This document shows positions 1-64,000 of a stretch of DNA of 64,000 bases, piece by piece. The stretch is from the NCBI GenBank assembly GCA_914767715.1, contig OU612067.1, positions 23,164,162-23,228,161 of the forward strand. The letters are read 5' to 3'. Source of the stretch: Membranipora membranacea. Lineage: Eukaryota > Bryozoa > Gymnolaemata > Cheilostomatida > Membraniporidae. The number at the start of each line of letters is the position of its first letter. Position 1 is the stretch's first letter. Made by a program: the position numbers and the translations under genes. A model generated the notes under the pieces. The model saw only the letters and a list, made by a program, of their open reading frames with translations, was not told the origin of the DNA and searched no databases.

Positions 1-469
1 CTGCCTGTGAGAACTGAAAGAGCAAGTTTATTAGCTAATGAAGGTGATCATTCTTTTCTAGACAAACAAAAAACCTGGGGGGGGGGGGGCTCAAACACTC
101 AGTAACACTGATGGGTTTTTTGCAGGGAGGGTGGTTATGGTTTGTTGTTGTTTGGAGTTGTCCGTTCAAACCATCAAACCCAACCTGTTTGACTGAATCC
201 AGACTACTTGAAATGGTTAAATCTTTTATTGATTTTTCATTTATAGATCTTTTCTTCAACTTTAAAACACTCAATCTTCAATCTTCAGTAAAATACGTGG
301 GGAGCCCCATCTTTTGTGTGTTGGAGGTATTAAAAAAATTCCCACAATGCAAGCTTAGCCTGGATTTCCTGTAAAAATCAGTCCATTATTGACCTGGGAG
401 GGTGGGAGGGGGGGGATTAGTAAAATGTTAAAGTTCTGTTCTGACAATGAATTGGAGTTGTGGTTACAA
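1..469. other. no gene seen
   Basis: AT-rich sequence with a 13-base G run at 77-89. The short open frames on both strands have no recognisable domain. Nothing else seen. Confidence 0.5.
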
Positions 470-2189
470 CATGGCACAGAATAACATAGGCATAGGTTAT
501 CTCAAAAATTTCCAATTACCTAAAATCTTGCAAGATAAGAGGAGGTTTTTTAGCCAAACAACAGGAAGGAAAATAAGCGCAAAGACCCTATGCTATTTTG
601 CCACGATACAATAGTGATTTCTGAGTTGAGTATTAGACCACATACATATATCTGCTGTGTTGAACATCAGAATTTCTCTGCAATTTGGTCATACAACTTT
701 TTCACTATATGTTAAAAATACTTTAGCTGTAGATTACAGACGCTATGAAATGAAATATTAGTTTATCGATGGAGTGTTTGCTCTGCAAATATCTACAAAG
801 ACTGTTTTCAATTTACAGGGAGGGACTTTTGGTCCTATATTTCTACACAAATCAAACAGCTTCAGGAAATAGAGCGCTTTGACTGGAAATTGTTATTGTT
901 CCAGATAAAACATTAAAAAATCATGTGAACTATGTACTATGGGTGGCCATATTTGACCATTCTAGTGAAAGTGGTTATATACCATTCCCATTCCACCTCA
1001 AGTAGCAACAGCAATGACATGGAGTGAAGCAAAAATCCCACAACACAATATCAATTGGGAGTTCCAAGATATATCAGTATGTGTGACATCATTGTTCTGA
1101 GCTACTTGGAATTCCAGAATATTGCATTATGGGAAACTTTGAAATGTGCATGCAACTAATAATTGTATTCATTTTTCATTGTACGTCTTTTGGGTCATTC
1201 TGCAAGAGTGCAATTTAATATGCCACAATAATAAAACGCAACACTTTGCTAACAATTCATATAATATGGGAGAAGAATAAGTAAATTCTGCAATAAACAG
1301 TACAAAATTTAATCACGAAAACGATGGCCTTACCAAATTTTGCAATATCGACTATACCTCTACACACTACCCCTTTGACCCCCAATGTAGCAATACCTAA
1401 TAACTAGATATTGAACTGCATATTAATGTATATTAAGATATTAATAACTGATATATTGAATGTATAGTTATCATTATCAAAGAGCCTGCCACTCTAAATT
1501 CTACTAGCTCCCTGCAGCAATTTGATCAACCAGTACAACAAATCTAAGGAGTTAGACTCTAATCTCTTGCTCTTATATGTGGGACAATCACGAAGTCACA
1601 AAAAACAGACACTACAATAAAACGTCCAATGTGCATCAATTAAACATTGGCCTTGCCAAATTTTGTAATGCCTGTTATCAGCTTCTCAACAGTAACTAGT
1701 GTCCCATTCAGTGACATTGTGAACTCAAACCATGACTCTGATTATGAGTGAAAATGCAATGGTCGGAGTTTTAATATTCTCGGAAAAACAATACTTAAAC
1801 CCAACTAGAGTTGGTAAAAACCCCACACCTCAGCACAAAGAATTTGTAAGGTCCCAGGTTTGCATAACTCGAACTGTACTCTAAATTTGTCAATCGGTTA
1901 TTTAAATAGTTCTAGACCGGAGAATAAGGCTATACTTACAGATAACTGATGCGCTGAACGAGTCTGTCTATGTCTTTCTTTATCTTACAGCACAACAGTG
2001 GAGTGAAGGATATCAAACGCTGTAATAAACAGTACAGGGTCTGATATGTAGAATGTTGACCTTGGTTAATTTTACAACGCCTTGTATATATTATGTTTTA
2101 TGGCGCAGATAAGAATATGAGTATATCTAGGTTGCAGGTTTCGGATGTTTGAGTTCCATCATCAAGTTTAAAATGATTGCCAAAATTCG

Positions 2190-2254
2190 GGGTTGTCCCC
2201 CTCCACTGGTCATGCTGCAGGCAAAGGGTACACCCAGTGGAGGGGAAGCAACTT
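2190..2254. repeat. foldback element, GTTGCTCCC type
   Basis: Arms of the form GTTGTCCCCCTCCACTGG pair with CCAGTGGAGGGGAAGCAAC around a spacer containing CATGCTGCAGGCAAAGG. Relatives lie at about 4405-4470, 6866-6932, 7185-7255 and 16546-16645, making a small hairpin family. Confidence 0.75.
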
Positions 2255-2280
2255 CGAATGTAAGCAAAGGGATCAACCCT

Positions 2281-2376
2281 AGCCTTGTTCACACGGCCAC
2301 GGGTTTCGGTTTTTTTGGTTTGGTTGGTCAAACCAAACCAACAAAACCAAAACCCGTGGCCACGTGAACAAGGCTA
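2281..2376. mobile_element. palindromic MITE (AGCCTTG foldback), Mutator-like target duplication
   Basis: A nearly perfect 96-bp palindrome runs from AGCCTTGTTCACACGGCCAC to the complementary GTGGCCACGTGAACAAGGCTA. It is flanked by GATCAACCCT at 2271-2280 and 2377-2386, a 10-bp direct repeat (9 bp if one base is assigned to the element). The paralogous sites near 4480 and 7267 have one uninterrupted copy of this flank. A 9-10 bp duplication is typical of Mutator-type elements, so that class is inferred. Confidence 0.8.
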
Positions 2377-3003
2377 GATCAACCCTGATATATGTTGAGG
2401 TTGATACGTTTAGTATTAGATTACTTACTTTTATCTGCTGTAATGAGCTTCACAATTCATTGCAGCCCAACCAACCAACTCTTCACTATATGGTTCAACA
2501 CAGAAGTGAAGGACTATAATCGCTAAAAAAAATATTGAATATTATCGTGGATAAAAGATTTATAAAGAATAACTTGAAAACAACTACTTTGACATACATC
2601 GCCCAGCTAGGAATTAGTTCAAACTGCATAGTGGAAAAGTATTGAAAACAGTTTGTGGGAGGCATAAAACGACTGTGACTGTTACCGGACCACTCTGGTG
2701 ATGGTGGTCTATTACCATATCCCGTTCATATTCAGAAAGCAAAGATAACAACAGTGTATGTGACAGCACTTTCAGAATGCAGATATAGCTCGAAGTTTAC
2801 AGGACATTCAGGTTAAGGCCATGCATTTTTGATCTGAGCTATTGGGAATTAGAGGAAAATGCATTGTGGGTTGCAAAGAAATTATCCTCCTATTATTTTA
2901 TGGGTCCTGCTGCTGTCTGTATGTTCATGGCAAGCAGATGAGCGCTCGTGGAAGTCATTCACTATGGTTCCAAGGGATTGAGTTTGTGGTTCACTCCAAT
3001 TTC

Positions 3004-3036
3004 GAATGGTTAGAATCCAGTGGATTCTAACCATTC
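3004..3036. repeat. perfect short palindrome
   Basis: 16-bp arms (GAATGGTTAGAATCCA and its complement) around a single base. It lies just ahead of a tRNA-like SINE head. Confidence 0.8.
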
Positions 3037-3067
3037 CCATGATGGGAAAAACATGAAAAGAATCTGC

Positions 3068-3156
3068 CATGGCCGATATTTGAACCCCGGCCTCCCGCGT
3101 TAAATCCCTTTGAAGGCATTGTGTGCAACGCCGCTAACCATTCAGCCACGACGCCA
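3068..3156 (-). repeat. tRNA-derived SINE head or tRNA pseudogene (Ser-like)
   Basis: On the minus strand a TGGCTGAATGG A-box-like segment is followed by a GGGGTTCAAATAT B-box-like segment, with a long variable arm as in serine tRNAs. The stems do not look complete, so I favour a SINE head over a working tRNA. Confidence 0.5.
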
Positions 3157-4404
3157 ATTAGAAATTGTGTCGAATAAACACGGTTTGCATATTGGCGTCC
3201 AAAAAGTCATTCGTCACAATCGGAATTTGACTTTAATGCCATTTCCATGGGGCGATTGCTACCGAAATCCTTACATAATCGATCCATGGAACCATAGTGA
3301 TTGCATGTTGAGTATGTTCTCGGCAGAGAATGATTTTGCTTGTGGTTTTGGCATCACAACTAACTATCCTAATATCATTTGCCAAACATTTACTAATTCA
3401 TATCGGAGGGTATGGGCAACGATGCACTGTATCTACGACACTGAGCGTCATTAAAGGGCAACCAAGGTTTCAAACAACTTCTCATTGATGGCCATTGATT
3501 AATAGCAGATTGCACCTTCTGCATGGGGAAAAAGACAAAATATAATTCGGATGATTATTCAGCCAGAATTCTTGTGAAACATCTCTTCCATCAGGTACTC
3601 AAACTCAGCTAAAAGAGAATACCACATAGCAGTTTCCTGTTCCTGTTATTATTTAGCCTGTGCTCTATAATTATTACAGCAAAGTCTTGGAACCTCCCCT
3701 AAACTGAAGTGTTACCCAGCTTAGAGTCAGCAACTACTTTGAGTTTTGCATCGCGTAATGCACAAAGCTGATGCTGCCCAGCACATTATTTGCTACCCAT
3801 TAATGCATTGCTGCGAAACCTTGGTTGCCCTTTAATGTAAAAGATAAGAGACACTGTAATGAAGAGAACAAAAGTCTATAGAGCCTATTTACATCCCCCA
3901 AATTTCACAATTTCTCTTATAAACAACTGACTGGAGTCCCATTCAAGCACATTGTTAATTGAAAACAAAGTTCTGATTGTGAGTTAAATCATCCCTATAA
4001 TACTGCCCTTTTTTACACATCCCTCCAATGGTGTTTGTGATTAACAAGATCACCATTGAGCGTATAGGAACCTTTGCTTCTGCATTTGGGCGACATAATA
4101 AATGGGAGCCAGCTATGTACCAATGTCTCAACAAAACAAAGCATTCACTTGTCTAACATCTTACTTGAATTCTACTGGTATGTACGATGTAACATATCTA
4201 ACTACCATGTTAGTAAGTAAATCGTTCAATCTAGTTTTGAATGCAACTAACATTATAATCACACTACGAGAGGGCAGTTGAAAACAGACCAATCTAAGTC
4301 TATGCTCCCCCCCCCCCCCCCCGGAATGATTAAGGAGGCAACCAATTAAAGCTGCATTCTATAAATTAGGGGTTCTGCTGTTTGAGGTGGAGTTTGATCA
4401 ATTT

Positions 4405-4470
4405 GCCATCATCCTCCACTGGTCATGCTGCAGGCAAAGGGTGCGCCAAGAGGAGGGGGAACAACTTCAG
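4405..4470. repeat. foldback element, GTTGCTCCC type
   Basis: Second copy with core CCTCCACTGGTCATGCTGCA and a decayed right arm (AGGAGGGGGAACAAC). It is followed by an uninterrupted GGATCAAACCCGATGTATG, which is the empty-site equivalent of the insertion at 2281-2376. Confidence 0.7.
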
Positions 4471-5728
4471 ATGTAAGTAAATGGATCAAACCCGATGTAT
4501 GCTGAGGTTGATATGTTTAGTATTAGATTACTAACATTTATCTGGTGTATTGAGTTTCACACTTTACCGCAGCTCGACCAACAACCTCTTCACTATCTGG
4601 TTCAGTACAGGAATGAAGGATTACTTCGCTACAAAAATATTCAATGTAATCATGGTTAAACAGTTTTATAAGGAATAGCATGAGTCCCAGCAACTAGTTT
4701 AGCAAAAATTGCCCAGCTCTGCGTAATAACGTGCTCATACTGGATAGTTGGAGAATGTCAAAAACTCTGAGGATAGTCTTTTACCAAATCCCTCTCATAA
4801 CTACAAAGCAATAATAATAACAATGTGTATAACCATTTTAGCTTACAGTTTCTAGGGAAGTTAGATTGAGGTTATTCATATTTCATTTATGATCTGAGCT
4901 ACTGGAAATTCAATAAAAATGCATTATGGGTCGCAAAGAAACAGACATCCTTTCGTTGTGAGGGCTCTGTTGCTCTCTGTAAATTCGTGGCAAGCAGATG
5001 AGTGCATGCTGTGTACTTTCACTTCGGAAGATGATTTTGCTTGTGGGTTTTGCATCACAGCTAAATATCCTAATATCATTTACCTAACATTAACTAATTC
5101 ATATTGAAGGGTATGGGCAACGATGCACTGTATCTACGGCACTGAGCGTCATTAAAGTAAAAGATAAGAGACACTGTAATAAAGAGAACAAAAGTCTATA
5201 GAGCCTATTAGCATGGCCATGTTTCACACCCTCTGTTATCGGTTTCAAACAGCTGTCTAGGGTCTCATCCAGGGCCATTGTAAAATTGAAAACACTTTTC
5301 TGATTGTGAGTTGACACATCCCTGTTATAACACTTTATTACTCATCTCTCCAATGGTGCTTGTGATACACAGGTCACCATTGAGTGTATAGAATGCAACC
5401 TTTGCTTCAACATTTGGGGCGACCTATTTTTAAATTGGACCCAGCTATGTACCGACTATGTCTCAACAAAACAAAGCGTTGAGTTGTCTACACCTTATGT
5501 GAATTCAACTGGTATGCCCAATGTAACATAATCAAAGGCCATGTTTGACGATATGACCATGGCACAGGACGTTCATTTCCAAACATGAGGTCATTACCTA
5601 AATTCTTGTGAGATAGGAGGAGATGGTGTTTGAGCCTTCCTAAACAGGAGGGAAAATTAGCACAAAGAACCTATGCTACTTTGCCACAATTAAATAATTA
5701 TTTCTGAGTTGAGTATGAGGCTACTTAC

Positions 5729-5813
5729 ATATATCTGCTGTTTTGAGCTTCTCAATTTCTCTGCAGCTTTACCAACTACTTCTTCTCTAGCCGCACAATA
5801 CTGGACACTGGCA
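5729..5813 (-). other. candidate repeated exon, copy (85 nt)
   Basis: On the minus strand a pyrimidine-rich acceptor (CTCTTTTTATCAG) precedes an open 85-nt segment, followed by a GTAAGT donor. The frame reads through with EEVVGKAAEK near its centre. The same structure is at 8901-8985 and 10750-10834. I do not recognise the domain. It could be an exon of an unknown minus-strand gene or a repeat that mimics one. Confidence 0.4.
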
Positions 5814-6865
5814 CTGATAAAAAGAGAACAAACAGCCTAAAGAGTGTTAGAGCTGCATATATCTGCAACCGCAGATTAATTTTTTTCTTGAGGGACTTGA
5901 GCTCACTATTTCTACCCATATCAAAAAACTTCTGGTACTAAAGTGCTCTGACTGGAAAGTGTATGGTAAGAGATAAAATACCAAACAAATAGTAGCATGT
6001 GGTTATTTACCATATGCGCCCATACCCTAGATCACAATGGTGAGGGCGGTATTATACCACTCCCTGTCTGACCCTAAAAGGAGCAATAACTAATAACTAG
6101 TATTGATATGGCGATTGAAGGTTTGGTTTATTATCAACAAACCTGCCACTCTACATTAAACTAGCTTCCGGCAAAAAATTGATCAACCAATACAACAAAT
6201 CTCACATACTCTAACCAAGGAGTTAGGCCCTTATCCCTTACTCTAACCTGTGGCACAATAAGAAAGTTAAGAATAAGGACACTGCAACAAAATATCCAAA
6301 GTCTACCTACTTAACATTGACCTTGATAAATCTCGTAATGCCTGTTATCAGCTTTCGACAGTAACTAGCGTCCCATTCAGTGACATTGTGAACTGAAATC
6401 ATGGTCATGGCTCTGATTATAAGCAACGGTAGGGGTGTAAGTGTTTATTTAAAACAATATTTTAACTCATCTAGAGATGGTAAAGCCCCAGACCTCAGCA
6501 CAAAGAATTTGGAAGGACCCAGGTTTGCATTACTTGTGTACTCTAAATTTGCTATTCGGTTATTAGAATTGCTCTGAAGCGGAGAACTAGGCTACTTGTG
6601 GACAAATGATGTGCTGAAGTTTGGCTGTCTGCGTTTTTCTTTACCATATGGCGCATCAACTAGTCTGTCTGCATTTTTATTTATCATACAGACAACAGTG
6701 GCATGAAGAATAGCCGACACTGTAATAGGCAGTACAGGGTCTCATGTGTACATTGCCTGGTATCAGTTTTATGTCACAGATAGAAATTTGGGTAGATATA
6801 GCTTGCAGGGTTTCGCTGTTTGAGGTATTGTCAAGTTTAATCCATTTGCACAAAATTCAGAGTTG

Positions 6866-6932
6866 CCCCCCCCCCTCCACTGGTCATGCTGCAGAATAAA
6901 GTGTGCACCAAGTGAAAGGGGAGCAACTTAAG
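6866..6932. repeat. foldback element, GTTGCTCCC type
   Basis: Copy with arms GTTGCCCCCC...CCACTGG and AGTGAAAGGGGAGCAAC. It lies at the right edge of the proximal tandem duplicate. Confidence 0.7.
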
Positions 6933-7184
6933 AAGTAAGTCAATCGATCAAATCTGATGTCTGTTGAGGTCCCATTCACACTAATAATATAAATTGATAA
7001 AAGATAAGCAAAGAATGTCTAACAATCTAGTTTTGAATACAACTAACATTATAATCAAACTAAGAGAGGGCAGTTGAAAACAGACCAATCTAAGTTCATG
7101 GCCCCCGTAATGATTAAGGAGGCAACCAATTAAAGCTGCATTCTATAAATTAGGGGTTCTGATGTTTGAGGTGGAGTTTGATCA

Positions 7185-7255
7185 ATTTGCCCCCATCCTC
7201 CACTGGTCATGCTGCATGCAAAAGGTGCGCCAGGAGGAGGGGGGAACAACTTCAA
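7185..7255. repeat. foldback element, GTTGCTCCC type
   Basis: Near-identical to the 4405 copy and part of the distal tandem duplicate. Its downstream GATCAAACCCGATGTATG is also uninterrupted. Confidence 0.7.
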
Positions 7256-8057
7256 AGGTAAGTAAGTGGATCAAACCCGATGTATGGTGAGGTTGATATG
7301 TTTAGTATAAGATTACTAACATTTATCTGGTGTATTGAGTTTCACACTTTACCGCAGCTCGACCAACAACCTCTTCACTATCTGGTTCAGTACAGGAATG
7401 AAGGATTACTTCGCTACAAAAATATTCAATGTAATCATGGTTAAACAGTTTTATAAGGAATAGCATGAGTCCCAGCAACTAGTTTAGCAAAAATTACCCA
7501 GCTCTTCGTAATAACGTGCTCAAACTGGATAGTTGGAGAATGTCAAAAACTTTGTTGATGGTCTTTAACCAAATCCCTTTCATAACTACAAAGCAATAAT
7601 AATAACAATGTATATAAACATTTTAGCTTACAGTTTCTAGGGAAGTTAGATTGAGGTTATTCATATTTCATTTTTGATCTGAGCTACCGGAAATTCCATA
7701 AAAATGCATCATTGGTCACAAAGAAACAGACATCCTTTCATTGTGAGGGCTCTACTGCTTTCTGCAAATTCATGGGAAGCAGATGAGTGCGTGCTGTGTA
7801 CGTTCACTTCGGAAGATGATTTTTCTTGTGGGTTTGGCATCACAGCTAAATATTCTAATACCATTTACCAAACATTTACTAATTCATATCGGAGGGTATT
7901 GGCAACGATGCACTGTATCTACAACACTGAGCGTCATTAAAGTAAAAGGTAAGAGACACTGTAATAAAGAGAACAAAAGTCTATAGAGCCTATTTACATC
8001 CTCCCAATTTCACAATTTCTCTTATATGAGTAGAGTTCCATTCAAGCACATTATTAA

Positions 8058-8384
8058 AGAGACAGTCCTACTAGGTCATGTTTGGCATGGTTTTAAAGAT
8101 CTCAGGCTGAAAAGTTATTAGGACAAATGAAATAAAACAGCCTGTGAACCCAATTGCAATCCAATTGCTGCAAAGTCTGAAAATTGGGATCATAGTGGAT
8201 CACAGTGATTTATTGCCTCCCCCTGACCACTGTGATCCACTATGATCTTTGCTAAAATAATTAAAAAAAAACTAATTGCTATTTTCCACAATTTGCATTT
8301 TTATATTATTTTTATTTGCCCTATGAACTCACAGTATTTGAATTACTGGGGTAATATATCCACTTTTCTAATAGGACTATCACT
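8058..8384. mobile_element. TTAA-flanked MITE (piggyBac-type target)
   Basis: This 327-bp element is bounded by TTAA at 8054-8057 and 8385-8388. Its terminal inverted repeats are AGAGACAGTCCTACTAG and the complement of the right end, AGTGATAGTCCTATTAG. A perfect 20-bp inverted repeat (8188-8207 with 8228-8247) lies inside. The homologous sites near 3955 and 10236 read CATTGTTAATTGAAAAC with a single TTAA, so they are empty sites. TTAA duplication is the hallmark of piggyBac transposition. The element has no open frame, so it is non-autonomous. Confidence 0.9.
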
Positions 8385-8900
8385 TTAATTGAAAACAAAG
8401 TTCTGACAGTGAGTTAAATCATCCCTATAATACTGCCCTTTATTACACATCCCTCCAATGGTGCTTGTGATTAACAAGGTCACCATTGAGCGTATAGGAA
8501 CCTTTGCTTACGCATTTGGGCGACATAATAAATGGGAGCCAGCTATATACCAATGTCTCAACAAAATTCTGCTGCTGTCTGTATATTCATGGCAAGCAGA
8601 TGAGCGCTCGTGGAAGGCATTGCATGTTCAATACGTTCACTGCAGAGAATGAATTTGCTTGTGGTTTTGGCATCACAGCTAACTATCCTAATATCATTTA
8701 CCAAACATTTACTTCGACGGTATGAACATGGCACAGGACGTCATTTCATTTCCAAACATGAGGTCATCACCTAAATTCTTGTGAGATAGGAGGAGATGGT
8801 GTTGAGCCTTCCTAAACAAGAGGGGAAATTAGCACAAAGAACCCATGCTACTTCGCCACAATTAAATAATTATTTCTGAGTTGAGTATGAGGCTACTTAC

Positions 8901-8985
8901 ATACATCTGCTGTTTTGAGCTTCTGAATTTCTCTGCAGCTTTACCAACAACTTCTTCTCTAGCCGCACAATGCTGGACACTGGCA
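8901..8985 (-). other. candidate repeated exon, copy (85 nt)
   Basis: Same length, acceptor, donor and open frame as 5729-5813. The peptide differs by only a few residues (AEKFRSSKQQ in place of AEKLRSSKQQ). It lies inside the distal tandem duplicate. Confidence 0.4.
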
Positions 8986-10749
8986 CTGATAAAAAGAGAA
9001 CAAACAGCCTATGGAGTGTTAGAGCTGCATATATCTGCAACCGCAGATTTATTTTTTTCTGGAGGGACTTGAGCTATTTATTTCTACGCATATCAACAAA
9101 CTTCTGGCACTAAAGTGCTCTGACTGGAAAGTGTATGGGAAGAGATAAAATACCAAACAAATAGTAGCATGTGGTTATTTACCATATGCGCCCATACCCT
9201 AGATCACAATGGTGAGGGCGGTATTATACCACTCCCTGTCTGACCCTAAAAGGAGCAATAACTAATAACTAGTATTGATATGGCGATTGAAGGTTTGGTT
9301 TATTATCAACAAACCTGCCACTCTACATTAAACTAGCTTCCGGCAAAAAATTGATCACCCAATACAACAAATCTCACATACTCTAACCAAGGAGTTAGGC
9401 CCTTATCCCTTACTCTAACCTGTGGCACAATAAGAAAGTTAAGAATAAGGACACTGCAATAAAATATCCAAAGTCTACCTATTTAACATTGACCTTGATA
9501 AATTTCGTAATTCCTGTTATCAGCTTTCGACAGTAAATAGCGTCCCATTCAGTGACATTGTGAACTGAAATCATGGTCATGGCTCTGATTATAATCGAAA
9601 ATGCAACGGTAGGGGTGTTAGTGTTTATTTAAAACAATATTTTAACTCATGTAGAGATGGTAAAGCCCAGACCTCAGCACAAAGAATTTGGAAGGACCCA
9701 GGTTTGCATTACTTGTGTACTCTAAATTTGCTATTCGGTTATTAGAATTGCCCTGAAGCGGAGAATTAGGCTACTTGTGGACAAATGATGTGCTGAACTT
9801 TGGCTGTCTGCGTTTTTCTTTACCATATGGCACACCAACTAGTCTGTCTGTATTTTTATTTATCATACAGACAACAGTGGCATGAAGAATAGCCGACACT
9901 GTAATAGGCAGTACAGGGTCTCATGTGTACATTGCCTGGTATCAGTTTTATGTCACAGATAGAAATTTGGGTAGATATAGCTTCACTTCGGAAAACGATT
10001 TTGCTTGTGGGTTTGGCATCACAGCTAAATATCCTAAAATCATTTACCAAACATTTACTAATTCCTATCACATGGCATAGGCAACAATGCACTGTATCTA
10101 CAATACTGCAGTCTGATAAGAGACACGGTAATGAAGAGAACAAAAGTCTATGGAGCCTATTTATATCCGCCAAATTTCACAATTTCTCTTATCAGATTTA
10201 AAGAATTGACTAGAGACCCATTCAAGCGCATTGTTAATTGAAAACTAAGTTCTGATAGTGAGTCAAATCATCCCTATAATACTGCCCTTTATTACACACC
10301 CCTCCAATGGTGCTTGTGATAAACAGGGTCACCATTGAGCGTATAGGAACCTTTGCTTCTGCATTTGGGCGACTAATAAATGGGAGCCAGCTATGTACCA
10401 ATTTCTCAACAAAATTCTGCTGCTGTCTGTATGCTCATGGCAAGCAGATGAGCGCTCGTGGAAGGCATTGCATGTTCAATACGTTCACTGCAGAGAATGA
10501 TTTTGCTTGTGGTTTTGGCATCACAGCTAACTATCCTAATATCGTTTACCAAACATTTACTTTGACGGTATGAACATGGCACAGGACAACATTTCATTTC
10601 CAAACATGAGGTCATCACCTAAATTCTTGTGAGATAGGAGGAGGTGGTGTTTGAGCCTACCTAAACAGGAGGGGAAATTAGCACAAAGAACCTATGCTAT
10701 TTTGCCACAATTAACTAATTATTGATAAGTTGAGTATTAGGCTACTTAC

Positions 10750-10834
10750 ATATATCTGCTGTTTTGAGCTTCTGAATTTCTCTGCAGCTTTACCAACAAC
10801 TTCTTCTCTAGCCGCAAAATACTGGACACTGGCA
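10750..10834 (-). other. candidate repeated exon, copy (85 nt)
   Basis: Third 85-nt copy with TTTTATCAG acceptor and GTAAGT donor. It keeps the open frame containing EEVVGKAAEK. More diverged relatives with their own acceptor and donor signals lie on the minus strand at 646-704, 1940-2019, 2429-2522, 4536-4628, 7321-7413 and 11495-11561. Several of these have stops in the equivalent frame. Confidence 0.4.
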
Positions 10835-11300
10835 CTGATAAAAATAGAACAAACAGTCTATAGAGTGTTGGAGCTACAAATATCTGCAACCGCAGATTTA
10901 GATTTATCAGGAGGGACATGCACTAATTACTTCTACCTAAATCACCAAGACCCTAGTATAAGAGGGCTTTGAGTGGAAGGTGTATGGTAAATGATAGAAA
11001 GTCAAAAATAGTTGCGTGTGAGCTGTTTTGTGAATTATGTGTGGCCGTATTAGACTTTTCTGGTACAATCTCACACTATTCCTTCTCCACCTGCAGTAGC
11101 AACAATAATGAAAGGTCTTTAACAAAATTCCCTCAATGCAATGCTACCCTCAAGTTCCTGGGTAAATCAAACTGGCTGAAAATCTTGTCCGGAGCTTCTG
11201 GGAATTCCAGAAAATTGCATTATGGGAAACTTAACAATGTGTAGCAAAAAATAATTGTTACTTGTCACACCTCATTCTGTGCCCTTTGTGTTATTCTGCA

Positions 11301-14300
11301 GGAGTGCAAGGCAAATGAATCAGCCAGTTTAACCATCAGTGAAACTACCAACTATAAACTAAGCATTATGCTTAGTATTAGGGTTTTTGTTGGGGCGTTA
11401 TTGACCGCGGGTACATACAATGTGGTAAAAGGAGCGCAGGCTCAGCATAAAAGATAGGAAGTCGCCGGCTTACGAGGAGAAGAAGCTAACTTACATATAA
11501 CTGCTGCTCCAAGCTTCAGATTTTCTTTGCAGCTTCGTTGACCACTTCATATAACACAACACTGTAGTAAACAATGACTGACACTGTAGAACAAAGTAAT
11601 ATATATATTATACTAATATTTGCATCACCTGTAACCTGCATTTTTACAATCTTTCAAACAAGATAAGGGTTCTAAACTTTGTGACATTGGTGCCTTTACA
11701 ATAAATTTGTGGTTACTATTAACATTATTTTGAGTTGGTCTAAATCCATTCCGCCACCACCCCCCCCCCTCTTCTTGTCTCAAAACTGTCATAATACTGA
11801 GCAGGTATATCGAATCATTCCTAAAACGCAAATGTGACCAGAAATTGTAAGAAAAGTAGTCCAAGCCATTTTTTTTCACATTTATTGACCTGATCTACTG
11901 GGAATTTCCGTAAATTGCATTATGGGAAAATTTGACATTTGATGCAACTAATAATGGTCCTCGTTTTGCGTGCTCCAGCTAGAGTGTTCAGAATATATAT
12001 CAAAGTTCCTGTTTGGTTGATATAAGGTGAAGTCATGAAGGAGCTGCTACAAACTCACTAATGACAAAGCTCCCCCAATAATTAGGATTCAAAATTTAAT
12101 TCAATATAAGCTGCCCATTATAATCATTGGTGTAGTAATAATAATATTATTATTATTACAACACGAATGATCAATTAAATTGATATTAGGATACTCACTA
12201 GACAACTTCTCTCTGAGCTCCCCAGTTTGTCTGCAGCGACACCAGCAGGTTGTACATCAATGGCCTGATACTAATGCAAAGGTCCAAGTACTGTAAACGG
12301 GAATGAAGTGATCCGGCTAACTTTTAGTATTCAACTCTTATCTCAAGTGTGATGTGACCAGCTGAAGTTAGTTACCAGCTTACTAGAGAGAGGCTAAAAT
12401 TGTGGCACAATTTTCTTATCAGTGTAAACACTTACTGATAAACTACCAGGTAACTGTAGTGCTGTCGAGTAAACTATGACATGAGTCAACAGTTTGTCAA
12501 TCAGAGTTGTAGCAGCTCCCTATCCGATATTAGAGAGGGTATTATGGATTCAAGTTCATAACTGCAAGTCGATACTTCCTCTCAGGAACTGTACAATAAT
12601 TGATGAACAGAAAAGCTACCCGATATCTGTCCAGTAGTAGATAAGTTATAGTATTTAAATTCACTACTACTCGTCACTTACTGACAAATTAACGCCATCC
12701 GTGATAATGTATATATATATATGTGTATAAATATATAAATTCAAATCTCTGCTTTTAAGTGTCATCTGTGTGTATTTGGCCCCAACTAAGTGTCACTCAA
12801 AAATAAGGAGTCATTTGATATGACGCACAAAAAATCATGTCTTAAATCCTCTTAAATAATCATGTTGGCCATCCTTAACCCAATAGTAATTAATGGTAGA
12901 TAAAATAGCCTGACATGGTCGGACAACTCCAATGCAAAGATATGCCCTACACACATAGCCTATATATATATATACACATATATGAATCACTCATTGTCCA
13001 GGGTTTTTATGGGTACAATAGTGGGATATATATTATATGACACTTTATTGCACAAATGTGTGTATATATATATATATGTGGCATGTAGATGGTGAATTCA
13101 CTATACCTCTCCACAAGTAGCTGAATGGACATCCCACCGCAAGACATAAATAAGTAATGGGAAACCCTAGGGGTAGACCCAGAAATACCAGCTTACATTC
13201 CAACTCTAGAATACAACACTAGTGTCCCCACAGCTGATCAAACCAACAAAGCTCTTGTAATACATCATACTCTAGCCCCTTTGTATATCATCGATGTGTT
13301 ATCTCACTCATATGAATTATAGGAAAGCTGACAAAATAGGCACTACAAATGCTTGTGCCAATCAGGAAGAGATGGTGGTTTCACAAGATAAAATTTTTCT
13401 GCCCATTTCTTCAAACCTCTGTTCATTTGACTGTAATTGAGATGTGTTAATTCCACAAGCCTTGTTGTTGTTGTCTTCCCTGGCCCATCCATAATCCGAT
13501 ATTGCCGACACCGGAGCACACTATAGCTGTCCCAATACAGATCGAAAGAATGATATCCAAACCATTACCTCTCAGATCCCAATTCTATCACCGACCAGCT
13601 ATTCCATGTTTATTCTATACACCTCCAATTGTTTCTACGAATTGACGCTACTGTATCCACCGCTTCAATCAGAGGTATTACATCACTAGGTGTAAACTGA
13701 ATTATGTGTTTTATTGCGCAGGAAATGAGTTCATGTAGGCCCTTGATCTGAGCCTCCCAGACTTTTGCCCCCCCCCCCTAATCCTAACTCATAGTGGTGC
13801 CTGCTACAGATCTCATACAGCCTGGAGCAGCATAGTTACGAGTTACATCCTTAGTCTTATAAAAATCAGCTCTGATCACTGGTCGGGTCTGTTAGTGAGG
13901 CTCATGGAGCTATAGAGTTTATCTGTGTCTGAAGATGCTGCTTTTCTAATAAAAGTCTCTCTTTAGTAATCTTATTCTGTTCCAGTTTGTTAGTCAGTGA
14001 CCTCATCAATGGTGTCACTAAAGTATCTAGTATATGGCAGACGCTGGCTGAGTAAACTGAAATATAATAATGACAGATACCTGTTACTCTTAATTCTTAT
14101 GGTCTTGCTTGACAGGCCCACAAAATGCTTGGAATTGTGATATGCGAGGCTACACACACCCACTTTCCATACCTTGTGAAAACATTGCCATGTGACTGAG
14201 CAATGAGTAAGGACCAATGACTGATCAAATGTGCTGCATTGAACCAACTGGCCAACGACAAAAGCGTAGGTTAAGATGCCAATTCACAACACCAATATGA

Positions 14301-16537
14301 TGGACTCCGAAAAGACGCATCGTTAGCGCACCCAACTGCGTTGCTCGGCATTGAACTGAGGAAGACAATTCCACGCATTTAGTTGGCCTGTGGCCTAGGA
14401 GCAGCTTCTAGTGTATGATAGTCTATCTACTGAATAATCACAAGGTTATAACACCTCAGCAACAACAAGTTTTAGATGAAAATGGAAAAATAATGTGACA
14501 CCGACGTTTTGGGGTATTGTGGAGAGTCGGAGGTATGGTCTGCTAGGTGGAGAATGCAGCGGGAATATCACTTGGGAGCTTTTTTTATCGTTCCAGCCTC
14601 CAGGCACCTTAGGTGTGTATTCTTCCATATAAACACAATTTTGAGTATGATATTTGAACTGTTCGCAGTACCATGCAACGAAAATCAAACCAACTACTTT
14701 CTTTTTGATAAAAACAATAGTCATGGGTTTATCAGATATCACACTCACCTGAAGAGTTATAAACCTGTGTTACTAGATTACTATCTTTATCAGCTGGTAT
14801 TGTGGAGCGGTAGGCTATACTCTCTTCTGTTAGTAAAACTTTAGGTAAGGAAATAAGGCTATGTAGGTTATGTGCTTCATAAGTCAGTTTCTTGTCCACG
14901 TAGAGTGGTACTTCTTTTCTGTCAAACCTGAAAATAGAGAAGCTAAGTCCGGCATGTGTGTTTATGACTCATCAAACCAGTTCAATTCAATATTTCATTA
15001 GTGTTGGCAAAGTAACTTAGCTGTACGTTAAGTGCCGTTTTTTAATCAGAGATCGGCAAGCCTAAATGTCTCACAATTCCTCAGAACCTCACAGCATGAA
15101 AATGTTATAAAACTTACTCATGAGGATTACTCGTTTTCTGTACAGACTGAAAACATGTCACTTGGATCTGTGATTCCTAAAACAGAACCATCTCTTATTA
15201 CAGGTAGGTAAGTAATGGATATCTGAGCATGTCATGTAAGAGTCGCACTCCCAGCTGAAAGTGACTAATTGAGGTATAAGAGCTCATCTTATGCTGGGTC
15301 AGAAAAAAAACCCTCACTAAACCGACAAATAACGTAACACGAAAAATAGTCTACCTCCAACAAAACAAGGATCCATCATCTGATAGTCAGCCTGGGTTCT
15401 CACATCTACAACAAAAAAGGCGGGTTCATATTTGACATCAAAAGTAGCGAGTAAGAGAGGCTAGTAAAACACACCACACTAGTCATGTTGTACAAATGTA
15501 GCCCAATGCTTTCGAACGAAGTATTACCAGTAACGTGTTGCAGAGAAGTATTAGTTATTCGAGTACAGATTTGCAAGAGAGCTCAGCTTTTACCGAGATA
15601 AAGTTTGTACTGATTATGTTAAATTCACCCCACTATCATACAAGTGAGCCTAATAAATGAGAGGATATCGTAAATTGGAGTTGTGTCCTCATTGAACCTT
15701 TTAGTCAAAAGACAGACAACTCCTGTTTGTAGTTCACTTCTCGAGCAGGAAGTAATGCGCCGGAAATTCAACCAGGTTGCAATTTATGTCATTTTATCAT
15801 CAATCACATTTCACTTGATAATCCAATGCCACTGACAGCAAACCAGCACAATGGAGAAAGCACATAAGAGTTTCCCACAAAACTACAACTGAGAGTCACA
15901 GAATCTTTCGATGGAAATCATGCGGCCCTTTTATGTGTACCACACTAGTTGCAGACAGCTAACCTATGGCTAACTTAATATCAACATCACGTCAATAATC
16001 GCCAATCAGCAGAGTATATATATATATATATATATATCATATATAATTATATACACACATATAATTGAATATAATATATATATCATATATAAGTATATGC
16101 ATACATACAATTGAATATAATTTATATATAGAGTAGACATCAGATTAATAATTACCGACATGAGAAGGCCAGACGGTGATGTGTGGATGAGAGTGATACC
16201 ATCCTATTACCCTCATTGGTCTCTTTAACTTCTGACCTAGATTCTGAAATAGAAACATTACAAAGTAATCTAAACATTTGTTACTATGGCTTCTACCAAA
16301 CTGGAACGAGAAATGATTGATATGTAAATATATATAAGGAAGCTATGTATGAAATGTTTATAGCAAATAAAGACACTGAAGTTGTTCTAGAATTTAAGCG
16401 CATACGGTAAGAGCCATCAGCTGTGATATCAAAAGTTCCATGGATTCATCGAGATGCCCTCATAGGCTGGTGATAGAACAAGCAAAAATCTGAAAGGTTG
16501 CTTTATCTACAGTCATAATTTCATGTCAGCCATAGAA
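11301..16537. other. long stretch with no recognised gene
   Basis: Holds the two outermost exon-like copies (11495-11561, 12199-12270), several TA microsatellites (about 12711-12722, 12961-12985, 13061-13076, 16016-16135), C-rich runs (11759-11770, 13768-13779) and two copies of a dispersed motif ending GCATTATGGGAAA (11190-11235, 11889-11930). Minus-strand donor-like signals (for example AGGTGAGT complement near 14737, GTAAGT complement near 15115) occur, but I cannot assemble exons. Confidence 0.5.
12199..12270 (-). other. candidate repeated exon, diverged outermost copy (72 nt)
   Basis: TTTGCATTAG acceptor, 24 open codons and a GTGAGT donor. The centre reads PAGVAADKLGSSER, which aligns with the EVVGKAAEKFRSSK of the other copies. 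It retains similarity at protein level despite DNA divergence, which favours past or present coding use. Confidence 0.35.
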
Positions 16538-16727
16538 CAAGTTTGATCCAATTTGCCTGCATTCCCCTTGCTCCCCTTTCACTGGTCACACCGCAGGTAT
16601 TTTTGCCTGCGGCGTGACCAGTGGAGAGGGAGCAACTCCAAATGCAGGCAAATTGACCAATCTCAGCCTTGTCACGGTTGGCTACTGACAGAGCTAAACA
16701 AGGCTAGACCAAACTTGGTCCATGTCA
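16538..16727. mobile_element. composite foldback element (GTTGCTCCC plus AGCCTTG)
   Basis: A long imperfect palindrome (left arm from AAGTTTGATCCAATTTGCC, right arm ending GGCAAATTGACCA) has a central stem GCCTGC/GCAGGC. A second small palindrome AGCCTTG...CAAGGCTA at 16665-16706 sits at the same relative position as the 2281-2376 element beside its hairpin. Flanks GACCAATCTC and GACCAAACTT match at 8 of 10 bases. Confidence 0.65.
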
Positions 16728-19592
16728 GTCTTAATGTTGATACATTATTTTTTCTGCACACCAAGGTAAGAAGTATTGATGCTCAACATACATCAGCATA
16801 CATAGCAGCATCGCTGAGTTGTTCAGGTGATATCTCACATCTATCTTGTCATATAATCTGATCTCTGTAGTATCACCAAGGCTGACACATGAGCCACAGA
16901 GTCATTATCTTGCTGTAAAATAAATATCATATCTCCAACTATGATCTTGCAGTTGCTTCCATATTAGTGGGGGTCCAGGTGCCTAGTTCAACATGAAAAA
17001 CGGAATGCCACTTACAAGTTTCTGATAATGAATTCTGACACACAGGCTAACCTATTCGTATACTATGTGTAATACTTTTTCTATGCTCAGCGCTGAACCA
17101 TCATCGCAGAGTAAGAGGGAGTCTATGTATGATGTCAAAATTTAGTGAAAGTCATGAATTCTCCCCTAACGTCCTTTTATACATCCCATGTCTTCTACTG
17201 TATTTGTAATCTCATCATCTTAAAGGTGGAGAATTTTGATCGAAGCTAAGTTGCGAGTAAGTTCTCTTCATTTGGTTTGTCAGGCAGTTTGAGATATTAG
17301 GTAGCCAATGTGTTGGCTCTGATAACTGATTTGCTGGGTGGAGTGAAAGAGCTAATGTCAGGTCATATCACACATATCATGTGTTATACCATTGCATGTA
17401 CATCTCTGATCGACGGAGAGTGAAATGATTCACTTAGCATGAGTACCATCGGTGTGAGGACCCAAGTTCGTTTTCATTAATTAGGAGTGGGTACAGGTTA
17501 GGTACTCGTACTAAATTGACTCTAACGATCAGAGATACACATGATGTCAGTGTGAGGTGATGTGGTACCTTTGACAATGTCTCTCTCCCTAATCAATCGG
17601 AGCTAACGCATTGGGTAGATATTGGGTATAGTAGCAATTATCGCCTCTCTTTCAGTAGAACATAGATATCGGACGCTAACACACATCCACTAGCAGACAT
17701 AATAACGCACTGCCAACTACTACCCTGCAACAAACAAAGATAACTCCCATGTATTATATAGCCGATCAGTTTACTGAACAAATAATGTACCAGTTAAAAA
17801 AGGGTGCAAATGAAATTATTTTTAGAGCATTTAAATAAAACATTTGTACAGCTGACATGGTGCAACTCTCACTGAGGCCCGTGATTTGTTGATTTTTAGA
17901 CCTTTTGATACCATTTTCATTTTCAACCAATGGGACTTAAGCTAGAGAGTAGAGTAAAATAACCCCATATAAGTCTTGGTACAGTTATCGAGTGCCCCAG
18001 TGGCCAAGGCCTCAACGCACACAGTTCTTTCACTATACATTAAAAAATAAAGCACAGTTGTGCTGTAGTATGTAGGATAGGACCAGGGGAACGATGTCTG
18101 GGAACCTCTCTTCCGACATGTTCCAAGACACCTATGAGACTTGTATAACGAAAGGCCTTTTGTACTTGAACCAAGGACAGTAGAGACCATAACTCTATGG
18201 TAGAGACTAGCTCCTTGCACTAACTTACTGAGTTGCCAGGGTAGGCCTATTATTATCCTCAATGAAATTTGAATTGACAAATTCTTATTTAATTATATCA
18301 TGACTTCAATATTATTTCATTAAATTTTATTACAAAATAAGGTACACCTATGCTGTAGTAATTGGATAGGCCCTGGGGGCCGATGTCAGGGAGACATGCC
18401 CCAATGCACCTATGAGAGTTGTGTAACAAAAGGCCTTTTGTTTGGTGAACAAAGGAGTACAATGGCAGGCAAAGTGTGCTTGTCTGAATGCATGTTGGAT
18501 TCATGTGATTGCATGCTGGGGCGCGTGTATTCTAGGCTCAGCTCTCTACTTTTGCTACACTCATTTGTGGGTATACACAATCCACCTGCTGCTATGATAT
18601 AGAGGAACCACTGGTAAAGGGTATTTCACAACTGTACTTTTTTTTATAGGGTCCCCTCAGGGCCTATTATTATACATGTTTAGTACAAAATTATCAGTTC
18701 AGAATCATTCTACTGTTTTAAATTACTGCTGTACTTACTAGACAATGTGTTGTCTCTGATTGAAGGCAACACATCGGCTTAATCAATGAGTAAGAGGGAC
18801 TTCTTGGCTACATAATATTGTACTCACCTGACTTTCCAGTTTCCACTTACCAGTATGCTCTTTCGGACGATGATCTCTAATTATTTACTAGGGAGTTCTT
18901 TGCAGAGCATTATGAACAGAAGATTCAGAGATCAACCTGACAGGAAATAGTCATATTGATAGGCTGCACCCATGATACAAGATCATTCATAGAGTAATAA
19001 AATTTACCTGTAGTGTTTAAAACTATGGACTATCTACAAAATCAAAACTAAAGAAAAAAGGAAGACATTATTATTATTATTATTTATTTACAAGGCTAAG
19101 AGCTACAATATATCAGGAATGGATAGCTTTGCTTTCATATATTGATTGTCAGCTTGTAAACTTCTTAGCATAAAATAGCTTGATGTGAGTCTGAGGCCCA
19201 TCAGTAGGTTACCTTGGCCATTGCTAGAATAAATGCAATCTCTCTGCAGTCTCTGTCTGTCTGTTACACTCTGTCTGTCTGTCATTATTGTGTTAATTAT
19301 GAATTAGTTAGGTTATTCAAGGAGTAACAGGTTTCTTCTGTGACTCCTTTGGTTAGTTGGGTTCATACTAATTTAGGAATGTTGGAAACAGGGAGAATGG
19401 AAATGAAACAACCTGTCTGAAGAAGGATCAGATGGACTCAAACCAAGGAGTTTGACAACCATCGCATGGTACTTTGTCCTATATCTTCCTAGTGTTTGTT
19501 GGCTGTCTACCATAGCCAAGTGCTTGTCCTATATTGCCCGAGAGTTTATTGACTCACAATCTTAGTAAGGTGCTTTTTGTTTTTATTTGTAG
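16728..19592. other. no gene recognised upstream of the CUB gene
   Basis: Expected 5' parts of a cubilin-like gene (signal peptide, EGF repeats) were looked for on the plus strand and not found. The stretch holds copies of the TGTGTTGGCTCTGA foldback family at 17302-17330 and 18739-18782, an ATT microsatellite near 19069-19087, and minus-strand donor-like signals near 18829 and 18849. Confidence 0.5.
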
Positions 19593-20237
19593 AGTGCTGC
19601 GGCGAGTTGTCAGGTGAGACAGGAAATTTCAGATTCCCACCTGCTCAGCATGATAGCTATCCGCATGGAGTTAGCTGTGCCTGGAGAATTGTCACCAGCC
19701 TGAATAAGGTAAACAAATACAGAGTTGTGTTCCCTGTGTTCATTTCCACCATACCTGTATCAAAATTGAAAATGATTTGCTTTCTGCAGTATTTATGTCG
19801 CATAAGTTTATCTGTTACAGGGGAGACAACATATAAAACATATAACATGATAAAACATAGTTGGACATGATTTCCTGGAGATTACAAGCTAGAATTGCAT
19901 TGTGGGATAAGTGCTGCCATTACCTTTGGCATATAGACTAATTGATGTATAAACATTGTGTTTTTGTGCTAACTTGTGACATACATTTGTTGATGCCTAG
20001 ATGTCCTCCGCTTATACAAGTAAAATTTTTTTCATGGAGGATTTTTTTACTTTTTTTCTCAACCTATTAGAAAATCACGTCACTTAGCAGATAAAAAGAT
20101 ATTTGAACTTATGGATTTTTGTTTTCAGGGAGTTGATAACATCACCTCAACACACAACCAACTGTATTTATGGTTTAAGACTGACTCATCAGTGAGCGCA
20201 CAAGGGTTCGCTGTTACATGGACCTCACAGACTCCAG
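19593..20237 (+). CDS. CUB unit 1 (middle missing)
   Basis: Exons 19593-19708 ([13 protein letters not shown] to ITSL-type end with SCAWRIV) and 20129-20237 ([14 protein letters not shown] to GFAVTW). About 45 residues that normally carry Cys3, YDY and Cys4 are absent between them. I could not find an exon for them in the 420-base intron. First CUB exon in the window; its acceptor implies an upstream exon. Confidence 0.7.
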
Positions 20238-23200
20238 GTGGGTCTAATTGATAGTATCTAATGATGCAGTTTAACAGTGAATAATCAACAACCAGGAAAC
20301 TAAAGGTGGAGCTAAGCCCACCTCTTGTGAATTCTAGGCATATGAGCTGCATAAAGATTGAATCAGGAGAGAGTCATGACTAGGACAGGTCTGGCTTGGT
20401 TGCCGGTGTAGGCTGTAGGTTTGCAAACCAGCAACTGGGTGGTCACCACACTAGTAACAGACTATCTGACCAGTACGCTCACCAGTACGCTCACCAGTAC
20501 GCTCACCAGTACGCTCACCAGTACGCTCACCAGTACGCTCACCAGTACGCTCACCAGTACGCTCACCAGTACGCTCACCAGTACGCTCACCAGTACGCTC
20601 ACCAGTACGCTCACCAGTACGCTCACCAGTACGCTCACCAGTACGCTCACCAGTACGCTCACCAGTACGCTCACCAGTACGCTCACAAGTACGCTCACCA
20701 GTACGCTCACCAGTACGCTCACCAGTACGCTCACCAGTACGCTCACCAGTACGCTCACCACGTCTTTCAAGCTCAGTTTTTTATGTTCCATTTTTTGTAT
20801 TCATTTATGCAAACACAAATCATAAAAAAAACTAGTTGTTTTTCTCGATTAAGATAAGTCTTAATTACAATGCCTCCGTTCAAGAGCACTTATCCAAGCA
20901 TATATGCAACCACCAAGCAAATTTTGATTATAAGAAATTGAAGAGATAAGAAGTGGAAGGTCAGATGTCACTTTTAAGTAATTGTTCTGAAACTGAACTG
21001 TTTCTCTACTTTTCTTTTTGCAGTTTGCGGTGGTGATTTTCGAGATGAGACCAGTGGTTCTATCTCGAGTTCAGGATATCCTGGTAACTACCCAAGCAAC
21101 AGAACATGTGTGTGGACTATACGCGTACCTGCTGGTAATAACATACATGAACACTTTGTTGGTGTGGATTTAGAAGCTCGTTCTAAATGCAGATAGGACT
21201 AACTTGAGGTAATGAAGTTTTCTACAGCTATTTATGAGGTTTCCCATACTCATTTATGAATTTTTCCACAGTCATTCATGAGGTTTTCCACAGCCATTCA
21301 TGAGGTTTTCCAACCCAATTTATGGGGGGGATGGGTTTTTTTGCAAGGATTGAAGTTTCACTTTGTATTCACAGATCATGTTAGGTTAGCTCATATTTGT
21401 ACTCTGCATTGGATACACTGATTCATTTTGATTAATAAGTTACAGCGCAGATAATTTACAGAATTTCTCACTGCCAAAGAAACTATGATCCTCAATTGTT
21501 TCTACCAAGCCACAGCACCAATGATCAGTGCTAAAGGATGATCATAAAATATTATTTACTGTAAGTGAATTATGGCTGCATTGCTAATATAATCTTACTA
21601 ATTTTATTGTTGTCTCCCCTGTTGATAGTTCAGGACGGGTTTGAGAGAGACAGACTCGCTTATCCAGAGATACTGTAACAATACTACACCAGATAACATC
21701 ATAGTCGAAGGAAATGAGCTCTACATCAAATTCAGCTCAGATATCAGCCTCCAACATAACGGGTTCATGGTCACCTGGAATGCTGTCCATCTGGTAGGAA
21801 GCTAAGTTTTGCATGTTATAGACAGGTCATATTTCACAGGATGGCATTTATCCAACTGTTTGGTTGCAAGTGTCTTTAACAAAGAGCAGTAGCAGTATGA
21901 TTTGGTGATTACATATATGCGGTATGGAACTCTACCAAGTTGAAGGATATATTTGTTGAAATTTGCCTGCAATTTTAGAAGTTAAGTTTTACATATCTTA
22001 ACCCTTTATTATCATCCTGTTTACATTACAGCACCCAATTGTGGAGGAAACCTCAATTTGACGGATGGAATTCTCATCTCTCCAAACTATCCTAATCACT
22101 ACGATCACAACGGTGACTGTGTGTGGGTTATCTCGATCCCTGTCAATGAGAGAATTGCTCTTAACTTCACTGACTTTGCTATGGAATCGTCCACTACTTG
22201 TGCTTTTGATTATATTGAGGTAAAAACACTGTCTATCCCACATTCATTCACCAAATTTAGTTTTAGGATATTTTATGAGATTGACCAGTGTCGTGTGATG
22301 TTTACTAAAGTTCATTAAAGAGAAAGTTTTCGATAGGATAAGCAAATATTTAGGTCCTCCCAAAACTAAACTGCCATGATTTGTTATGAGCATTGAGTTT
22401 TCTAATCAGAGAAATAATTTATTATGATCCAATGTATCTAGGTATTCTGCCAAAATAAATAGCTCTGATAAAAAGTCTTGATCGATATGGCCTTTCTTTT
22501 CTTAGTCTTAATTTGGCAAATTTGTTGCATAGTTTGCAAAGCTCTGTTCCTTCTCTGAGCCCCAAACCCAGACCAAAGCCAAGATGGGGCATGGTTCATA
22601 GTTCCATGTTTGTTTCCTAGGTACATGAGGGTACTGATGATACATCACCACAATTTGGTAAGTTCTGTGGAACCTCCTTCCCTGCAATGATCACCAGCAC
22701 CGGACCAAACTTATATGTCAGATTCCATCCAGACTCCAGTGTGAACAACCGAGGGTTTAGAGCTACCTGGACTGTTGGTGAGTAATTCCATACAATAAAA
22801 CAGCAAGGGGGAAATTCCTATTATGATTAAATATTTTAATTCATGTTTGTCATATATTGCTTGGCTACCAGGAATTTAAAAGTGAATGGCAGTTTTTGTG
22901 TATATTCTTATGTTGTTAGATGGTACATTTGAAATACCGACAACAGTCATAAACAATCGCCACATCTGACTGAATTTTCTGAGAATCCACAACAATTTAA
23001 TAACTCAAAGGCCTAATATTTCCTGGATATGTGGTTGGTTGTCAGGTCAGGAAGCTCTTTGGTTTGACTTGACATAATCTTAATCCACTACTAAATACCA
23101 CAAGCTGAATTAAAATAATTTGTAAATAGAATATCCAAAGAATAGAAAACAAAATTTATACTTCTAGCCTGATTGGCACTTTCATAACAACAACAGATAT

Positions 23201-26200
23201 CTTGAGCTCATCACTATTTTTTTGATTTTTTTCATTGTGCGGTGACGATGATGGATGAGATATGCAGTCTTTTTCAGATGAATATGTGACTTGGTCCAGA
23301 ACCAACTATATTTTGAATCTCCAACAGTTAACCAAAATTATTAGATAAAGGGATATTTTTTATCATGGTTGATAACCTTTCTTGAATCATGGCTTACCAG
23401 TGTTTAATCATAATCTTTATCCTCCTTTAATTATGTCACTATTAAGATATTTTCTCTGTTGTCAGCATGCGGAGGAATATTTACAGATCCCACAGGGGTG
23501 ATAACTTCTCCCTACTGGCCTAGTCAGTATCCTCATTCTAAGACATGTAACTACCTGCTGACTGCTGCCGAGTATCAGAATATACAAGTGACCTTCACAC
23601 AGTTCAGTATTGAGAGCCACACCTCCTGCATATTTGATGGACTGTCGGTAAGTTAACGTTGCCTACTGTTTGTCAATTTCTTTACAATCCTTTGCAAAAC
23701 GTACATGGCTTTTCTTATGTAGCCAATGTGTTGGCGGCTATGATTGGCTTTATCTCACCCAACAGCTAATCATTTCAGAGCATAGAAATAGAGCCAATAG
23801 AAAACTAGACCGCTCTTGGGAGTCCTCCCACTTTTCGCCAATCGCCTGTATATAAGAAATCAGTGGTAGGTTTTCTTTCGAGAATGAAATTAATGGACTA
23901 GCTGAAAAACTAACCCGCTATCCTTACTACTATCTGGGTGTAGCAGGAATCTTTTCTGGACATTGAAATTCATCAAGATAACAGGCTATCCCTACCACTG
24001 ATTGTGTTTAACCAGTAATAACAAAAACTACAAATACTGGTTAGGCATCTATGTATCGATGTCTATTTCTCAGAGCCAACAAATTGGCTAGTCTTATGCC
24101 GCATATACTTTTTGCACCCGCAAAATGCTGAAATAATCTAAGAAACTATGTTTATACCAAAAAAATATCAAAGCTTTCTGGTGCTGCCTGTTACAATAGC
24201 CTGAGAGAACTTCCCAATAAACACTTTTTTTATGAATTTTGTAGGCATACAATGGTTCTAACTCAGAGGCACTGCTGATGAGACCCTAGATGTGTCATTA
24301 TCAGATCCAACCTCCACTGATCTCCACAACAAACAGCATGTTTCTGGTTTTCGCTACGGACGGCTCAGTGAGTGATTTGGGATGCCGAGCTGCTTATGAG
24401 TTCTGGAATAGGACAACTCCTGAGGAACCATCAGGTAAAGCTGTGAAATAGTAAATTATCCCACAATGCATTTTCGTGAAATTTCCTGTAAAATCGAGTA
24501 GATGTGAGCATTAATGAGTTTGACTTCAGTTGACTGATAATTCCTGGTTTCAGTTAGGTTGAAATGATATCGGGTTTTCATTTACCTGGAAGAGTGTATT
24601 TTCTTCCCATTAAACTTCCAGGACCGCAATCCCACTGACATAATCTTTCTTTTAAAGATTCTCAATCACAAGAGTGAGGGATCGTGTTATTTCTCAATCA
24701 GTCAGTGATCATTTTGCTTATTGTCTTATCCCTTGAAACCTTAAAACCCTTGTAACTGCCACTAAAATGAATCATTTAAAGTCATAAAACATTGATTAAA
24801 TTACATTAATTTACCCTAACAGTATGCGGTGGTATCCTGACTAACAGTACTGGTACAGTCAGAAGTCCAGGCTACCCGAGCTTCTATCCTCATGGTGTAG
24901 ACTGTCTATGGGAGATCAGAGTACCAGCAGGCCTTCAGATTAGTCTCTCCTTTGACACGTTCAGTATAGAGCAGACAGAGGGCTGTAACTGGGATTATGT
25001 ACAGGTCGCTGAGAACAGAACCAGTCTCAACAACACCAGGTAAGAATATCCCAATATACTATTGTCATTTAGTTTAACGTGTTAAGTAAACTGAGCTTAC
25101 AAGAAGAGTGGGAATCTAGTTTTCTGTTTATTGATTGTTAGAGTTATAAAAGGGTTATAAAAGTGGGGGGGCGGGTGGTGCTATTTGTCGAATTTTTGCT
25201 TCATAACCCATCTGCAGAGAGTCACTTGATGGGTTGTTCCTGCCCAGACACAGAAAAATCAATTCTTTATCAGTGTGTAGGGTGTAGGATATCGCTATCG
25301 AAGCCTCTTCTTCATTTTACATCCATACTTAAGTAGTATGGGAAGAGTTCTTCATGTATGGTTCGTTGGATTTGTTTGTTTCCTGTAAATATAATTGAGG
25401 CTATACATCTATTTTATAGCATTCAGATTAATTATGCTGTGTTTTATATTGTACTTTAAACCCAAATTTTAATCCGCCACACAATAGAAATATAAATCAA
25501 TATAATGTGGTAGCAGTTGCAGAAACACCATGCTCTTTTGGCATATCTACCTGTTAGGGGAAGGAGATATCTCACCCTCCTTGTTGCCAGCAATTGCTTA
25601 AGTATAATATGTTTATAGTAGTTGTTTTTGAGCAATGAGGGGACAACTTATAATTATATGACCATTCTTTTTACTACTTATAGAAAAAATACATGCCTGA
25701 TCATACGTAATCATCTTTGCTTCAAGTATTTGAATTAGGATGAGATGAATATTTCTATGTCATTTCATGCAGTCTTCTAGTGAGAAACTCAAATTGTTTG
25801 TACTATGTCTCAATCATTGTTTTGTTGCTTACAGGAATGGAGGTAATGAGTTGTCTCCCCTGATTGGAAAGTTCTGTGGAACAAAAGTGGATTCACCAAT
25901 CTTCTCTCACAGTAACAGGATGTGGACCAAGTTCAAATCAGACGTATCCAGCGCTGCTCCAGGCTTTAGAGTCTGGTACGAGGACGCTGGTGAAGGTAAC
26001 TTCAATATGTTGTCAATTTTTATGATATTTTCCACCTGAATTTTTGAATCATTCAAAACTTGTTCAATATCAAATTGTTTACGATTCCATATTCCTATGG
26101 CTATTATATATTCCACATTTCACTAACAGGTTGTGGCGCTGAGCTGTCTGGCCCAACTGGTAGATTCTTGTCACCAAACTACCCTAATGCCTACAACAGA

Positions 26201-29200
26201 GAAGCAGAGTGTTACTGGACAATCACAGTGGCTCAAGGAAGCTCTGTCATGCTTGTCTTCCTAGACCTTGATATTGAGAGACACGACTCATGTGCTTACG
26301 ACTATGTAGAGGTTAGTGCGTAAGCCAGTTGTTACTGGACTTGCATAATATGTGAGATTTTAAAGACCAATACGACGACTTCAAAGTTGCCATGTTTTTC
26401 TTTTGATGGCATCGATCTTTATTTTGATTGCATACCACAGAAGAGTAACATGAAGAGAGCAATCAGTTGAGCTCATGTGGGGTGACTTAATGTAAGCGAG
26501 CAACATCTCTTTACTAGCGGAGTTAGAAGTATATATAAGCTAATGAGGTTGAGTTGATGTAAGCTGGCTATGTAAGCTGGCTATTTCAAACAGTTGCGAA
26601 AAAGTACTTTCTTTGACACAAATTACCATTTATAGGTCATCGAAGGAATACATACTGGCAGATCTCTGGGTAAAATAAGCGGAAACACACCACCCCAACC
26701 AGTGAGCACTTCTGGTAATCAGATGACCGTCAAATTCAGAGCTGATACTTCAATAGGTGGTCGAGGTTTCAGTGCTGCTTTCTTCGCAGGTATGTTATGA
26801 GTCCTGCAAAATATTACTGCCATCAAATGATGAACTTTTGGCAATTGAAGCTCTCATGATTGGAATGGCTCTTCTGCTGAAATAAATGTCAGTTTTTACA
26901 AATGACATTGTTGTGCTATCTTTAACACAGAATGCCAGAATCAAGTGTTGAATGCCAGTTCAGGTGATATTGAGAGCCCTAACTTCCCTGACCCCTATCC
27001 ACATAATGGTAACTGTTCATGGGTTATCAATGCTGGGCTCGGTAATATAATTTCACTGGCATTCAGTCACTTTGATATTGAGGACGATATAGTCGGCAAC
27101 CAATGTCGCAACGATTATTAGGAGGTTTGTAATGGTTGAAATAGAAAAACCCATATCTGTCCGCTCTGCTTAGGTAATACTTACCACTAACCCCTTTCTA
27201 CTGGATTATTGCTTCGAGTCATGCTTGTCCCATTTGGCAGTTTTTTGTTGTTGGTGGATCATTCTTATTGGTAAGGCGAGGGTAGTTCTATTGCAAGATA
27301 TTTCAAACAAACTGGGACAAGAGATAGTCATACTTCTGAATTCAGGCGGAGAATCAATCATTGAATGGCAATATGAGCAACTCAAGTGTCTAAAACTTAC
27401 ATCCTATTAACCTTCACCTTACCTTGAAATCAAACAATATTCTGTACTATCTGTTACTTACATTCTGCTCATAAATGTTACTAACTTGCCTGCAGAGTGC
27501 CAGAACCAGAACTTGACAGCGCACCAGGGTGTAATAGAGAGTCCTAACTTCCCTAACCCTTACCCACATTCTCGTAACTGCTCCTGGCTCATCTCAACCT
27601 CCACCGGTAATACGCTGAGTGTGCGATTCTCTCACTTCGAAATTGAGGATCATTCCAACTGTGTCTTTGACTACCTGGAGGTAGGTGGAGCGGTTTTAAT
27701 TGGTGACCACTTCTTTATCATTTAACACCCATGCATGCAACCACTAAAATCGCTATACTCTAATCCTTTGGAATATCCAAAGCTTTTTAGTTAATGTGAT
27801 GGTGCTAAGACTAAGTCTAAGTCTAAGTCTTCATTGCGGAGAGGGTTGCCCCTCTAGAGTACAGGTTTTGGGACCCATGGTAAGCCGGGCCCTATATCCT
27901 TGCCCGCCGGAATTAGAACAAGATCACAAGTCCGCACTCTTAACCATCAGGCCACTCCTGACTGATGAGTGCTATTTAATCCTGAGTAACTCAATAGGCG
28001 GTAGTAGCATACTTTTGACAGTGTATCATTCATAGAACAGCAAATTTGAAGCAACAATGCGATTTTTAGAAAGGCTAACCCTTGCACTTTCCTTTCTTTA
28101 TAATACAGATAAGAGATGGACCTAGGTTGACAGATAATCTTGTTGGTCGGTACTGTGGTTCTGATTTACCCCCACATATCAACTCTACTAGCAATCAACT
28201 CTATGTTAAATTCAGATCGGACGCTTCCTTGGCTCAGAATGGCTTCAGGCTTGAGTATCTGACTATGGGTAAGTTTAAGAGTTCTACGGGTTTGCAATGC
28301 TAGGTCGCTTTTACTCGAAATGGCCATCATGATGGGACCCTCCTGACTGCTCAGATTATTTGACCTACAGGCATTGGACATGCATTTTCTTGATTCTTGA
28401 ACTTTGAAATTATTGATATCCTATGCTAAGCATAATTCTCCAATCACTAGAAGTAGTATCATATTATGGACAAGTAACCAAATATACTATCTCTGTCAGT
28501 GTCTGTATGGGCCCGTACAGACATAATGTATAATACATGTGAGTCTTTCCCAACCACCTGTTTGTTTGCTACTACTAGAAAATCTAGGTGGATCTAATGA
28601 TACAAACTCAAGTAATATTGGTAAGATTGTGTGAAAGCTTATCACCGATGTATTTTTAACAAGTCTTAACAAGTCACTATCATTGTTTGTGTAGATTCAA
28701 ATGCCCACTCATGCTAAAAAATCTGTATACATGTGTAAAACTTTTTTGTCTAATAACACCATGTTGCGACAGCCTTGTCAAATCGCCTATCATAAAAGCT
28801 TAACCTATCTGTTCGAATGTCTGCAATATGCATGTTTGGTTACAAAGCAACATCACAATCTTACAGTGGTGTTTTTGTTAAAAGTATCCAAGTTAATAAA
28901 AGGAAGACCCAAGAAGAAAACCAAAATTCAGTGTCGTCGGTGTTAATAAGTGTATGCGTTTGTTAATCCGGTGCAAGGGTTATAAGTAATTCATCTGTGT
29001 TTATGATTTTTCACAGTGTTTTTCCTTTGTTTTTCGTATTCGCTAGGTTGTGGTGGAGACTTTAATGCAGAAACAGGACAATTCTCCAGTCCAGGATACC
29101 CTGGACCTTACCCACACAACAGAGAGTGTATTTGGAGAATCACAGTACCTATTGGAAGACGCATCCAGCTGGATATAAACAATGTGAACCTCGAATATCA

Positions 29201-32200
29201 CTCAAATTGTACCTATGACTTTATTGAGGTATAACAAACAGGTTCCGTTTTTGTTTGGAAATACAAATCATAAGCTAGAAAACATTCCAGTTTTGCAGAG
29301 AAAAATGTTTAGAAAGTAATCTCATGATGAGAGCAGAGACACATAATATTTAAAACCCACAACAACGCAAATAACTAGCCATTGAGATGTGATGTGCTCT
29401 TAGTCATCGACCATCTGATCTTTTTTGTTGTGCCCCTCAATCAGCAACAAATCAATCTGCATTCTCTTTCCTGTAGGTTCTCGGTGGTCCCGATTCCAAC
29501 TCCCCACAGCTTACTAAGATATGTCAGGATAGAAACCAGTCGAGCTCAGTCACCTCAACCGGTAACCAGATGTATGTTAGATTTAAGACTGATAGTTCAT
29601 CTTCAGGCCTCGGCTTTTCTGCTAACTTCTCATCTGTTGACCAGGGTGAGTATGAGAGTGCAAAGAGGAACAGGCATGAGACTTCATAAACTATAAAAAC
29701 ATTTATTATAATCCAATTTGCTGAAGTCATGTTGTTTGTACTAAAGCAACATAGCCAACAAATGATTGGCCAAGAACAAATTAATGTATTGAAGAAAAAA
29801 CGATTTAAAAATCGATATGACGATGAATGCACTTTAGATTGCACATGAATGTAGTTTAAATCTAAATCATATTGTGAGTTCACAATTAGAAATATATAAA
29901 TCTACATCATTGTTTGAGTGATTTGTGAGCAAGACCCCCCCCCCCCCCCCCCTAGCAGGTTTCAGCAATCAGATAGTCTTTACTGTTTATAATTAAAAGA
30001 CCTCCCTGGCTAACAATTGAATCTATTTAGGCTGCGGAGGTGTGTTCACTACTCCTACTGGCAACATACAGTCCCCCGGCTACAATACCGGCCATCCACA
30101 CAACACAAACTGTGAGTGGAACATCACCGTGGCAGCGTTCCAGACAGTACAGATCACATTCAAGAACTTTGACCTTGAAGATCATGATGCCTGTATCTAT
30201 GACTATGTAGCTGTAAGTACATAGAGTCATAGTAAATGCAGTTGAATGGTGTAATGGAGAATTGTTATGGACACTCGAATTAAGATTGCAAGTCAAATAC
30301 ATCATGTTTCAGTCATTTGTGTTTGAGTAGAGCCACCATATTGCGATTCAGTGTTGTTCGTTACACCTAACCAAATCAGATTCTGTACAACTGCCAATTG
30401 ACTTGACAATGGCTTTCTGGTGAAATGCTAAATTTGCGAAACATAACAAAAGTCGTTTACTTGTAGATCTATGATGGATTGCTGACTACTTCACCACAAC
30501 TAGATAAAATCTGCGGCTCTAATCTCACAAACCATACATATACTAGTAGCGGTAATACGCTTAGATTGAGAATGGTAGGTTATCCTGTCGGCCTAGAAGG
30601 CTCAAAACTTGCAGTGGGATATTAGTTAAGACTGAGAGCCAAGAACATGTTATGCTAACGCGAGGAATTTCTGATGGAAATATATCATATTAATTTAATA
30701 CAATTGCTTGAGGTGAGAAATGTATTTGATTTCCATTTTAGGTGACCTTCTGGCTAACTTGAACAATTTGCTTTGTGTAGTAAGAGATCATGCTTATCAC
30801 GAGAAATTTATCACTTTTGAAATGATTAGGTTGCTATTGTGTACGTACAAGACACTGTATTGTGTAGGGAAATATATGCATTGGTCATGGCAATCAAATG
30901 ACTTGACTAAGATGGATGCCAAATACATGTTTGTAAGGAGTTGTCTCCACAACATCAAAGGGTACACAACTATTAACTACAAAACAGTTATATTCATTGT
31001 TTTTAAAAGATCATAAGGATTTACAGACAATGATTTAACAATTATTACAGAGAACTGACTCCTCCAGTAATGGGAGAGGATTTGATGCTTCCTATAAGAC
31101 AGCATGTGGAGGACGTAAGATTGTAGGAGACGGTGTAGAAATGATCAGATCACCAAACTATCCTCTGAACTACGACCCTAATACTAATTGTACTTGGACT
31201 CTTATGGGAGCATTACCGGGTACGTGTCTTTTCCTTTCATACTTAAAACATAAATTTTATTTGGAGTTAAAGATTCACATTGATTGCTTACATGGTTGCA
31301 AAATATTGCATTGATGCCTTTATCACCAATTTGATCGAAATCTCAAATGGAGAGGCTAGAATAGTAACTTCAATAGTCATCCCTCTTCACGCGATGACTT
31401 GTAAAATCTGTCAAGCCATCATTTGGTTGTTGGTTGATAATAACTGCTGTTTATCCTGAATTGATCACGCTTATAATGATTTTAGTGGACAGAATCACGC
31501 TTCAGTTCAATGATATAGATATAGAGGAGTCCCAGTCATCACAAGGCTCGGGAGAAGGTCTCTGTATACACGATTCTATCAGGGTATGTCAGATTATTTA
31601 TCGTGATGGTAGTTTTTTACAGAATTCATGTATGTACGCCTTTGAAATCCTAAATCATTTTTCAAAAGCCTTCTATGACTGTATGAAACTTGGGCATCAA
31701 TTCAGATTTTAGTTAGCAGTGTGACGTTGACTGGTTTAGACAATAAAGAATGATATCAAATAATATGATTGAGTGTGTATGATAAAGGATAATGGACGAG
31801 ATGACAATTTTGTCTGGTCCTCTCAGGCCAACTGTATTTTTTTTGGTTCTTATAATAATAGTGGCGTAATTGGTGACCTGCAGATCCCAGCATTGTAAAC
31901 TGATGAGATGAATTAACACTGGTTCTTTGTTCTGTCTTCAGGTACTTCAAGGAGATAATGTGGACGCCCCCGAACACGGCAGATACTGTGGTGATGGTAT
32001 ACCCCAAGCCATAACATCAACTGGTTACGCTCTGACTTTGGTCTTCAGCTCAGATGCCTCTGTTCAACAAGGAGGGTTCTCTGCTTCTTATAGCAAATCA
32101 ACTTCATGTAAGAGAATTTCTATGGTTTTGTTTGATTGTTGACAAATTGAACATAAATTCATGACCCATTGGTCCTACTTCTCCTGGATTTACTCAAGTT

Positions 32201-35200
32201 TAAGACCAGTCCTGGAAATCGGCATGCAATAGAAGTATTCAAGTGAACTGATTCATTTGTGTAATACAAAAAAATTATCACCAATCATAACTTACAGGGA
32301 AGAAAAAAGAAAGATATATGAAACTAATTAACAGTGTCAGGCGATACTCGGATGTGTGTTTCTTCGTACTGGATTGCATGGGTTTTATGTGATATGGCTA
32401 TATTATGGTTTCAATTATTTCTCTCTATTATATAAGTCTGTGGAGGGAACTTTACAGCCACACATGGAGCATTCAGTACACCCAGCTATCCAGACCCGTA
32501 TCCCAGAGATGCTGAGTGTATCTGGTATCTCAACGCTGCTCCTGGTAACCAAATCCAGCTTAGTTTCACGTAAGTAACAGGTGCAAGACATATTATTGAA
32601 TCCTTCGAATTCATCATGCAAAGCAGCAGAGCAACTTATGGAGGATGGGTATACCCTCATTTTGACCGGGTGTTCTTTCCATAAATTTAGTGGTAAATAT
32701 GATTACAATACTGTCCATGGTTATACCATTGCTTGGTAATAGTAACATTCTCTCTTTTGTATCTAATTATTGAAATATCATTTATCAGGGCGTTCGACAT
32801 AGAAAACACAGACGGATGTAACAGGGATTATGTGGAGATCAGAGATGGACGTGATCAATCAGTATCATTAGGCAGATACTGTGGCCAGTCTATACCAACA
32901 AACGTATCAGTGGCTCAGTCAATGTACGTCAGGTTCAGATCTGACGCAGCAAATCAACTATCAGGATTCACAGCCCAGTTTAGCACTTGTAAGTAGTCAT
33001 TTAATTCACTCAAAGTTTGGAAGCAAGGTAGATTCGGCTAAAAATCACTGTTTCGGTGTAGAAAGTTGTAGATAGACTCCTATTTATATACAAATCTCGG
33101 GTGAATGTCGGTTAATTCAGGAGCCTCATGTTATGCTCATGATATTTCGGCTCTCCGGTTACTGGAGGTGATAAGCTTAATCTTAGGCTATGTATAAAGA
33201 TCATTAAAACAATTATAAGATAGCAAATCTCCTTGCAAAGATTGACATACAGATTGTTTACTGTATTTTTCACCCTATTTACAGTGACAGGAGGTGACAT
33301 GGTTGGTAATTCTGGCCAGCTTGCATCTCCACTCTATCCAAGAAACTACCCACACAACGCTGATCATACCTGGAGTATTATCGTTGATCAGGGCAAGAAA
33401 GTCAGGATTCAGTTTGTTGAATTTGATATTGAAACAGGCTCTACATGCCAGTATGACTACCTTCAGGTAAAATTATTTCACGTTGTGTAAAATGATTGAT
33501 TGAGTTAGTAGTATCTAGTAGTTTACTAATCAATTAGCCAATGACTGATTTGAACTTAGTTGAGACTCTTTAAAAAAAGTTTTTGACTATAGTGCAGATT
33601 GCAATTTGAACTAGATATCTATCCTAACAGGTTAATATGAGTCCTTTCTCAATGTGATATACTTTTTTCTAGTTCCTGGATGGCCCAGCAGACAGTGGAC
33701 CACTAGAGCTGATGAAGATTTGTGGTACAAACCCACCCCAGCCGTTCAGTAGCACAGGCAATGTGATGACAGTCGTCTTCCATACCGATGTATCTGCAGT
33801 AGGTAGAGGTTTCCTCTTCAACTGGACTGCTGTTGATCAAGTGGTCACAACTCCTGGAACAACCCTAGAACCAGGCATCGCACCAGGTAAATATTTCCTG
33901 TTGTCATTGTTACTATTATTTATGTGGATTGACATCAATAAGTGTTCCAGGTGTAAATCTGTATCTACAGGGATAGAGGCCAGGTTTGATGACTGGAGTG
34001 TTTATTTAAATGGATGAATTTAGGAACTACGCAATAAGATTCCGATACAGTTTTGATCTCTTCTATCTTCTTGCAGCTGGATGTAACTTCGAGTTAGTTG
34101 CCACTGATTCTGCTCAGAACTTAACCTCACCCAACTGGCCTGAATGGCATGGACTGTACATGGACTATCAGATCAACAGGAGGAGAAAAGAATGAGCTGA
34201 CAATCGTATCACTAGATATCGAGGCTTCCGCAACATGCCTCTATGACGCCCTGCAGATTTACGATGGTATTGTGCTTAGACCATGTATTTTACACCAGAC
34301 TCTCTTTGAGCGCAAAGCCAGTAAATACAGTTGTGTCCCTTATTGACTGAGTGGCACGCCAATTAACAAGATTCAAAGGAGTGCATACAATCAAGCATAA
34401 GCAACATAAGATATTGAGATAAACCTGAAATCGAATATTCTACTGCAGTTGTTGACGGGACTAACATATTACCATGACCATATATCATGATTAAATTCAT
34501 GTGCCATCTTGTGGTACAGGCTGCAGGCTTTGTTTAGTGTATTGGTTATAACTTCACCCTTCACCCTCTATTGATTTTAAATTACAGGAGAGAATGAACT
34601 ACCTGGTAGGCTGTTGGATACTAAGTGTGGTAGAATCACTACTGTACAGCCTGGAATTAAATCTAGCGGTGGAAGCATGAGACTGAGGTTCACATCTGAT
34701 GTCAGCGTAACGCGAGCAGGATTCCAACTCCAATATAAGACCAGTACGTACAGTATAAATTAGTAATTCTAGGCTTTTTCAATTTTCTAGCCTCCGCCAT
34801 ACATACCCTCTTTTAGCTCATCGAAGTTGAATTGATGAAAATGGATTGCAAAAAGTTTGCAGCTTATATCATGTTGGCTTTTTTGAAAGTCTTGCAAAAC
34901 TTATTCTCCATTTGTATAAATTTTTTCATTATGTCTGTCAAACCCACTCTGTTTTGAAGTGCTGTCATGATTATATCAATCAGTCAACCAGTTTAACGGC
35001 TTTTTTTCCTGACCTATTGTGTTTTATTTATCCAGCTTGTGGAGGAATTTTGACAGAAGCTCAAGGTGTAATTCTCTCTCCTAATAATCCAAATGTCTAC
35101 CCTGTAAATTCGAGCTGCCAGTGGATGATTCAAGTTCTTACAGGTAGAACTATAGATCTTACAGTTGAAAGTTTCAGTCTACCCAACTCAAATAACTGTA

Positions 35201-38200
35201 CTGGAGACAGGCTCACGGTAAGTAAATAATAAAGTAAATATAGTAACATAAATATGATGTGAATACCAACGGCATAGTTGATGACTGTAAATTGTTTTCA
35301 AATTCCCAAAGATTGCTCAATCTTTGCATTTAATAATGTTTTACATACAACTAGCGATAGAAACCCAGGTTATCCCACAAGTCGACATACTGATCAGATT
35401 GCCACTGTGTTTTTTTGCTGCCCATGTTTGAAACCCAAATAAATTTGAAGGGATTTAAGACTGAATCTCTACTGAATATTTTGTGATGGTCCTCATTTGC
35501 TAGATTTTGAATGGTAACAACGAAGACTCGCCATCTATGGAATCTGACTGGGCCTATTGTGGTAATGGTCTAACTGCTCCCAAGACATTCAGCTCTGCAT
35601 CTCACTTCATGTGGGTTGAGTTTGTATCCGACTCTAGCCAGGATACCAGTGGTAACTTCAGAATCTCCTATGAAGAGGTGAGTACAGTCTTCATTAGAGC
35701 CAGACAAAATTGTGTCTGCAAATCGGACATATATAACTTATACTGCACTGTGTGCTGATGCCTACTATATTTAATTATCTCGAAATTTAGTACAAAAGTA
35801 GTGGTACTGAACCTATGCTATCTATTGGTGAACTTTATTATTTTGATGAAGAGTTTGTTCCCTTGCCCATTCAACCAAGAGGCTGCTATGCTGTGCATGT
35901 AGACTAATTGAGAGGGAAAGTATTGTACATAACAAGTTGTAATCTCCACAGCCGAGCAGAAGCAGCAAGCAATAAATCTCAAATGAATGTCTTGCTAAAA
36001 TATGGAGCATCTCCCTTCCATTATTGTAATTATCGCAAAGTTGAAAAATTCCATTTACTTTCTGTAGAAATCAGTTGTGTGTGGAGGACATTTGCTTGTA
36101 CCTGATGATGATAATTTCGTGGGTTCATTTTCATCTCCTGGATTTGGCGAAAACAACTACCCCCACAATGCTGACTGTGTGTGGATCATAACTGCTCCAT
36201 CTAAAGCCAGAATTCAACTTGACTTCCCAACATTCGACTTCGAAAATCATGTCACGTAAGTTAGCTTGTAATTTGTGTTGGGCTTGGGCAGTCGAATTTC
36301 TAGCTTGCTGTGTTTACCAATTCTACAAATGTTTTACAGCTCCCCGGCATCGCCATTCTGAAATTCATAAGTAATTTTTGGTATCTTTGAATTTGACTTG
36401 CTAGATAAGCAATCTTGATATGTGATGACGTTTACTTACAATGGCATTCAATATCTGATACTAAATAATTGACTGCATCACTTAGTAAATCATAGGCCTT
36501 GTTTATTCAACAGTGTCTTGGGTAATTGGAGGTAAGAATTCTAACTACTTTTCTTTATTGTGGTCGTGACGTGAATGATATTTTATTCAGCATGGTTTTA
36601 ATACGCTCCTTTTTTCGCCATTCTTCTACAGCTTTAATTTTATAATGCTTGATTGTGATTCATTCAACCCAAGTACAGCATGTTCGACAAGATCTCGAAT
36701 CAACCCTTGACCTCTCTAATCTACAAAACATGAATACTCTATTAAATTTCATTTGTAGCTTTAACTATGACTACCTTGATGTAAGGGATGGGGGTACTGA
36801 GAACAGCCCTTCATTGTCTAAGCTCTGTGGATCAGATAGAATATCTACCATTAGGAGTACCTCCAATGTGATGAGACTTAGACTTGTAACTGATGATTCC
36901 GTTGGTAAAGGAGGATTCAACATTACCTATAGGAAAGGTTAGTTGGGTTGTATATCTCCAGGTATCACCTGTCAAAGAGAAGAATATTTGTTTCTTATTT
37001 GTTTTCCTTTGATCCCCTGATTGTGGGTACAAACTTTGATATAGAACTTTGGTCACGACCAGATTTTTGAGCTAACCCCTAACGGAAGGAAAATTATAGG
37101 TTTACACTCAACTTTGTGGCCAGTAGATACGGTCAAGGGTGGGTCGTTGCTGTCCAACTACCCTGTGAGAAGATGAATGATGTTGTTTAACCAAGCTGGT
37201 TACTTGACCCAAAGGCTGGCAGGCCAGTCTTCCAGACACCACCACAGTCACCGGGATTCAAACACAGGATGACTTGCATGAAAAACCCGCACTTCACCAA
37301 TTGAGCTACGGCTGGTCTTATAAACATTTGTGCATATTCTCATAATCTTCGTTTTCTCTTTACAGATAATTGTGGAGGTACTATCATTGGAGCCAGTGGA
37401 CTCATACAATCACCACTGTATCCCACAAACTACCCCAACGGAGCAGACTGTGAGTGGTTCATACAGGGACCTACTGGACACTTCCTGCACATCAACTTCA
37501 CACAGTTCCAGCTGAGTAATCAGTTCCAGCCTGATAACTGTACTGGACAGGATAGCCTCAGCTTCTACAACAGAGACAGATTTGGTAATAATATTAACAC
37601 TCAAACATTTTCATTCATAGACCCTGCGCTAATCCATTGCGCAGACATTTCAAAGTGAAATTGGCCCTACCAATCGCAGCGGTCCATGCAGTTTCCCTCA
37701 AACTATTGCTGTGTCACCTTGAAGCCACTGCTGTTTATTTTGGTAATCTTTGAAGAGACGTGAGGCTGGCTACAAAATATTTGTAGTTCTTTGTATACTT
37801 TTCACCAAAGAGTCAACCAAATGCTTTCTTTGTTGTAGGGAATACTACTGATATGATAGGGAGTTATTGCGGTAGAAGTGCACCCGCGGACATCAGAACG
37901 GCTGATAGCAGAGCTTACATAAACTTTAAATCTAACTCTAATGATAACTACCCAGGATTCTCACTGAACTTCTATGCCAGCATTGAGAGTAAGTAAAGAT
38001 CATGAATTTGTCAGGACAAGATTGAATTACATAGCCTAAACCTTGGTTTGTTTGGTTTCTATTTGGCATAATGTAGATTTTGAATGAAAAAGACCGCCTC
38101 ACAAATCTGTTCTCTCAAAATTTAAGCTACAGTACTACCCAGCCCCAGAAATATTATGCCAGTATGTGCAGCTACAATAAAACGCTTTTGTCGTAATACA

Positions 38201-41200
38201 ACTTCTACTCTTTAATTTAGGTTGTGGCGGACAGCTAACAACACCTACGGGGTCAATCCAATCACCTATCTACCCAGGATATTATCCACACTCGAGAATA
38301 TGTACATGGTTAATTACTGTACCTTACGGCAAAAGGATCACACTGACCTTCGCTGATTTCAACATCGAGGTTCACAGCAACTGCTTCTTGATTATCTTGA
38401 GGTAATCTATTTTATATGGTGATCTCTAGCATCAGCCAAAACAATGATGTTTCAAAATCCAGTCCAGATTGTTTAGCCACAGTTTCGTTCATACTCCTCC
38501 AATCTTTACAGACACAGTGTTTCTAACAGTGTATACAAAATTACATGCATGGTAATTTCAAACATGAAATGAAAAATAAGATTGGAGACAGTTTTTGATC
38601 ACAAAAAACCTTCTGTACACAACACTTGGTATTGGTTTGTAGGTCAGAAATGGTCAATTGGAGAGATCACCTGTATTAGGCCGATACTGTGGTAATAACA
38701 CAGCGCAGACCGTCGAATCAAGTGGTAACAAAATGAAGATTCAGTTCAGAAGTGACGGCAGCGTCAGTAATGGAGGATTCAGAATTACTTACACATCAGA
38801 TCAAGATGCAGGTTGGTTAACAACTTTACAGTGTGCTGAAGTCGTATTATAGCTTCTTTTTCAGGACTTGCCTAAACTACTTGTCACTCTATTGATGCTC
38901 ACCCGTTCTTGTTACAACAGATTTATGAATACCATGGAATAACCGCAAGAGCCCTGTATTTCAACTTTATTTGCAGTTTGCGGAGGACTTATAAATCCAT
39001 CATCAGGGGACGTTGGATACATTGTAACGCCTGGATATCAAGAGACCATTATGCCAAATGGTGACTACAATCTCACAGGTGTGTAAAATGTGCGACAACA
39101 TCTCAGCTGAGATCTACATTATCTGTGTTAGACTGACGAATGTCTCACATTTAACAGCTAACACCTTTCAAATGCATTCCAATCTATTTTTATCTCAGAG
39201 GCCCCATTTTTGTTTTGTTTGGCTAGATATGTTTAATATGAATTTTTGGCATCTCATGAATACTCAAAAATGAAATATTTGTCAACAATAAACAGCAGTC
39301 CCTTAGTCCTTATGACAAAAGTTCTGTTTTATGGTCCTATATAACCAGGTCTTACTCGAAGACTAGTAATTTTATTACATTTATCAGCGTTGTGATAAGA
39401 CTGTTGCTATTTTTCTTACTCTTTGATCCGTTGGACAGTGATTTTTCTATACAAAAGTTAATTTGATTAAAAATTCAAAAGATCTGTCTGTTATATATAT
39501 ATATATTTGATTCATTTGCAGGCCAGTATCCCAATTTGCTGCAGTGTGAGTGGGTGATCGAAGGAGCCACTGCTTTGAACCAATCTGTCATTCTCCAATT
39601 TGAGCCAGATAGATTCAAACTCGAGCACGATGGCGAATGCCGATACGATTTTCTGTTAGTTCACGAAGGTGAGTTTGAAACAGTGATTATCCATCTCCAA
39701 ATGTCTTTTTTAAAATGATCAGGATCCACATGACTCAAAGCTACACATCACTTGGATGGTTGGTTTTTAATCCGCATGGCAGAGTGCTAAACAATAGTTT
39801 GTGTCTTTGTAGGCATAACATCTACTGGTCGAGACGTAGGCAGATTCTGTAGTAATCTAACCAACAATGTACCCCGAGTTGTATCTGTTCCTGGTAATCA
39901 AATGTGGTTAGCCTTTGCTTCAGACGTGTCCGTTCAACACGAGGGATTCAACATCACATATCAGTTTGCACGTAAGTTCTAATTATCATCCCTCGTATCA
40001 AGTTTTTGTTTCATCCTACAAATTGTAAATTGTAAAAGCAGGGTCTTTTTGCGTCAACTTGCAGACCCAGTATTGCTCATTTCGCCCTCATGGATGCTCT
40101 CTGCTGAGAGTTACAAATTTATAGGTGTTCATCTAGGCTGAGTTCCCCAAATAATAAGATCAGATGTTTTGGTGTTAGTATGATTTCTATTGTTTTTGTG
40201 TTTCAGCATGTGGTGGCGTCTTGCAGAGTGACTCAGGAGTTATAACTTCACCCAATTACCCAAATAATTATGACCATGATATAGGCTGTGCCTGGGAGAT
40301 CATTGCGGAGGATGGTGCTCAAATCGAGGTAGGGAGCAAAGATTTGAATGGAAAATTAACATTTTGCAAAATTGTTGTATACTTTGGAGTTGGCCCTCTT
40401 TGATTCACAGAAGTTGATATGCGTGTCTGTAATAGAGCACAGTCCATGTAGACTAGTGTCTAAAAATTTACGTTGAAGTCTTGTATGTCATCCTTGATTG
40501 GCTAACCAACTATATACATATTAGGGTGCAAAGGTCATTACCTTCCTTTCATTGCTTCACCTCTGATCATGTGACAGTGGAGCTCAGAATATCAAAGAGT
40601 CCTATCGAGATGATTTTTCATCAACAGAGTTTTTTATATTTTACCAGCATTTGAGGATTCGTTTCTTAGCTATGCTATGAGTCTGACACTAATTGATAAT
40701 CACAACATCAGTTAAAAGTATCTTCCATTATCAAATGATTCCAAAAAATAATCATGAACTGACACGTGACTCAGCTTAATTTAGGGAAGAGTATACCAAT
40801 CTGTTTGTTTCCTGCGCTCACCTTTTCTTGGACATGAAACACGTGATTTCAATACATTTTTTACATATCCCCTTCTTCTTACATTTTCAGCTCACTGTTG
40901 ATAGTTTCAATCTAGAGAGCAGTACAAAATGTGAGTACGACTACCTAGCAATCTTTAATGGAGGCTCACATTCATCACCTCGCATAGCCACCCTGTGCCA
41001 GAGTAGCTCCTCTGGAAATCAGTACATCTCAGCAACTAACCGACTCAGACTGGAATTTGTGTCAGATTACAGCGCCAGCGGAAGCGGCTTTTCTCTCTCC
41101 TACAGAGTCAGGCAACAAGGTAAGTCGTTAACAATTTTTCGTTGGTACATCAAATCTTCTACTTGGTTTGTGTCTTTAAGGTGATGCCGCTTTGTGTTAT

Positions 41201-44200
41201 TTCTTACAATGCTATTCTATGATTTAAATTTTCAAATTTAGAGCGAATCATGCCTTTTCGAAGGGCATTAGAACAAGACTTTTCCTTCTGGTGGGTGAAT
41301 GATAATACACAATTGGGGTATGGAGACGCCTAGCTGATGTGTTGGCTCTGATTGGTTGGCGGATTGGTGGTTCACCAGTCAGAGCCAACACATCGGCATA
41401 GATGGGCCCTGGCAGGAAGTGGCTATACACGGCTTTTTGAAAGGGTACATACATTCTAAATCGGCATCATGAGACAATCTTCAAATTTTTGTTACAGGCT
41501 GTGGAGGCGTATTTACTGATCTTGCTGGAAACATTTCTTCACAGAACTACCCAGGAAATTATCCCCACAATGTAGAATGTTACTGGGACATTATGCTTCC
41601 TGCGGGTTATACAGTCATCATGCAGAACAATGGTACATTTGATATTGAGTCTGGGGGTTCAACAGCAGACTGCTTCTATGATTACATTGAGTTCTTCAAT
41701 GTAGACAGTGATGGAGTTGAGGTGAATATATTTGTTAGAAAAGGATGTTTCTTGTCCTCTTCAGAATCAAATAAGTTTTTGCTGATACAAACTGAAGGGA
41801 AGCTTACAACTTACACACCAACTTACGACTACCTTCAGTCACACTGACATTTTTGCCGCAGAAGCCTTAATTCATTTCCAATGCATAGATGAACATGCTA
41901 TTACTGTCGGCAACCAGGGGGTCCTTCACTTAGAATGAGGGACTATGGTTATAAAGCCAAATCATCGCTGTTTTGTTTGTTCAATTAGGCTCAATTGTTC
42001 CCAAATCAATCACTGAAAAGATGAATAGTTTCATGAAGACCTCTAGCATGTCATGCTCACTCCGCAAGGAGCTTATTTGATTCTCACTATGGCAGTTTTT
42101 AATTATAATACTCCTAGGCTGCTTATTTGCATAGTCATCGTTTTTTTTATAGACAAGAATTGGGGACCAAAAATATTGTGGCACAACACCGCCGCCAATC
42201 CAAACTTCCTCTGGTAATCAGGGTCAAGTTCAGATCAGATCCTTGGACTAACGGACAAGGATTCAATATGAAATGGACAGCCGGTGTGTAACTTATCTCG
42301 TTTCAACTTTTGACTTTTATCTGGCACAATTACTTGCTTAGGGAGACAGCATGATTTGACAGCTTGATTCATAAACATAATGTCTGGCTAAAGTTTCATT
42401 ACGTTTTATGGTGAATGTAGCAAATGTGTCTGTTTTGTTTGGTGGTATCTCCCTGACCAAACAGATCAGAGCCATCACATTGGCTAGGTGAAAGGTGATA
42501 TAAAATAGTTCAGATATGTAAAAATATCCAGCACAATGAGTGAGGCAATAGTCTGGAGTTAATCATTTGAATTCTATGACTCGTATTCAGTTAATATAGC
42601 TATAGCATTCCCTTCTGTTACAAGATCAACTGATTTGTATCTCAAGATTAAATTGGCCCATCTGAGTATTGTTGACCTTTGTGACAATCCTAATGTGTTC
42701 CAGGTTGTGGCGGAACCTTTGACGATGAATCTGGATTAATCTTCTCTCCTGGTTATCCGAACAACTACCAGCACCATCTACTTTGTGATTACGTTATAAC
42801 TGCGAGACAAAATCAGTTTGTTGTTTTACAGTTTGATGAATCAAACTTCAGAATTGAGGGTAAGTCAGTCGATAAACAATGTTGATTAAGTATTACTTTG
42901 TTGAATTTTACCAACCATAAGAGGCTCTCTTGGGAGCGCAAGTGGTGCAATTGATAGAGCATGGGTCGAGAGGTCTTGTTTTCAATCCCCGGCGGATCTT
43001 TGTTATGTCAGGAAAAGCATCCGACCCCAAATGCTCCTGTGCCCCTACAGAATCCACTCTAGACCCGTACTGAAAAAAAACCAAACAACATTAAGGTTTC
43101 TCATATGGCATCACAGGGTTTCAAGACTATAATAAGAAGCTTTCTATGTTAAATAGATTGATCCATCTGACTTGCAGGATGGATAAATGTAGCTCATTGA
43201 TAGTTATTTTTTTTAGCTTCAAGTAATTGTCAGTATGATTCAGTCGAGATATTTGAGGGCTCAGAAAATGGAACCAGCAAGGGACCTTTCTGTGGTCTCA
43301 CCGCACCAGAGCCCGTAGCTACTCGTGGCTCTATGATGATAAGATTCAAGTCAGACAGTGACACTTCGGATGATGGATGGAAGGCTACCTATGTCAAATC
43401 AGGTAATTGTAGAGAAAAGTGCCGGTTGTCTGCTGTGACTACTCTGATCAAACTTAGAGACCATCGAGATTCATAGACACCAGGCTCACAGAAAAAAGTT
43501 ATTGCAATCAATATCAAAGTTATACATAATAGAATCAAAAGCGGTAGCCATTGTGTTGTCAAAAAAAGTAGTACTGGTAGTGTGTAGCTCCACATTTTCA
43601 CGTAAATTAAAAATATTTTCAATTTGTTATGAAGCAATTCTTAGTAAGAAAACATTGGTCTTAATGGCTAGTGTCTCATTACTTTGGCTTATCATGAAAG
43701 CATTAGGAGTTCAACTTTTTCGAAGCGGCAATGATAACACGCTTGAATAAGATGTTTTCCATTGTTACAGACTGCGGCGGTTACCTGAATGATTCATCTG
43801 GTTTATTGAAGAGCCCGACACACCCGGTTGACTATCATCATAACCTGAACTGTACCTGGTTGATTGAGGTGTCGTCTGACCAGGCTGTCAATCTGAGGCA
43901 AGTTTTATTTATGCTGTTTGAACTATGAGCACAACAACACAAACATCGCAGTTTCTGGTTTTCTATTTGAAGATTCCAAAGTAATGAAAAAATTTCACAT
44001 TTTAGATTTGAGGAGTTTGATGTTGAATCAAGCGTTAATGGCAACTGCCAGTATGATTACCTAGCTGTATACGACGGTACAACTGTAGATTCGTCCAACT
44101 TGATTGGTCGATATTGTGGTGTTACCTGACAACGTGAAGTCTACGTCTAACACCATGACCGTTCAGTTCAAAACAGATGGTAGTGTGGCAAAGGGTGGAT

Positions 44201-47200
44201 TCAGGGCAGTCTATCAGGAGACTCATGGTAAGATTTGATGCCAGAAATATAGAGGGCTACTTATGAGACCTGCATATCTACTTGTCACATTGACATACGA
44301 TTTGGGAGTTACATAACCACTTTTCAATCTTCTGTTAGAAATGCTCTTGGAGCTTCAATGAAATTGTTGTTCAGAAAGATTACAAAAGTGTTTTAAAAAT
44401 TCATTGTGGCAGATTTTTTCCATGAACAACTTCATCAAATGAATCATCCCATAGCTTAAACCACTGCTGCTACACAGCCAAATATGTGTTTATTGAATTA
44501 TGTATAGCTCAGAACTAATAAATTGAGGCTGCTATTTCCACATTGTCACCTAATGAGCGAATAATTTGCACAAACTGGTTGTCGAAATTAGGGTATGAAA
44601 TTGATTATCTACTGATCTTATCTTATCTTACTGGTGGAAATTAATGACTTCATCAGCTTGTGCGTAAATTTCATGCCCTGATTTTGAAGATCAGTTTGTG
44701 CAAATTATTTGCCCATTAAACAACTAGGTGGCTCAATTTTAATCATGCATCAAATTATTCTCTGATTCTTCAGCTCCGTAATGATGTGCTTCTTTAGAAA
44801 ATTGGTCCACTCTTAGTGCATTTTATATCTATCGCAGTAGAGGCCTTCCCGAAAACGCTCGCATCAAGCCAGACTAACGTTTTGTGACGTCAGAGAGCTG
44901 TTTGAGTGATCAGCCTATTGTAAAATCAAAACAAACAGAGCTATCTTGTATTCAATACAGCAGAAAATCCATGGTTCCGACTTTCATCTTCCACTATATA
45001 TGAGCCTTTGCATCCACATCTCAATTGCAACCTCGTGGAAGGGCACTGGAATCCCCATCCCCATCCCCAGATTTGAGATATGATGATCTAAAAAGTCAGC
45101 TTATTTGTGTGATTTCTGCAAATGTAGGTCAACACAGAGCACTGAACTAAGGCTATATTGTGTAGTAAGGTATTCTATGAAAAGCCCCCATTGGGTACAA
45201 TACTCCACTGAAATCCACTGTCAAACTTGGAATTTTATACTACAACAAGCACGGCGGTGTGTGTGTTCCATTGAGAATAAATGACACATCCTATAAACTG
45301 AGGTAAGACGCAGGTCAGATAATAAAATAATCGAGCGATAGCTGAGTCATCGGCTGCACGAAGTTGATGAAAATAGGGCGCCGCTGGAAAGGAGATCAAG
45401 AACTTTTAGACCTTAGCATTCCAATTTGTTTTAGCTTTAGACTTTAGATAAAGCTTTAGACATTAACTGTGTTACTGTTCTCACATTCTTGAAACTGACA
45501 AGCTTATCAGTATGCCTGCGTGCCGTTCTGTATAATGATGTGAACTTTACTAAAAACTTTCGGTGAGGACCTGCTGTTTGCCATCCATTGTATATTTATA
45601 TTTGGAGATTTTTAATTGATTCAACTTTATCAGCAGACAAATATTCTATGTGATGATAAAGTTCTAAATAATGTTCTGGGTAGATGGCATGCCGAGGTAA
45701 ATCCAAAAAATACTGTGCTGTGGCTAACTGTGACAAAGATTCTTTTTATTTGTTTAAATAGCCAGAAAATCAACCACATTTCTATTTACACAAATTTTTG
45801 CTGATTATGTAAATCAAAATCCATTTGTCATCAATTATTGTGATGTCCATTGAAATATTATTGTCTTTCTGCTTGAGAAACAAGCCTACCTCTACATGCA
45901 TGTCTTCCACGGTCAGTTCTTGGGAAGAAACCTATTCCTTCACCATCAGTTGCCTGCCCTATTCCTCCAGAATAGCCCCAGAAGCTTCATTCTCTGAATC
46001 AACAGATCTGTCACTTAGATAACATCAGTTATCTGACGACATTATTGCCATTAAAACATTTTGCACAAAACTAAGGATCGTGAATTTAATAATGTGTGTT
46101 GAATAATGTTAGACAAATTGATCATAGCTAATAAACTCTGGCTTTGTGAATTGGGGCTTGTATCATTCCTGTAATGGATGTTTATACGATGAGCATATTT
46201 TGCAATCATCGATGAGGTAATTTATTATGAGCCACAATAATGTTTGTTTTGACAGAAATGTGATAATTTATGTGGGGAGAGCCTTGTCAAAGATTATAAA
46301 ACATTGGCCATGTAGACAAAACTGCATCCACTAGGATACTGTGTGTAGTCAACAAAGATGTTGATGCGTGACCTATTTAGCTAAAGTTGTTGAGGAATTT
46401 CTATCAACACAGCGCACTAACAGCTCTGTGATGTCAAATATCACACCCTTTTCAGGGTTAATTTTATGCGAGCGTTTTTAGGAAGGCCTCTACTGCGATA
46501 GATATATAATGCACTAAGAGTGGATCAATTTTTTTAAGAAGCATATCATTACGGAGGTAAAGAATCAGAGAATAATGTGATGCATAAGGAATATTGAGCC
46601 ACCTAGTGGTTTAAGTGACCATTCCAGATTAAGTCTCAATTAGTTAATATGGAGCTATACAGATTTCAATGAGCACAAATTTGCCTGAGTGGCAGCAGTA
46701 GCTAAAGGGTAAATCGTTTGAGCATTAACATGTTACTGTTGTAGGCGAGGCTCAGGGATGCGGAGGTAGACTTAACAACACAAGTGGTACCATCACACCA
46801 GTAATCGGCTCAGATAGCATGTACCTGCCAAATCTGGATTGTGTGTGGACTATAACTGTACCAGATAACAAGGTCATAGCTATTAACATGACCCAGATTG
46901 TTATAGAGTCTGGCAGTAGCTCTGATAGTGGATGTGAATATGATGGCCTTGAGGTGAGTTATTGTGACCAAGGATTCAGGCCATAAGCAGTGCTATAAGT
47001 GGACTCTTTTTGTTGTGGGTACTCTAACTCTAACTCTCTGGGTTAAAAGTTGTTTTGAGAAATATTTGCAATTTCTAGATCAAACTATGCAGAAATATAG
47101 ATGTGTAATAGTATGATTGATTTCTTGTCCAAAGAGACAACTTCACACTGTTTTGCGCAGAATCCAGTGTGGACTGTGTTCTAAAGATTCCCCTTCTATT

Positions 47201-50200
47201 TTTTTTGTTGGAACTCAGTTCCCACCAGTTCCCACTCACTCAGAACTCATAAGTCATAAATCGAGTTGATGCTGTTGCTAACTCATCACCCAGAGAAGTT
47301 TATGCAATGTATTGTTGACTTGAAGTTTTTAAAAACAAGTGAATTGGCCATGATTGTATACATGATGTTCAAGTTGCGCATGTATCTGCATACGAAGATA
47401 AAAGTGGCATAGCATATTCCCAAGGTGACATCGTTTTTATAATTCAAAATTAGCTGAGAGATGGAATGACAGCACAAGATCAGAAGCTGACGACTAATAT
47501 ATGTGGTACTTCAGCAGACAGATACTTCACCTCCTCTTCTAATATGCTCAGAGTCAGATTCTACTCAGATCCCTCCATATCTGGTTCTGGATTCAACTTC
47601 GCCTATTCTGCTGTAGATCGTAAGTAGTGATTACTTATTTATCTGCTCAATCGATGCTGAAATTATATCTTTGGATCGGCAAATATTATCACATCTAGTT
47701 GAACATCAAGTTTTTCTGTAGTAGAGCTCATACCACCAGCACAGGGCAGCACCTGCGCTGTAAGTATTCAGTTTGTGTTAGAGAGTTAGCAGCCCTAACT
47801 TCATATACTGGACTTGCTCTATTGGGTTTCGTTGTTCAATTTATTGACTTATATTACAGCACTATGTGGAGGAATTAGAGAGGCATCGGTCAATGCTTCT
47901 GGTACAATTCAGTCACCAAATTACCCACAAGGCCCTAGCGGTACACCTGTCAACTGTAGATGGGTTATTGGAGCACCTGTTGGTAAACAAGTAAGACTTA
48001 CTGTCACCAACATGGCCATAACTGGAGACTGTAAAGAGAATTATCTTCAGTTCAGAGATCAGCCTCTCACCACTCAGGTAAATCATTAATATGCCTTTAT
48101 CTTCAAAAGTAGGAATTGAAGGCTTGAATGGAAAGACCTCACTCAGTACATGAAAAAAGAAGAAATTTTTTGAAAGAAAATAGGGTTTTTTATATTGCAG
48201 TTTCTGTTATCTATCACTGCCATGGCTAAGTTGCCGATTTGAGTTGAACAATAACTGAAATTCAATCTACTGACATATGCACTCATGTCATAATATATGT
48301 GTACATTTAGCCTTGGTTGTTTCGTAACCCCTCAATCTGTTGTATATCTTAGGTTGGCACAGGGCAGAGTATTCCTCATTGTGGAACACAACTCCCACAG
48401 TCTTTCGACTCATTCGGAAGAGAAGTGCAAGTCAACTTCAAGTATGGAGAGACCGCATCTGGATTCACAGGATTCAGGCTAGAGTATACTGTAGCAGGTA
48501 GGTTATAATGAGTTACCGATGTTTAAATTAAGGTTTCAGATTTTCCTTTGATTGACAAATGAAAACACCCAATTTTTATGACTGCGTTTTAAGCATTAGT
48601 CTAGTTATCAAATGTTGTCAATTTCAGACTGTAATCGCCTGTTCACTCAGATGGATGGTAGAATCACTAGTCCTGGATGGCCTGCTAGTTATTCTAGTAA
48701 TGTAGATTGCTATATGAACATCAGCCTGCCAGCCAATTCCAACAACAGGATAGCTATCTACTTTAATGCCTTTAGTATTGAGGCTCATGCCAACTGTGAA
48801 TATGATTATCTAGAGGTGAGTTGCAAAGCAGGACGCTAGAGCTGTAGTATGTTATCTTCAGCGTTTTTGGAGTGGGTCATCCCCTCATGAATGATGGGAA
48901 GATGTTTTCTAATAAGAAAATTTACAAATGGATAGTTATTACAAAAATATCATGCGAGAAATATATACCGGTATCTTAGTTGGACGATGTGTTAGCTTCG
49001 ATTAGCTCTGAATTCAAATCAGATGAAAGCAAAACCGTTGGCTAATCCTAGGACCATCTATTGATAGTTGATAGATTGATATTTATAGTTTTTTAAGAAT
49101 TTATGAACTCATAATTGTACAGGTGTTTGATGGACCGCTAGCTATTGATAGTGCAAGAACAGGCAAGCACTGTGGCAGTAGCGTTCCAGGCCCACTGCTA
49201 TCCACCGGAACAGATATGGTGCTACATTTTGTGACTGATAGCAGCGTACATGTCGAGGGATTTGACATAACATATGTAGCGAGTCAGAGTGGATGCGGAG
49301 GAACAATAACTTCTATAACTGGAGGCTTTGCCAGTCCAACTGCCAGAGATCCTGGTAAGTTTTCACTTTCAACTTTAATTGGTGATAACGCTGCAGTGAC
49401 AGTAACAGTAACATTCACTTATTGTCGTAATGTCTCACGGTCTGACTTAACTTTCAGCTAAGCTCATTGTAGAGTTGAGTCATTGCTAAGTTGAGTTGAG
49501 TCATCATTAGCTTTAGTGCGGTAAGGCTTTCTAGGTTAAAATAAAGGTCAACTAAGTAGGCTATGGTTTGCAAATTATCAGAGACTTCTAAGAGGAGTGA
49601 TCAACGGAGCAGCTAGTACAATATGTCAGACTGTCAGACTGTAACTGTCACTGTCAGACACCAAATAACAATGGTAGTAGAGTAAATGTACAAAAGAAGC
49701 AATTCCTAGGTCATCGAATCCAGTATGGAAATGAATCCATTTCCATACTGCTTTTTGCAGACTGTTTTTTTCCTTTCTTCTTTTGGCAAATTATTATGAT
49801 TATGATTATTATGATTATGATGCCAATAGAAGTATCAAACAAAAATCCAGAGCTGACCATTTAGCAATGATTATTGTCAGACAACTCCTCACCTGATAAA
49901 CAAAGCCAGAGGTACATTGCAATATGTTGACATAACTCATCAATCACGTTGTTTGTTTTTAGCCACATGTGAATGGGTGATACAGCTACCTACCAGGCTG
50001 CGGCCAGCTCTCGTCTTCAGTGTGATGGACTTGAGACAGAATAACACAGCATGTCCAACTTCATATGTAGAAGTTAGAAATGGTGGTACATCCTCCTCCC
50101 CTCTCATGGGACGCTTCTGTAATGTGAGTATTATGACGATACTGTTCTCAGGAATATTGGCGACGCGCAATTAAGCTATGGCCTGATGTTACACTAGCTG

Positions 50201-50971
50201 TTTAGTTTGACACATTTTGCTCTACTTTTTTTGCAAAAACAAAAATTGTTGTCTAGACAGGCTGTCCTGGCTGTCCAAACAATTGGTGGGTCTTATCAGT
50301 ATACATTGATGTCTGAATATTTCTACGTAATTTTGGTAATATTTGCTATTGATCTTTGCTTGTATGCTGTTATCTACTGTAGAAGTGTAATGCTGCATGA
50401 CATATGATGGTTAATGTGGGTTAAAATCGCAAGTTTTTGTCTCTGTTCGAAGACTAAGAAATAAAAGTGCCTTGAGGGCGCGGCCGCCATATTCGGCATC
50501 AAGTTGCTTTCAGTTTGTAGGCAGGTTGGAGAACACCTGGGGCCGGATTCAAACCTGAGACCTCTAAAGCTTGCGTGTCAGACAGCAAGCGCTCCAACCA
50601 ACTGAGCTACCTCCTACTACTATGTTTTTGTTTCTGTTCTGGCTTTGTCATTGGCTGGTGTCAAAATTTTGATTGGCTCCCAACAGCCAATCAAATTTAA
50701 GGCCAAAATGTTTGGCCAAATGCCCAGACTATGTGTATGTATCCAAGGAGCACTTTATACCAAGCACCTCCATTATGTTATAACATCTGCCTTGTTTCAT
50801 TTGCAGAATGATGTCCCACAGTTGACGGGTCAAAGTAACCAGTTATACGTCAAATTTGTCACAACACAAACTCTAGATAGCGAAGCTAAGTTTATAGCTT
50901 CATATACGTCAGCTGAGCAAGGCGGTGGGACATTCCGGCAGCCCCTCATACCATTAAACATCGGCAAATAG
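19593..50971 (+). CDS. cubilin-like multi-CUB protein, 27 CUB units (5' end not found)
   Basis: About 52 exons on the plus strand encode consecutive CUB domains. Each is recognisable by CGG near its start, then a SPNYP-YPHN-C-W block, a C-YDY-E block, a G-YCG block and a terminal SD-GF block. Most units are split into two exons. The intron between domains falls after the first base of a codon, and the internal intron falls just after the YDY-LE motif. The last exon ends in TAG at 50969-50971 right after a CUB domain, as in cubilin. Cubilin, an endocytic receptor for intrinsic factor-B12 and other ligands, also has 27 CUBs but carries EGF repeats before them. None is visible here. Stops or frameshifts occur in at least eight exons, so the gene may be decaying or the assembly may contain errors. 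Other multi-CUB secreted proteins cannot be excluded. Confidence 0.85.
20471..20758. repeat. 12-bp minisatellite, 24 units
   Basis: 24 tandem copies of CAGTACGCTCAC in the intron between CUB units 1 and 2. Only one base differs in the whole array: A for C at 20687, the first base of unit 19. Because the unit is divisible by three and stop-free, it makes long artificial open frames on both strands. I treat these as non-coding. Confidence 0.98.
21024..21793 (+). CDS. CUB unit 2 (two stops and a frameshift)
   Basis: Exon 21024-21208 reads [16 protein letters not shown] onward, but both tyrosines of the usual YDY motif are stop codons (TAG 21194-21196 and TAA 21200-21202, with the D between intact). 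The second exon, 21629-21793, changes frame near 21650 before reading [11 protein letters not shown] and GFMVTW. Confidence 0.7.
21222..21325. repeat. short imperfect tandem repeat
   Basis: Four degenerate copies of a unit of about 26 bp built on CATTCATGAGGTTTTCCACAG, in the intron inside CUB unit 2. Confidence 0.7.
22032..22777 (+). CDS. CUB unit 3
   Basis: Exons 22032-22219 and 22621-22777. Reads [43 protein letters not shown] and PDSSV-GFRATW. All four cysteines are present, as are the acidic residues expected in a calcium-binding CUB. Confidence 0.85.
23466..24434 (+). CDS. CUB unit 4 (in-frame stop)
   Basis: Exons 23466-23647 ([30 protein letters not shown]) and 24245-24434. The second exon has a TAG at 24287-24289 and then continues in the same frame with [12 protein letters not shown] and ATDGSVSD, so a single base change would account for it. 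The intron holds a hAT-type MITE. Confidence 0.75.
23720..24090. mobile_element. hAT-type MITE (TGTGTTGGC family)
   Basis: This 371-bp element has inverted ends TAGCCAATGTGTTGG and the complement of CCAACAAATTGGCTA. It is flanked by TTCTTATG (23712-23719) and GTCTTATG (24091-24098), which match at 7 of 8 bases. An 8-bp duplication with TAG-like ends points to hAT. No transposase frame is present. Confidence 0.75.
24823..25995 (+). CDS. CUB unit 5
   Basis: Exons 24823-25039 ([35 protein letters not shown]) and 25835-25995 ([28 protein letters not shown]). Its first exon is longer than usual because the internal intron lies after the NNTR segment. Confidence 0.85.
26130..26789 (+). CDS. CUB unit 6 (fourth Cys lost)
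   Basis: Exons 26130-26311 ([33 protein letters not shown]) and 26636-26789 ([26 protein letters not shown]). The usual YCG is ISG, leaving Cys3 without its normal partner. Confidence 0.85.
26931..27124 (+). CDS. CUB unit 7, orphan first-half exon with stop
   Basis: Reads [20 protein letters not shown] to CRNDY, then TAG (27119-27121) in place of the usual leucine. It closely resembles the first-half exon of unit 8 ([20 protein letters not shown]). No matching second-half exon lies before unit 8, so it looks like a duplicated and decaying exon. Confidence 0.75.
27496..28268 (+). CDS. CUB unit 8
   Basis: Exons 27496-27680 ([27 protein letters not shown]) and 28109-28268 ([33 protein letters not shown]). 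All four cysteines are present. The intron carries a tRNA-derived SINE. Confidence 0.88.
27835..27970 (-). repeat. tRNA-derived SINE head
   Basis: Minus strand: TGGCCTGATGGTTAAGAGTGC (A box) with GTTCTAATTCC (B box) about 40 bases on. A short AAGTCT tandem run borders its left side. Confidence 0.6.
28579..28620 (+). CDS. microexon linker between CUB units 8 and 9
   Basis: 42-nt segment between a TACTACTAG acceptor and a GTAAGA donor. It keeps the phase of both neighbours and reads [13 protein letters not shown], a glycine/serine/asparagine-rich linker. Plausible but unproven; it may be optional. Confidence 0.5.
29047..29645 (+). CDS. CUB unit 9
   Basis: Exons 29047-29228 ([33 protein letters not shown]) and 29477-29645 ([32 protein letters not shown]). 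Complete. Confidence 0.88.
29935..29953. repeat. poly-C run
   Basis: Uninterrupted run of about 19 C in the intron before CUB unit 10. A likely site of sequencing-length uncertainty. Confidence 0.9.
30031..31095 (+). CDS. CUB unit 10 (three exons)
   Basis: Exons 30031-30212 ([32 protein letters not shown]) and 30467-30574 ([19 protein letters not shown]), plus the start of exon 31051-31219 ([15 protein letters not shown]). An extra intron interrupts the second half. Confidence 0.85.
31096..32107 (+). CDS. CUB unit 11
   Basis: Begins inside exon 31051-31219 ([26 protein letters not shown]). Continues in 31486-31583 ([22 protein letters not shown]) and 31942-32107 ([31 protein letters not shown]). 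No intron separates it from unit 10. Confidence 0.85.
32437..32988 (+). CDS. CUB unit 12
   Basis: Exons 32437-32569 ([24 protein letters not shown]) and 32789-32988 ([35 protein letters not shown]). The internal intron is earlier than in neighbouring units. Confidence 0.87.
33285..33886 (+). CDS. CUB unit 13 (Cys1 and Cys2 both lost)
   Basis: Exons 33285-33466 and 33673-33886. The opening reads [16 protein letters not shown] where other units have VCGG, and NADHTWSI where they have C-W. The pair that normally forms the first disulfide is therefore absent together, while Cys3 (TCQYDYLQ) and Cys4 (KICGTN) remain. [11 protein letters not shown] linker follows. Confidence 0.87.
34077..34743 (+). 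CDS. CUB unit 14 (frameshift)
   Basis: Exon 34077-34266 starts [15 protein letters not shown] and SPNWPEW, then changes frame near 34150 to continue MDCTWTI and [12 protein letters not shown]. Exon 34588-34743 reads [14 protein letters not shown] to GFQLQY. Confidence 0.75.
35036..35677 (+). CDS. CUB unit 15
   Basis: Exons 35036-35217 ([33 protein letters not shown]) and 35504-35677 ([27 protein letters not shown]). YDY is replaced by TGD, so calcium binding at this unit is doubtful. Confidence 0.85.
36068..36937 (+). CDS. CUB unit 16
   Basis: Exons 36068-36255 ([28 protein letters not shown]) and 36759-36937 ([30 protein letters not shown]). As spliced, Cys3 reads F. An in-frame CSFNYDY lies just upstream of the chosen acceptor, so the exon edge could differ. 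Confidence 0.8.
37140..37318 (-). repeat. tRNA-derived SINE
   Basis: Minus strand: CGTAGCTCAATTGGTGAAG (A box) and TGTTTGAATCCCGG (B box), about 50 bases apart, followed by an unrelated body. In the intron before CUB unit 17. Confidence 0.65.
37366..37988 (+). CDS. CUB unit 17
   Basis: Exons 37366-37584 ([35 protein letters not shown]) and 37839-37988 ([23 protein letters not shown]). YDY is replaced by TGQD. Confidence 0.87.
38221..38811 (+). CDS. CUB unit 18 (frameshift)
   Basis: Exon 38221-38401 reads [28 protein letters not shown], and then loses one base near 38390 before what should be DYLE. Exon 38643-38811 is intact ([23 protein letters not shown]). Confidence 0.78.
38977..39971 (+). 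CDS. CUB unit 19 (three exons)
   Basis: Exons 38977-39078 ([20 protein letters not shown]), 39522-39668 ([26 protein letters not shown]) and 39813-39971 ([24 protein letters not shown]). An additional intron splits the N-terminal part. Confidence 0.85.
40207..41119 (+). CDS. CUB unit 20
   Basis: Exons 40207-40328 ([25 protein letters not shown]) and 40891-41119 ([34 protein letters not shown]). Complete, with an early internal intron. Confidence 0.88.
41331..41400. repeat. short foldback copy, TGTGTTGGCTCTGA family
   Basis: Arms TAGCTGATGTGTTGGCTCTG and the complementary AGAGCCAACACATCGGCATA surround a 20-25 base loop. Related to the 23720-24090 element. No convincing target duplication. 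Confidence 0.75.
41498..42283 (+). CDS. CUB unit 21 (frameshift)
   Basis: Exons 41498-41721 ([35 protein letters not shown]) and 42153-42283. In the second, [15 protein letters not shown] is followed by a change of frame near 42220 before [18 protein letters not shown]. Confidence 0.78.
42704..43402 (+). CDS. CUB unit 22
   Basis: Exons 42704-42859 ([30 protein letters not shown]) and 43217-43402 ([33 protein letters not shown]). The intron carries a tRNA-derived SINE. Confidence 0.87.
42934..43082 (+). repeat. tRNA-derived SINE
   Basis: Plus strand: AGTGGTGCAATTGATAGAGC (A box) then TTTTCAATCCCC (B box), a unique body and an A-rich 3' end. Confidence 0.65.
43771..44227 (+). CDS. CUB unit 23 (GC donor, frameshift)
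   Basis: Exon 43771-43897 ([24 protein letters not shown]) ends AG followed by GCAAGT, a consensus GC-AG intron. Exon 44006-44227 ([26 protein letters not shown]) breaks frame near 44122 before [13 protein letters not shown]. Confidence 0.78.
44547..44719. repeat. imperfect hairpin repeat
   Basis: AATGAGCGAATAATTTGCAC near 44551 pairs with GTGCAAATTATTTGCCCATT near 44698. Matching inner arms (GGGTATGAAATT with AATTTCATGCCC) extend it. Abuts the element at 44720. Confidence 0.7.
44720..46610. mobile_element. 1.9 kb element with about 147-bp terminal inverted repeats
   Basis: The left end (44720-44868) and right end (about 46465-46610) are roughly 90% complementary over about 147 bp, for example GATCTATCGCAGTAGAGGCC against its complement. 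TTAA flanks both sides (44716-44719, 46611-46614), suggesting TTAA-targeted insertion. Inside, 45688-45762 on the plus strand reads [16 protein letters not shown] and then a stop after SFYLFK. This resembles the start of a THAP zinc finger, so it may be a transposase remnant. Non-autonomous. Confidence 0.75.
46745..47619 (+). CDS. CUB unit 24
   Basis: Exons 46745-46953 ([29 protein letters not shown]) and 47454-47619 ([24 protein letters not shown]). Preceded by the 2.5 kb intron that contains the inverted-repeat element. Confidence 0.86.
47722..47759 (+). CDS. possible short linker exon
   Basis: Between a TTCTGTAG acceptor and a GTAAGT donor, reading [13 protein letters not shown]. Its 38-nt length does not match the phase of the next exon, so the model here is unsettled. 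Confidence 0.3.
47860..48497 (+). CDS. CUB unit 25
   Basis: Exons 47860-48077 ([35 protein letters not shown]) and 48353-48497 ([22 protein letters not shown]). YDY is replaced by ENY. Confidence 0.86.
48628..49290 (+). CDS. CUB unit 26
   Basis: Exon 48628-48815 ([33 protein letters not shown]) and the first part of exon 49123-49354 ([32 protein letters not shown]). The CGG signature is CNR here. Confidence 0.87.
49291..50971 (+). CDS. CUB unit 27 and protein C terminus
   Basis: Starts within exon 49123-49354 ([16 protein letters not shown]) with no intron after unit 26. Continues in 49963-50123 ([24 protein letters not shown]) and 50807-50971 ([25 protein letters not shown]). The tail ends PLIPLNIGK and TAG. 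No membrane segment or GPI-like tail, so the product is probably secreted or peripherally attached. Confidence 0.85.
49721..49750. repeat. short perfect hairpin
   Basis: 13-bp arms CAGTATGGAAATG and CATTTCCATACTG around AATC, in the intron of CUB unit 27. Confidence 0.8.
50519..50622 (-). repeat. tRNA-derived SINE head
   Basis: Minus strand: GTAGCTCAGTTGGTTGGAGC (A box) with AGGTTTGAATCCGG (B box). It lies in the last CUB intron beside a GC-rich patch with GCGGCCGC. Confidence 0.65.
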
Positions 50972-52687
50972 TGGTCACCATCTCTTACATAGCTAGCATA
51001 TTATAACAAAACTCTAATACTTCATATTAATCGTGCAATTTTAAAGAAGGTGCTCTCTTTTTTTCTTTTGATCCCATTATAGATAAACAAAAAGGCAATG
51101 CATTTGACTAAAATCACAAAAGTTTTTCTGTTATTTGCTCATGATAAAGAGAAGATTTGTAAGTTATATCAGAACGACATGTTGGTCTCCCATGACAGGA
51201 GTGTGTGTGGTTCTTAAGTGCCAATTTCATGACTTCTTCTAGAGAAAAACAATTTTTATATGTCACTTTTCTAACAGGCCATTACCATACCCTTACACTT
51301 TAGCGTGCACATTTGTAAGATTGTCTTCTCATGCTCCATAGTTGAGCACTGAGACAAACCTATCAAGTCAAAAGAGTTATTCCGCTGACTGATTTATCAT
51401 TTATCGCTATTCCAGTCTTTTTCTGTAAATTTTCACCAATATGATATCATTACAAATAATATACATAGAAATATTTCTATATAAAATAAGTCTTGTGTCG
51501 GATAACCAACATACCAACTGGCCCCTCAGGTTAACAAAAAGTAAGTAGGAAGCAAATATAGGGAAGAACTTGGCTATTTTAAGATAAAAAGTGCAGGTGA
51601 TTGACATAGTTAGTGTTTAGTTTAGTTTAGTTCCATATTAGGAAAGGATGCATATGTTGTTGTGGGTTTGTATATTACATAATTTACTCTGAGATAAAAA
51701 AGTATGATGATGTATGATCACTTTAAAAAGTAGATACTACAGAAATGTGGTTTTTCATCAGAACTCCTATATGAAGAGGTAAAACTTGTTAGATGAAATG
51801 TACGATTATAGAAACGATGGATTTGTAATAATAATACACAGCTGTGGCAATGAGCAACCAATATAACACATAATGACACCACTTCTAATATAGAGGAAGT
51901 TAGATGCTAAGGGAAAAATCATGAGATCAAAATCATAATTCAATATACTGAGCAGTAATAGAATTTCTCAAAGTTCTCCGTGAATATTACATTTCCCCTC
52001 AACGAAGATACACATTGAGACCACCATATTGAGTTTTTGCGTCGCGACGCAATCTTTATATCAAAAGAGCTAAGAAGAAACATATGATGATTATGGATTA
52101 CATCTTAAGATAGGTGAGTATGTTTTATAGTATAAAGAAACCTTTGGACTCACAAAACTAAGACTTCAGGTTAAGTACACATTATAAGAAATTTGAACAA
52201 TCATCAGATATCCCAAACCCGTGGATGCAGACCCCTCAATGAAAAGGTTTGGCACCCCTGAACTAAACAATAGTGATATGATTACAATGGACACCAAATG
52301 ACAATGCTACGATCTCAAACTACACAAAATTCAATCCTATCAATATATCCGATCTAATCAGTATCCAAAGTTGACATCACTCAAGACATACTAGAATTAT
52401 TAGCATTCTGACAGAGAGGGCAACTCCTAATATAATTGATACCAATGTTATTTATTAGTGGTGACATGTAGCATTGGGTATCCAACAGTAAATAACTAAT
52501 TTGGAAGATTATGACCTCAAGGGCACCCTATACCTATCAACCAATAGATGATAATCTCAGGATCAATAAACTCATGTTAACTCATATCATATTTTTGTTT
52601 TTTCCAAAAGCCAAATAAGGCATCCCGAAGAACAATCCATCCACTGCAATCATCTATGTCAGTCTATAAATCTTGCTGATTGAGAGA
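50972..52687. other. downstream of the CUB gene, no gene seen
   Basis: AT-rich. No AATAAA close to the stop codon was noticed. No domain-bearing open frame on either strand. Confidence 0.55.
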
Positions 52688-52695
52688 CTCTATAG

Positions 52696-54405
52696 CATGG
52701 GTGGGCAACCTTTTCTTGAAAAGGGCCACATTTTACGCAGGCTCAACTCAAAAGGCCGCAACATATCTTTCAAGGATAAATTGGAACTGGAGTAACAATT
52801 TTGGCACTTCCTATTTTGTGAATAATAAAACAGATTGTGTAAAGAATTGCAGTATGTTGCAAGAACCATCAAACTCAGCAGAAACATCTGTTTATCTAAT
52901 CTTCTGGAGTTTTGTGACGTCATTTTACCTCATGATTTGATCTTGTACGTGTCTGTTTCCCTGTGTTTCATGTGTATGACAAAGGGCAAGGTGGTCGTGG
53001 GCCTTCTCGCGGTTTAAGTGCAAATAATAATACTTAGCTGAACAGTTGCATGGGCGTCAGAAGGATTTAGCAAGGGGTGCTCTTTTTAGCTGTGGAGTAG
53101 TTAGTGGCATGTGTAAGCCGGGAGGGTGCGGGAGGGGCGCCCAATTTTTTTGAAATTCGAGACCCAAAAAGAGACATTCTGGTACCAATGAACTAAACCT
53201 TAGGTTTAGTTCATTGCTGGTACATAACAGCCAACTTTTATGGATGAGCAACACCAAGCATGATACCAAAAATATTTAACAGCAACAGCCTCTTGCCCGA
53301 GCCCCGATTGAAAGTTCTAGCGATAAAAGAAAACACTGAGTTCCCTGGTAGTAGCCTAGTTAGATAGTTTATTTGTGAACAAATTTAAAAAATGGTTGGA
53401 ATAAAAACAGACCAAAGAGTACTTAGTGAACTACCAGTAAATCCATACAGCATTCTTGCACCTGCAAGACCATTATTTATTAGGCCTTATTTGATTGATT
53501 ATTAGTCATTGACGTTGCAGAATGGTACAATCGTACCCAGCTCCAGTTTTCTGCTGTGTGGCCTGGAAAAGAAAATTTTAAACCTCCCAAGGGGTGCTCA
53601 CTTGAGCACCCTGAGCACCCCTTTTGACGCCCATGAACAGTTGTGATGGAGAAGAAAGTATTTTGCGCAGCGAAAAAAAATTTTCCAGCGCCCATCCTCC
53701 TGCAAAGGAGAATTTTTTGCAAATGGTTGTGAAATGAAAGACAATATGGATCATTTCAGCCATAATGCAGGAGCACTTGTAACAAAGAGACTTTTTGATG
53801 CAAATCCGCCTTTTGTCCAAGATGACGGTTTTGCCAAAAACTACTAATAACTATTTTATTAGTGAACTTTGTTATTTTAACATCCTAAGGTCACTGTTTT
53901 GTGTTATTTTGAAAGTGAAAGTTGGCACCAGTACAACAGTTATGAGGATTCTGTGTAGAGTGGCTTGGGAAGCTTTGCTACATGCCTAATACAGAATGGC
54001 CCTGTTTATGACAAAACAGAGGATGGGCTGGCCCTAAAGAGGGACGCAAGTTGCCCCGAGTCCTCGTACTGAGAGTGTGATACATCCTAGAAGTCTAGAA
54101 TGCATCCTAGAGGTGAGGCCATGGTGGACCTCCTAATCATAAGTGTGCAGCAAGCTGCCAGAAACTGAAACAGGCACTAATCAGCCATTGGCAGTGACAC
54201 TTTGATCTTAGCCAATAGGCCGAGAAGCGCCACTATTTTGAAATATCATGACTTACAGAGGCTATGCATACTTGGTTGTCCGCATAAGGAAGAGAAATCA
54301 AAATTGATGTGTAATAACTTTTTTTAGGTATAAGGCCACAATTAGGCCGCAAAAGATTACCCATAAGGCCGCACTGGCAAAAAGGCCGCAGGTTGCCCAC
54401 AGCTG
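52696..54405. mobile_element. hAT-type element (non-autonomous)
   Basis: Flanked by identical 8-bp repeats CTCTATAG at 52688-52695 and 54406-54413. Its ends are CATGGGTGGGCAACCT and the complement of AGGTTGCCCACAGCTG, close to the GTGGGCAA termini usual in hAT transposons. GGCC-rich subterminal repeats (AAGGCCGCA) are present. No transposase frame is seen. A second element sits inside it. Confidence 0.9.
53049..53635. mobile_element. nested hAT-like MITE
   Basis: Inverted ends CATGGGCGTCA and TTTTGACGCCCATG are flanked by identical AACAGTTG at 53041-53048 and 53636-53643. It lies within the larger hAT element, so it inserted later. Contains a 14-bp perfect hairpin at 53186-53216. Confidence 0.88.
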
Positions 54406-54413
54406 CTCTATAG

Positions 54414-55994
54414 TATGAAAATGGCCAAATTATTTCATTGTGACAAGTTGTCTTCTGTTTGATAAAGAAATGACAACTTCAAAAAAAATGCAAATAAACT
54501 TTGAAATTTTTGTAAATTTGCTTATAATACGTTCCTTTCACCAGCCTTTCACTATATCTGACTCTTTTTGCTTTTGATTTCCACACATTAAACTGAGAAT
54601 GCTCAGCAATTTTGTCATAGACTCAAGCTTTTGCCTGAAATTTGTACTGCCCAGCTCGGCTCACTCTCTCTGGTTGGAAACGGAGGTCCACCAGGGGCAA
54701 TGTTCGATTATAAGCCCAAATTACCAACATTAGATTACCAGATTAACCTTACAGATACAAACTGACTAACTACGTAACAGATTTTTATGCAAAAGAAAGA
54801 TGATGTTGTTAGAACCTGAGTATTTACATAATACTATATAAATCGGAGATAATATCCACTAGGTGTCATCCTCAACTGAAAAATTGTAAATTTATATCAG
54901 TCAGCCAGTAGAGGTAGAGTATGGATTGTCGTCCATCCCGGTCCAACAGATAGCAAAAATTCTTGTCTGTCCCTGCTCGCCATGCCCAAACTATTCATCC
55001 AGCATTTTCTGTCTGTCCATCAAAAGATTTTGTCCGCCCATTCTTGCCTGTCCAGTGCTGATTGCACACCTCAGGAAGCTTTGTTGCTAAAAAATTAAAA
55101 GCTGGACATAAAGCCTACCAAAGGGTGTGCTGCGCTAATGAACCAATCCGGATGCCTATCGGACAACCGCCGGATGTCCGCGTTGCATCCAGTGGTTGCC
55201 CATTTTGATATATAATTTTGCAAGAGTGTGACTGAAAACTGCTTATGAATGGTACAACTAAAATGAAATAATATATGCAAGATTCTAGTAGCCTAGAAAA
55301 TGTGTTGACTCTGTCTGATCAGAACAAGCACATTGGCTAGTCTAACATTGTGTTGTCTGATCAGTACTTATGAGAACATAACTCTAGTTGAATATTCCTT
55401 GGCCATTTTCATACATTGAAAATGGCCAAAGCTCTGATTGGCTGAAATCTTGTTATTAGAATCCATCGGGATGATGAAAACTGACTTTGAACTTGGGACA
55501 TTTTCATTATGGTGGCCATTTTCTCACCTGGCCATTATAATTGGTGCCGTTTTCATTCCTTGGCCATTTTCATATAGAATCGGATACACTGCTGCATCTA
55601 TGTGTTTGACAATTCTTTCACAAGAAAATTTTTATTTTCAATATTTTGAATATTAAAAAACACTCGTATATAATTATAGTTTAAATCAAATATGGGTGAT
55701 GAGGATAGTGTAGTATGGAAATAGTGTGATAATTTCTTTCAACATTCTCAGGCTAACACAAAACCAAACTGTATCAGATTTGAGATGAATACTCTAACTA
55801 AAAGTGTTAGGCATATTTAAAGAGAACCCTGTGGTGGGCTTAATTCCACATGGATGGTTAGATATATGCCTTTGAAAAGTATAAAATGTATCAGTTCATA
55901 GGAGATCACACAACATAAGGTGCAGAAACATCTTAATTATTGGTATACCTATTAGACTTATATATATTATTGTTCTGTAGTAGGGCATACGTGT
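54414..55994. other. intergenic, 3' flank of the ROCO-caspase gene
   Basis: Holds a foldback (13-bp arms TTGGCCATTTTCA, 55399-55429, with another TTCCTTGGCCATTTTCATA near 55556) and a decayed TGTGTTGGCTCTGA-family copy near 55294-55339. On the minus strand an AATAAA at 55631-55636 is a possible polyadenylation signal about 360 bases past the stop codon. Confidence 0.5.
55631..55636 (-). terminator. possible polyadenylation signal
   Basis: AATAAA on the minus strand, about 360 bases downstream of the ROCO-caspase stop codon. Position is reasonable, but the hexamer is common in AT-rich DNA. Confidence 0.3.
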
Positions 55995-57155
55995 TTAGCG
56001 ACGTGGGTTGAAACCGGGGAACAGATACAGCTTTCTTCCCTTAGTCAAGGTTTTAAATGGTACAGCTGTCTGCCCTGAACAGCTATCAGGATATTTCTCT
56101 GCTAACGATTTACTTTCTCGGCTTACTCTGTCCTGTACCTGCAATACAAAGTAGTAGCTTGTAGAACTATTGTGAATATAATAATTCACTTTGATGAGCT
56201 CTGATTATCCATGACTAACGCCTAGTTTGATACCAAGATATTTTCCGGTGTGTCGTGCTAAGTTTGAATAACTTGCCTCTGTAACTTACCAATAACAACA
56301 AGAATCGAAAAAGTCTCGTTTAGGCGCTATTAATAGTATACATAGTCATACTGGAGAGGGCAATTGTCCACACTGCTGATTCGGATTGAATTTAACAGAC
56401 GTGAGTGACCCAAACTAACCGCCTGCTCGTGTCATTCATAATATTGATTGGGAAAAAATACCAAAGTTTTTCACATATGATCGTCATCATCAGCAGTAAG
56501 CGGAGACGATAAGGTAGATCACGGGTTTTTTTTTTTTTGTTATGTCGTAACTTCCTCATCAGAACTAATATCGCATATCCTTGGGAATGAGTGAGTAAGT
56601 TAGTTAATTAGTTAAAGTCCACTCACAATTTCAAAGAGACTGAAGAGATCTCTGTGACAGGCATGTTTAAGCAGTGTAGTGACAAGGCATCGTATCAGCA
56701 GTGAACCAGTTACTTCATTTCTCATAGACATGTAGGCTGCAATCAAATGCAAATACTGTGTAAATCTAGTTTTATACATTCAACAGGGAATATGATGGCA
56801 ATCAATGCCGCGATGTTTTAAATGTTAAATAAACACTTTAATATATAAAACATGCCCTAAGATTATTCATTGTCGAGTAGTGCTCTTTGTGGGATTAGTG
56901 CCGTTGACCTTGTCTGCGAGGAATAAGTACTACATTATAATGGCAAAAATGATCTTCCTCACTCACATTCAAAGCTAGATTTGATCACCATTAGGTCCTC
57001 CGTATTGAGGTGGTCTATTTCTAGTGGTTGACTTCGATGTGATGGTTGCTCTACTTCTGAGGCAGCTGCTTGTATTGGCTTGTATATCTTTGGCTTCCAT
57101 TGATCTTCAGTAGTCGACTGTTTTGCGGCACCAGCCTTTCCGAGATCTCTCTCAA
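55995..57155 (-). CDS. exons: caspase linker and p10 subunit
   Basis: Exon 57155-56967 is an intersubunit linker with candidate Asp cleavage sites (LEID, NTED) and the first p10 strand (DLMVIKSSFES). Exon 56736-56627 reads YMSMRNEVTGSLLIRCL. Exon 56138-55995 reads VQDRVSRESKSL and QTAVPFKTLTKGRKLYLFPG, the standard caspase end. Confidence 0.9.
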
Positions 57156-60100
57156 CTAATGAGCAGTAAATTTAAATATTGTGATGTGTGATGAATAAAC
57201 AAGTCAATTGCATCAAAACCCAATTGAACTTGGAGCTATGTTACCAAAAGTAATGGGAAAACAGCCCCGAGTTATATTACTTGCCACAAATACCGACTTC
57301 AGGGTAGGCTCTTTCCAGAGAATTTTCATATGATATAATATAAATTAACTGGTAATTTGTCCCAATATGATATGGACCAGCATTAATTCAGCACCAGACA
57401 TCATCATTGAAATCTTGAGCAATTTTACATCCATACCTCCAGAGCAGGCTTGAACAACAATGACCTTGGGCTTGCCAGCCATGTTTGGAAAATTTGAAGA
57501 AGAGAGCTGGCTGTAAATGTCCTTTAGCTTGACACCAACTTGATCTGAGGCCAGGATAACATCGTCTTCACATCCATGAGTCATCAGACAGAGAAAGAAC
57601 ATGCCAAAGACCTTGTGGGCAGCATGTTTGGTCTCGTCTTGCACTGCTTTGAGCATTTCCTATAAATTGAAACGTTCTGGAGTCACTAGCAAGTAAGTTA
57701 AAAATTTGACAAATCTATTTACCTGAATCATATTTCATATCATTCGTCTTTTTTTCCGTGGCAGCAAGAAACCTTATCAAAGTAGGTCGTTCCATTGCTT
57801 TTTTATCTTGTAAAACTTTACTCACCTCTGCAGTCACATCCTCAACAACATCCGCCAGCTCAAAATCGAGAGACTTCAGCATGTACTTCAGATTCTTCAC
57901 ATCCATGTCTGATCCTTTTCGTCTCATCTGTAGAGCTCCTCTACCATTAAAGTTCTCTATGTTGATTATTAGAGCTCTGCCCCTTCTACCTCTACTCATC
58001 TTATATATCTGTAAAACAAGGAGGGCAAGAGAGAGATAAGTAGAGATAGTGCACACTACTGCATAGAGTATAATGTGTAAACTATAGACGTGAAATTAAT
58101 AGTGTTGTACACCAGGGTCGTAGTTTAGCAACAATGGTATGGGATGTGGAAATCCTTGAGGGTGCGAAGTAAAGGGTATTGTAAGCTCTTAAGGCTCCAA
58201 GGCGTTTTAATGATATAAGTAGCATAGGGAAGTCCCAAATAACTGATACTGACATGGAATATTCAATTATGGCATTTTAGGGGAGGCGGAGAGCCCCAGC
58301 CTCCGCTAGAACTACGGGTCTGCACACTCTCAAAGTAACTGGGTTCTACACTAATAACAAATTGTGAAGCTCATTGAATACTTTTACCAGACTAGTTCTG
58401 TTGAACAGTTCCTTTATCTCTGATTTCTCTGTTGGAGCTGGGCGTGGTCTGATCTCATGTAGATGTGTGTCTTCTGTAGAAGGTGAGAGATAACCTCCAC
58501 CATCCTCAGATATAACACTGTCTGAGCGTCCTCTGGTCAAAGTTGCCTGCTCTGGTTCATTGTACTCCGTTGCTGAAACACAGCTTACCTCAGCTTGAGG
58601 CTGCAAATCTTCATTCTCTTCTTCACCTGGAAATCAAAATAAATAGACACGTACTGACTTGTTCTAGAAGAGTGGAAAATTCAGTCTATAAATCTCAGCC
58701 ATTCCACAGTTAATATCGGGGTATGTGCCTATTCATTCAAGTCATATAAGAAAGTGATGTTGACAATTGAAATGCTTATTGAGGTAAACTCACTAGAGCT
58801 GTCCGGCACTGAATTAGTTGAGACATATTCCTCAAGCTGTGATATTCCTGTTTCAGTGATGCTAAAACCTGTAAAAAATAACAAAAAAAACACACAATTA
58901 TACAATATTATGCATGTAAAAAAGTAGATTGCGAATTGTAAAACATTCATGTGCAATTTTATAGTAACATTGTCTTTTAGAAGTATATTAATTCACTCAC
59001 AGGGAAATCCGAAGGGTTTTGGGACAACAGATCCAGCCACTTTATTACATCGGCTTGTCTCGTCTCCGGTGTAGGCTGTGAGGCGAGAATTGAGGCGCTC
59101 ATAGCTGTAGTGTGATTGGTTAACTTTCTTGAACCATTTGGGATTGACCAGAGTTGTTGGTAACTTGTGTTGAGTCAGCAGACAGTGAGAGCAGTAGAAG
59201 ACATGTTCATAACGGACTCCTTTCCACACAGATTCTAGTTCAGATGTGAGCTGCTTCGTTGAATCTAACAGGCTCTTCCATGCATCACAAATTCTCTTAG
59301 CTGGTGTAAGAACTATCAGTGACACCTGTTTCTTGTTCTGGTCATGTAACAGATATCTCATTATTCCATTATCTTCTTGTACTTGAGCGCCGTTGCTACC
59401 TGCTGCAACTGTATTGGCTGGATTGATGTGTATGTCTAGAAACCCTGCAGTAATCAGGTCAAAGATGTACCCAGGTACCGACATACCGTTGAGATACAGA
59501 TCGATTTTCAGTGGAAATAGCTTTGGGCTAGGTTTAGCTGCAGATATGATTTGACTGCTGAAATAAGGAATGATGAACTTCATGCTGTCATCTTCTCTCC
59601 CTATGGGCCCGCAAATCAGGTGGAATGTTTTCAGAAGTGTTACGCCCACCTCAGCTGGCAGCTCTGATTCAGATTTGAGCAGATTGTGAAGCAGGGCAGC
59701 ATCGATGACCCCTGTTGTTTTGAAATCCTCCACCATTTTCACATACTCTCGTTTGTCAACATTTCTGTCATAGAATCGGTAGGGCACAAAGACCTCAATA
59801 CGATCATCCCATGTTTGGTCAATCCGATGATCATACAGTGTCCCTATGAGAGAGACAAGAACATCAGGTCGGTGGAATATATATTCACACAGCTTGTCAT
59901 TGTTTTGATACCACATTATTCTTCCTATTTCATGAATGTATTGTAAGATATATCGTTTTCTGCTCTTACGGAAACCTTTCACAATGTCAGTAACCTTAAT
60001 GAAAGGCCTGTCTGTCTGCACGGTAAGATCCATAAGTGTCTTATACCAGCTACCTGGTATCTCCGTCATAAGATGAGAACCAACTTCGCTAAGGGCGTTC

Positions 60101-60937
60101 TTAAGAGAATAAATAACAGTTTCAGTTGAAGTAGCAGATAACTCCAATACAATATTGATGAGGGACTTAGATTTGTCACTGAAACTTGTCATAGAAAAGA
60201 ACGGGCTTGTAGGGGAACCAGCGCTCTCTTCTGCCTCTATTATCTGGAGGCGCAGTTTTTCTGCTGTTGCAATAAGTTGCTGCTTTCTGATATTAAGCTG
60301 CTCTTCAGTAAGCTTATCAGTATGCGTGAGAACTAGCACTGGTTGACCAAGGTTAGGACGTGCTAAGTAGACGTGAGATATCCATCTCATGCAAAGATCT
60401 TGTGTTGCAGCATCCTCTCCTTTATCAGTCACCAAACTGTCAAACTCTGCTATATCTATGACAAGAAGAGGGACAGACTGAGTTTTAAATGTTAATTGGT
60501 GGGCAAAGTGATATACTTTATGCCCACCAAAGTCAATGAAAACCAGTGTAGATTTGTCATCCACTTCCGCTTCACAGATATTGAATACTCGAGTTGCTTC
60601 ATCCAGCTTGGAGTCTGTAGCAGATCGTTTTGTCAGCACCCGCTGGTTTTCCTGAACACTTCTAACCAGGCTTGTTTTTCCAGCTCCACTTTTGCCGAAC
60701 ACAGTTACTGGGATAAGTTTTACGTTGCTTTCTCGCTTGAACTTTAGATCATCTAGATACTTCTGTAGAGCTGCTCCACCCTGTTTAATGACGGCGTAGG
60801 GAGGAGATAAAAGTGCCAGGCAGCCTTCGTAGTCGAAGTCTGTAAGTGTTTTGTTGTTGAAGAGTCTCTCAGGTATTGATTTGAGTTTCTTGTTGTCGCT
60901 TACATCCAGTGATGTTAACTGTTTGAGGTTCCCAAGG
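55995..60937 (-). CDS. LRR-Roc-COR-caspase fusion protein (5' end not found)
   Basis: Eight minus-strand exons: 60937-59001, 58868-58794, 58626-58388, 58008-57826, 57659-57437, 57155-56967, 56736-56627, 56138-55995. All have AG acceptors and GT donors and their phases join without error, giving about 1,030 codons to a TAA at 55995-55997. Order: leucine-rich repeat (LGNLKQLTSLDVSDN), Roc GTPase with P-loop GKSGAGKT (60673-60696), DFGG (60523-60534) and THTD (60316-60327), then COR (IGRIMWYQNNDKL), an acidic Ser/Thr-rich linker, caspase p20 and p10. The caspase keeps the pocket Arg (RRKGSDMD), His in MTHG (57576-57578), Cys in QACSG (57444-57446) and Arg in SMRNE. No kinase domain is present. 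A GTP-regulated death or immune protease is inferred; the substrate is unknown. Confidence 0.92.
57437..58008 (-). CDS. exons: caspase p20 subunit
   Basis: Exon 58008-57826 begins YKMSRGRRGRALIINI, a typical caspase opening. Exon 57659-57437 carries FFLCLMTHG (catalytic His) and VIVVQACSGG (catalytic Cys). Position 4 of the pentapeptide QACxG is Ser in place of the usual Arg. Confidence 0.92.
58388..58868 (-). CDS. exons: acidic linker between COR and caspase
   Basis: Two small exons (58868-58794 and 58626-58388). Rich in Glu, Asp, Ser and Thr (EEENEDLQPQ, SEDGGGYLSPSTED). No death-fold domain (CARD, DED, Death) is recognisable. Reading through the second donor would reach a stop at 58346, so an alternatively terminated ROCO form without the caspase is possible. 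Confidence 0.8.
59001..60937 (-). CDS. exon: last LRR, Roc GTPase and COR domains
   Basis: 1,937-nt exon. The N-terminal 40 or so residues are a leucine-rich repeat with IPERLF. Residues from about 80 to 290 form Roc, with all nucleotide-binding motifs. The rest is COR, ending FGFPC across the donor. Compared with known ROCO proteins, Roc and COR are of ordinary length. The acceptor implies at least one more upstream exon. Confidence 0.92.
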
Positions 60938-63590
60938 CTGTAAAAAATAACCATATTTGTTAGCTGTGGTATGAATTTTGCTTGTTTTGAGAATATTAAT
61001 GATAAATTGTTAACTATTGTTGATTTAGCAATGGAAGTCTGTCTGTGTTTTGTGGTTTAGAGGTGAGTTGATTGTTGGATCTTATATCCAGTGATTGTTA
61101 ACTGTTCGAGCTTCCCAAGGCTGCCATAATCACCATATTTATAAGCTATGCTTTGTCTTTTGCTTGATTGGAGAATATTAATTATTATTGATATAGCACT
61201 GACCTAGCCTATAAACCTTTGGTCTAGAAGAATTGCAATAATGGAGAAAATCTTGGTCAGATAATTGGCTGGATTGAATTTTGAATGCTGGGTTATATTC
61301 TTTGTGTATTGGGACAGGATCTCTTCAACGACTATTTGAGGAAACAACATTTATTATGCTTATTAATTCTATTTCTTTCACTAAGACACAAAAATAGTGA
61401 AACAATATGGAAAGCAAGATACTGCATTGATGCGGAATAGGTTAGCCTGCTCGTATTTAATAGCACAGATATTTGTTTTAGCATTTATTTTGATGATGAA
61501 AGTGTTTTGATTATCGATGCTTATGATCAATTTACGGGGGATTGCTATTTGATATTTGTTGTCAGGCTGCTCTTTTGATAAATTTCAGATCATCGAAAAT
61601 CCTTAATTCTCGGCCACTTGCATCTAATGAGAAAATATTATTGCATCCAGACAAGACAAATGACTGATCAAACGAATGTTTTTATCTGATAACATAAGTC
61701 TGTCTATATTTTTGTAGTTAACCGTGGAAGGGATAATACGTGCTTTTTGAGCTCTTTCTCCCTAACCCATCTTTTGTTGGTAACTTAAAAAAATTTAGTT
61801 ACCGAATCACAATGGAGCAGCCATTCACTATGATCCCATTCGATTTTCCACGTTGAATGAAGTTGACATTCTCAATTCAAATGGATTCCTACTACACTCA
61901 CGATGATAAAACTTGCCTGCCCGCCTGGTCGGGCCTCCCGGATTTTTTTTTTTCATGTGTGTTTATTGCTAAAGATAAAATTGATAATATATTTAGACAA
62001 AGTGAAATTGAGTGAGAGAAAGGCATAAGATTGAATCATAAAACGTGAATAATTGCAATATAAATATGTAAAAAGTAAAGGAACAGTCTGATAGTCTGCG
62101 GCTAGAGTGTAGACCGTCCAACTGTAAATCAGGAAGGTCAAATACAAGACACACCGGCAAGGACGCGTAGGACGAGTGCCCCCACCAGCTGCAGTCACCA
62201 CTGCCCCACAGACAGGAAGCTAGCCTCACGGGCACGCAAGTCTGAGAGCCTATCTCCACTCCCTTTAGGCACTTGCTGTACAGTGACACACCAGTGCATA
62301 ACAAGGACCTCCCACCCCGATTGTTGTTGGCTTTTTTTTACTTGAGGTAATTGTTTTCTGTGTTGTAAAAAGTTTTGCGTTTTAGATTCATCAGGAACTC
62401 AGTTGAGTATGTTTTTAAAAGGAGTTTTAAAGTAAAAATTTTAAGTAGCATTTGGATAATTCCCAAAGTTTAAAAAAATTATGTTACATGTTCTCTGAGT
62501 TTTTTGTTCAGAATAACACGTACACACACTTTTTGAAGAATAAACACTCGTCAAAGATTTGTGTTGGTGGCATGGCCATAGTCTTGTATGCTATCCATTC
62601 ATTCATTCATTCGCGGCTTCCATACGACACAGTTCTGAAAGCAAATGAAGCAACACAAACAAATATTGCATCGATGCTATTTCCATGATTCCATAACTCC
62701 TAAGATCAATGTGAAATCGAATCTTCAAAACATGTTGAGAGCAGCTTTAAAAGGTCTTTTTCCCAGCCCCCAGCACCCTCGGATGTTAACCTCTTCAACC
62801 TCTCCAACCCTCATATTACATCCACGAAGAGTAACATACTTAGAGATTGCCCACTACAATGTTCACCTTTACCTACAATGTCTACCTCTACAATGTCCAC
62901 CTCTACAACGCTTTGCTGAAATATTACCTTGAACCTCATGCACTCAATTTCCGAATACAAACCTAAGCAACAAATAAACCTATTGATCTTTGGTTATTTG
63001 AAACTAAGCGAAGGGGTCTGAAGTTGGTGTATGTGTAAATCTCAGTTGCGGACAGGTAGAAGTAATTTATTAATTGATCAACTAAACACTAAACACCTTG
63101 AATGCCGCCATTCAACTGACCCACTAATACCAATTTAAGTTAGTATAATTACATTCATGGTTTTTAAAGACAGGCAAATTCATGAAAATTAACTCATAGG
63201 AACATAAATGAATGTGAGTGTCTACAAATATGAGTATAATCATCCTGTCTGAGAAACTAGTCAAAGTTCTGCAGATCAAAATCTAGTTTGCCTCAGTCAC
63301 CTTACATTATTATTTATTTTCACATCACCACAACAACTTATTACTGGAAAATCCATATCATTATAACAATAAAGGATTTTATAAAGCTATACATACTGCT
63401 AATTTGGCGCACGAGTGGACCTACGGGCGTATGCATACGGTTAGCCGTGACTGCGTTGGTTAGATCTTTATGTTCCCTGGCCCAATATCCCCCCGTCATA
63501 TCACATAGACGTACTACAGCAAACTCACGAGGAGCAACATCAAGCTTGTCAACACCCCCACCCCAAACCTAGCGTCAAACCCCCACTGCC
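60938..63590. other. upstream of the ROCO-caspase exons, no further exon recognised
   Basis: Apart from the duplicated LRR fragment, it holds a GC-rich patch at about 62130-62330 with an open but unrecognised frame, an ATTC microsatellite near 62596-62611, and an imperfect CTACAATGTCCACCT tandem run at about 62850-62910. Further LRR exons were sought on the minus strand and not seen. Confidence 0.5.
61085..61205 (-). pseudogene. duplicated, decayed copy of the LRR exon start
   Basis: About 120 bases resemble 60902-61030, spanning the acceptor and first codons of the LRR exon plus intron. Reads LGKLEQLT, then an extra base (AACAATC for AACATC) shifts the frame. A tandem duplication offset by about 181 bp. 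Confidence 0.7.
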
Positions 63591-64000
63591 ATGCGGACCG
63601 AGATGGAAATGTGCCTTAACTTCTATGGTGACGAGATCATGTCATTGAAAGCTGAACTTGCAGCCATTAAAACGGAGAAGATGAAGGAAACGGAGGCAAG
63701 TGCGGTGAAGGTAAAACAGGACGACGAAATGCGGCAGCAAGTGAATAAGCTTCAACAAGATCGTAACCTGAAACAACTGAGGATAACTGGAATACCCTTT
63801 ACAACTGCTGAGAACCTGACACTGCTCATGGAGAAGCTAGCTGAACTGATGAAGGTCGACAACTTTGCTAGAAATGCTATTGATTCAGTCTACCGCGGAA
63901 ATGTGAACACCGTACCACAACCTCCTCCATATTCATTCGATTCAAATCGCTAGCTATAAGAGATGAATTCAATGACGGACGTAAGCAGATTGGTCACCAC
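63591..64000 (+). mobile_element. partial LINE ORF1-like sequence, frameshifted
   Basis: Starts MRTEMEMCLNFYGDE. It has a charged coiled-coil region (LKAELAAIKTEKMKE) and a globular part with LRITGIPFTTAENL typical of non-LTR retrotransposon ORF1 proteins. The frame breaks near 63925 and similarity resumes in another frame as FIRFKSLAIRDEF up to the window edge. A degraded or truncated retrotransposon running out of the window. Confidence 0.6.

Follow-up and report, generated by a model that had tools for sequence, protein, structure and literature searches.

We identified, within a 64,000-nt window from the bryozoan Membranipora membranacea (the window being the whole stretch of DNA analysed), a caspase-fused ROCO gene that probably belongs to a large bryozoan family of LRR-Roc-COR-linker-caspase receptor-caspases, in which dimerisation of the ROCO part would drive caspase proximity. 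At the level of sequence the predicted ROCO-caspase fusion is well supported; the mechanism by which the ROCO part would activate the caspase is proposed below as a model.

Structure of the window gene

A preliminary description had placed an LRR, the Roc motifs, COR, a linker and caspase p20 and p10 on eight phase-joined exons at 55995..60937. Coordinates, order and content were right, with the gene lying on the minus strand. The features are:

55995-60937, minus strand: caspase-fused ROCO gene, eight exons, 1032 open residues
61035..61130, minus strand: degenerate LRR-like sequence, similar to the beginning of exon A and containing an in-frame stop; excluded from the model
59001..60937, minus strand: exon A, encoding one LRR unit followed by the Roc GTPase and COR (open frame, splice sites)
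60781..60936, minus strand: LRR tail LGNLKQLTSLDVSDNKKLKSIPE..., LRR_4 at 13.3 bits, below the cut-off; fits the LRR consensus
60433..60708, minus strand: Roc core with GKSGAGKT and DFGG (Pfam Roc, residues 77-168)
60316-60327, minus strand: THTD, just after the Roc core
59002..60051, minus strand: COR region with putative limits (COR-A match, residues 296-369)
58794..58868, minus strand: exon B, short linker FSITETGISQLEEYVS (joined model)
58388..58626, minus strand: exon C, acidic Ser/Asp-rich linker, with KELFNR preceding the caspase
57826..58008, minus strand: exon D, caspase p20 part one, pocket Arg (RKGSD; alignment to solved caspases)
57437..57659, minus strand: exon E, caspase p20 part two, catalytic His (MTHG) and Cys (QACSG)
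56967..57155, minus strand: exon F, p20-p10 linker; LEID and LNTED are candidate sites of processing at Asp (putative cleavage)
56627..56736, minus strand: exon G, caspase p10, pocket Arg (SMRNEVTGS)
55995..56138, minus strand: exon H, last part of p10 (KLYLFPGF), closed by the stop codon

All seven introns are bounded by GT-AG and the exon phases join, exon A (645 codons) starting in phase 2 and ending in phase 1. The domain order is thus one LRR unit, Roc, COR (a weak match), linker and caspase. Splice junctions and frame are all kept in the window gene and its close tandem copies (3/3), and these copies show 0 gap columns in the exons versus 44, 47 and 83 in the introns, indicating that the gene model is not a product of chance. 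An Rfam scan of the 64,000-nt window gave no match.

Only about one LRR unit of the gene lies inside the window, beyond which its start codon and additional LRR exons are situated. On the 5' side of exon A, at a distance of about 7.0 kb and outside the window, is an LRR exon with phase 2 at both ends (L029:4134-4274, minus strand), and joining the two, with boundaries set by eye, reads ...LRCIPE-S-LGNLKQL, which restores the LRR unit in phase. In four paralogues, 15 to 58 LRR units (pattern count) share one frame with Roc-COR. An N-terminal LRR, as in ROCO groups 1 and 2, is therefore present.

The Roc domain was recognized by Pfam at 29.6 bits in the joined model and 30.6 bits in exon A alone (cut-off 27), and 27 of 28 family members matched at E<=0.01. 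P-loop, DxxG and G4 were all found, with motif residues that are invariant or nearly so among 28 relatives. COR-A remained below its cut-off of 35.3 (17.8 bits in the joined model, 18.8 bits in exon A) and reached E<=0.01 in 16/28 family members; the region has the right size and the right position directly behind Roc. In addition, when exon A was compared with solved structures, CtRoco chains ranked among its best matches (E 1e-16 to 3e-16). No Pfam match to a protein kinase or death domain, as in LRRK or DAPK, occurred in the model through to the stop codon, and none to NACHT or NB-ARC in the 1032 residues, leaving Roc as the switch. Searches of GTDB genomes and viral contigs with one and two short patterns, a weak test, returned 36 and 86 matches, among which no Roc-COR relative was confirmed.

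Peptidase_C14 matched residues 759-997 of the joined model with 131 bits (E 7e-38). As the preliminary description had claimed, the His/Cys dyad (MTHG, QACSG) and three pocket residues are in place, the latter, which we take to be Arg, Gln and Arg, being found in RKG, QAC and SMRN upon alignment to chains of caspase-2, caspase-3, an insect caspase and CED-3. Exons C and F hold candidate Asp sites at which the protein may process itself, and Watersipora subatra has LNVDD at the position equivalent to those of exon F. CARD and DED gave no Pfam match in the 1032-residue model, the 5' exons lying outside it. Caspase dN/dS between the close copies ranged from 0.07 to 0.28.

The family in Membranipora and Watersipora

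The window gene is not a lone oddity, as no fewer than 111 ROCO exons with long open frames occur in the same genome, the order recurs at further loci, and W. subatra possesses corresponding proteins. The exon count, a lower bound, is the union of 67 large-frame Roc matches (of 148; frame >=370 aa), which were compared with all 145 caspase matches, and 44 other scored exons; loci L001-L008 of the Roc search were left out of the analysis. Of the 67 matches, 33 are followed on their own strand by a Pfam caspase at a distance of no more than 5 kb, and this also holds for 11/11 and 13/13 clustered copies. No Pfam caspase was located upstream of any of the 67, nor on the opposite strand in either direction. 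Only one of the 44 other exons was followed by a Pfam caspase; where 11 of these were read, all 11 had a divergent caspase, its second exon scoring 23-44 bits (where scored) and its first exon being below the cut-off (12.8, 17.6 bits) or unmatched. The family hence comprises two caspase types, classical and divergent. An assignment of loci L013-L020 as lacking a caspase was rejected when reading revealed the divergent type. Very long frames on C11, C1 and C3 were also rejected as retrocopies of Roc-COR plus caspase, the frame consisting of LRR and Roc-COR with the caspase exons split.

Caspase His and Cys followed Roc-COR in order at 30 of 32 further loci read, spread over nine chromosome-sized contigs; the other two were partial. 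The pattern count overlooks Cys in L013 and His in L039, which were found by reading the loci. By eye, a short exon linking COR to the caspase was seen in loci of both caspase types, and a motif similar to exon B occurs in other loci and also in W. subatra proteins. As side observations, the L035 paralogue carries a frameshift in Roc, and in the divergent copy L013 His-Ala replaces His-Gly.

One paralogue is 95% identical in DNA to the window gene until 12 bases into intron 1, where a different caspase cassette follows, and the Roc-COR and caspase trees disagree. Judged from these two lines of evidence, caspase cassettes are shuffled, being exchanged between receptor backbones at intron 1.

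In W. subatra, single NCBI proteins have the order LRR-GTPase-COR-linker-caspase. P0016, P0017 and P0018 resemble the window gene in having LRR, a Roc-like GTPase, a COR region, the exon-B-like motif, an acidic linker and a caspase, the last with 38-39% identity across 99-100% of the search region. Identities of 36-38% in Roc and 27-30% in COR suggest that they belong to another ROCO branch. Their Roc scored 18-21 bits (cut-off 27), and COR-B of P0016 23.4 bits (cut-off 27). The database names them only 'malignant fibrous histiocytoma-amplified sequence 1 homolog' (MFHAS1).

Relation to known ROCO proteins and caspases

The initiator caspases CED-3, caspase-9 and caspase-2 share the arrangement of p20, linker and p10 with the window gene, whose His, Cys and pocket residues were aligned to CED-3 and caspase-2, caspase-9 being matched by score. 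Initiator caspases carry a CARD or DED prodomain, whereas LRR-Roc-COR takes this place in the window gene. LRRK1/2, MFHAS1 and Chlorobium Roco (3dpu, 6hlu) likewise combine LRR with Roc-COR, and DAPK1 has Roc-COR but no LRR. In the portion of the paper available, the C-termini of LRRK1/2, DAPK1, MFHAS1 and Chlorobium Roco are a kinase, a death domain or nothing, with no protease (PMC6337361). Roc-COR is also joined to immune or cell-death domains in ROCO proteins of Trichoplax (CARD, death or TIR), anemone (NG1, which is LRR-Roc-COR-TIR, and NG3) and Aplysia (TLR/MyD88-like); the accessible sections of these reports describe adaptor, kinase or TIR domains but no caspase (PMC4104024, PMC5094078, PMC9334734). 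Brown algal LRR-ROCO proteins form a large family of proposed immune receptors in which each exon encodes one LRR and exons are shuffled, presented in the part of the source at hand as LRR-ROC-COR only (PMC11378527), whereas the piece shuffled in the M. membranacea family is a C-terminal protease. Our searches of open-licence papers returned no LRR-Roc-COR-caspase protein.

Proposed activation and alternative readings

We infer that the GTPase controls the protease. The LRRs would sense a ligand, such as a microbe, damage or non-self colony tissue, upon which Roc-COR would change state and bring two caspase domains together. Roco proteins pass through a monomer-dimer cycle, and Roc-COR acts as a nucleotide-dependent dimeriser in studied relatives, as far as the consulted part of the source describes (PMC6337361). 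The paired caspases would be activated by proximity, as initiator caspases are, and cut their own interdomain linker; additional cleavage within the acidic linker of exon C might release the caspase. The outcome would be cell death or inflammatory processing, with ROCO dimerisation replacing the NLR/Apaf-1 platform and its CARD/DED contacts.

An opposite sign of the switch is unlikely, although no observation speaks decisively against it: Roc-COR would restrain the caspase, the GTP-bound form being inactive and nucleotide loss or LRR cleavage freeing the protease. The Roco model, in the part of the source available, includes a dimeric GDP-bound form and leaves undecided whether GTP binding alone forms monomers (PMC6337361), so that the sign cannot be read from sequence.

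It is similarly doubtful that the fused caspase serves as bait or scaffold that senses pathogen caspase inhibitors, a reading modelled on plant NLRs with integrated decoys. The large, recently duplicated family, the exchange of cassettes and the strong divergence of the second caspase type would fit such a role, but the window gene retains its catalytic and pocket residues, 30/32 other loci retain His and Cys, and caspase dN/dS is below that of Roc-COR in 6/6 close pairs.

Least probable, and very unlikely, are neighbouring ROCO and caspase genes duplicated as a pair and transcribed separately: an early Met in exon D (IYKM) could start a separate caspase, the C-D intron contains ATTAAA, W. subatra has short caspase-3-like and caspase-6-like entries, and neither exon B nor exon C bears a signature of purifying selection between close copies (dN 0.017 versus dS 0 to 0.014 in L011 pairs, with few sites), but these exons are in phase and, unlike the introns, free of indels in close copies, the A-B and B-C introns contain neither AATAAA nor ATTAAA while AATAAA lies about 360 bases beyond the stop codon, W. 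subatra proteins combine COR, the two linker segments and the caspase within a single chain, and P0020, a caspase-8-like protein of that species, retains COR-B sequence that scores 21 bits (cut-off 27). The recurring order in 30/32 loci, the linker exon in both caspase types and the W. subatra chains make a two-gene reading of the window locus appear unlikely, supporting the earlier proposal of ROCO and caspase in one gene.

With ROCO-driven proximity as the preferred reading, the very large family here and its occurrence in a second bryozoan suggest that sensing, switching and cutting may all reside in one protein. The workings of the ROCO nucleotide cycle are still debated, according to the sections of the paper at hand (PMC6337361); as the effector here is a protease with a simple read-out, ROCO-effector coupling could be measured directly. 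More tentatively, and with somewhat less than even confidence, the family may be a bryozoan equivalent, switched by GTP and contained in one protein, of the inflammasome or apoptosome: over 100 receptor-caspases in which LRR-Roc-COR senses and dimerises, the fused caspase executes, and caspase types are exchanged via intron 1, diversifying both input and output of innate immune or allorecognition receptors. If true, an animal caspase would be under the control of a GTPase receptor, without CARD, DED or NACHT in the portion covered, and exon shuffling would be diversifying the enzyme end of a receptor family.

Gene model and domain assignment

The eight exons proposed in the preliminary description were confirmed on the minus strand, between window positions 60937 and 55995. 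Each of the seven introns has GT-AG borders, the phases match, and the joined model is open over 1032 residues up to the stop at 55995. Pfam placed Roc at residues 77-168 (29.6 bits, cut-off 27) and Peptidase_C14 at residues 759-997 (131 bits); of the claimed LRR-Roc-COR, Roc thus scored over its cut-off, whereas COR-A matched weakly (17.8 bits vs. 35.3). A profile of exon A, the exon carrying an LRR unit, Roc and the putative COR, and its relatives matched Chlorobium Roco (3dpu, 6hlu) at E values of 1e-16 to 3e-16; the match is confined to profile positions 41-161. Among 28 exon-A relatives 27 matched Roc and 16 matched COR-A at E≤0.01. We are therefore sure of the Roc identity of the predicted GTPase, while COR is assigned from its position and size together with weak matches. 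The window caspase could be aligned with caspase-3, caspase-2, an insect caspase and CED-3, and the His, Cys and three pocket residues described earlier all stand opposite their counterparts: in the printed alignments, Arg (RKGSD), His (MTHG), Gln and Cys (QACSG) in p20, and Arg (SMRN) in p10.

Exon A starts in phase 2 within an LRR, and a consensus search of the window found no further intact LRR exon. About 7.0 kb before exon A, in the DNA upstream of the window (L029), an LRR exon occurs with phase 2 at both ends, and joining it by eye to exon A restores the LRR unit over the junction; a start codon was not found. At window 61035-61130, minus strand, there is a decayed LRR-like copy with a stop, which also occurs in loci L011 and L012; the stretch is open in L009.

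Tandem copies, genome-wide recurrence and bryozoan relatives

One gene rather than two is favoured, since tandem copies keep the predicted exons, the arrangement recurs, genome counts agree and Watersipora subatra has single chains. In three tandem copies (L009-L011) every exon is open, with 0 indels and all junctions kept, whereas the introns differ by 47, 44 and 83 gap columns. The dN/dS of the caspase exons was 0.22-0.28 in five pairs, and 0.07 for the near-identical L009 and L010; for Roc-COR it was 0.39-0.50 in the same close copies. Linker exons B and C lacked caspase-like constraint (dN 0.017 vs. dS 0 to 0.014, at few sites, in three pairs involving L011).

Co-occurrence of Roc-COR with Peptidase_C14, suggested earlier as a check, was borne out: among 32 further loci (L009-L028, L030-L034, L035-L037, L038-L041), a caspase His and then a Cys lie behind the Roc-COR exon, on its strand, in 30. 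L030 has the first caspase exon only, and the stretch read of L037 stops after that exon; for L031 and L034, the ROCO exon was placed by genome searches and only the DNA downstream of it was read. The caspase is of the classical type in 18 of the 30 and divergent in 12 (L013-L020, L038-L041). In L016, L017 and L038, the second exon of the divergent caspase scored 28.4, 23.5 and 44.1 bits (Pfam cut-off 21.4), and the first 12.8 bits, 17.6 bits and no match; in L013, His-Ala replaces His-Gly. Giant LRR exons in frame with Roc-COR, with 15 to 58 highly similar 23-residue LRRs (pattern count) and then a divergent caspase, were seen in L038:2-5827, L040:1-4401, L041:1-4119 and, on the minus strand, L039.

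Across the genome (339 Mb, 18 contigs), a same-strand Pfam caspase match lay no more than 5 kb downstream in 11/11 copies at 91-100% identity and 13/13 at 56-57%. For the other 44 scored ROCO exons this held in at least one, among the caspase matches listed; 11 of these 44 were read, and all 11 had a divergent caspase. Roc matches with a frame of at least 370 aa had a downstream same-strand caspase within 5 kb in at least 33 of 67, compared with 0/67 upstream and, in either direction, 0/67 on the opposite strand, among the caspase matches listed (140 of 515 candidates scored). Combined, two genome searches gave at least 111 ROCO exons whose open frames are large, spread over nine contigs, and a part of these exons was examined for caspases; in one search, 67 of 68 scored ROCO exons were stop-free. 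Two samples (L035, L036) of another caspase cluster, on contig C1, were both ROCO-caspases. The family is large. A paralogue at L035:1866-3889 carries a frameshift in its Roc part.

Three W. subatra database proteins (P0016-P0018; NCBI) unite LRR, a Roc-like GTPase (18-21 bits, under the Pfam cut-off of 27), an exon B/C-like linker and a caspase on a single chain. The COR end and exon B of the window, VPKPFGFPC-FSITETGISQLEEYVS, align with VPTPLKFPC-FQLTDNEVAALDEYLS of P0016. The closest caspase relatives were bryozoan (Watersipora, Bugula) in 4/5 matches of one search and 6/8 of another. Metagenome proteins P0001-P0013 share 32-57% identity with exon A, and P0003 looks, by eye, almost the same as L037. 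We regard the predicted fusion of ROCO and caspase as real with high confidence.

Caspase exchange and genomic surroundings

The 11 close copies comprise four at 91% identity, including L012, and seven at 95-100%, including the window copy. L012 and the window share 95% DNA identity, from upstream to 12 bases into intron 1, between exons A and B (window 58989); beyond this position L012 has different caspase exons, which match L034 (contig C5) piecewise at 73-85% DNA identity. No match was found between the window and L034. In the caspase tree, based on about 120 residues, the window joins W. subatra first (support 0.83), then L026 (0.91), whereas in the Roc-COR tree it groups with L012, L025, L036, L023 and L024 (1.00), apart from L026 and W. 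subatra. The break in intron 1 and the differing trees thus indicate that caspases were changed on one backbone, or the reverse.

Of the nine genomic CARD matches, five are located no more than 2 kb from same-strand Roc matches, so ROCO-CARD genes probably exist too; their products may interact with caspases in trans. A large CUB protein adjoins the ROCO-caspase gene, with more CUB-like pieces seen by eye up to about 49 kb.

Further features of the window and genome
C7:20905324-20912677, same strand as Roc, CARD near Roc (genome match)
C7:8655707-8660565, same strand as Roc, CARD near Roc (genome match)
C2:38355014-38356179, same strand as Roc, CARD near Roc (genome match)
Window 21986-41844, plus strand, CUB-domain exons (Pfam CUB in 4/4 tested pieces)
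Window 20469-20760, 24.3 tandem copies of a 12-base unit (99% match)
Window 63573-63950, plus strand, open frame of 126 codons without a Pfam match, resembling by eye a mobile-element ORF1

Known ROCO proteins and proposed function

ROCO proteins are grouped by domain as LRR-Roc-COR alone, with kinase, or DAPK (PMC6337361). Fusions are reported to CARD, death or TIR domains in Trichoplax (PMC4104024), to a TIR, death or kinase domain in anemones (PMC5094078) and to a TIR or death domain in Aplysia (PMC9334734), and LRR-ROCO sets are large in brown algae (PMC11378527). The available part of a sponge NLR study names caspase and COR in an NLR figure legend and describes no ROCO-caspase (PMC12909245). 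No published description of a ROCO-caspase was found in open-licence PMC full texts, mostly among the top matches. The sequences, however, are not new, because the architecture is already public among the W. subatra proteins under another name, as MFHAS1 homologs.

Initiator caspases are activated by proximity. The gene joins, in frame, LRRs, intact GTPase motifs and intact protease residues, and the function we infer builds on these. The direction of the nucleotide effect on the caspase cannot be read from sequence. Candidate cut sites would be linker Asp residues, in LNTED of exon F, the caspase interdomain linker (LNVDD in W. subatra), and in the acidic stretch of exon C. For Roco proteins, a nucleotide-linked monomer-dimer cycle has been proposed (PMC6337361). 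In the ROCO-caspase, ligand binding by the LRRs would shift the state of Roc-COR, and this shift would pair the caspases.
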